A stretch of 34,538 nt of DNA, taken from contig JAMDDD010000040.1 in NCBI GenBank assembly GCA_023489275.1, positions 1-34,538 on the forward strand. Reading direction: 5' to 3'. A model generated the notes under the pieces. That model was not told the origin of the DNA and did not search any database. It worked only from the letters and a program-made list of their open reading frames with translations. Below are positions 1 to 34,538 of the stretch, piece after piece; position 1 is the first letter of the stretch; each line of letters starts with the position of its first letter. A program made the position numbers and the translations under genes. This DNA comes from Actinomycetota bacterium. GTDB taxonomy: Bacteria; Actinomycetota; Thermoleophilia; BMS3ABIN01.

Positions 1-348
1 TATTTACATTCAATGCCAACAAGATGAAAGCGGTTGGAAAGGAGGAAAAACCACAACCCCTTTCGAGTAGATTACTCGTGAGGCAATGATAGGCACTTTG
101 GAGTAGATTTTTTAATGAGGCAACAGGTATCTTTGGGAAATTAATTTGAATTTGTATCTTTGATCACTAAATCAGGCGCCGGGCACGCAGGTTCTGCGAT
201 CAGAGGGGTTCGACAGTCTAAAAAACTTGCTTATTGATGTCTTTCTTTTTCTGTCGCGTTCGCTATAATTTGCGAAAGTTACAGAAGCGCTAATTGTTAC
301 TGTTCTTTAAACTTGTGTCTATACTCCGAATAATATTCAGCTAGGTCG
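1..348. other. AT-rich non-coding left edge
   Basis: I see no convincing gene here. The stretch is clearly more AT-rich than the rest of the window. It contains an imperfect direct repeat: about 22 bases beginning GAGTAGATT and ending TGAGGCAA at 65-86 recur at 101-123. No RNA gene could be recognised. The composition suggests acquired DNA, like the two genes that follow. Confidence 0.4.
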
Positions 349-642
349 GTGAAAACCAGTTATTTTGGGAGGGGCTTCCTAAACCAATGGTATTTATGGG
401 ACCCTTATAATAATTATTTTTATCGGTGGAGCTCAAATGAGGTTATGAGCTATTCGACCGCACAATTTTACACCACGATATGGTCTTGGTATGGAACTAT
501 AAACATATTCGATACATACAATTACGTAGCCTTTCATGGCTACGGGGATGGAGAGTCCAACTGCAACTGGTCTGTTGACGAGAGCGTGCAAGGAAACGGC
601 ATCGGTTACCAATGTACGCTCGATTGGGTACACGAATATTGA
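349..642 (+). CDS. Aromatic-rich hypothetical protein (97 aa)
   Basis: I do not recognise this family. The frame opens with GTG at 349, has an in-frame stop only 18 bases upstream, and lacks a clear Shine-Dalgarno. It encodes 97 residues very rich in Tyr, Trp and Phe, with two Cys (residues about 72 and 89) that could form a disulfide. There is no signal peptide or membrane segment, so it may be the remaining C-terminal part of a once longer exported protein. A good rho-independent terminator lies 30 bases downstream, which supports a real transcription unit ending here. The composition is AT-rich, unlike the right-hand genes. Confidence 0.4.
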   Translation: MKTSYFGRGFLNQWYLWDPYNNYFYRWSSNEVMSYSTAQFYTTIWSWYGTINIFDTYNYVAFHGYGDGESNCNWSVDESVQGNGIGYQCTLDWVHEY

Positions 643-671
643 TCAATCCAGTTCGTGATCTTAAGTTGTTC

Positions 672-725
672 AAGGGAGTTGCGGTTTAACGAGAATTACA
701 GTTAATCCGTAGCTCCCTTATTTTT
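672..725 (+). terminator. Rho-independent terminator
   Basis: Two 19-base arms (672-690 and 701-719) pair at about 16 positions around a 10-base loop. A T-rich run (719-725) follows directly. It closes the transcription unit of the 97-residue ORF and separates it from the lipoprotein gene at 748. Confidence 0.75.
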
Positions 726-747
726 CGATGCCAAAGGAGCCGGCTTG

Positions 748-1287
748 ATGAAAAAGATAACAGTCACAGGAATCGTCGCCACTGGTTTAATCCTAATGCT
801 AGCGGTGGTCGCAGGTGGGTGCGTGACCCAAACAAAAACACAAGTAAGCAAAACCGATCAGGTCAAAAGCGCCGAAAACCGGTGGGTGCATGATTACGAG
901 TCTGGCAATGTAGATGATCTATATAGCATGCTTGACCCGGACAGTCAGAAATCAGTCAGTAAGGCTAACTTTGCATTGTCTGTACAAAGAAACAGAGGAT
1001 ATAAAATGAACGGCACAACGGAAGAAAGACTTCCTAACACTGGAACTATCACAGATTACCAAATAGGTAAAATATCTTTTTTAAAATCATGGACTAATGT
1101 CTTAAACGGAAAAACGTATTCAGATGTCGCGACAGTAGAGGAAACTCTCAACCTCCAAGCTCCAGGGATGACTGAAACCCAGCGTGACACGGCACATTGG
1201 GTAAATCTCAATGGTAAGTGGACCCGATTTTATCCTGAGGCTACACATATAGAAGGCAGCGACTTCCCTGACGGTCACCCTCATTGA
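748..1287 (+). CDS. Predicted lipoprotein, possibly NTF2-like (179 aa)
   Basis: The N-terminus has a Lys-Lys pair, a hydrophobic stretch and a lipobox (V-A-G-G-C), so it is predicted to be lipidated and anchored outside the cytoplasmic membrane. The mature part begins with a charged helix (K-S-A-E-N-R-W), then a short-helix/strand pattern ending in a W-V-N-L-N-G-K-W strand. That layout resembles NTF2/SnoaL-like or DUF4878-type lipoproteins, but this is a fold guess, not a family match. I chose ATG at 748 over an in-frame TTG at 745 because AAAGGAG at 733-739 is well spaced from it. It is a single gene between a terminator and decayed insertion-sequence DNA, and its substrate is unknown. Confidence 0.75.
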   Translation: MKKITVTGIVATGLILMLAVVAGGCVTQTKTQVSKTDQVKSAENRWVHDYESGNVDDLYSMLDPDSQKSVSKANFALSVQRNRGYKMNGTTEERLPNTGTITDYQIGKISFLKSWTNVLNGKTYSDVATVEETLNLQAPGMTETQRDTAHWVNLNGKWTRFYPEATHIEGSDFPDGHPH

Positions 1288-1431
1288 GACGTTTACGCGG
1301 ATAGGACGCTTGCTTGGTTTCCACATCCTTTGCTTTTTGACCGCCTCTAGAAATACCCCATATGTAACTTGATAATTGGGCAAAAATATGATAGTATACC
1401 GCTCGTAATAAATATATCACGGTAGGCGAAG

Positions 1432-1730
1432 ATGGGTCAGCCTGGATTTTTCGATCTTGACGAACGCTATCAGTTCTTAGGCAAGTGCAGCGATTCGCTG
1501 GAAGTACTGGCCAAGGAAATCCCTGGGAGAGCTTCCGCTGTCCGATAAAAAAGGCGCTGGGAAAGCCCCGCAAATCGAGGGCCGGCGGAAAAGCTTTCGA
1601 CCACGTGATAATGTTCAAAATCGTAGTGCTTGAGTGCCTCTACAATCTCTCCGATCAGTAGATGGGGTTTCAGATCAGGGACCGTCTCTCCTTCATGCGC
1701 TTCCTGGGCCGGGACTGGCCATCCTGGATT
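1432..1730 (+). pseudogene. IS5-type transposase, N-terminal remnant
   Basis: The ATG at 1432 starts a frame opening M-G-Q-P-G-F-F-D-L-D, the usual beginning of IS5/IS1182-group transposases. A one-base frameshift occurs just after K-E-I-P (about 1520). The next frame continues with W-E-S-F-R, A-F-D-H-V-I-M-F-K and L-Y-N-L-S-D-Q, reaches an in-frame TAG where the family normally reads on, and resumes with F-Q-I-R-D-R-L-S-F-M-R-F-L-G. The DDE catalytic domain is absent. The remnant therefore has a frameshift, a stop and a missing C-terminal two thirds, and is certainly inactive. No terminal inverted repeats could be found. Confidence 0.8.
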
Positions 1731-1830
1731 CCTTATTGGGCAACAAATACGCATGGAAATCCGGGGAGTTATCTCGTTGTGCAGAACGATGGCAACGTTG
1801 TGATTTATGGGTACAGTGGAGAAAGAGATG
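1731..1830 (+). pseudogene. Bulb-type mannose-binding lectin fragment
   Basis: Directly after the transposase remnant, and in the same frame, the translation reads Y-W-A-T-N-T, then G-N-P-G-S-Y-L-V-V-Q-N-D-G-N-V-V-I-Y. This is one repeat of the bulb lectin (B_lectin) fold, including its Q-N-D-G-N-x-V-x-Y sugar-binding motif. Nothing else of a lectin is present: the piece is about 30 residues and ends before the dGTPase begins. I read it as a scrap captured by rearrangement. It is not a domain of the dGTPase. Confidence 0.6.
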
Positions 1831-1868
1831 GTGTTCTCGACCGCCTAGCTGTCCGGTACCGGGAGAAT

Positions 1869-2753
1869 ATGACGGACGGGATGTCATCGAAGCTCTCCAA
1901 ATCACAGAGCGAAGGCTGGGAGGAGGCTCATCTTTCCGAGTTTGCGGTGAGGGCCGCCCAGAGCCTCGGCCGCGCCTGTCCGGAAGAGCCCTGCAGCCTC
2001 AGGACCTGCTTTCAGCGTGACCGCGACCGCATCGTCCACAGCAAAAGCTTCCGCCGGTTGAAGCACAAGACCCAGGTTTTCATCGCGCCCGAGGGCGCTC
2101 ATTTCCGCACCCGGCTGACGCATACGCTGGAAGTGTCCGGCATCTCCCGCACCGCGGCGCGCGCCCTGGGCCTGAACGAAGACCTGGCTGAAGCGGTCAG
2201 CCTGGGACACGATCTGGGGCACACGCCGTTCGGCCACATGGGGGAGGAGGCGCTCTCGGACGCCTTATACCGGCGCACCGGCCATCTGTTCGAGCATCAT
2301 CGTCAGAGCCTGCGCGTGGTCAAGGAGCTGGAGGGCGGCGGCCGGGGGCTTAATCTCTGCCGCGAGGTCGAGGACGGTATCCTCAACCACACGGGCGACG
2401 TCATGCCGTTCACGCTGGAAGGCCGCATCGTGCGTCTGGTCGACCGCATCGCTTACATCAATCATGACATCGACGATGCGCTCAGGGCCGGCATCATCGG
2501 CGCCGGCGACCTGCCACGGGACGAGATCGCGCTGCTGGGCGGCAGCTGCAGCCGCCGCATCGACGCGCTGGTGCACGATCTGGTCGACACCAGCCGCGGC
2601 CGGGACGGGATCTACCAGAGTCCGCGGATGAAAAGCGCCATGAACAGCCTGCGCAGTTTCCTGTTCGAACGCGTCTATCTGGGCTCTGTCGCCAGCAGGG
2701 AGATGCGCCGATTGGCCAGGTTAATCTTTAACTCATGGCAAATGTTTGATTAA
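1869..2753 (+). CDS. dgt: dGTPase-like HD phosphohydrolase, C-terminally truncated
   Basis: This is an HD-superfamily deoxynucleoside triphosphate triphosphohydrolase, a group that splits dGTP (or other dNTPs) into the nucleoside and triphosphate in the cytoplasm. Visible motifs include the conserved R-D-R-D-R-I-V-H-S-K-S-F-R-R-L-K-H-K-T-Q-V-F (about 50-71), H85 in the L-T-H-T-L-E-V helix, the H114-D115 pair in G-H-D-L-G-H-T-P-F-G-H, and a later D-R-I-A-Y-I-N-H-D segment. Relatives are usually near 340 residues. Here the frame leaves the family pattern after E-M-R-R and stops at residue 294, losing the C-terminal helices. The start is uncertain: ATG 1869 follows GGGAG by three bases, and ATG 1881 is also possible. 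The frame is open further upstream only because it runs into transposase and lectin remnants. The product may be non-functional. Confidence 0.75.
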   Translation: MTDGMSSKLSKSQSEGWEEAHLSEFAVRAAQSLGRACPEEPCSLRTCFQRDRDRIVHSKSFRRLKHKTQVFIAPEGAHFRTRLTHTLEVSGISRTAARALGLNEDLAEAVSLGHDLGHTPFGHMGEEALSDALYRRTGHLFEHHRQSLRVVKELEGGGRGLNLCREVEDGILNHTGDVMPFTLEGRIVRLVDRIAYINHDIDDALRAGIIGAGDLPRDEIALLGGSCSRRIDALVHDLVDTSRGRDGIYQSPRMKSAMNSLRSFLFERVYLGSVASREMRRLARLIFNSWQMFD

Positions 2754-2765
2754 AGGAGATCAGAA

Positions 2766-2897
2766 ATGAGCTTCTGTCCATTTTGCGGGAAAGAGCTGCC
2801 GTCAAGCAGCGGGCGCTTCTGCGGAAACTGCGGCAAGAATATTTCCTCCAGGAATGAAGCGGCAGAAAACCAGATACCCCGGCGTGACTTATCGTGA
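2766..2897 (+). CDS. Zinc-ribbon microprotein (43 aa)
   Basis: This short gene has a good Shine-Dalgarno (AAGGAGAT at 2753-2760) and starts at ATG 2766. Four cysteines in two knuckles, C-P-F-C-G-K (C4, C7) and C-G-N-C-G-K (C19, C22), form a textbook zinc ribbon; the rest is a short polar tail. Its 3' end overlaps the start of the broken recombinase gene by 44 bases in another frame, so the two may have been co-translated. Zinc ribbons this small often act as protein- or nucleic-acid-binding modules, but the role here is unknown. Confidence 0.6.
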   Translation: MSFCPFCGKELPSSSGRFCGNCGKNISSRNEAAENQIPRRDLS

Positions 2898-3291
2898 TCG
2901 CGGCAGTGAGCGAACTTATTACATTCGTTATCGCATCCGGCGCGCGAAGACGGCAGCTTGAAGCAAGTGGAGGAAGTAGCAGGCCGCAAGAGGCGTGATA
3001 GCATGACGGCGGCCAAGGCTGCGCAGATACGCTCCCGCAGAATAGGCGGCGAACCCTCAAACCAGGAACGCCGGGCCGCCAGGAAAATACAGCAGTGGAC
3101 AGTCTCGGTGTTATGGGAAGAATACCAGAAGGGGTAGCTGAATTGTAAACCCCGGACCTTCACAAAGGCCACGCTTAGGTTGCCCACGTCCTTCATCCTT
3201 CAACTCACTCAGGCAGGCGGCGGAGTTGGCCGGCAGGCTGCTTGAAGAGGCGGAGCAAAGCAACATGGTACAGTTAGGGGAAAAGCGGTAA
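2854..3291 (+). pseudogene. Broken tyrosine recombinase (phage-type integrase)
   Basis: From ATG 2854 the frame reads M-K-R-Q-K-T-R-Y-P-G-V-T-Y-R-D-R-G, then Y-Y-I-R-Y-R, the arm-binding N-terminus typical of phage integrases, and ends at a TGA near 2959. Shifting the frame near 2950 restores the pattern (L-K-Q-V-E-E, M-T-A-A-K-A-A-Q-I-R, then W-T-V-S-V-L-W-E-E-Y) until a TAG at 3135. The catalytic core with its R-H-R-Y residues is absent. A frame at about 3198-3291 ending E-Q-S-N-M-V-Q-L-G-E-K-R could be the original C-terminal tail, which would mean an internal deletion; that last part is inference. The gene is dead but marks a former integrated element. Confidence 0.65.
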
Positions 3292-3531
<240 letters not shown>

Positions 3532-3540
3532 GCGAAACGG

Positions 3541-3900
3541 ATGCAATTTAAGATCGATGAGAACCTTCCCCAAGAGGCGGCATTAGTTCTTGGCGATGCT
3601 GGCCATGATGCCATTACGGTTCTGGGACAGAACCTTGGTGGGGCCGGGGATGCGAACATCGCCAGAGTCTGCCAGAGCGAGAACAGAATTTTGGTCACGG
3701 CCGACGTTGGATTTGCAGACATCCGGGCCTATCCCCCAAATGAGTATCCAGGGCTCATCGTGCTTCGCTTGCATCGCCTGGATAAAGTCTCCGTAGTAGA
3801 AGTTGTAAAACGTTTATTGCCATCATTTCAGACTGAACAAATCGAAAAACGCCTGTGGCTTGTGGAGGAAACGCGGGTGCGTATTCGCGGGGAGGCCTAG
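3541..3900 (+). CDS. DUF5615 PIN-like toxin
   Basis: The protein has 119 residues. The N-terminus K-I-D-E-N-L-P gives the first acidic residues of a reduced PIN fold (D6, E7). The central block I-L-V-T-A-D-V-G-F-A-D gives further acidic residues, followed by Y-P-G-L-I-V-L-R-L in the last strand. This matches the DUF5615 (Mut7-C/PIN-like, VapC45-type) proteins encoded beside DUF433 antitoxins; the expected activity is metal-dependent RNA cleavage. The gene is complete and in frame, in contrast to the decayed genes on both sides, so this module is probably the only functional part of the old insert. ATG 3541 sits 9 bases after the antitoxin stop codon. Confidence 0.85.
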   Translation: MQFKIDENLPQEAALVLGDAGHDAITVLGQNLGGAGDANIARVCQSENRILVTADVGFADIRAYPPNEYPGLIVLRLHRLDKVSVVEVVKRLLPSFQTEQIEKRLWLVEETRVRIRGEA

Positions 3901-4000
3901 ATAGGAAAAAGTCCCCGGCCAGGAAAGATATCTTCATGTAATACTTCCGGCGGATGAGGAAAGCTGTGCAAAACGCTTTCTTTGACCGGAGGTTCAAACC

Positions 4001-4090
4001 ATGAAAGTGGAGTATTTTGAAGATACGAATACGCTGTACATTGAATTTCGCAAGCCGCAGCCGGCTACAAGAGGGCTCACGGCAGCTTAG
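4001..4090 (+). pseudogene. DUF2283 protein, N-terminal fragment (29 aa)
   Basis: A good Shine-Dalgarno (CCGGAGG, 3987-3993) precedes ATG 4001. The peptide M-K-V-E-Y-F-E-D-T-N-T-L-Y-I-E-F matches the opening strands of DUF2283 proteins, which are normally 50-80 residues and often lie beside toxin-antitoxin genes. Here the frame ends after 29 codons, before the D-x-D-x-x-G-x-[IV]-x-G-[IV]-E-I part of the family. The break lies in a Pro/Thr/Arg stretch that does not fit. It is called a fragment; a functional micropeptide cannot be excluded. Confidence 0.55.
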
Positions 4091-4101
4091 CAAAGGACAA
4101 A

Positions 4102-4332
4102 ATGGCTGACGATCTCAAATACCGGCCCGTGCGTCACGCCCCGTACAACCCCCGCCTCGACCTTAAGCCCGGCGACCCCGAGTACGACAAGTTGGCCAAG
4201 GTTATCGGCGAGTTCGATCTCGTCGAGCCGTTGGTCTGGAACAAGCGAACCGGCAATCTGGTCGGCGGTCATCAGCGCCTGAAAATCCTCAAGGCGCGGT
4301 GACAAAAACGTTAAGGTTCCCGACACCAAGCC
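4102..4332 (+). pseudogene. ParB/Srx-like nuclease domain, N-terminal fragment with frameshift
   Basis: Starting at ATG 4102 with AAAGGA just upstream, the translation has the ParB-type N-terminal pattern found in phage and plasmid proteins: Y-N-P-R-L-D-L-K-P-G-D-P-E-Y, then V-E-P-L-V-W-N-K-R-T-G-N and the phosphate-loop motif G-G-H-Q-R-L-K-I-L-K. The frame stops at 4302. One base earlier in phase it continues R-G-D-K-N-V-K-V-P-D, the expected next strand, so a single-base frameshift near 4296 is likely. Similarity fades after about 4332. Full proteins of this type carry 100 or more further residues, often a DNA methylase or a terminase-related domain. Confidence 0.6.
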
Positions 4333-4613
4333 ATCCAAACAATTCGCTAAGAGTCATCCTCGATGCCCCAACTCCCCATTTCAGTCGAACGAAATGATCT
4401 CGAAAACCTCGTCCTCGCCGCACGGATCAAAATCGCCTTCGATTGCCATATGTAGATTCGTTCGTTGCTGCGACAGCAATGAAGAAAAAACTAAGACCGT
4501 CACCACAGATCCCGACTTTAAAAAAGTGGAAAAGGAAATAAGCATCCGCTGGCTGCGATAGCCAAGCGCAACAGAAGAAATCTGAGGGACCTATAGAGGA
4601 TCGTGTTCACTCA
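4333..4613. other. Gap with no supported gene
   Basis: Only very short frames occur here, such as a 30-codon frame at 4363-4455 without a Shine-Dalgarno and two Lys-rich frames near 4480-4560. Together with the ParB-like fragment before it, this looks like decayed accessory DNA. It ends at the stop codon of the SbcC-like gene. No clear terminator for that leftward operon was found. Confidence 0.4.
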
Positions 4614-7247
4614 TCACCCCAGCGAAACCACTCTGGCTTCTCCGACATCGCTATACCGCGATGGCATGCACGTGAAGACAATTATCTGCGTCTCCTGGGC
4701 AGCCTTGGCCAAGACGGCGCCCATGGTTTTGAGTCTTTCCGAATCTGAGTAACCCAGAGCGTCGTCAAGGATAAGCGGGGCACCACCATCCTCGGCCATG
4801 ATCATGCAACAGGCCAGCCGGAAGATCAGCGCCAACTGCTCCCTGGTTCCTCCGCTCAGCGATTCAAAAGGAACGGTGATATCTTGGTCCGTCCTTTTGA
4901 CAATCTTAAGATCTTCATCGATTTCGACCTGGAAGGTACTGTTAAAGACCAGCTTTCCGAGATGCTCGATGGCCTGTTTAAGCGGGGCCACGTATGCACG
5001 CCGCGACTCGTCGCGTTTGTCTCGCATTGTCTTAAAAAGAAGGCTCACAGCCCCAGCGCGGCGGAAAAGGCCCGCGTTTTCTCTTGTGATAGATTCGAGT
5101 TGCCGCCGGCCTTCTTCCAGTTGTTCGTGAAGGCCCTCTTCGCCCTTCGTTTTGAGCCTGGTTCCGACTTCGATTAATTCGCGCCGGACATCTTCAAGTC
5201 GGGCTCTAGTGGTTTGGAGTGAGCCCCTGGCAGTTTCGGCCAGCGCCTCGGTCTGATCCGGGTTCTCAGCTTCGAGTGTATTTCGTGCTGCCTGTGCGGC
5301 TTCTTCTTCTTCCACAACTTTTTTACTCGCCGCTTCCAGTTCTTTTTGAAGAGCTTGATCGTTCTTGACCGACCTTGCATCATTCAGGCTTTCCCTATCA
5401 TTTCTTAGTCTTTCGTCAAGCAACCTTATTTCAGTCTGCGCATCTCGAAGAGCCCCATTTTTCTCTTCACGAACTTCGCGGAGGACTTCCATAGTCTGTC
5501 TTGTCCTTTCAAGTTCCCGCGCAGCTTTTTCAAGTGCTTCGGCGCTTGCATTTCTTTCAACCTTCGCCGAATCCAGGTCAGCCGCCATGGCGGCAGTCTT
5601 CATGCGGCTTTCCAGATAACCTGACACTCTGGCGTCAAGCCCATTGATTTTTTGTTCGAGCTCTTCGTAGGAGAGATCGCGCAGATCTGCTTTCTCGATT
5701 TGCTTTTTGCCTGCAACTGTTTTCTCCGCTTCGGCACGCTCATCATAGGCTTTGCGCGCCGAAGCGGGGTCGGCTACCGCTGCCTTCCTGCATAAGTCAT
5801 CCAGGATTTTTCCGGCTTTGGCCGCAGCGTCGGACAGATCTTCAAGGCTTGAGCCGGCTGATATCTTGATGTCGATGAACTCAGGCAGTGTGAGCCGTTT
5901 CTCGTCCGAGACGGTCAGCTCTTTTTCTTCATCTTTCTCAAGAGTCAGTTTGCCGCCGTCGAGTTCCAGCTCGCACCGGGCCAAGCCGCAAAGCATTATA
6001 TGCGGGGAACCGGTCTCAAGCCGGGCGTTTGCCTCGATCAGGACTCGCTCTGCCGTCTGGATATCATCCAGCACACGCGAATCAACATGGCTGGTGGCAA
6101 GAACCCGCTCTGCTTCCGCAGCCCTGGCTCGCGCTTGATCAATCCGGTCCTTCCGTTCGTTCAGGAGATCCAGGTTTATCCGATTGTTGTAATACTCATA
6201 GTCATTGGTCCGGAGCCTTGCCAGAGATTCGGCTTCCCTCTTCAGGGAGTCTGCTTTTTCGAAGCCGTCTCTTGCCTCGGAATATTTTTTCTCAGCGCTC
6301 TTCGCTGCTTCTTCTAAAATATTTTCCGAACTTCTGAGTTCTTCCCGCCTGCCATTTGAATCTGCCACCCTTTCTATCAGTCTTTGCCTCTCGTCATTTG
6401 CTTGCCTGGCCTCTGTCCCAATCCTTCTGGCTGATTCTAGCCTGAGCAGAGCGCCATTGAGCGAATTCTTTAAATCGGAAATCTTGGACAGCGCGGTTTC
6501 ATAGCCTTCTTTTAACTTTGCCTGCTCCTTCTCGCGCGCTTCCAGTTCTGACAGTTCGGTTTGCAGGCTTGACGACCGTTCGATGTCCATTTCGAGCGCG
6601 CTGATCTGTTCCTCCAGTTCCTTAATCCTGTTTTGAGTCTCGCTCTCCAGCCCCGCCCCTTCTTTCAATTCCTTTTTCTCCAAGCCGCCTTCAGTAAAGT
6701 AACGCAGGTATTCCTTGTGAACCTTCTCGAAGAGGTCGTCTGATTGCGAATCATCGGCCCGGCCACCGGCGGCGCGGTCGAGAGCTGCCGATAGCGATGT
6801 CTGCTTGGAAAGGTCGGGCTGACTGATTTCTTCGCCCTGTTCCAGAGTCAGGGCCTTCCACAGATCCATGTCGATTGTCTCGCGCAGAATCGCCTCTGCC
6901 CTTTCGTGAGCCTCCCGTCCCGTAAGGCTTTCCGGGACTGGCTCAGTCACCGTGAGGCGAGTCTCGGGCTTTTTGTGAAAACGCTTGAAATACGTGAAGC
7001 GAAAGGGCCCAGTCTCCGCAACCAGCTCGATCTCCGGCCCGGCGTCACGGTGGACTGGATCAATAGCCATGACTTTCCTGTTCCGGCTATTGTCTGGGAA
7101 CTCAAACAACAGGCCGATGGACTCGCCCAGGCTGGTTTTACCCGCCTCATTGGGACCCTGCACGACGGTGATTCCATTTGACTCAAAGCTTACCTCGCAG
7201 GTATCGATGCCACGGTAGTTATTCAGTTTCAGGCTGATAAACCTCAT
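4614..7247 (-). CDS. SbcC/YhaN-like AAA ATPase with long coiled coils (877 aa)
   Basis: This is an ABC/SMC-type ATPase of the Rad50-SbcC-YhaN group, expected to work with the nuclease encoded just upstream in DNA-end or branch processing. The Walker A loop is G-P-N-E-A-G-K-T-S (31-39), the signature motif is S-L-S-G-G-T-R-E-Q-L (about 796-805) and Walker B is P-L-I-L-D-D-A-L (about 824-831). Two long Glu/Lys/Arg-rich coiled coils (about 170-400 and 490-750) flank a compact, strand-rich stretch (about 410-480) instead of a zinc hook: there is no C-x-x-C, only L-C-G-L-A-R-C. The usual switch His near the end is replaced in F-T-C-M-P-S-R-Y. The start codon overlaps the stop of the upstream gene as ATGA, so translation is probably coupled. 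Confidence 0.85.
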   Translation of the reverse strand: MRFISLKLNNYRGIDTCEVSFESNGITVVQGPNEAGKTSLGESIGLLFEFPDNSRNRKVMAIDPVHRDAGPEIELVAETGPFRFTYFKRFHKKPETRLTVTEPVPESLTGREAHERAEAILRETIDMDLWKALTLEQGEEISQPDLSKQTSLSAALDRAAGGRADDSQSDDLFEKVHKEYLRYFTEGGLEKKELKEGAGLESETQNRIKELEEQISALEMDIERSSSLQTELSELEAREKEQAKLKEGYETALSKISDLKNSLNGALLRLESARRIGTEARQANDERQRLIERVADSNGRREELRSSENILEEAAKSAEKKYSEARDGFEKADSLKREAESLARLRTNDYEYYNNRINLDLLNERKDRIDQARARAAEAERVLATSHVDSRVLDDIQTAERVLIEANARLETGSPHIMLCGLARCELELDGGKLTLEKDEEKELTVSDEKRLTLPEFIDIKISAGSSLEDLSDAAAKAGKILDDLCRKAAVADPASARKAYDERAEAEKTVAGKKQIEKADLRDLSYEELEQKINGLDARVSGYLESRMKTAAMAADLDSAKVERNASAEALEKAARELERTRQTMEVLREVREEKNGALRDAQTEIRLLDERLRNDRESLNDARSVKNDQALQKELEAASKKVVEEEEAAQAARNTLEAENPDQTEALAETARGSLQTTRARLEDVRRELIEVGTRLKTKGEEGLHEQLEEGRRQLESITRENAGLFRRAGAVSLLFKTMRDKRDESRRAYVAPLKQAIEHLGKLVFNSTFQVEIDEDLKIVKRTDQDITVPFESLSGGTREQLALIFRLACCMIMAEDGGAPLILDDALGYSDSERLKTMGAVLAKAAQETQIIVFTCMPSRYSDVGEARVVSLG

Positions 7248-8371
7248 TCGCCGCTCCCGGAAAGGCGGAGCAGAAGCATCAAGGCGTCCCTGGAGTTTTC
7301 TGCTTCAGGCCCTTTGACATCCATGCTTGCCCTTAATTGTTCCACGGTCTTGCCGGCAAAGCCGGAAAATCCGAGATCGGAAAAGTCTTCATCGTCAGGC
7401 ACAACCATCAGGTCATCGTCATTGACATCCACCGCGGCAAAGACGTCGAACGCCAAGGCAATGTTCTTTTCAACCGCGCCGTTCAGGGTAAGGGAGATCG
7501 AACCCGCCAGGTCCAGTTTCAGTACAGTGGAGTCCTTGTTTTCCAGGCCGCCAAGCCAGTCGCCAAAGTTCTGCACGTCCTCAACCGAATTCAGTTCGAT
7601 TTGCCTGCGGATGAACGACCATTTACCGACTTGAACCTCTCTCACAGTGACATCATCATTTTCCATGTCAACTACGAGCACGCGGCTCGAGCTGACTTCA
7701 CCAGTATCGGTAACCTCTGGCGTGCCCGCGTACCAGGCCCGTCCGGATTCGCCAACCCTGGTTACCGAATGACGATCACCGAGCGCAACGTACTGAAGCT
7801 TTCTTTCACGGATGGCAGCTTCTAGTTCCACTTCAGAAATGATTAATGGGTTGTCCTTATCGGGCGTGAATTTGTCCAGACCGCCATGGGCAACAAGAAC
7901 ACGTTCCGTCTCGGCAGCCGGAAGGCCGGCAATTACTTCGCTGACAGGATTTACTGCCGGGCGCTTTGACATCCACGGCGCGCCCACCAGTTCCAGGCCC
8001 TCGACAGGCTCAAAAGGCTGGGAATCCCTGATTACGTGGACGTTCTCCGGCTTTCTCTCAAGGAAGAAATCCGTATCATAGACGGCTCCGGCATCAAGCG
8101 GGTCGTGATTACCGGGGAGTATATAAACCGGCACACGCACTTCTTTAAGAGCTTCAAGGGCGCGCGCGACTGTCTTGCGGTCAACCTGGTTTGACTCGAA
8201 CACATCGCCGCAGACTAGAACGAACTGGCAGCTCTCATCATCCGCTAACTGCCCCATCGTCCGAATGGCATCAAAACGGGCCTGGCTGTAGCGTTCCTGC
8301 GTGCCCTCAGAAAAATAGTAACGGCGCATTCCCAGCTGCCAGTCGCCTGTCTGTAAAAATCTAATTCTCAT
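7244..8371 (-). CDS. SbcD/YhaO-like DNA repair exonuclease (metallophosphoesterase, 375 aa)
   Basis: This calcineurin-like phosphoesterase of the SbcD/Mre11/YhaO group is the likely nuclease partner of the downstream ATPase. Phosphoesterase motifs appear in order: T-G-D-W-Q-L-G (D10), C-G-D-V-F-E (D56), P-G-N-H-D-P (N88, H89), V-A-H-G-G, and L-G-D-R-H-S. The first motif has Gln12 where classical Mre11/SbcD proteins have a metal-binding His (D-x-H). I believe D-W-Q-L-G is common in an actinobacterial branch, so this may be a subfamily trait. The C-terminal 120 residues are acidic and probably form the ATPase-binding cap. ATG 8371 lies 103 bases after the methylase stop, with a weak GGAG upstream. 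Confidence 0.85.
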   Translation of the reverse strand: MRIRFLQTGDWQLGMRRYYFSEGTQERYSQARFDAIRTMGQLADDESCQFVLVCGDVFESNQVDRKTVARALEALKEVRVPVYILPGNHDPLDAGAVYDTDFFLERKPENVHVIRDSQPFEPVEGLELVGAPWMSKRPAVNPVSEVIAGLPAAETERVLVAHGGLDKFTPDKDNPLIISEVELEAAIRERKLQYVALGDRHSVTRVGESGRAWYAGTPEVTDTGEVSSSRVLVVDMENDDVTVREVQVGKWSFIRRQIELNSVEDVQNFGDWLGGLENKDSTVLKLDLAGSISLTLNGAVEKNIALAFDVFAAVDVNDDDLMVVPDDEDFSDLGFSGFAGKTVEQLRASMDVKGPEAENSRDALMLLLRLSGSGE

Positions 8372-8474
8372 TTCAAGTTAACGCTCCTTCAGTTTATGAA
8401 AAATAGCGAAGCTAATGGTACCAAAGCCACCGGACGGAAAAAATTCCATCGCGGGCGCGGCGACATTCCACTCA

Positions 8475-11294
8475 TTATTCTGAAACCCGGAACACCTTCA
8501 TAACTTCGTCACCCAGGTGATTGATCACCTTCACGGCGATGCGGCCTGATTCTGGTTTAAGGAATGGACGAGATATATCGCTGTGGAGGGTTTCCCAGGC
8601 GTCCTGGTTGATCTCGGCTTTGAGTGTCGTTTTTAAGGCTTTGTAAGGGTCGTTGGCGCCGAGGAAGTAGGCCTGGCGGACGAAGAAGCTTTCCTCGTTG
8701 TAGTCGGTGTCGATGAACCAGCAGGCGATGCCTTCGGCGCCGTCGCTGCGAACCTCGCCGGTGTTGGGATGGAAGACATCGACACCCTTGACCTTTACCT
8801 GGATTTTGTCATTGTCCGCTTCGATAATGTCGATGTCCGGCTCGCCGAAGATGACAAACAGGTTGCCCTTGCCGGTGTTCTTTAGATCGTCGGCCATGTG
8901 CAGGTCGGCGTTCATTCTCGCTTTAAGAATGGGGATGCGGCCGAGCTGGTTGAACTCGGATGAGTGGGCGTCGTAATTAAAAGCGCAGGCGATGAGTGTG
9001 TCGAAACCGGCCTCGGCGGCCTCGCGGGCGGCGGCAACGAGGTCTGGCCTGGATACGGTGCCGAATTCGGGGCCGATGAAGATGGCGGCGCGCTTGAGGG
9101 CGCCGGTTTCCTCTTCACCTTCATAGTAGCGGCCTTCGGCGCAGACCAGGTCGCCCGGCCAGGGCGCTAGCGAGGAAAATGCTATTTTGTCTTCCTTGTG
9201 GGCCTGCTGCACGCCGGCGGTCTTCAGGTTTTCCAGGATCATCTGGACAAAGTCGTGCTCGTCGGCGTAATCAACGTTGGCTTCGGCGGCAAGATCTAAG
9301 ATCTCGTCGTTTTCATCGACGGCCAGAACGCGGTGGGGCGAGAGGCTCTCGACGGTGAACGGGCCGGCCACACGGACCTTCTTGTTGTCCTGATAGGGCT
9401 TGTCGTAGAGGTATTCAAACTCGGCCTTGGCGGCGATGGACTTGTCGATCTCCTGCTGCCGGGCGATGCGGGCCTGCCACCAGTCGGTGTGCAGCTGTTT
9501 GGCTTTCGCCGGCCATTTATCGCCGGCTTCGCGGGGAATCTCCCATTCCTGCCAGGTTTCTTTGAGCGCGGCGTTCAGCGCCTCGCGGAGCGGCTCCAGC
9601 TTTTCCTGCCACTTTTCCCAGATGACGTCAATCTCGGCGTTGTTGGCGATGGATTTGAGCGTGATGTGCGGCACGCGCTCATAGACAAAGCCGTGGCGGA
9701 TGCTGCCGTGCACCGGCTGCGTGCTCGGAGCAGACTGAGTTACCTCAGCTTCCTTAAGCTGGCCTTCGCGGGAGTCGGCCAGCAGGTAGAAGGGATAGCG
9801 GGCGCCCATGATGCGGGCGCGGGCAAGTGCGAGAGCGACACGGGATGTGTCCATCGTTATCCAACGACGACCCCACTTTTCAGCAACAAAGGCACTTGTT
9901 CCAGATCCGCAAGTCGGGTCCAGAACAAGGTCGCCTGGATCAGTAGTCATAAGGACGCAGCGTTCAATAATTCGTGAAACCGTTTGCACAACATAAACTT
10001 TATCCCGCTCTGCCGTTCCCATAGTGTCAGTCCACATATTTGTCAGCGGAGTTGCGGCAAAGTCGTCGATGAATAGGCGATAATTAATGAATTTTTTTGT
10101 AAGGAAAAGACGACCACTTTTTCCAAGTCGCAACAGTCCATCGTTTGTTGTTTTCCAGTGTTGGTTTCGTTTGTGCTGTAAGGACCTACCTTCCCATTCG
10201 AAGTCTCTCTTTTCACTGGCAGCACCGTCAGAAGTTAGGGGTCCACCGAGAAACAATCTTGCACCTTCGGGCAAGTGCAATTCCCCATCATCGTCAATGA
10301 ATTTTGAAGTTGTGACTACTTCTAAACTTGGTAAAAGACATGATTTGTATCTCCTCCCCGAGCCTTCACCGAAAATTTTTGCTTCCAGTAAAGGCCTGTA
10401 TTTCAGCGATTCTTTTTTTTGTGAGTACCATAATAAATAATCAGAGATTGACGGGATCGCCCCAGAGTCAAAACCTCCGGTTTTCTTAAACTGTATCAAT
10501 GCTATGAAATTCTCATCCCCAAATACTTCATCCATCACTGTTCTTACACGATGGATGTTTTCGTCCCCAATCTGTATGAACACGGATCCGGTATCGGAGA
10601 GCAAGTCTCTAGCTACGGTCATACGATCTCGCAAATAAGTTAAATACGAATGAATCCCATCGCGCCACGTATCGCGGAACGCCTTGACTTGCTCGGGCTC
10701 GCGTGTGATATGGCCAGCGTTACCATCCTTAACATCGCGGCTGGTGGTTGACCACTGGAAATTGCTGTTGAACTTGATGCCGTAGGGCGGGTCAATATAG
10801 ATGCACTGCACCTTGCCGCGCAGGCCCTCGCGCTCGGCCAGCGACGCCATCACCTGCAGCGAATCCCCGAGGATCATCCGGTTGGTCCAGTTGGCGTCGT
10901 GCTGGTAAAACTCCGCGCAGCGCGCCTCGGGCGGCAAACCGTTAAAATCTGCAAACAGGTCAAGTTCCTGCTGCGCCCGGGCGGCTTTTTCATCTACTGC
11001 GGTGTGGCGCAGCAGATCGTCTATCAAAACTTTGGGGTGCACCTTCTCCTGAATATAAAGCGGCGGCGCCGGCACGACCAGGTCCGACCAGTCCTGCTCG
11101 TCCTTCCCCCGCCAGACAAGCTGCGGGTCGAGGTCGCGGTTGCGACGCTGGTAAGCGACCTGAACCGGCGTCTGCTCGTCGGCGCGCATCACCGATTGAT
11201 ATTCCGCAGTGGGAATATTCTTGCGCACCGCTTCATCGTGCCGGATGGTGACGACTTTTTTCCCGGTCTTCTTGCCTGGCGCTCTACTGGCCAT
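8475..11294 (-). CDS. Site-specific adenine DNA methyltransferase, type III Mod-like (939 aa)
   Basis: The catalytic motif D-P-P-Y sits at residues 168-171 (V-Q-C-I-Y-I-D-P-P-Y-G), and the S-adenosylmethionine pocket D-P-T-C-G-S-G-T follows near residue 460. This order (IV before I) marks a beta-class N6-adenine (or N4-cytosine) methyltransferase such as type III Mod subunits. The region between, about 200-440, is the expected place for target recognition. The C-terminal 400 residues are unusually long for Mod and may bind the restriction subunit. A good Shine-Dalgarno (GAAGGAGAA) precedes ATG 11294. It lies downstream of, and parallel to, the restriction gene at 11389-14454. The protein should methylate the host's own sites to block cleavage by that enzyme. 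Confidence 0.9.
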   Translation of the reverse strand: MASRAPGKKTGKKVVTIRHDEAVRKNIPTAEYQSVMRADEQTPVQVAYQRRNRDLDPQLVWRGKDEQDWSDLVVPAPPLYIQEKVHPKVLIDDLLRHTAVDEKAARAQQELDLFADFNGLPPEARCAEFYQHDANWTNRMILGDSLQVMASLAEREGLRGKVQCIYIDPPYGIKFNSNFQWSTTSRDVKDGNAGHITREPEQVKAFRDTWRDGIHSYLTYLRDRMTVARDLLSDTGSVFIQIGDENIHRVRTVMDEVFGDENFIALIQFKKTGGFDSGAIPSISDYLLWYSQKKESLKYRPLLEAKIFGEGSGRRYKSCLLPSLEVVTTSKFIDDDGELHLPEGARLFLGGPLTSDGAASEKRDFEWEGRSLQHKRNQHWKTTNDGLLRLGKSGRLFLTKKFINYRLFIDDFAATPLTNMWTDTMGTAERDKVYVVQTVSRIIERCVLMTTDPGDLVLDPTCGSGTSAFVAEKWGRRWITMDTSRVALALARARIMGARYPFYLLADSREGQLKEAEVTQSAPSTQPVHGSIRHGFVYERVPHITLKSIANNAEIDVIWEKWQEKLEPLREALNAALKETWQEWEIPREAGDKWPAKAKQLHTDWWQARIARQQEIDKSIAAKAEFEYLYDKPYQDNKKVRVAGPFTVESLSPHRVLAVDENDEILDLAAEANVDYADEHDFVQMILENLKTAGVQQAHKEDKIAFSSLAPWPGDLVCAEGRYYEGEEETGALKRAAIFIGPEFGTVSRPDLVAAAREAAEAGFDTLIACAFNYDAHSSEFNQLGRIPILKARMNADLHMADDLKNTGKGNLFVIFGEPDIDIIEADNDKIQVKVKGVDVFHPNTGEVRSDGAEGIACWFIDTDYNEESFFVRQAYFLGANDPYKALKTTLKAEINQDAWETLHSDISRPFLKPESGRIAVKVINHLGDEVMKVFRVSE

Positions 11295-11337
11295 GCTTCT
11301 CCTTCACTAAATGTTAATCCGATTCGCTCGGGCACCT

Positions 11338-11400
11338 TGTCATTTTGAGCGAAGCGAAGAATCCCCAAGATCCTTCGGGGCTTCACCCTCAGGATGACAA
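11338..11400. repeat. Palindromic dispersed repeat, copy 1 (between res and mod)
   Basis: Read on the minus strand this begins TGTCATCCTGAG and contains GAAGGATC, then GGGATTCTTCGC, ending in AAAATGACA. It resembles a widespread intergenic palindromic element whose outer arms TGTCAT...ATGACA pair with each other. A second, more diverged copy lies at 15321-15420. The restriction gene's stop codon (11389-11391) lies inside its outer arm, so the element inserted at, or replaced, the end of that gene. Confidence 0.7.
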
Positions 11401-14400
11401 GAAAGCTTCGTTCTTTGCTATGGCTGATTCCACCAGCTTGTCAAACTCCGCCTCGATCTCGAAGACGTCGGTAAACTCGGCGAAGTCCCAGCGGCCGTAG
11501 GTCTTCAGATTGTTGACGCCGGGAACCCAGTAAGTATCCATAGTAGACTTTTTATCCTTCGCGTCCTCACCGCGGTATCCCTTGATTTCAACGATCAAGT
11601 GTAATAGGTCATTCTCGCCGTGGCCATCATCAACGAGAAGAATAAAGTCGGGCCAGTAAGAGCGGGTTGTTGATCCATACCGGTAAGGCACGGCGAAATC
11701 CAGATTGAAATTCTTGACATAGGCCTTGACGGCCGGATGAGCTTCGGCCACGCGGCAAAACTCTGCCTCCCAGTCGCTGTCGAGGATGGCCCAGTTGATA
11801 TGACAGCGATGCGGATCGGTTTCCCAGCGGCTGCTTCTCGATGTGGTGAAATTCACGTGCAGGGTCGAGCCGGTGGGGTTATAGGGATCGAGGACGGCTT
11901 TGACCGGCCGCGCCCCGGCAAGGCTACGGGTGATGCCGTCAGTAATGCGGCTCACGGCCATGTCCGCCAGCTCCTGGTACATCAGCTGCGCCGGGTAAGT
12001 GCCGCCGGTGCAAACCAGGCATGAATCGAGCCACTTGCTGGTGATGGCCTTCAGCTGACCGAACAGGTAGAGCTTCGGTTCCTCGCCCGGGTCGCGCCAT
12101 TTGGTTAGGAGCAGGCGCTTGGTCAAGTTGTACAGGAGGGTGGAGCGGCGGAGATCCTCCAGATGCTCGAGGCTCAACTCGACGCCTTCGCCGATGATGC
12201 CGGCGTTCCTGGTGATGGATGGGCCGACGAGATCGGGTGAGAGTCTCAGCACTGAATCCGCGTTGAACTCAGCGCTCAGACGTTCCGCCGGCAGCTCTAC
12301 GCGGTAGCCTTCAACGCGCGGAAAGCGTATCTCCAGATGGTCGCGCTCGGGGCTCATCGCCTTCACCTGAACGGTCTCCCGCGGCGGCTGCGGCGGCGCG
12401 ATCACCGGCTTGGCCGTGAAGTCGAAGGGAACGCCGAGCACGTCGGCGTATTCGACATCGAATTTTCCATCTTCGTTCAGTTCGTATGATTGCCGGCGCA
12501 GGGCCCGGCCGATGACCTGCTCGCAGAGCAGCTGCGTGCTGAAGGCGCGGACGCCAAGGACGTGGGTTACCGTGCGGGCATCCCAGCCCTCGGTTAACAT
12601 TGATACGGAGACGACACATCTTATTGAGCCGCCGAGCCGGTTCTCTTTCCCAACCGTGTTCATGACTTCCCGCAGCAGATCCTGATCGGTGATGTTATCA
12701 GCCTGCTGCCGGTCACCGGTGCGCTCGATGATCTCGCGGCGGTAGCGCTCGATCTCGTCAGCGGCCACGCTGCGGAAACTCCTGTCCAGCGCATCGCCGG
12801 ATTCCAGCTGCTCGCTATCTATCAGCAGGGTGGGCGGCCGGGGAATGGGGTCGCCGCTTTCGTTGAAGTTGCGGAACAGCTTCAGGCGGCCGTTTTCAAA
12901 GGTTGTGGAGCCGTCTTCATTCGGGCGTTTAAAACCAGACACATAATCGTAAACCAGCTTGGACGTGGAGGTGTTGTTGCAAACGATAATGAAACATGGT
13001 GGCACGTGGATGCCGCTTTCCTGCCAGAGTTGGTAAGTTTTTTCGTAGTGGCCGTAGAGGGCTTCGAGGGCAGTTTGGAGCTCGACCGGGATGCTTAAGG
13101 GGTCGAGCGTTTTTGCCTGGCCGCGGCCCTTTTTCGGCATCTTCTTGCCAATATGCTCCCAGAGGTTGCGGAATTTGGGCATGTCCTCGCCGGGGATATT
13201 GTCGGCAACGGGAACGCGGGGAAGCTTGACGATGCCACACTCAATGGCGTCCATTAATGAAAAGTCACTCATCGTCCAGGGGAAGAGGGTGCCTTCGGCG
13301 TAACCCGAGCCGCGAAGAAAGAATGGTGTTGCTGACAGATCGAAGATGCGTGTGATTCCAAGCTTGCGGTTGACGGTTTCGAGGCCGGAGATCCAGAGCC
13401 GGGCGGCTTCGTTGTTCCTTTCCGCCTCTTTCTTCTCGTCGCCCTTGAGGTCTTCCTCCGGTTCCGGCCGTTCCCGGTAGCAATGATGCGCCTCATCGTT
13501 AAGCACCATGATGTTCCTTAAACCCATCAGGTCAGGCATGGCGCGCTGGAGCATCTGGCCCTCGGTCTCCAGGGTGTTCAGCGGCCCACCCCGGCCGCGA
13601 AGAAGCGAGCGGCCGCCTTTTGAAAGCTCCACGCGCTCGCGCAGCTTGAAGGTGTGATAGTTGGTGATGACTATTTTGGCCCGCTCCAGATCGGAGAGCA
13701 TGTCGGTGGGGACGAGCTCCCGGCTGGCGTAATAGCTGTCGGGGTCATTGGGCATAAGCACCCGCAGCCGGTCGCGGATGGTGATGCCGGGGGTGACGAT
13801 GAGAAAGCCGCGAGTGAAATTCTTGCTGCTGGGGCGGCGGACCGCATTGATCGTTTGCCAGGCGATGAGCATGGCCATGACCGTGGTCTTGCCGGCGCCG
13901 GTGGCGAGTTTGAGGGCAAGGCGCGAGAGGTCCGGATTGGCGGCGCTGTTGGCATTGGCGAGATAATCCAGAAAAGTCTTGCCGCTCTTGCCTGTTTTGG
14001 GCGCTACTTCGGTTAGCCAGATAGCAGTCTCTACCGCCTCCACCTGGCAGAAGAAGGGGCGGTAGCCGCTGAACTGATGATGGCGCCAGTGCTGAAGCAG
14101 GCGGGCAGTTTCGGGGGTTACATGCCAGGTGTTTGGGTCAGGCAAGGCACGCCACTTGTCCACGTGGCGGCGGAGCGCGTTGATGATGGAGGTGGGGTCG
14201 TACTGCTGGGTTTCGGTCGAGAGGCCCTTGCCTTCATCGTAGACGATTTGCTGCTGCTTATGCGCCTGTTCCTGCTGCTGCCCGCTTGCGCTATTTCTCT
14301 TTCTTGGTTTCGGGATCGGCGTGACGAATTCAGCGGACCGGCGCGTGTTGATGATCTTCTGTGTCGGTTGACCCTGTTCATCGAGCTCCCAGTGTTTTGA

Positions 14401-14454
14401 GGGGTACTCGTAGGGAGAATTAATGATCGGCTGTTTGAAGAAGCGGTCTTCCAT
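11389..14454 (-). CDS. Restriction endonuclease, DEAH helicase-nuclease (BPTD_3080-like, 1021 aa)
   Basis: This is the cleavage subunit of a type III-like restriction system. The N-terminus (F-F-K-Q-P-I-I-N-S-P-Y-E-Y-P, then H-W-E-L-D-E-Q-G-Q-P) matches what I recall of the BPTD_3080 restriction family. Superfamily 2 helicase motifs are in order: A-T-G-A-G-K-T-T (184-191), N-D-E-A-H-H near residue 320, L-S-A-T-P-F-F, T-E-G-W-D, and E-Q-V-I-G-R-A-L-R-R. The C-terminus has a PD-(D/E)xK nuclease core: P-D-F-I-L-L, then V-E-I-K-G-Y. Unlike the usual type III order, it lies upstream of its methylase. The last residues (L-S-S) and the stop codon come from the palindromic repeat. An AAAGGAG lies 13 bases before ATG 14454, rather far. 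Confidence 0.88.
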   Translation of the reverse strand: MEDRFFKQPIINSPYEYPSKHWELDEQGQPTQKIINTRRSAEFVTPIPKPRKRNSASGQQQEQAHKQQQIVYDEGKGLSTETQQYDPTSIINALRRHVDKWRALPDPNTWHVTPETARLLQHWRHHQFSGYRPFFCQVEAVETAIWLTEVAPKTGKSGKTFLDYLANANSAANPDLSRLALKLATGAGKTTVMAMLIAWQTINAVRRPSSKNFTRGFLIVTPGITIRDRLRVLMPNDPDSYYASRELVPTDMLSDLERAKIVITNYHTFKLRERVELSKGGRSLLRGRGGPLNTLETEGQMLQRAMPDLMGLRNIMVLNDEAHHCYRERPEPEEDLKGDEKKEAERNNEAARLWISGLETVNRKLGITRIFDLSATPFFLRGSGYAEGTLFPWTMSDFSLMDAIECGIVKLPRVPVADNIPGEDMPKFRNLWEHIGKKMPKKGRGQAKTLDPLSIPVELQTALEALYGHYEKTYQLWQESGIHVPPCFIIVCNNTSTSKLVYDYVSGFKRPNEDGSTTFENGRLKLFRNFNESGDPIPRPPTLLIDSEQLESGDALDRSFRSVAADEIERYRREIIERTGDRQQADNITDQDLLREVMNTVGKENRLGGSIRCVVSVSMLTEGWDARTVTHVLGVRAFSTQLLCEQVIGRALRRQSYELNEDGKFDVEYADVLGVPFDFTAKPVIAPPQPPRETVQVKAMSPERDHLEIRFPRVEGYRVELPAERLSAEFNADSVLRLSPDLVGPSITRNAGIIGEGVELSLEHLEDLRRSTLLYNLTKRLLLTKWRDPGEEPKLYLFGQLKAITSKWLDSCLVCTGGTYPAQLMYQELADMAVSRITDGITRSLAGARPVKAVLDPYNPTGSTLHVNFTTSRSSRWETDPHRCHINWAILDSDWEAEFCRVAEAHPAVKAYVKNFNLDFAVPYRYGSTTRSYWPDFILLVDDGHGENDLLHLIVEIKGYRGEDAKDKKSTMDTYWVPGVNNLKTYGRWDFAEFTDVFEIEAEFDKLVESAIAKNEAFLSS

Positions 14455-14693
14455 GTTGCCCAGCGAGCTCCTTTGTAGGCATATTTTTCACCTTGATGAT
14501 GGATGTCAATTATATTCGCTGGGTTGGATGTAATAAAGTGTAAAAGTTAACCTCTCACCTGACACCCCAGCCAGCTAAAGGCGACGGCACCAGAGCCTTG
14601 GTAGAAAAACTCCGGATGAGGTTTACCGGGCGACGGTTGCTGCGCAGGAAGCAGCGTGAGCAGGAAGTAGCTTATCACTATCACTTATAAAGG

Positions 14694-14861
14694 TCAGTGA
14701 TTCGCAGACCTCGGCACTGCAGCTGTTACTTTCACCTTTGCGTTTTGCAGCCCCTGGTGCTGGTAATCGGAGCCGGAGCCTAGCAGGACGCCGGTAAACA
14801 GTAAGTCTTTCTTGCCGTCGCGGCGGACACGGTATTTTGTGCTATTTGTGGTATTGTCCAT
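14694..14861 (-). CDS. Small hypothetical protein (55 aa)
   Basis: A longer frame runs through the tRNA gene, but the credible part begins at ATG 14861, where AAAAGAAGG just upstream could act as a Shine-Dalgarno. The peptide has Y-R-V-R-R-D-G-K-K-D-L-L-F-T-G-V-L-L-G-S-G-S-D, a basic strand-turn-strand pattern, and an Asn/Gln-rich second half. It resembles small actinobacterial proteins that begin in a similar way and continue for another 20-30 residues, so it might be cut short; this is from memory and weak. It lies downstream of tRNA-Phe on the same strand. No function is suggested. Confidence 0.4.
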   Translation of the reverse strand: MDNTTNSTKYRVRRDGKKDLLFTGVLLGSGSDYQHQGLQNAKVKVTAAVPRSANH

Positions 14862-15004
14862 GGCCTTCTTTTCCCTCGAAATTTGCGTGGTATGTGGGGA
14901 ATAGTGCGGGGAAAAGAGGAAAGCCTGTTCCTGACAAAGCGATAATGCAATGATAAATAGCGGTTTTAGCAGAGGAAAACGGTAGGCTATGCCGGAAATA
15001 AAGC

Positions 15005-15080
15005 TGGTGGCGAGGCCCGGAATTGAACCGGGGACGCCAGGATTTTCAGTCCTGCGCTCTACCAACTGAGCTACCTCGCC
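15005..15080 (-). tRNA. tRNA-Phe (anticodon GAA)
   Basis: The reverse strand folds as a full cloverleaf. The acceptor stem is GGCGAGG paired with CCTCGCC. The D arm holds AGTTGGTAGA. The anticodon stem CAGGA/TCCTG encloses the loop CTGAAAA, giving anticodon GAA. The T stem CCCGG/CCGGG encloses TTCAATT. The discriminator base is A, and the 3' CCA is encoded. The 3' end points towards the accessory region at lower coordinates, the usual direction for island insertion at a tRNA gene, but I found no second copy of its 3' end in the window. Confidence 0.97.
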
Positions 15081-15130
15081 GTACCAAACAAGGCTTGCAG
15101 CACGTTTTTCGGGCAAGCCCGCGCAGGCGC

Positions 15131-15159
15131 ATTTTAGCTGTTTGCGAAAATAAGTGCAA
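15131..15159 (-). promoter_or_regulatory. Candidate promoter for tRNA-Phe
   Basis: On the minus strand a -35-like TTGCAC (15154-15159) and a -10-like TAAAAT (15131-15136) are separated by exactly 17 bases, about 50 bases before the tRNA 5' end. The -10 matches the consensus at five of six positions; the -35 only at the first three. Confidence 0.4.
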
Positions 15160-15320
15160 TTTGCGGATCCTGGCCGGCTTTTTCGCGCTTTTTTATATCG
15201 GCGAAGCGGAACCGGCATGCTTGCGCCGCCCGATTTGTACTGCTAGTATCAATATTGTTAGGGGTACATCAGGAACTTGCCGGCAAAAATAACTGATCAT
15301 CCTGCTAAACTCAGAAGCGC

Positions 15321-15420
15321 CGTCATCCCTTTGCTGCGCTCGGGTCAGGCTCTGAGGCGAAGCCGAAGGATCCGGGGTTTAAAACCGGGATTCTTCGCCG
15401 CCTTCGGCGGCTGAGAATGA
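15321..15420. repeat. Palindromic dispersed repeat, copy 2
   Basis: This intergenic element shares with the copy at 11338-11400 the core GAAGCCGAAGGATC, GGGATTCTTCGCC and TGAGAATGA. It also contains a local hairpin GCCGCCTTCGGCGGC and a GGTTTAAAACC palindrome. It lies between tRNA-Phe and the diguanylate cyclase, about 50 bases before that gene's start. Confidence 0.65.
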
Positions 15421-15474
15421 TTTTCGTTATCCTTAGCTAACAGAACGATCAGTAAAACTATTCCGCATCCGCAC

Positions 15475-16671
15475 ATGTCTCAAGACTTTCATCCAATCAA
15501 CCAGGGTCCGGATCCACCGGATGATCCGGCGGGCCTGGCCGAGTTGCGCAGAATGAAGCGGCAACTGGTGGAATCTCTGGCAGAACTGTCGTCTGCCCGG
15601 GACGAGATCGCTGCGCTTACGGCACAACTGAGAGAATACCCCGAGCAGCTTGAGGCAATGGTGAAAGAGCGCACCCGGGAGCTCGAAGCGGTCAACCGCA
15701 TTGCCGCCACAGTTAACCGCTCGCTTAACCTTGATGTCATTCTCCGGGATTCGCTGGAAAAAGTCCTGGACCTGCTGGAGCTGCAAGTGGGCAGCGTGTT
15801 CCTCGTCGATGAGAACAGGAACGAGCTGAATCTGATGGTGCACCGCGGTTTTCCAGCGGATATGGTAGAGAAAATGATGGTCAGCCCGATCAACGGCGAA
15901 TTCCCGGGAGCAGTTGCGTTAAGAAACGAACCGGTTTTAATCGAGGATGCCGGCGCCGGCGAGAACCGGGGCGATAATATCCTCTGCGGTCAATCAGAGC
16001 TGAGTTCTTGTGTGGGCATTCCGCTGGAATCGAAAGGGAAGGTGCGGGGCGTCATGTGCATCATGAGCGATGACAAGGGGCGTTTCGGCCAGCAGGAGTT
16101 AAAGCTGCTCGTGACTATCGGCAGGGAAATCGGCGTCGCCATCGAGAACGCCTGGCTGTATGAAAAATCTTATGCTCATTCAAAAAAGATGGAAGAGCTG
16201 TCGATAACCGACAGCCTCACTCAGCTGTTTAATCGCCGTCACTTCTACCAAAAACTCAAAGAGGAAATGGCGCGCGCCAGAAGGCAGGGTCATCCGCTGA
16301 CGCTGCTGGTCGTTGACCTTGACAATCTCAAGGATTACAACGACAAGCATGGCCACGTCAAGGGAGACGAGGCCCTCCGTGGCGTCGCCCAGGCGATCAC
16401 CGCAAGCATCAGGCATGACGTTGACACCGGTTACCGTTACGGCGGCGATGAGTTTGCCCTGATTCTGCCTTACAGCGACAGCAATGAGGCGGCGGTCGTT
16501 GCCGAGCGGATCCGAAAGACTTTCGAAGACTTTTCTTTCCCTGAAACCAGCCTCAGCCTGGGCCTGGCCCAGTTCGATTTCCAGGAGAGCCTTGACGACC
16601 TGGTGACGAGGGCCGACACCGCCATGTACGTGGCAAAAAACTTCGGTGGCAACAAAGTCCATATAGTCTGA
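15475..16671 (+). CDS. GAF-domain diguanylate cyclase (398 aa)
   Basis: The enzyme is expected to make cyclic di-GMP from two GTP in the cytoplasm. Residues about 20-80 form a coiled coil ending in a signalling-helix-like E-R-T-R-E-L-E-A-V-N-R. A GAF sensor domain spans about 85-228. The GGDEF domain spans about 240-398, with D-S-L-T-Q-L-F-N-R-R-H-F, the metal site D-L-D-N-L-K, and the active loop G-G-D-E-F at 323-327. The product-inhibition site that is usually R-x-x-D five residues before the loop reads H-D-V-D (314-317), so feedback by cyclic di-GMP is probably weak or absent. There is no membrane segment. ATG 15475 lacks a clear Shine-Dalgarno, and the gene is not in an operon. Confidence 0.9.
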   Translation: MSQDFHPINQGPDPPDDPAGLAELRRMKRQLVESLAELSSARDEIAALTAQLREYPEQLEAMVKERTRELEAVNRIAATVNRSLNLDVILRDSLEKVLDLLELQVGSVFLVDENRNELNLMVHRGFPADMVEKMMVSPINGEFPGAVALRNEPVLIEDAGAGENRGDNILCGQSELSSCVGIPLESKGKVRGVMCIMSDDKGRFGQQELKLLVTIGREIGVAIENAWLYEKSYAHSKKMEELSITDSLTQLFNRRHFYQKLKEEMARARRQGHPLTLLVVDLDNLKDYNDKHGHVKGDEALRGVAQAITASIRHDVDTGYRYGGDEFALILPYSDSNEAAVVAERIRKTFEDFSFPETSLSLGLAQFDFQESLDDLVTRADTAMYVAKNFGGNKVHIV

Positions 16672-16801
16672 CGAGTTTTTTCCGGCTTGTAAATCTGACC
16701 GGAACGTAACTCCTTTTTTGCCGCCAGGCAATTCTCCGGGTTTAGAACCCCGCAAACCGGGCTAGTTAGAGCTTATTTATTGTTCATATGAAAGGAACGC
16801 G

Positions 16802-17503
16802 GTGTTTGCGAAACGTTATTTCCCTGTTTTATCGTTGACGGCGTTTCTGCTACTTGGGTTTTTGCTAGCGGGATGTCAAAGCCAAGTCAATGTCACAACA
16901 ACGGCGCCGGCAACCGTTATCCAAAGCGCCGGCATCTGCGCGGAAGATCTGAACACCAGCGGTCACGAGTATATCCAGAACGGCCAGTTTCGCAGTGGCA
17001 TGACCGGATGGCAGACTGTAGACGAGCCTGGATCCCAGGGAAGCGATTTCGTGTCTATTGGGAACGACAGAACCTGCGGCACTGTCGTTCGGTTAAAGCG
17101 GCAGAGCTCTGACAGCGTCAGCGGTCTGGTCGGTTTGCAGCAGGCTGTAAATGTCAACAGTTCCGGGCTTAAGAACCTGGAAGTGCAACTGGTGGCAAAG
17201 ATCGACGATCAAAACCTGCAGTCCGACGGCAATATCGGCGGCGAGACGCCGGTATTCATCACACTTGATTACGTGACCAAAACGGGCCAGCATAAAAGCT
17301 GGACTCACGGGTTGATGCTCACAAACCATGTCAACTATCCAGGCCGGGACCAATCCATCGCCGCGGTTTACTGGACCACTTACAAGAGCGGCAACCTGCT
17401 AAAGATGCTTCCGGACTTAAGCACGATCCAGAACGTCACCATCGGCGGTAACGGACAGGATTTCTACAGCAGCATCGCTTTCGTATCGCTGCTGGGATCG
17501 TAG
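16802..17503 (+). CDS. Predicted lipoprotein with secreted beta-rich domain (233 aa)
   Basis: The start is GTG 16802, with GAAAGGA about six bases before it; the ATG just upstream is in another frame. The first 25 residues form a lipoprotein signal ending L-L-A-G-C. The mature protein contains N-G-Q-F-R-S-G-M-T-G-W, which resembles the first strand of galactose-binding-like jelly rolls, then alternating strands and three further Cys. A carbohydrate-binding-type fold at the cell surface is plausible but is fold inference only. It follows the diguanylate cyclase by 130 bases on the same strand; joint expression is possible but not shown. Confidence 0.75.
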   Translation: MFAKRYFPVLSLTAFLLLGFLLAGCQSQVNVTTTAPATVIQSAGICAEDLNTSGHEYIQNGQFRSGMTGWQTVDEPGSQGSDFVSIGNDRTCGTVVRLKRQSSDSVSGLVGLQQAVNVNSSGLKNLEVQLVAKIDDQNLQSDGNIGGETPVFITLDYVTKTGQHKSWTHGLMLTNHVNYPGRDQSIAAVYWTTYKSGNLLKMLPDLSTIQNVTIGGNGQDFYSSIAFVSLLGS

Positions 17504-17725
17504 TCACATGACAGATACTGATCATACAATTCACTCAGGATAGACGAACATTTAACCCAGATTTAATCCAGATTTAAACCGCCGCCTGCCGGATTTAAGC
17601 CGGTTGCCGGTTTAACCAGGAGCAGAGCAGGTTAAGGCAGATGTCATCCGAGGATGTCATTCCCAGTGAGGATGTCATCCAGCACAAGGACGGCGAGGGA
17701 TCTGTTTTACTGGCAGAATCCGGTC
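17504..17725. other. Intergenic stretch with short direct repeats
   Basis: This lies between convergent genes. It holds CCAGATTTAA-type units at about 17554-17577 and three copies of GAGGATGTCAT or a close variant near 17639-17692. No gene or convincing terminator was seen. Confidence 0.4.
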
Positions 17726-18160
17726 TTACGCGTACGGATACAGCTGCCGCTTGAAATCGTTGAGCTGGCTCATAAGCTTGTAATGTTTGCGCTCGTCCTC
17801 CAGCAGGTAGGAAAGCAGCTCGCGGATAACAAAATGACGGCTGTTTTCCAACTCGTCCATCGCCAGCGCAATCGAATCGCGTTCGATGTTGAGGTGGTTG
17901 TCAAGCAGCGAAGACATGCCACCCAGCTCTTCTGGCGTCAGCGTAATCGTGCCATCCAGCGCCCTGAGGATGACATCCAGCACTTCCTTGTGCTTGACGG
18001 AATCAGCACGGATGATGCCGGCCACCGTTTGCACCAGGATGTTTTCGGTGGCGTCCTTGAGAGCTTCGCAAGACTCGATGGTGACATCCTCAACCTGCTG
18101 CCACTTGCGGATCCCCTGCTCAAAATGTGACCGTTCCTCGACAATACCTTCAATCGCCAT
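17726..18160 (-). CDS. Ferritin-like four-helix protein (144 aa)
   Basis: This all-helical protein of 144 residues carries ferritin/rubrerythrin-style acidic and His residues: D53 with H57 in A-D-S-V-K-H, an E93 helix, and E123-x-x-H126 in D-E-R-K-H-Y. These could hold a diiron site, although the first helix motif is less typical. It lacks a rubredoxin domain. A strong Shine-Dalgarno (AGGAGGGG) lies just before ATG 18160. It is 33 bases downstream of the rubrerythrin-like gene, so the two form an operon. I infer a role in iron handling or peroxide/oxygen stress. The exact family is unclear. Confidence 0.7.
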   Translation of the reverse strand: MAIEGIVEERSHFEQGIRKWQQVEDVTIESCEALKDATENILVQTVAGIIRADSVKHKEVLDVILRALDGTITLTPEELGGMSSLLDNHLNIERDSIALAMDELENSRHFVIRELLSYLLEDERKHYKLMSQLNDFKRQLYPYA

Positions 18161-18193
18161 TTCCCCTCCTTTGGCTTGAAGCTGGAAATCCAG

Positions 18194-18580
18194 CTAGAAA
18201 TAACGTTCGAGCAGATTGCGAAGCATGGCCGCGTGACGGGCCTCATCATGCGCCGCGGTGTCAAACCAGGAAGCCATTTCTTTCTGGCCGCCGCTTTCCG
18301 CCGTCTTCATCCCTTCATGCTTGCCTTCGTACGCCTGCTCTTCGCCGGCGAGCATCTTCTCGACCTCTGACTTAAGATCGCCGATATTGCCGGCCAGATA
18401 CTTAAACCGCGAGCCGTGGGCGGCTTCATCCATGGCGATGCTGCGCAATGTCTGAGCTACCTCGGTCTTGCCTTCGTTGTCGGCTTTCAAAGCCATCGCC
18501 AGGTACTGGATTACCTCCCAGGTCTCGCCCTTGATCTCGGTATTGACACATTCTTCAACCGCCGCTGCCTCTTCTGCCAT
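18194..18580 (-). CDS. Rubrerythrin-like diiron protein (128 aa)
   Basis: This is a short rubrerythrin-type four-helix protein. It has the expected ligands: E19 in K-G-E-T-W, E52-x-x-H55 in D-E-A-A-H, Glu80/81 in the third helix, and E113-x-x-H116 in D-E-A-R-H. There is no C-terminal rubredoxin domain (no C-x-x-C), so electrons must come from another carrier. Rubrerythrins reduce hydrogen peroxide in anaerobes. I start it at ATG 18580 and not 18595 because AAAGGAG lies directly before the former. It is followed by the ferritin-like gene and preceded by an Rrf2 regulator on the same strand. Confidence 0.85.
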   Translation of the reverse strand: MAEEAAAVEECVNTEIKGETWEVIQYLAMALKADNEGKTEVAQTLRSIAMDEAAHGSRFKYLAGNIGDLKSEVEKMLAGEEQAYEGKHEGMKTAESGGQKEMASWFDTAAHDEARHAAMLRNLLERYF

Positions 18581-18682
18581 TATTGCTCCTTTCATTTGTC
18601 ATGAACTGGTCTTGCCATACGCTTTATACGTCAAAACATCAGGTTGATCATCCCCGGAGAAAATGGACTCGAAACCTCCACT

Positions 18683-19114
18683 TCAAAAGCTGCCGGCGGC
18701 GGGAAGATTTTTCCTATTCAGCTCTCTTCTTGCCAGCGAGGCGAAATCAGTGGCGGCCAGTTTCGTGCTCATTAACAGCTGCGCCGCCATCAGTTCATCA
18801 CGAATTGAACAAAAACTTTCCCGGGCACAATCCGCCCCTTCGATAAAACACCGGTTGATCGCCACCGGTCCTTCGACCGCTTCGATAACATCCAGCAGAG
18901 AGATTTCATCCGGGAGCCGGGCCAGTGATACTCCGCCCCAGGCTCCGCGGTGAGTTGTGACAATCCCCGCCCGGGCCAGCGCCTGTATGATCTTGAAGAG
19001 GTATTCCTGGGGGATTGCCTGAGCGCCGGCGATCTCGGCGGTGCTCGCCATCCTGGATCCCGCCAGAAAGAGCACCGCCCGGGCGGCGTAATCTGCCTGT
19101 CTGGTCAGCTGCAT
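18683..19114 (-). CDS. Rrf2-family transcriptional regulator, probably Fe-S binding (143 aa)
   Basis: The N-terminus M-Q-L-T-R-Q-A-D-Y-A-A-R-A-V-L-F-L-A is the standard Rrf2 start, so I use ATG 19114 and not the upstream one at 19141. A winged helix-turn-helix with I-P-Q-E-Y-L-F-K-I-I-Q and the G-x-x-G-G-V-S-L-A wing follow. Three cysteines near residues 88-101 are spaced C-x6-C-x5-C, close to the cluster ligands of IscR and NsrR, so it likely senses iron-sulfur status, oxygen or nitric oxide. It ends about 100 bases before the rubrerythrin-like gene on the same strand and probably controls it. Confidence 0.88.
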   Translation of the reverse strand: MQLTRQADYAARAVLFLAGSRMASTAEIAGAQAIPQEYLFKIIQALARAGIVTTHRGAWGGVSLARLPDEISLLDVIEAVEGPVAINRCFIEGADCARESFCSIRDELMAAQLLMSTKLAATDFASLARRELNRKNLPAAGSF

Positions 19115-19162
19115 AATTTGAGATGCCTGTAACCAGATCAAGGGTAAACTTCGCGCAGAGCG

Positions 19163-19190
19163 CTAGTACCTGGCATGCTCTCTCTGACAA
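19163..19190 (-). promoter_or_regulatory. Candidate promoter of the Rrf2 gene
   Basis: On the minus strand TTGTCA (19185-19190) and TACTAG (19163-19168) are separated by 16 bases, about 50 bases before the Rrf2 start. The -35 is good and the -10 poor. An Rrf2-type regulator might act here on its own gene. Confidence 0.28.
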
Positions 19191-19227
19191 CTCGCTGGCG
19201 GAACACGAAAGTTGATGTTACAGGCTC

Positions 19228-19260
19228 GCGCGGCGGCGGCCCGCAGGGCCGCCGCCGCGC
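19228..19260. terminator. Perfect 15-bp GC hairpin after rmuC
   Basis: Arms 19228-19242 and 19246-19260 are perfectly complementary and consist only of G and C, around a GCA triloop. The hairpin lies about 40 bases after the rmuC stop on the minus strand and upstream of the Rrf2 gene. It has no T-run, so it could be a tail-less terminator of the kind proposed for high-GC bacteria, or an mRNA-stabilising structure. Confidence 0.5.
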
Positions 19261-19299
19261 TGCCTTTAGGGAATGGCCTCAACCTTTAATAATCACGTT

Positions 19300-20622
19300 T
19301 CATCCGGTGACCGGATCGCCGCTGCTGAGCGCCTCTTTTACCTGCTGCTGGTCCGCCTGCTCGTCCGCCTGCAGCTCGTCTGCGGCGGCCTGCCCCGGGG
19401 GCTCAGGAGCCGGCGCCACCGCCTCGTCCACAGCTCCTGCGGCCGGACTGACGCCGGCGGGCAGATCGCGCTGCAACTTGAGATTATCCAGCTTGTCAAG
19501 CTGGCGCTCCAGTTGCCGCTGGCGTGTCGTGGTCAGCGTTTCGTAATCTTTCTGGGCGCCTTCCAGCTTCTTGCCGAGCGTCTCCAGGCGTTTAACGAAC
19601 TCGCCCCATTGCTTGCGGAAAGCGTTCATAATTTGCAGAATCTCGTTCGATGTCTGCTCGAGGGCAAAATTGTCCACCGCCTGCCGGATGACCGCGAGCA
19701 CGGCAAACAGCGTGACCGGAGAACAGAAGACGACATGCTGCCTCAGGCTCTCATCCAGGATAGTCCTGTCCTGCTCGTGAATGAATGAGTAGATCTGCTC
19801 GTTGGGAATGAACAGCAGCACGTAGTCTACGGTATGGTCAGCCTGATTTATATAATGACGATTTGTCACTTCTTTAACGCGGGCTTTGACATCGCGAAGA
19901 AAAGCCCGCCGGTGCTGTTCCTTGTCAGCCGGTGATTCGCATTCGAGATAACGCATGTAGTTGTCCAGCGGAAACTTGGCGTCCATATTCAGTTTCAGCT
20001 CTTTAGGAAGCAGGAAGGTGAAATCGGGCCGGTCGCCCTCCGCCGATGATTTCTGCTTCATATAGTTGACGTTTTCAATGAATCCGGCCATTCTGAGAAC
20101 ATCCTCCGCCATCCGCTCTCCCCATTGCCCTCTGGCCCGCGTGCTCGCCAGCGCCTCCCGGAGCGCGCTGGTTGACCGGGCCAGCGCCTGCGTCTGTTCC
20201 CAGGTTGTGCGGAGATTGTTTGCCAGCTCGCCAAATTTCTGCTCGCGGTCCTTCTCCAGCGCCTTGACCATGGCGGAAACGCTTTCCAGTTGCCCGGACA
20301 TATTACTGAGCTGCTGGTCGATCAGGCCCTTTTTCTCGCTCAGCTCACTGCTTCCCAGCCGGGTCACCGCACCCAGCTCCGCCTTGGCCAGCTCCATCAG
20401 CTGACTCGATGATTTTGTCAGGGCATCCAGAGACATGTCGCCGAAACTCGCCTTGATGTTCGCGATAATTGCGTCAAGGTCAGACCGGTGCCTGGCCTCG
20501 CTCTCTCCGAGTAGCTCACCGGCGATCTCGCGGGTGGTTTTCTCGCGGCCGGCCAGGAAGAAATAAACAACGACGGCGCCGAGGATGAATCCCGCAGCTA
20601 ACGAAATTATGATCCAGCCCAT
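19300..20622 (-). CDS. rmuC: RmuC family DNA recombination protein (440 aa)
   Basis: RmuC proteins are membrane-anchored proteins with a restriction-nuclease-like domain that limit recombination at inverted repeats. Here an N-terminal membrane helix (about 3-24) is followed by a long coiled coil (about 30-170). The conserved domain includes R-G-Q-W-G-E, R-P-D-F-T-F, the D-A-K-F-P-L-D-N-Y motif, and V-D-Y-V-L-L-F-I-P-N-E. The C-terminal 60 residues are Ala/Pro/Glu/Gln-rich and probably disordered. The length fits the family. A GGAGG is well spaced before ATG 20622. It appears to be a single-gene unit closed by the GC hairpin at 19228-19260. Confidence 0.92.
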   Translation of the reverse strand: MGWIIISLAAGFILGAVVVYFFLAGREKTTREIAGELLGESEARHRSDLDAIIANIKASFGDMSLDALTKSSSQLMELAKAELGAVTRLGSSELSEKKGLIDQQLSNMSGQLESVSAMVKALEKDREQKFGELANNLRTTWEQTQALARSTSALREALASTRARGQWGERMAEDVLRMAGFIENVNYMKQKSSAEGDRPDFTFLLPKELKLNMDAKFPLDNYMRYLECESPADKEQHRRAFLRDVKARVKEVTNRHYINQADHTVDYVLLFIPNEQIYSFIHEQDRTILDESLRQHVVFCSPVTLFAVLAVIRQAVDNFALEQTSNEILQIMNAFRKQWGEFVKRLETLGKKLEGAQKDYETLTTTRQRQLERQLDKLDNLKLQRDLPAGVSPAAGAVDEAVAPAPEPPGQAAADELQADEQADQQQVKEALSSGDPVTG

Positions 20623-20636
20623 CTCAAGCCTCCGAT

Positions 20637-20840
20637 GTGACGCGTTTGCAGTGGAAATTAGCCTATCACACCGGCCGGACGGAACAATTAATAAAGATCA
20701 TCCAATCGGGATTTTGGGAACCGGGAGAGGATGGTTTTCGATCTTCTGATCTCCGGTTAAGAAAATTTCAGGAGAATTTGCATCGACTGCGTGATTTCGG
20801 ACAGACAGAAACGCCGCCGGACCCCGCTCCTGCCGGCTAA
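20637..20840 (+). CDS. Possible small hypothetical protein (67 aa)
   Basis: A GTG at 20637 opens a 67-residue frame that diverges from rmuC with only 14 bases between the two starts. The product is rich in Arg, Gln and Leu in its middle and ends in a Pro-rich tail. It has no recognisable motif and no Shine-Dalgarno, and composition alone could keep the frame open. I list it as a weak candidate. Confidence 0.25.
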   Translation: MTRLQWKLAYHTGRTEQLIKIIQSGFWEPGEDGFRSSDLRLRKFQENLHRLRDFGQTETPPDPAPAG

Positions 20841-20860
20841 AACAGGATTTTCAAGCTAAA

Positions 20861-21061
20861 TCAGTTGCGGGAAACCGTCTTCTCTGAAGGAAGTCGGGCG
20901 GAACTGACCGAATGGCAACGAAGTTGCCACAGGCGCTGCATATAGGTTTCCGCCGGAGCGCCCGTGATCCAGGCGTGCTTTCCGGTCATGGAGGTCAGGC
21001 AGCGCCCCGTAGCCTCGACGTTAGCGACGGTCCCGCAGCTTTTGCATACGTGGAGGTCCAT
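20861..21061 (-). CDS. Small putative metal-binding protein (66 aa)
   Basis: ATG 21061 follows AGGAAGGGA at good spacing, which decides the start over an upstream one at 21118. The N-terminus M-D-L-H-V-C-K-S-C-G (C6, C9), then C21 and H29 could hold a zinc ion; a fourth natural ligand might be C49 or H4. No named family is recognised. It points away from the acidic microprotein at 21282, with a 220-base shared upstream region. Confidence 0.45.
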   Translation of the reverse strand: MDLHVCKSCGTVANVEATGRCLTSMTGKHAWITGAPAETYMQRLWQLRCHSVSSARLPSEKTVSRN

Positions 21062-21265
21062 GATTCCCTTCCTGGGAGGCTGGATGCCCGTATACTGCCA
21101 CCATCTGCAGAACTTCAAACCTTAGGGAGGATCAGTCTATCAGCATGCCCCGGCGCCTGGCAAGACCTCACGTTCGCAAAGTGTCACATTTTAAATAACA
21201 ACCTTTTAGCCTATAGACAACGAAATGCCTGTATGCTTGGCGCGTTCAGGGAATTCAGGGTTTGG

Positions 21266-21277
21266 GAAAGGAGGTGA
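21266..21277 (+). promoter_or_regulatory. Extended Shine-Dalgarno
   Basis: GAAAGGAGGTGA pairs with the 16S rRNA 3' end over about eleven bases, with the GGAGG core seven bases before ATG 21282. This is far more complementarity than any other gene in the window shows. It argues that the short acidic frame is truly translated, and at a high rate. A weak TATAGA at 21212-21217 could be its -10 box. Confidence 0.75.
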
Positions 21278-21281
21278 CCAG

Positions 21282-21461
21282 ATGTTTTTCGATGGTGAAC
21301 AGGTCAGCTCTTTCGAGCCCGAAGACGAGGCTCTCGCCAGGAATGATGGCGGAGACCGCGCCGATTACGCCGCTCATGCCGATGATGAAGATCTGCCCGA
21401 AGATGCGACAGGCAGCACGGACGCTGACGGCAGCGAGGATGACGAGGCCTGGGAAGACTGA
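21282..21461 (+). CDS. Highly acidic microprotein (59 aa)
   Basis: This single small gene has 23 Asp/Glu among 59 residues, only two Arg and no Lys, so it is strongly negative and probably disordered. There is no signal peptide or cysteine. The near-perfect Shine-Dalgarno upstream, and a hairpin plus a rho-independent terminator downstream, make it a self-contained unit. Such proteins may mimic nucleic acid or buffer metal ions or basic proteins, but nothing here shows which. It converges with the end of the nuo operon (nuoN stop at 21599). Confidence 0.65.
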   Translation: MFFDGEQVSSFEPEDEALARNDGGDRADYAAHADDEDLPEDATGSTDADGSEDDEAWED

Positions 21462-21472
21462 CCGCCTGAAAA

Positions 21473-21492
21473 TTGCCAGCGGCAGCTGGCAA
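21473..21492. repeat. 8-bp hairpin after the acidic gene
   Basis: TTGCCAGC and GCTGGCAA pair perfectly around GGCA, eleven bases after the stop codon. There is no T-run, so it may protect the 3' end of the mRNA; the terminator proper follows at 21543. Confidence 0.5.
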
Positions 21493-21542
21493 ACATGCAG
21501 CCCGTCCTGTCAGGAGCAGCATCCTCGATGGCGCGGGTTCCG

Positions 21543-21570
21543 GGACCGCTCCTCCCGGCGGTCCTTTTTT
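21543..21570 (+). terminator. Rho-independent terminator
   Basis: GGACCGC (21543-21549) pairs with GCGGTCC (21558-21564) around an 8-base loop, and six T follow. It ends transcription of the acidic microprotein gene and stops rightward read-through into the opposing nuo operon. Confidence 0.85.
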
Positions 21571-21598
21571 CGGCAAGCTGCCAGCGGCGAGGCCGGGA

Positions 21599-23068
21599 TC
21601 AGCTTCCCAGAATCTTCGCCACCGCGTCCTGAGCCGCGGTTAGCACCGGACCGGGCAGAATGCCCATAACGACAACGACGGCCGTGGCCAGTCCCAGGCC
21701 CAGGGTGAGGTCCCAGGAGCGCTTGCCGGTTGGCTCCATCGCCGCCGCCGTCTCAGCCTCCGGCTCGCGCATGTACATGTAGACAATCACGCGCAGGTAG
21801 TAAAAAGCGGAGACGACGCTGAAGAGCACTCCTACCACGGCCAGCCACGCCAGACCGGCGTCCACTACGGCCGCGAAGAGGTAGAACTTTGCCAGGAAAC
21901 CCGCCGTGGGAGGGATCCCCGCCAGCGAAAACATAAATACGGTCATGACACCCGCGGCGCCGGGGTAACGGCGTCCAAGGCCCGCCATTTCATCCAGGCT
22001 ATCGCCGAATTTGCCAGAATTTGCCAGAAACACCAGCACGCCAAAGGCTCCCATATTCATGGCCGCGTAGGCGGCAAGATAAAACAGGATTGAAGAATCG
22101 CCAAATGAGTTGATGTTCTCGCCCATGGCAACCACCGCCAGCAATAAATAGCCGACGTGAGCGATGCTGGAGAAAGCGAGCATCCGCTTGAGATCCCGTT
22201 GTAAAAGCGCCATGGTGGCGCCGGTCAGCATGGTCGCAATCGCCACGGCGATCAAAAGCGGCGCCCACCGGGCGTGTTCGGAGCCGAGGATAATCGTGAA
22301 GAATTTAATGATGACCGCAAACGCGCCGATCTTGGGCCCGACAGAGAGGAAGGCGGCGACCGGGGTAGGCGCTCCCTGATAAACGTCCGGAGCCCAGCTG
22401 TGGAACGGCGCCGCCGCCACCTTGAAGGCGAAGCCGCCGATAAGGAGGACGATGGCGATCACTATCACATGCCCGTCGACCGGCCCGATCCGGATGGCGG
22501 TTCCGATCTCTTCATAATTGGTGCTGCCGCTGACCCCGTACAGCAGGGCCATCCCGAAAAGGACAATGCCGGAAGCAAAAGAGCCGGTGAGAAAGTACTT
22601 CAGCGACGCCTCGATGGAGCGGCTGTTCCGGCGGAAAAAGCCCGCCAGCACGTAGCTGGCGAGAGACATCAGCTCCAGACCAACAAAAAACGTAACCAGG
22701 TCAATCGATTCGGCCATCACCATCAGTCCCACCGTGGCCAGCAGGATCAGCGCGTAATAATCGCCGAGAAGCCTGCCCTTGAGTTCCAGATGCTGCTCCG
22801 AGAGAAGCATCGCCAGCACCGCCACCGCCAGCAGCAGCAGCTTGAAAAATACAGTGAATTTGTCGAGGGCGATGCCATGGGAAAAGGTGGTAAACTGCTC
22901 CCCGCGCGACAGCCAGGTGGAGACGGCCGCCGTAGCGCAGGCGAGAATTCCCAGCCAGCTGAAACCGCGCCGCTCCTTCCGGGGCACCCATGGATCGATG
23001 AGCATCATCAGGAGCGCCGTGGCGATTAGCATCAGCTCCGGAACTATGGCGACAACATCATGCTGCAT
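21599..23068 (-). CDS. nuoN: NADH-quinone oxidoreductase subunit N
   Basis: NuoN is one of the three antiporter-like, proton-pumping membrane subunits of complex I. The protein has 489 residues and about 14 hydrophobic helices, which is the normal size. The antiporter signature around the broken helix is clear: W-A-P-D-V-Y-Q-G-A-P-T-P-V-A-A-F-L-S-V-G-P-K, with the conserved Lys. A short Gly/Ala-rich helix closes the chain. Its ATG is the base directly after the nuoM stop codon, so it is translationally coupled. It is the last gene of the operon, and I see no T-tailed terminator after it. Confidence 0.96.
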   Translation of the reverse strand: MQHDVVAIVPELMLIATALLMMLIDPWVPRKERRGFSWLGILACATAAVSTWLSRGEQFTTFSHGIALDKFTVFFKLLLLAVAVLAMLLSEQHLELKGRLLGDYYALILLATVGLMVMAESIDLVTFFVGLELMSLASYVLAGFFRRNSRSIEASLKYFLTGSFASGIVLFGMALLYGVSGSTNYEEIGTAIRIGPVDGHVIVIAIVLLIGGFAFKVAAAPFHSWAPDVYQGAPTPVAAFLSVGPKIGAFAVIIKFFTIILGSEHARWAPLLIAVAIATMLTGATMALLQRDLKRMLAFSSIAHVGYLLLAVVAMGENINSFGDSSILFYLAAYAAMNMGAFGVLVFLANSGKFGDSLDEMAGLGRRYPGAAGVMTVFMFSLAGIPPTAGFLAKFYLFAAVVDAGLAWLAVVGVLFSVVSAFYYLRVIVYMYMREPEAETAAAMEPTGKRSWDLTLGLGLATAVVVVMGILPGPVLTAAQDAVAKILGS

Positions 23069-24634
23069 CTACAATCTTCCTCCCAGGGCAGCCAGAAAAC
23101 GGGTGAGAAAGTTGCCGTGCTGGGCCATATACGGCGCCATCTGGTGGACCAGACGGGTGACCGAGGGGTTGATGATATTAAGGAACGTGGCCGGATACAC
23201 CCCAACCCAGACCGCCAGCGCCCCCAGCGGCACCAGAGCGCTGATCTCCCGCAGGTTTAGATCCGAGAGTTTAAACCACTTTTCATCGCGGGTTTCGGTG
23301 AACATGGTGCGCAGGTACATCCAGAGAAGATACGCCGCCGCCAGGATGATGCCGCCAGCCGCGATCACCGCCATCGCCTTGTTATAGCTAAACAGGCCCA
23401 GCAGGCTGAGGAACTCCCCCACGAAACCGGAGAGACCGGGAAGGCCCAGAGACGCCAGCGTGAAGAAAAGCAGGAACGAAGCCAGCACCGGGAACGGCGA
23501 CGCCAGCCCGCCCATGGCGCTGATCTCACGCGTATGCAGGCGCTCGTAGGCAAAGCCAACCAGGAGGAACAGAGATCCTGTTAGCAGTCCGTGGCTGAAC
23601 ATCACCAGCACGCCACCCTCGACGCCGATAATATTGAGGGCAAAGATGCCGCCGGTGACAAAGCCCATGTGGCTGACGCTGGAGTAGGCCACCAGCTTCT
23701 TCAAATCCTTTTGCACCAGCGACAGCAAGGCGCCGTAGATGATGGCAATGATTGACAGGATGAGGATGTAGGGGACGGCGGCCGCCGCCGCGTCCGGGAA
23801 CAGGGGAATGCAGAAGCGGATGATGCCGTAGCCGCCCATCTTCAGTAGTACCCCCGCCAGAATGACGCTGCCGGCGGTGGGCGCCTCCACGTGGGCGTCC
23901 GGCAGCCAGGTATGCACCGGCCACATTGGCACCTTGATGGCGAAAGCGATGAAGAAGGCCAGAAAGGCCGCCAGCTGTACCGGGAACGAGAACACGGCGT
24001 TTTGCAGCTGGTCCAGATCAAAAACGGGCGCCGCGAAGTGGTTGGGCCGCGCCAGATAGGCGATGGCGACGATGGCTACCAGCATCAGGACGCTGCCGGC
24101 CATCGTGAAGAGGAAAAACTTCAGCGCCGCATAGATGCGCCGGGGGCCACCCCAGACGCCGATGATGAAATACATCGGGATCAGCATCAGCTCCCAGAAA
24201 ACATAGAAGAGGAGCAGGTCGCGGGCGCAGAAAGTGCCGATCATGCCGGTTTCCAGGAAGAGGAACGCAGCAAAGAAACTCAGCTCGCGGTCCTTGATGT
24301 AATTCCAGGAAGCAGGGATGATCACCAGTGACAGCAGCGTCGTGAGCAGGATCAGCAAGACACTGATCCCGTCGACTCCCATGTGATAGCTGGAACCGAG
24401 CCGCGGGATCCAGTTGACTTTCTCGATGAACTGGAACGACGCGGTGTTCTGGTTGAATTTAAATACCATCACCAGTGACAGCACGAATACCGCCGCCGTT
24501 GTCGCCAGCGCCGTATACTTGTACAGCAACGGCCGGCCCCGCATGAGCACCAGCATGACCAGCGCCCCCAGCGTGGGGAGGAAGGTCATTACCGTCAATA
24601 TCGGAAAGCCTATCTGGGATTGGAAAGAAAACAT
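23069..24634 (-). CDS. nuoM: NADH-quinone oxidoreductase subunit M
   Basis: This 521-residue antiporter-like subunit has about 14 membrane helices. It carries the conserved Glu in F-W-E-L-M-L-I-P-M-Y and the segment W-P-V-H-T-W-L-P-D-A-H-V-E-A-P-T-A-G-S-V-I-L-A-G with its Lys in L-L-K-M-G-G-Y-G. It pumps protons as the middle module of the membrane arm. The start ATG 24634 is preceded almost immediately by 7-base repeats, so instead of a normal Shine-Dalgarno the region reads repeated CGGAACT. Only that GGA could pair with 16S rRNA. Confidence 0.96.
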   Translation of the reverse strand: MFSFQSQIGFPILTVMTFLPTLGALVMLVLMRGRPLLYKYTALATTAAVFVLSLVMVFKFNQNTASFQFIEKVNWIPRLGSSYHMGVDGISVLLILLTTLLSLVIIPASWNYIKDRELSFFAAFLFLETGMIGTFCARDLLLFYVFWELMLIPMYFIIGVWGGPRRIYAALKFFLFTMAGSVLMLVAIVAIAYLARPNHFAAPVFDLDQLQNAVFSFPVQLAAFLAFFIAFAIKVPMWPVHTWLPDAHVEAPTAGSVILAGVLLKMGGYGIIRFCIPLFPDAAAAAVPYILILSIIAIIYGALLSLVQKDLKKLVAYSSVSHMGFVTGGIFALNIIGVEGGVLVMFSHGLLTGSLFLLVGFAYERLHTREISAMGGLASPFPVLASFLLFFTLASLGLPGLSGFVGEFLSLLGLFSYNKAMAVIAAGGIILAAAYLLWMYLRTMFTETRDEKWFKLSDLNLREISALVPLGALAVWVGVYPATFLNIINPSVTRLVHQMAPYMAQHGNFLTRFLAALGGRL

Positions 24635-24635
24635 C

Positions 24636-24823
24636 GTTCCGAGTTCAGAGTTCCGAGTTCCGAGTTATTTTCACTGGGCTGTATTTTCTTCCTTTGAATT
24701 TCGTGTTCTTTAAGTAAGTCAAAAATCCACCGGTTAGATTGCTCGTATCGTTTGCAAACATGTTCATCTTGTCAAACTCTTTCTTCACCGCAACACTCCT
24801 CGCTCGGAACTCAGAACTAAACT
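24636..24823. repeat. Heptamer repeat element, nuoL-nuoM junction
   Basis: Four units of the type GTTCCGA (24636-24663) stand in exact 7-base phase. An inverted arm of GGAACTC / AGAACTA type lies at about 24804-24823, with about 135 bases of AT-rich spacer between. The first arm covers the ribosome-binding region of nuoM; the second ends at the nuoL stop codon (24825). The spacer holds no gene. Confidence 0.75.
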
Positions 24824-24824
24824 G

Positions 24825-26711
24825 TTACAATGTCAAAAAAACGTACACGATCATTAGCACCAGCAATCCCAGCATCATCGTAAACAGATAACCCTGAATC
24901 TTTCCCGCCTGGATCGGCCGGAGGGCGCGGCCGGCGCCTACCGCCAGCCAGCCGGCGCCATTGACTGCCCCGTCAATGACTCCGGCGTCAACGATCCGCC
25001 AGAGCCAACCGGAGAAGCGGCGCAGCGGATTGATAATTACCGCGAAGTAGATCTCATCAATGTAATATTTGTTGAGCAGCAACGTGTAAAAGCGGCCGGA
25101 GCGCTTGCACGCCTTTGCCGGCAGCCAGGGGCAGCGCAGGTAAAAATGCCAGGCCAGCAAGATGCCGGCAATGCCCACGGCAGCCGAAAAGGCCATCAGG
25201 ACCCCCGATAACAAGCCGAATTCATGCGCCGGCGCATGAATGGCGGCGGCAAAGACACCGTGGAGAAAGTGATCGATGTAACCGCTCCCCGGCGGAACGC
25301 CGAGCAGCAGGCCGGCCCCCACGGTGGGCACCGCCAGGACGATCAGCGGCACCGTCATCACCCACGGTGACTCGTGCGCATGGGAGAAAAGCCTGGCGTC
25401 TCGCGGTTCGTTAAAGAACGTGAGAAAGATCATCCGGAAAGAATAAAAAGCCGTCAGGAACACGGTAATCACAGCGACGATCCAGAAGTAATAGTAGCCC
25501 CCATCGAACGCGCCCGCGAGCACGGCGTCCTTGCTGAAAAAGCCGGAGAGGCCCGGGAATCCGGAAAGCGCCAGGGCGCCGATGAGGAAGGTCCAGTAGG
25601 TAATCTTGATCTTCTTCCTTAAGCCGCCCATCTTGAGCATGTCCTGCTCGCCGCCCATGGCGTGGATCACCGATCCGGAACAGAGGAAGAGCAGGCCCTT
25701 GAAGAAGCCGTGCGCCAGCAAGTGAAACATGGCCGCGGTCCAGGCGCCCACTCCCAGCGCCATGAACATGTAACCCAGCTGACTGACGGTCGAATATGCC
25801 AGCACCTTCTTGATGTCCGTCTGGACCATGGCGATGCTGGCGGCGAAGATAGCGGTAAAGGTTCCGATGATGGCCACCACCAGCATGGCGGTATGCGAGT
25901 GGGCAAAAAGGGGATTGGAACGGGCAACCATGTAGACGCCGGCGTTGACCATGGTGGCGGCATGGATCAGGGAGCTGACCGGGGTCGGGCCCTCCATGGC
26001 ATCCGGCAGCCAGACGTGCAGGGGGAACTGGGCGCTCTTGCCTACGGCGCCGGTAAACAGCAGCAGGCAGATAGCGGTGGCCATGCCGCCGCTTAAGCCA
26101 CCGGCCGCGGCAAAGACGCCGCTGTAGCTCAGCGTTCCCAGGGTAACGAAAATGAGCATGATCCCCAGGCTGAAGCCGAAGTCGCCCACGCGGTTGACAA
26201 GGAAAGCCTTCATGCCGGCGTTGGAGGCGCTCACCTTGGGGAACCAGAAAGCGATCAGCAGGTAAGAGCAAAGGCCCACGGCTTCCCAGAAAACGTAGAG
26301 CAGGAGGTAGTTGTTGGCCAGCACCAGCATGAACATCGAGAACATGAACAGGTTGATATAGGCGAAGAAGCGGTAGTAACCCTTGTCCCCGTGCATGTAT
26401 CCGATCGAGTAGACATGGACCATGAAGCCGACGGTGGCGACTACCAGGAGCATGATGGCGGTCAGCTCGTCAACCAGAAAGCCGATATCGACACTGAAAT
26501 GCCCGACGGCGATCCACGAGTAAATCTGCCAGGAGAGGGTATGGCCCCGCTCTACCTGAATAAAAACATACATTGAAAGCAGCCAGCTGATGGCCACGGC
26601 GCCCACGGAAGCGAAATGGCTTTTCTCCTTCAGGTAGCGCCGTCCCAGCAGTCCCGTAAACACAAACGAGGCCAGCGGCAGCAGCGGTATCAGCAGCACA
26701 ACTGCTTTCAA
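24825..26711 (-). CDS. nuoL: NADH-quinone oxidoreductase subunit L
   Basis: This is the distal antiporter-like subunit of 628 residues, with about 16 membrane helices including the long lateral helix at the C-terminus. It shows W-E-A-V-G-L-C-S-Y-L-L-I-A-F-W, the H-V-W-L-P-D-A-M-E-G-P-T-P-V-S-S-L-I-H-A-A-T-M-V-family signature, and the conserved Lys in K-K-V-L-A-Y-S-T-V-S-Q-L-G-Y. The start is a TTG (26711): the ATG five bases upstream is followed by a stop in its frame, and AAGGATGAGA lies upstream. It begins just after the nuoK stop. Confidence 0.96.
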   Translation of the reverse strand: MKAVVLLIPLLPLASFVFTGLLGRRYLKEKSHFASVGAVAISWLLSMYVFIQVERGHTLSWQIYSWIAVGHFSVDIGFLVDELTAIMLLVVATVGFMVHVYSIGYMHGDKGYYRFFAYINLFMFSMFMLVLANNYLLLYVFWEAVGLCSYLLIAFWFPKVSASNAGMKAFLVNRVGDFGFSLGIMLIFVTLGTLSYSGVFAAAGGLSGGMATAICLLLFTGAVGKSAQFPLHVWLPDAMEGPTPVSSLIHAATMVNAGVYMVARSNPLFAHSHTAMLVVAIIGTFTAIFAASIAMVQTDIKKVLAYSTVSQLGYMFMALGVGAWTAAMFHLLAHGFFKGLLFLCSGSVIHAMGGEQDMLKMGGLRKKIKITYWTFLIGALALSGFPGLSGFFSKDAVLAGAFDGGYYYFWIVAVITVFLTAFYSFRMIFLTFFNEPRDARLFSHAHESPWVMTVPLIVLAVPTVGAGLLLGVPPGSGYIDHFLHGVFAAAIHAPAHEFGLLSGVLMAFSAAVGIAGILLAWHFYLRCPWLPAKACKRSGRFYTLLLNKYYIDEIYFAVIINPLRRFSGWLWRIVDAGVIDGAVNGAGWLAVGAGRALRPIQAGKIQGYLFTMMLGLLVLMIVYVFLTL

Positions 26712-26718
26712 ATCATTC

Positions 26719-27027
26719 TCATCCTTTTAAATCGTCAAGTTCGTCAACATCAAGCCTTTCCCGCAGCCGGTACATGGCGATGCCGATTGCCAGCCCCACA
26801 GCCACCTCCGCCGCCGCTACCGCCAGCACGATGAACACGAACACTTCGCCGCGGCCGGGACCGATGGCCGAGTAGTTGGAAAAAGCCACCAGGGCGATGT
26901 TGACCGCGTTCAGCATCAGCTCCAGGCACATCACCACGAGAATTATGTTGCGGCGCGCCACCACGCCCCAGGCGCCGACGGCAAACAGGGCCGCGGCCAG
27001 CGCGAGATAATACTGGAGCGGCGTCAC
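26719..27027 (-). CDS. nuoK: NADH-quinone oxidoreductase subunit K
   Basis: This small membrane subunit has 102 residues and three helices. The two functionally important glutamates are present: one in [10 protein letters not shown] and one in A-A-A-E-V-A-V-G-L. They form part of the proton path between the quinone site and the antiporter subunits. The start is GTG, overlapping the nuoJ stop as GTGA, so translation is coupled. Confidence 0.96.
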
Positions 27028-27524
27028 CGGCGCTTCTCTCTCTTGGCCAGCAGGACAGCGCCGGCGATGGCAACCAGCAGCACCAGCGACACCAACTCAA
27101 AGGGAAGCGCGTACTGATTAAACAGGAGGCGGGAGAGCTGCGCCGTTGTCGGATTTTGCGGCTTGGGCGCGTAATTATACTTGCCTCTGCCCAGCACCAC
27201 TCCCAGCACCGCCGCGAGAATCACCGCCGCCGGCAGCGCCGCCCACGCCTGGCGGTGGAAAAACAGCCGGAGTTCTCCGCTTCGCTGCTTGGTGAGCATG
27301 ATCGCAAACAGGATCAGGATCGAAATCGCGCCGACGTAGATGAGCAGTTGCGCCGCCGCCAGCAGCTCGGCGTTCAGCGTAATAAATACAATCGCCACGC
27401 CGGTGAAGCTGGCGATCATGGCGATGGCGCTGTAAATCAGGTTGCGGAAGCTGACCATCAGCACCGCGGGAATAATCACGACGGCAGCGACGATATAAAA
27501 CAAAGGTGTGGAGAAGCCGTTCAT
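27024..27524 (-). CDS. nuoJ: NADH-quinone oxidoreductase subunit J
   Basis: This membrane subunit of 166 residues has five helices, including the [10 protein letters not shown] and [19 protein letters not shown] segments typical of NuoJ. A longer upstream frame is not used: ATG 27524 overlaps the stop codon of the NuoG-like gene as ATGA and gives the family's normal N-terminus. The basic tail (K-R-E-K-R-R) is cytoplasmic. Confidence 0.95.
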
Positions 27525-29965
27525 TGCTTTTTCTGCTCCCGTTTCAGAGCGGTTTCGCCTCCATGCACATCCTTCTGGTACTGCTTGGCGGCGTGATCTT
27601 CGTTCTCCCTGGGGGCGTGGTCTTGCTGGCATGACCCGGCAGGGTTTAAATCCGGGCCCCGGGCCATGTCAAGCAGATTGCAGTGCAGCTCCTCATGGCT
27701 GGCGGTGGCCAGCTCAAACGCGGGCGTGATCGCCAGCGATTCCACCGGGCAGACCTCGACGCAATCGGCGCAAAATATACACCGGGAAGTGTCCAGATGC
27801 CAGTTGACAAGTTGCCGATCTTTCATAAACAGCGCTCCCGTCGGGCAGAGAGTGGCGCAGCGGCCGCAAGATACGCAATCAGTCTCGTTGAGCGACCGGT
27901 CGAACGGCGGCGTGACGATAGCGCCGGCGCCACGGCCGGTAAAATCATACACCCCGGAGCCGGTTACGTACTTGCAGACCCGGATGCAGCGGGCGCAGTC
28001 AATGCACCGGTTGGGGTCGCGCTGGATAAAATCATGGGTGGTGTCGCGACCGTACAGATGCTGGGCTCCGGCAAACCGGTTCCCTTCCTCCTTCATCAGT
28101 CCGGCGCCAATGCTGTAGCGCCGGAGTTTGCAGCTCTCCACGCCCTCGCAGATGCACTGCAGGCAGCGGCGGCTCTCGTCTCCGGCTGCCGCTTCCGAAA
28201 ATCCCCGGTCAATCTCGAGGAAGTTGCCTTCGCGCTCCAGGACCGGCAGCTGCGGCGTCATCTGCCGCGCTTCTTTTTTGTCGCGGTAAGCGGGAATGGA
28301 AATCATCGGCGGTTTTTCCAGCTCGGGCAGAGCGGTCTCGTAAGCGGACATGTCCTCACCCCGGAGAAAGGCGTCCATGGCCCAGGCAGCTTTCTTGGCG
28401 CCGCCAATGGCAGCCACCACGGTGAGAGCCCCGCTGACGGCGTCGCCAGCGGCGAACACCTGCGGGCGCCCTGTCTGATATGTCCTGGGATTGGTCTCGA
28501 TCGTCTGCCAGCGGGAGCAAGTGACACCGCCCTCTTCCGGAAAAAGGGTGCATTCTTCCTCTTTTTTAACGTCGATATACGTCAGCTTCGGCATCTGGCC
28601 GATGGCCGGGATAATCGTGTCCAACTCCACCAGGTACTCGGAGCCGGGAACCGGCTGCGGCCGCCTCCGGCCGCTGGCGTCAGGCTCCCCCAGCTCCATC
28701 TTCTGGCAGATCATACCGGCGACACGGCCGTCCTTGCCCTCCACCCGGACCGGCGCCACCAGGAAGGAAAACAGGACCCCTTCCTCCATGGCGTCCTTGA
28801 CTTCCAGCTCATGCGCCGGCATCTCCTTCTGGGTGCGGCGGTAGAAGACCGTCACCTCGCTGGCGCCCAGCCGTTTGGAAACGCGGGCGGCGTCCATGGC
28901 AGAAAAGCCGCCGCCAATGACCGCGACCTTGTCGCCGACGTCGGGCGGGTTCCCGAGCGCCACCTCGCGGAGAAAATCAACCACAGTAATGACGCCTTCA
29001 AGATCCTCTCCTTCAACGCGCATGGCGCGGCTCGCGTGAGCGCCGATGCCGAGAAAGACGGCAGCAAACCCCATCTCGCCCAGCAGGTCATCGAGAGAGA
29101 AATCCGGCCCCAGCGCCATGCCCGTTTTCAGTTCCACTCCCATCGCCCAGAGAGGCTCGAGCTCCGCGTTTAAAACCCTTTTGGGAAGACGGTATTCAGG
29201 GATGCCGTAGCGGAGCATGCCGCCGGTATCGGGCAGCGCCTCGAAGATCGTGACGCTATGGCCTTTAAGCGCCAGGTAATAGGCGTTGGCCAGCCCTGCC
29301 GGGCCGGCGCCGACCACGGCCACGCGCTTGCCGGTGGCGGCGGCAGGCTGCTCAGGCTTAAATCCCTTTTCAATCGCCACATCCCCGACAAAGCGGTGTG
29401 AGAGCCGGATTGAAATCGGCTCCTCCACTTCCTCACGGCGGCAGACACCCTCGCAAGGGTGCGGGCAGACGCGGCCGACAATCGCCGGGAAGGGCAGGTT
29501 CTCTTTCAACACCCGCTGTGACTCATCATAGTCCCCGTCCGCGATCAGGCCGATGAAAGCGGGAATATCAACATTAGTGGGGCAGCCATACTTGCACGGC
29601 GGCAGGCAGTAGGCGTTATGGTCGGAAAGCAGCAGCTCCAGATATGTCTTCCGCAGCCGGAGCAGCTCCTCGCTATCGGTGGTGACGACCATGCCTTCCC
29701 GGACATAAGTGGCGCAGGAAGGCACGGGACGCTCCTCGCCCTCGACCTCGACGACACAGAGGCGGCAGCCCCCGAAGGGCTCCAGGCCTTTGATGACGCA
29801 AAGATAAGGGATCTTGATCTTGACCGACTTGGCCGCTTCCAGGATGGTATCTCCCTCATGGGCCATGACCTCGCGGCCGTTTATGCTCAGCTTTACCGGC
29901 GCGCCGGTGCCCGAAATCCGGACGGGAGGCAAGCAATTTACTTTTTGATTGAGTCCGTCACTCAT
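27521..29965 (-). CDS. NuoG-like/GltD-like Fe-S flavoprotein fused to the C-terminal half of NuoI (814 aa)
   Basis: Domains in order: a [2Fe-2S] ferredoxin (C56, C67, C70, C84); H116 with C120, C124, C128 like the NuoG His-Cys3 site; a GltD-type flavin module with FAD motif G-A-G-P-A-G (219-224) and NAD(P) motif G-G-G-F-S-A-M-D (351-358); a Cys group at 601-612; and two 4Fe-4S motifs as in NuoG (C654-664, C697-707). A last motif, S-R-C-I-F-C-A-D-C-V-E-V-C-P (727-740), is followed by I-T-P-A-F-E-L, exactly the second half of NuoI. The molybdopterin-type domain of NuoG is absent. It should pass electrons between NAD(P)H or another donor and complex I. I start at ATG 29965 because the longer frame translates the heptamer repeat. 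Its stop overlaps nuoJ (ATGA). Confidence 0.88.
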   Translation of the reverse strand: MSDGLNQKVNCLPPVRISGTGAPVKLSINGREVMAHEGDTILEAAKSVKIKIPYLCVIKGLEPFGGCRLCVVEVEGEERPVPSCATYVREGMVVTTDSEELLRLRKTYLELLLSDHNAYCLPPCKYGCPTNVDIPAFIGLIADGDYDESQRVLKENLPFPAIVGRVCPHPCEGVCRREEVEEPISIRLSHRFVGDVAIEKGFKPEQPAAATGKRVAVVGAGPAGLANAYYLALKGHSVTIFEALPDTGGMLRYGIPEYRLPKRVLNAELEPLWAMGVELKTGMALGPDFSLDDLLGEMGFAAVFLGIGAHASRAMRVEGEDLEGVITVVDFLREVALGNPPDVGDKVAVIGGGFSAMDAARVSKRLGASEVTVFYRRTQKEMPAHELEVKDAMEEGVLFSFLVAPVRVEGKDGRVAGMICQKMELGEPDASGRRRPQPVPGSEYLVELDTIIPAIGQMPKLTYIDVKKEEECTLFPEEGGVTCSRWQTIETNPRTYQTGRPQVFAAGDAVSGALTVVAAIGGAKKAAWAMDAFLRGEDMSAYETALPELEKPPMISIPAYRDKKEARQMTPQLPVLEREGNFLEIDRGFSEAAAGDESRRCLQCICEGVESCKLRRYSIGAGLMKEEGNRFAGAQHLYGRDTTHDFIQRDPNRCIDCARCIRVCKYVTGSGVYDFTGRGAGAIVTPPFDRSLNETDCVSCGRCATLCPTGALFMKDRQLVNWHLDTSRCIFCADCVEVCPVESLAITPAFELATASHEELHCNLLDMARGPDLNPAGSCQQDHAPRENEDHAAKQYQKDVHGGETALKREQKKQ

Positions 29966-29974
29966 GCCATATTG

Positions 29975-30053
29975 GTTTCTGGTTTCGAGTTTCCAGTTTC
30001 TGGTTTCGATGAATGATGGTTTAACAAGAAACTGGCAACCGGCAACGCGAAAC
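29975..30053. repeat. Heptamer repeat element, nuoF-nuoG junction
   Basis: Five units of GTTTCNN run in perfect 7-base phase at 29975-30009. After a 10-base centre, five units of the inverse type (NNGNAAC) run in perfect phase at about 30019-30053. The two arms can pair into an imperfect hairpin of about 35 bp. The element fills nearly the whole gap between the NuoF stop and the NuoG-like start. Confidence 0.85.
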
Positions 30054-30056
30054 TTT

Positions 30057-31856
30057 TCATTTACCACATCTCCCTGCCGCGCATTTGCCTTCAACTGCGT
30101 GCGCCGTAAATTCTTCCTTGAAGAACTTTAGTCCGGTCAGCAGCGGCCGGACGGAGGTGCGGCCGAGGCCGCAGAGCGCGCCCGCCTGGATATCCTCCGC
30201 CAGCGTCCGGGCCAGCTCGAGGTCGCCGGCGCCGGCACCGCGGCAGATTCTGTCAACGACGTCCAGCAGGCGCCAGGTCCCCAGGCGGCAGGGAACGCAC
30301 TTGCCGCACGACTGCCTGGTGAAAAAGGCCAGGCACTGCCGGGCGACGTCCACCACGCATTCATCCGCCCCCAGCACCGTTATCGTTCCGGAGCTTAAGT
30401 CGCCACCGGCCTCGCTTAAAGAGTCATAGTCGAGCGGGATGTCAAACAATCCGGGCGAGAGGAAACCGCCGCCGGCGGAGCCCACCAGCGCCGCCTTGGG
30501 CTCTCCTTTAAAGCCGCCGCCAACTTCAGCCACCAGCTTTTTCAGGCTGGTGCTCATGGATGCCTCATAAACGCCAGGCTTGCCAACCGCGCCCTGCAGC
30601 GTAAACAGCTTGGTCCCCGGCGCATTCGGCGCGCCGATCTGACTGAAGGCACGGGCCCCGTTCTTGATGATCCACGGCACCGCCGCCAGCGTTTCGACAT
30701 TCTCGACGACGGTGGGCATGCCGCGCAGGCCTTTTTCCGCCGGGTAAGGAGGCCGGACGCTGGGCATCGGCCGCTTTCCTTCCAGGGTGGCGATGACCGC
30801 CGTTTCCTCACCGCCCATAAAGGTCTTGGGCACCTCCACGACTTCAAGGCTGAAAGCAAAGCCGCCGGGCAGCTCCGCTCCCAGGAGATCCCGGTCCTCA
30901 GCCTGGTCTATGGCGCCACGGAGGCGCTCGACGGCGAGGCGGTTGTCTTTGCTGATATAGATGTATCCCTGACTGGCGCCGATGGCGTAGCCGGCCACGA
31001 TCATCCCCTCGATGACGCTGTGCGGATTTTCCTCCAGCAGGATCCGGTCTTTAAAGGAACCCGGATCGCCTTCCTCGGCATTGCAGATGATGTACTTTTG
31101 CGGCGCAAGCGTCTCAGCCGCCACCTGCCACTTGCGGCCGGTGGGAAAACCGGAGCCGCTGCGGCCGCGCAGGCCACTTTGCGTGATCTCCTCCACCACT
31201 CCCGGCGGTGGCGTTTCGGTGAGGATCCGGGTAGCGGCGCTGTAACCGCCGGCGCCGGCATAAGCATCGATGCTTTCCGGATCGACGCCGCCGTGATTTG
31301 CCAGCAGGATCTGCGGGCAATCCTCCATTGTCGCGCGCTCCGCAGGGGCCGGCGGCGCCTCACCCGGCCGGGGCGCGCCCGGCCCCAGCTGATCATAATA
31401 AGTGGCAATGGAAAATACCTGGCTCACCCAGGCGCCGTTTTTTAGCGCCAGCCCCTCCAGCAGTTGCTCGGTAAGCTCACCGGCGTCGATCAGAGAACTG
31501 GCGATGCAGCCCCGGGCGGGCGCTTCCGCCGCGCCCTGCGGCCAGGGAGCGATGCCTACCGGCTTCTCTCCCCTGTTCAGGAAAGACAGCATCGGACCGG
31601 CGCCGGCGTCAAAACGCCAGACCTTATCCGCCCGCTTTTCATCATAAATAATCTTGATGGCAACCGCCGGACATACCTGCTCGCAAAAAGTGCAGGCGAT
31701 GCAGCGGGGCGTCGCCGCGTCGTCCTTCAGCCGCAGGCGGATGAGGCCGCGGCTGCGCTCAGGCAGTTTCCGCCGCTCTTCGGGATACTGCACCGTCACT
31801 TTCTTGCGAAGCAGGTGCGCCGCCGTTATTTCCAGGCCTTTTAAGAGACCGATCAT
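30057..31856 (-). CDS. nuoF: NuoF fused to the N-terminal half of NuoI (599 aa)
   Basis: Residues 1-85 are the front of NuoI: an amphipathic helix, T-V-Q-Y-P-E-E-R-R-K-L-P-E-R-S-R-G, and one 4Fe-4S motif (C52, C55, C58, C62). The chain then leaves the NuoI pattern just before the second motif. Residues about 118-160 resemble the helical start of NuoE (V-F-S-I-A-T-Y-Y) without its [2Fe-2S] cysteines. From about 180 it is NuoF: G-L-R-G-R-S-G-S-G-F-P-T-G-R-K-W for NADH, C-N-A-E-E-G-D-P-G-S-F-K-D-R for FMN, and C517, C520, C523, C562 for cluster N3. It should oxidise NADH and, through its NuoI half, dock on NuoH. A normal NuoF has about 430 residues. ATG 31856 has only a weak GGAA upstream. Confidence 0.9.
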   Translation of the reverse strand: MIGLLKGLEITAAHLLRKKVTVQYPEERRKLPERSRGLIRLRLKDDAATPRCIACTFCEQVCPAVAIKIIYDEKRADKVWRFDAGAGPMLSFLNRGEKPVGIAPWPQGAAEAPARGCIASSLIDAGELTEQLLEGLALKNGAWVSQVFSIATYYDQLGPGAPRPGEAPPAPAERATMEDCPQILLANHGGVDPESIDAYAGAGGYSAATRILTETPPPGVVEEITQSGLRGRSGSGFPTGRKWQVAAETLAPQKYIICNAEEGDPGSFKDRILLEENPHSVIEGMIVAGYAIGASQGYIYISKDNRLAVERLRGAIDQAEDRDLLGAELPGGFAFSLEVVEVPKTFMGGEETAVIATLEGKRPMPSVRPPYPAEKGLRGMPTVVENVETLAAVPWIIKNGARAFSQIGAPNAPGTKLFTLQGAVGKPGVYEASMSTSLKKLVAEVGGGFKGEPKAALVGSAGGGFLSPGLFDIPLDYDSLSEAGGDLSSGTITVLGADECVVDVARQCLAFFTRQSCGKCVPCRLGTWRLLDVVDRICRGAGAGDLELARTLAEDIQAGALCGLGRTSVRPLLTGLKFFKEEFTAHAVEGKCAAGRCGK

Positions 31857-31862
31857 CTATTG

Positions 31863-31936
31863 GTTCCAAGTTTAAAAAGCCCAAAATGACTTTGCCGGGA
31901 GTCAACTTTGAACTTTGACCTTTGAACTTTGAACTT
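31863..31936. repeat. Heptamer repeat element, nuoH-nuoF junction
   Basis: Two units of type GTTCCAA/GTTTAAA (31863-31876), a 25-base centre, then five units of CAACTTTG type in exact 7-base phase (31902-31936). The long arm abuts the nuoH stop codon (31936-31938). Orientation of the arms is inverted, as in the neighbouring elements. Confidence 0.75.
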
Positions 31937-33024
31937 CATGCTGCCGCCCTTCTCATTCGCTTACGAATCAGCGATTTTCTGAGCACCGGCTGGAAAAGAA
32001 AGATGAGTGCGATGGTTGACACCCAGCTAAAAGCCGCCACCGGCGGCAGGAAGCTGTTTGGCAGCAGGATGATAAGCAGTCCCGTGACGCCCAGGTTAAC
32101 CAGACTGAGAGGGATCAGCACCTTCCAGGCAAAATTCATCAGCTGGTCAATCTGCAGCCGGGGGAAAGTCGAGAAGAACCAGATCACGACAAAGACCAGC
32201 ACCAGCACTTTCAGAATCAGCCAGCCGGGGCTGCCGGCGAACGGTCCCCGCCAGCCGCCGAGGAAAAGAGTGGCGCCGGTAAGCGACCAGATGGCGGCGT
32301 TGCCCCATTCGATCAGGCCGTAAAAGAAACCCCAGCGCATGCCGCCGTACTCTGTCATATAGCCTCCAACCAGCTCTGACTCGGCTTCCGGCAAATCAAA
32401 GGGGGTGCGGTTCAGCTCGGCCATGCCGGCGATGATAAATACCACGAACGCCAGCGGCTGCACGGCGATAAACCAGACCCGGCCCTGGGCTCCGACGACG
32501 TTATTCAGGCTGAGCGACCCCACCAGCATGGCGATGATGATGATGTTAAGGATCATCGGGACTTCATAGGAGACCATCTGGGCGACCGAACGGAGGCCGC
32601 CCAGCAGCGAGTACTTGTTATGCGAGGCCCAGCCGGCCAGCAGGATACCCAAAACCGTGAATGAGCCAAAGGCGACTACGTAAACCAGGCCCACGTTCAG
32701 GTTGGCGATCGTAAAACCCTTGCTAAACGGGATAACGCTGACGGCGAGGACCGGCGTGATGAACGCGATGATTGGCGCCAGCATAAACAGGAACCGGTCA
32801 CTGCGATTGGGGGTAATGTCCTCCTTGAGCATCAGCTTGAGAAAATCAGCCATCGGCTGCAAGAGGCCGGCCGGGCCGACCCGGTTGGGGCCGAGCCGGT
32901 CGCTCATGAATCCGGAGATGCGGCGGATAGCAAAGGGAAAAACGATGGCACTCAAGGCCGGCACCGCCACGGCGATCACCACGGCAGCGATCAGATGCTC
33001 AAAGAATGACAGGTTCCAACTCAC
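31936..33024 (-). CDS. nuoH: NADH-quinone oxidoreductase subunit H
   Basis: NuoH joins the peripheral and membrane arms and forms part of the quinone chamber. The protein has 362 residues and eight to nine membrane helices. It carries G-P-N-R-V-G-P-A-G-L-L-Q-P near the N-terminus and the acidic loop A-E-L-N-R-T-P-F-D-L-P-E-A-E-S-E-L-V. The start is GTG 33024, overlapping the nuoD stop as GTGA. It ends in a basic tail. Downstream it meets the NuoI/NuoF fusion where a plain nuoI would normally be. Confidence 0.96.
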   Translation of the reverse strand: MSWNLSFFEHLIAAVVIAVAVPALSAIVFPFAIRRISGFMSDRLGPNRVGPAGLLQPMADFLKLMLKEDITPNRSDRFLFMLAPIIAFITPVLAVSVIPFSKGFTIANLNVGLVYVVAFGSFTVLGILLAGWASHNKYSLLGGLRSVAQMVSYEVPMILNIIIIAMLVGSLSLNNVVGAQGRVWFIAVQPLAFVVFIIAGMAELNRTPFDLPEAESELVGGYMTEYGGMRWGFFYGLIEWGNAAIWSLTGATLFLGGWRGPFAGSPGWLILKVLVLVFVVIWFFSTFPRLQIDQLMNFAWKVLIPLSLVNLGVTGLLIILLPNSFLPPVAAFSWVSTIALIFLFQPVLRKSLIRKRMRRAAA

Positions 33025-34148
33025 CGGTCAACCGACCCCATGATCAGGTCGAGGCTGCCGGTGATGCCGACGACATCCGCCATTTTGTTGCCGGGGAGGA
33101 TTTTTGGCAGTGTCGAAATAGCCACGAAGCAGGAATCGCGCAGCTTCAGCCGGTAAGGCCTTAAGGAACCGTCGGAGACCAGATAGTTGGACCATTCGCC
33201 GCGCCCTGTCTCCACCGCGGCGAAGCTCTCGCCGGCCGGCGGCCGGAGCATCGGTGGAATCCGCATGTTCACCGGTCCTCCCGGCAGAGCATCCAGGGCC
33301 TGCCCGATGATCCGCACGGACTGGCGCAGCTCCTCAATCCGGCATTTGTAGCGGTCGAAGCTGTCACCGTTCAGGCCGGTAGGAATGTCAAAATCAAGCT
33401 CGGGATAAACTGAATACGGGTTATGGCGCCTTAAGTCAACCGGCACGCCCGAGGCGCGCAGATTCGGGCCTGAAAGGCCGAAGTCGAGCGCCTGCTCCGG
33501 CGAGATCACGCCCATCCCCAGCGACCGCGCCAGAAAGATCTCGTTGCCGGTGATCAGCTGCTCGTACTCGTCAATCATCGCCGGAAACCGTTTTAAAAAT
33601 TTGCGGCACTGCTCTTCGAAGCCGTCCGGAAGGTCGTAGCGGACGCCGCCGACGCGGGCAAAGTTGTACATCATCCGCTGCCCGGTCAGCAGCTCCAGCA
33701 GGTCCAGAACGTCTTCGCGGTCGCGGAACGTCCACAGCACCGGCGTTACCGCGCCCAGGTTCAGCAGGTAGTCGCCGATGGCCATGTGATGGCTGATGAT
33801 GCGGTTGAGCTCGCCAGCGATGACCCGCAGATACTCCGCCCGGGGAGGCGGCTCGATCTCCATCAGATCCTCGATGGCGCGGACGTAAGCCCATTCCATG
33901 AAGAAACCGGCCAGGTAGTCCAGCCGCGACAGCATCGAGAAAAACTGCATATAAGTGCGGTTCTCTGCCAGCTTCTCGAAGCCGCGGTGCAGGTATCCGA
34001 GCTGTGGATCGACGCTGACGATTAACTCGCCATCCAGGTGCAGCACCAGCCGCAGAACCCCGTGTGTGGAAGGGTGTTGCGGTCCCATGTTGAGAACCAT
34101 TTCTTCCAGGCGCAAATCCCTGTCTTTTTCTAAGGCTGTTTCTGCCAT
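33021..34148 (-). CDS. nuoD: NADH-quinone oxidoreductase subunit D
   Basis: NuoD is the 49-kDa-type subunit that forms the quinone pocket next to cluster N2. The protein has 375 residues with the typical start N-M-G-P-Q-H-P-S-T-H-G-V-L-R-L (quinone-site His), G-Y-L-H-R-G-F-E-K-L, and the R-L-D-Y motif. The C-terminus lacks the hydrogenase cysteines and ends V-G-I-T-G-S-L-D-L-I-M-G-S-V-D-R, as in complex I. ATG 34148 is preceded by GAGGA. It is separated from nuoC by a heptamer element and overlaps nuoH by four bases. Confidence 0.96.
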   Translation of the reverse strand: MAETALEKDRDLRLEEMVLNMGPQHPSTHGVLRLVLHLDGELIVSVDPQLGYLHRGFEKLAENRTYMQFFSMLSRLDYLAGFFMEWAYVRAIEDLMEIEPPPRAEYLRVIAGELNRIISHHMAIGDYLLNLGAVTPVLWTFRDREDVLDLLELLTGQRMMYNFARVGGVRYDLPDGFEEQCRKFLKRFPAMIDEYEQLITGNEIFLARSLGMGVISPEQALDFGLSGPNLRASGVPVDLRRHNPYSVYPELDFDIPTGLNGDSFDRYKCRIEELRQSVRIIGQALDALPGGPVNMRIPPMLRPPAGESFAAVETGRGEWSNYLVSDGSLRPYRLKLRDSCFVAISTLPKILPGNKMADVVGITGSLDLIMGSVDR

Positions 34149-34170
34149 AATAAATCCTCAAATCAATTCA

Positions 34171-34258
34171 GTTTTTGTTTCAAGTTGCCAGTTTCCCGTT
34201 TTTAGTTACGGGCTGCGTTTCTCGCAACTTGGAAATCAGCAACTCGAAACTAGAAACT
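34171..34258. repeat. Heptamer repeat element, nuoC-nuoD junction
   Basis: Five units GTTTCAA, GTTGCCA, GTTTCCC, GTTTTTA, GTTACGG stand in exact 7-base phase at 34177-34211. An inverted arm (GCAACTT, GGAAATCA, GCAACT, CGAAACT, AGAAACT) lies at 34224-34258, with one 8-base step. The nuoC stop codon (34250-34252) lies within the second arm. Confidence 0.8.
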
Positions 34259-34538
34259 TGTTTTGCCTTCGCCGGGCAGCCGCTTGGCGGCGCCAACGCC
34301 CTCAAAACTCCATTCTTCGCGGCGGACACGGTGCGGGCGGGCGTCCTTCCGCAACGGGAAGACGCCGTCTTCGCCGCGGGTAAGGATGCGGCGCAGATCA
34401 GGATGCCCTTCGTAAACGATGCCGAGCAGATCGAAAGTTTCCCGCTCGTGCCACTCCGCTGTACTCCAGATGCGCGACAGCGTTGGCACAACCGGACTTT
34501 CCGGGTCCAGGCCGGCGCGCAGCTCGGCGGCAATCCCG
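34250..34538 (-). CDS. nuoC: NADH-quinone oxidoreductase subunit C, C-terminal part
   Basis: Only the last 95 or so codons are in the window; the 5' end lies beyond the right edge. The peptide holds the NuoC signature [18 protein letters not shown], followed by G-H-P-D-L-R-R-I-L and P-L-R-K-D. NuoC sits in the peripheral arm next to NuoD and NuoB. The final residues (K-T-S-F) and the stop codon are contributed by the heptamer element, so the C-terminus has been reshaped by the repeat. nuoA and nuoB are expected further to the right. Confidence 0.92.

Follow-up and report, generated by a model that had tools for sequence, protein, structure and literature searches.

We propose, with a probability of roughly 0.7, that a short helical segment between the NuoI-like and NuoF-like parts of a fused protein, IEF, is a remnant of NuoE, and that it belongs to a complex I whose NuoE-NuoF-NuoG input module, of the Stn/NfnABC (“Bfu”) type, lies inside nuoI, between its two [4Fe-4S] motifs. 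The window, by which we mean the whole stretch of 34,538 nucleotides that was analysed, is contig C25 of a 1.58-Mb genome that is 92% complete. The first-pass annotation of this DNA had picked out the NuoE-like segment; the split NuoI, with its second half on the NuoG-like protein, and the Bfu/Stn type of the module went unnoticed. The features concerned are these, in window positions:

30057..31856, minus strand: IEF fusion protein, 599 aa, NuoI N-half + NuoE remnant + NuoF (open frame)
31623..31856, minus strand: NuoI N-terminal half, residues 1-78, with cluster motif 1 (C52, C55, C58, C62) (NuoI HMM)
31509..31622, minus strand: IEF linker, residues 79-116, with the motif VW..DAG.GPML conserved in f1 (16-row alignment)
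31383..31508, minus strand: putative NuoE (BfuC/StnA) helical remnant, residues 117-158, matched core about 125-159, without the [2Fe-2S] thioredoxin half (profile-profile comparison, alignment, AF2)
30060..31316, minus strand: NuoF/BfuB core (FMN, N3/B1), residues 181-599, with a BfuB-like CAAGRC tail (Pfam, structure and NuoF comparison)
27521..30094, minus strand: NuoG-like ORF (G), BfuA/StnC type, likely start 29965 (residue 44) (f1 starts compared)
29672..29902, minus strand: [2Fe-2S] domain of G (PF13510)
28364..29608, minus strand: Fer4_20 + GltD-type FAD/NAD(P) domain of G (Pfam, NCBIfam, NfnA/StnC match)
27824..28030, minus strand: motifs A+B of G, HydA/Stn-type 2[4Fe-4S], spacing 33 (Pfam, homology, motif spacing)
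27650..27814, minus strand: NuoI C-terminal half at the C-end of G, cluster motif 2 (CIFCADCVEVCP) + NuoI-like tail (NuoI HMM)
31936..33024, minus strand: nuoH, directly upstream of IEF (homologous order in relatives)
33021..34148, minus strand: nuoD (operon map, NuoD tree)
34250..34537, minus strand: nuoC, truncated by the contig end (operon map)
27024..27632, minus strand: nuoJ, directly downstream of G (operon map)
21599..27027, minus strand: nuoK, nuoL, nuoM and nuoN (operon map)

Read along the minus strand, the gene order is C-D-H-[NuoI N-half..E..F]-[G..NuoI C-half]-J-K-L-M-N. In canonical complex I operons the genes E, F and G normally stand between D and H, as is seen at locus L201; that layout, with separate NuoE and NuoI, is not met by the window operon. 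Operon maps were drawn, each only to the contig limits, for 15 loci of the window's own family, f1 (window included), and for four loci of a second family, f3, one of which is cut within its NuoI-NuoE gene. Because the contig ends in nuoC, nuoA and nuoB of the window genome are not visible. Reading by eye, we found nuoA-nuoB-nuoC-nuoD upstream, without nuoE, in one f1 relative, and nuoA and nuoB upstream in one f3 locus as well. The earlier statement that no separate nuoE is present holds for the visible part of the operon but not for the genome: the search elsewhere that had been suggested finds an intact nuoE in a second, ordinary complex I operon (G000:C22). A nuoE further upstream, which would have refuted the NuoE reading, is missing from the f1 relative, but in the window genome that region lies beyond the contig end.

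The 5' end of the G open frame (29966-30094, minus strand) resembles an intergenic repeat (ETRNWKLETRN), which is not among the 20 repeat families listed by the repeat search. Elsewhere in the window, at 8475-14454 (minus strand), a type III methyltransferase (PADLOC MTase_III, 1428 bits) adjoins a helicase-like ORF of 1021 aa, which looks like the restriction partner of the methyltransferase and had no PADLOC match at 1e-10. A tRNA-Phe at 15005-15080 (minus strand) is overlapped by a mechanical ORF, 14694-15218, and positions 1662-2753 (plus strand) encode a dGTPase-like protein, about 100 N-terminal residues of this ORF being without a match.

The type of the input module is clearest from G. 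This protein matches NfnA (9bov_A) at 620 bits over residues 24-735 of 814 and StnC (8oh5_C) at 594 bits; the best classical NuoG chain among the matches listed reaches 79 bits, with its best stretch in the first ~110 residues. G of f3 gives a similar picture (645 and 567 bits, and at most 97 bits for classical NuoG among the matches listed). G meets the domain order of an StnC/NfnA-type BfuA ([2Fe-2S] + GltD + 2[4Fe-4S]). It carries three CxxCxxCxxxC motifs, here called A, B and C, with a spacing of 33 between A and B and of 22 between B and C in 18/18 proteins (L041, which is masked, was excluded from the G counts). Four f1 paralogs of G from other operons have motifs A and B and no C.

The NuoF part belongs to the same type. 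The IEF model is closest to the B subunits of NfnABC, StnABC and HydABC, with Thermus complex I no higher than rank 19. The f3 NuoF proteins, mostly 624-668 aa long, have a core flanked by a four-Cys thioredoxin-like pattern (N-TRX) on the N-terminal side and by two or more ferredoxin motifs on the C-terminal side (11/11 rows). By the same motif pattern neither is found in 15/15 f1 rows, whereas both are found in all the f3 rows. For the N-TRX this pattern is a crude one: 4/4 BfuB rows of a further family, f5, which have an N-extension of 155-157 aa, escaped it as well. Pfam likewise finds neither the N-TRX nor the C-terminal ferredoxin domain in the window IEF. A BfuB-like C-x4-C tail is present in 14/15 f1 NuoF rows. 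A BfuABC module within a nuo cluster is thus met in f3, and in f1 only in a stripped form. A BfuBC core with clusters C1 and B1-B5 is not met in f1, whose predicted proteins, by sequence, lack the NuoE thioredoxin domain (N1a/C1), the BfuB N-TRX (B2) and the BfuB C-terminal ferredoxin (other bifurcation clusters).

Some NuoF rows vary in other respects. At the third Cys of the N3 motif (C523 in the window IEF), L060 and L061 have Asp and L057 has Gly. The FMN loop of f1 IEF is also variable, and one f3 row, L143, likewise shows alteration. At L140:4455-9707 (f3, same contig as L067) BfuB and G lie in one 1750-aa open frame, perhaps a further fusion.

Are deletions enough to derive f1 from a Bfu complex like that of f3? 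The midpoint-rooted NuoD tree (59 rows) makes f1 and f3 sisters (99/97), and the G tree (30 rows) places them together (100/98); the fork in the G tree includes row L164_4, a duplicate of G010's own G gene, and the AU test there (p 2e-35) is void, as this mislabelled duplicate made the set under test a wrong one. We expected f1 NuoF to be sister to f3 NuoF as well, and this failed: the NuoF tree places f1 outside f3+f5 BfuB, and a single f1+f3 clade is rejected (p-AU 0.013, with three long rows, L143_3, L140_21 and L050_17, dropped). The f1 NuoF has therefore either evolved fast or been replaced. A NuoF of other source, or one swapped in later, fits this rejection and remains a possibility to keep in mind, albeit an unlikely one. 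The f1 NuoF branch is long, the NuoD and G trees unite the two families, NuoI is split at the same point in both, and the C-x4-C tail of f1 is BfuB-like, all of which speak against a swap.

We turn to NuoI. An HMM was built from 62 canonical NuoI (62 of 67 loci yielded one). Its positions 4-81 match the N-end of 8/8 tested IEF or NuoI-NuoE proteins at 61-77 bits (window IEF, 76.7 bits at positions 4-77), and it matches the C-end of 18/18 tested G proteins at 33-46 bits. In five of these G proteins the match covers only motif 2 (that is, motif C) and the NuoI tail, without motif B (33-37 bits); in the other 13 it extends over motif B too. Against TIGR01971 the window N-half alone scores 61-67 bits, and the two window halves joined score 121.1 bits, above the cut-off of 113.05. 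The controls, N-half + BfuB ferredoxin half and N-half + G's own motif B, reach 95.1 and 90.1 bits, and the genuine NuoI of the window genome 165 bits. The joined f3 halves, at 101.3 bits, stay below the cut-off. Among solved structures, NDUFS8 chains of complex I align with residues 4-125 of the 132-aa joined window piece. The canonical condition of both motifs in one chain is not met: motif 1, with all four Cys and the Pro kept in 12/12 rows, is on IEF, and motif 2 is on G. The sequences themselves establish that the two predicted pieces are complementary, the first motif opening IEF and the second motif with the tail closing G. A title- and abstract-level literature search, which mostly did not cover subscription papers, found no split NuoI. 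We also considered that motif C might be the FdhF-type motif found after motif B in StnC and discarded the idea, as motif C and its tail fit NuoI; the four f1 paralogs without motif C contradict it too.

The clusters of 2[4Fe-4S] ferredoxins are each bound by three Cys of one motif plus a single Cys of the second. Since motifs A and B are by homology the Stn/HydA dicluster, motif C and motif 1 of IEF are left over as the halves of NuoI, and by the shared-Cys rule each NuoI cluster would draw its ligands from two chains. We infer, then, that NuoI reassembles from both chains. AF2 gives pLDDT <50 for IEF 1-116, with the NuoF part modelled well, and <50 over residues 549-814 of 814 in G (18 rows), so that no model supports the rebuilt ferredoxin. 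Pairing of B with C within G is not excluded. The constant B-C distance is a possible ferredoxin spacing, and since it never varies and the NuoI HMM aligns across both motifs in most G proteins, B and C could form a NuoI-like dicluster by themselves, with the NuoI half of IEF serving only as a docking peptide. We think this improbable: A+B is an inherited dicluster, the pairing would leave motif A and the fully conserved motif 1 without partners, and canonical NuoI has a motif spacing of 29-35 (62/62), unlike the 22 of B-C.

For the segment itself, the best reading is that a helical linker is all that remains of NuoE and that the N1a-type cluster, which NuoE carries in canonical complex I, has been lost. 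Residues 118-160 of IEF (31376-31505) include LTEQLLEGLALKNGAWVSQVFSIATYYDQL. NCBIfam places NuoI over residues 3-78 and NuoF over residues 193-586; neither Pfam nor NCBIfam matches residues 100-180, and a solved-structure search with the segment matched no NuoE. In single hhalign comparisons, 15 f1 linkers (window residues 79-190) matched 39 canonical NuoE plus the genome's own NuoE at E 2e-4 (probability 47%), the same set with three f3 NuoE parts added at 1.6e-6 (90%), and the f3 parts alone at 6.7e-7 (92%). These matches span 31-34 columns, and always fall on the NuoE part just before the thioredoxin half. With plain HMMs of the same three sets, the window linker alone scores -0.4, 3.8 and 7.5 bits; the best of 3,000 shuffles gave 3.8, 3.4 and 3.5 bits (1,676, 1,686 and 2,021 of the 3,000, respectively, being reported by the HMM program). 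The window linker's single-sequence NuoE score is among the lowest. These weak scores mean that the window sequence alone is no proof of a NuoE origin.

The decisive point, in terms of predicted proteins, is f3, whose arrangement we take as the intermediate: a single 253-aa protein there carries this NuoI half and, behind it, a whole four-Cys NuoE (for L047, PF01257 scores 157.6 bits on the NuoE part and covers 4-144 of 145), and a HydB-type NuoF comes after it. The f1 stub is conserved across 16 rows, and in the six pairs compared it is, by dN/dS estimates from small counts, under purifying selection (0-0.19 vs 0.05-0.14 for the NuoI half). An ordinary linker with a chance likeness, NuoE having been lost outright, would fit the silence of Pfam, NCBIfam and the structure search and the low single-sequence scores. 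We give it little credence in view of the profile-profile match at the expected NuoE position, the full NuoE that f3 carries in that position, behind the matching NuoI half, and the conservation of the stub.

The original suggestion about this segment has accordingly fared well. Its likeness to the start of NuoE is borne out by the profile-profile match and the f3 protein, and the four-Cys thioredoxin-like half ([2Fe-2S], PF01257) is indeed absent from IEF, with none after the segment. That NuoE was reduced to a linker, removing N1a, gains support from the f3 intermediate, from ten f1 genomes without NuoE (below) and from the purifying selection. The other two checks proposed for it gave mixed answers: searches with one sequence gave little and comparison between profiles gave the NuoE match, and structure prediction returned three helices (118-124, 130-140 and 144-155) but at low pLDDT (48-64 over the block). 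At the start of the remnant, C117 (31506-31508) is kept as Cys in 16/16 f1 rows.

The arrangement is not peculiar to the window. IEF is full length in 17 of the 18 other f1 genomes; the exception, G009, also has no NuoD match at 1e-60. A NuoI-half/NuoE profile at 1e-22 (best 11 candidates per genome at most) hits at least 30 of 299 genomes of the class, at least 18 of them f1 and at least 12 f3, with no other family among the matches listed; in the phylum sample (best eight candidates) it hits at least 8 of 396 genomes, all f1 among the matches listed. The same arrangement occurs in metagenome-assembled genomes labelled Thermoleophilia, Actinomycetes or Gaiellales, and the group that bears it is uncultured. 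Two f3 genomes, G070 and G075, yielded only ordinary-type NuoD.

By Pfam cut-off in 31 genomes, NuoE is present in 8/19 f1 and 12/12 f3, and intact NuoI exceeds its cut-off in 7/19 and 5/12, respectively. Ten f1 genomes (G006, G007, G008, G010, G012 and G014-G018; listed completeness 69% to 100%, with G007 and G016 at 100%) have the fusion while both NuoE and intact NuoI fall below the cut-offs. Sub-cut-off NuoE matches over the helical part only occur in three f1 genomes (G007, G009 and G012), and that of G007 is a different protein from IEF. The intact NuoE on C22 makes it conceivable that the second complex I supplies N1a in trans; the ten fusion-bearing genomes without NuoE, though several are incomplete, make this very hard to credit. 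A pseudogene or assembly artefact can be set aside in spite of the metagenomic sources, given the purifying selection and the number of f1 and f3 genomes matched by the profile.

A NuoE helical stub (PF01257 10-63, below cut-off) fused to a degenerate NuoF also occurs at L162:2759-4168, beside ORFs reading like MetV/MetF, Nfn and FDH (gene names by reading). Transcripts of nuoABC have been reported from ACT_02, to judge by the name seemingly the source of L053 (B_ACT_02), and the accessible part of that paper (PMC9326234) does not mention IEF or G. Both proteins are known from sequence, with no expression or protein data.

A second case of nesting is found in f5. Its second operons (L193-L199) have C-D-[fusion] facing a divergent H-J-K-L-N; no M was matched, and no E, F or G was seen in the operon. 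In 4/4 fusions scanned (L194-L197) NuoI HMM positions 6-45 are followed by a GltD domain of ~500 aa and then by positions 52-134, as at L196:7965-9935, where the GltD flavoprotein domain sits in NuoI ahead of cluster motif 1; the L193 fusion is spread over two overlapping frames. As in f1 and f3, an input flavoprotein is nested in NuoI, and in the NuoD tree these operons, on a long branch, join f1+f3 (95/94), apart from the canonical complexes. Unlike f1 and f3, there is only GltD, inserted before motif 1, in a single chain. Because this GltD is distant in the tree, on long branches, from the GltD of G, an input module has probably been seated in NuoI on two occasions.

It is important to set this complex beside known ones. 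A complex I with a Bfu module is already published: in the accessible text of Schut et al. 2022 (PMC9304861), Nuo-Bfu is a complex I of 14 subunits, A-N, in which BfuABC (BfuB clades 38 and 39) replaces NuoEFG, found in Deferribacteres, Proteobacteria, Planctomycetes and Nitrospirae, and clusters B2-B5 are described as missing from non-bifurcating homologues. The words NuoI, fused and Actinobacteri- are absent from its main text. Like Nuo-Bfu of the Geobacter type, the complex described here has BfuABC in place of NuoEFG; unlike it, so far as that text goes, the module is inside nuoI, BfuA has GltD, and f1 is without the BfuB N-TRX and C-ferredoxin and the BfuC thioredoxin domain. With the transhydrogenases StnABC and NfnABC (PDB 8oh5, 9bov, 9n5u) it shares a BfuB-type NuoF, a NuoE-type subunit and, judging from the accessible part of PMC10482914, the domain order of G as far as motif B. 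Beyond that motif the transhydrogenases have an FdhF-like domain, whereas here G runs into the second half of NuoI and lies within a complex I operon. The core subunits and the NuoF fold are those of canonical 14-subunit complex I (e.g. Thermus, PDB 2fug), in which, however, NuoI is one chain and NuoG is without GltD. Finally, the order nuoABCDHIJKLMN of the 11-subunit complex I, with no EFG between D and H (PMC11238625, PMC5736913, as far as their accessible text goes), is similar, except that here a module is inserted within I.

By homology, IEF would take up the electrons of NADH at its FMN, and G would take up those of NADPH at its GltD FAD; according to the accessible part of PMC10482914, StnABC oxidizes NADPH at the GltD FAD and has NAD at FMN. 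Electrons from both would travel along the clusters of G and on by way of the split NuoI and NuoB to menaquinone, coupled to proton pumping, an activity likewise inferred from homology. The f3 complex may still bifurcate or confurcate with ferredoxin. The f1 complex should not, on the published rule that non-bifurcating homologues lack B2-B5. The NuoE helices kept in f1 may act as a docking linker or tether from NuoI to NuoF.

We are evenly divided over the wider history that this suggests, namely that a complex I without an N-module acquired a bifurcating transhydrogenase module by insertion into nuoI, independently of NuoEFG, with the NuoI ferredoxin shared by two chains, and that f1 later lost the bifurcation parts. 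A non-bifurcating complex I open to both NADH and NADPH, and without N1a, would then have originated for a second time. If true, the input module is threaded through its own docking subunit, and the genes would still show the join of module and complex, with the module lying inside NuoI. The f3 complexes, with full Bfu parts, and the f1 complexes, with parts lost, would form a natural series for asking which clusters bifurcation needs, and one that also bears on whether N1a matters in a working complex I.
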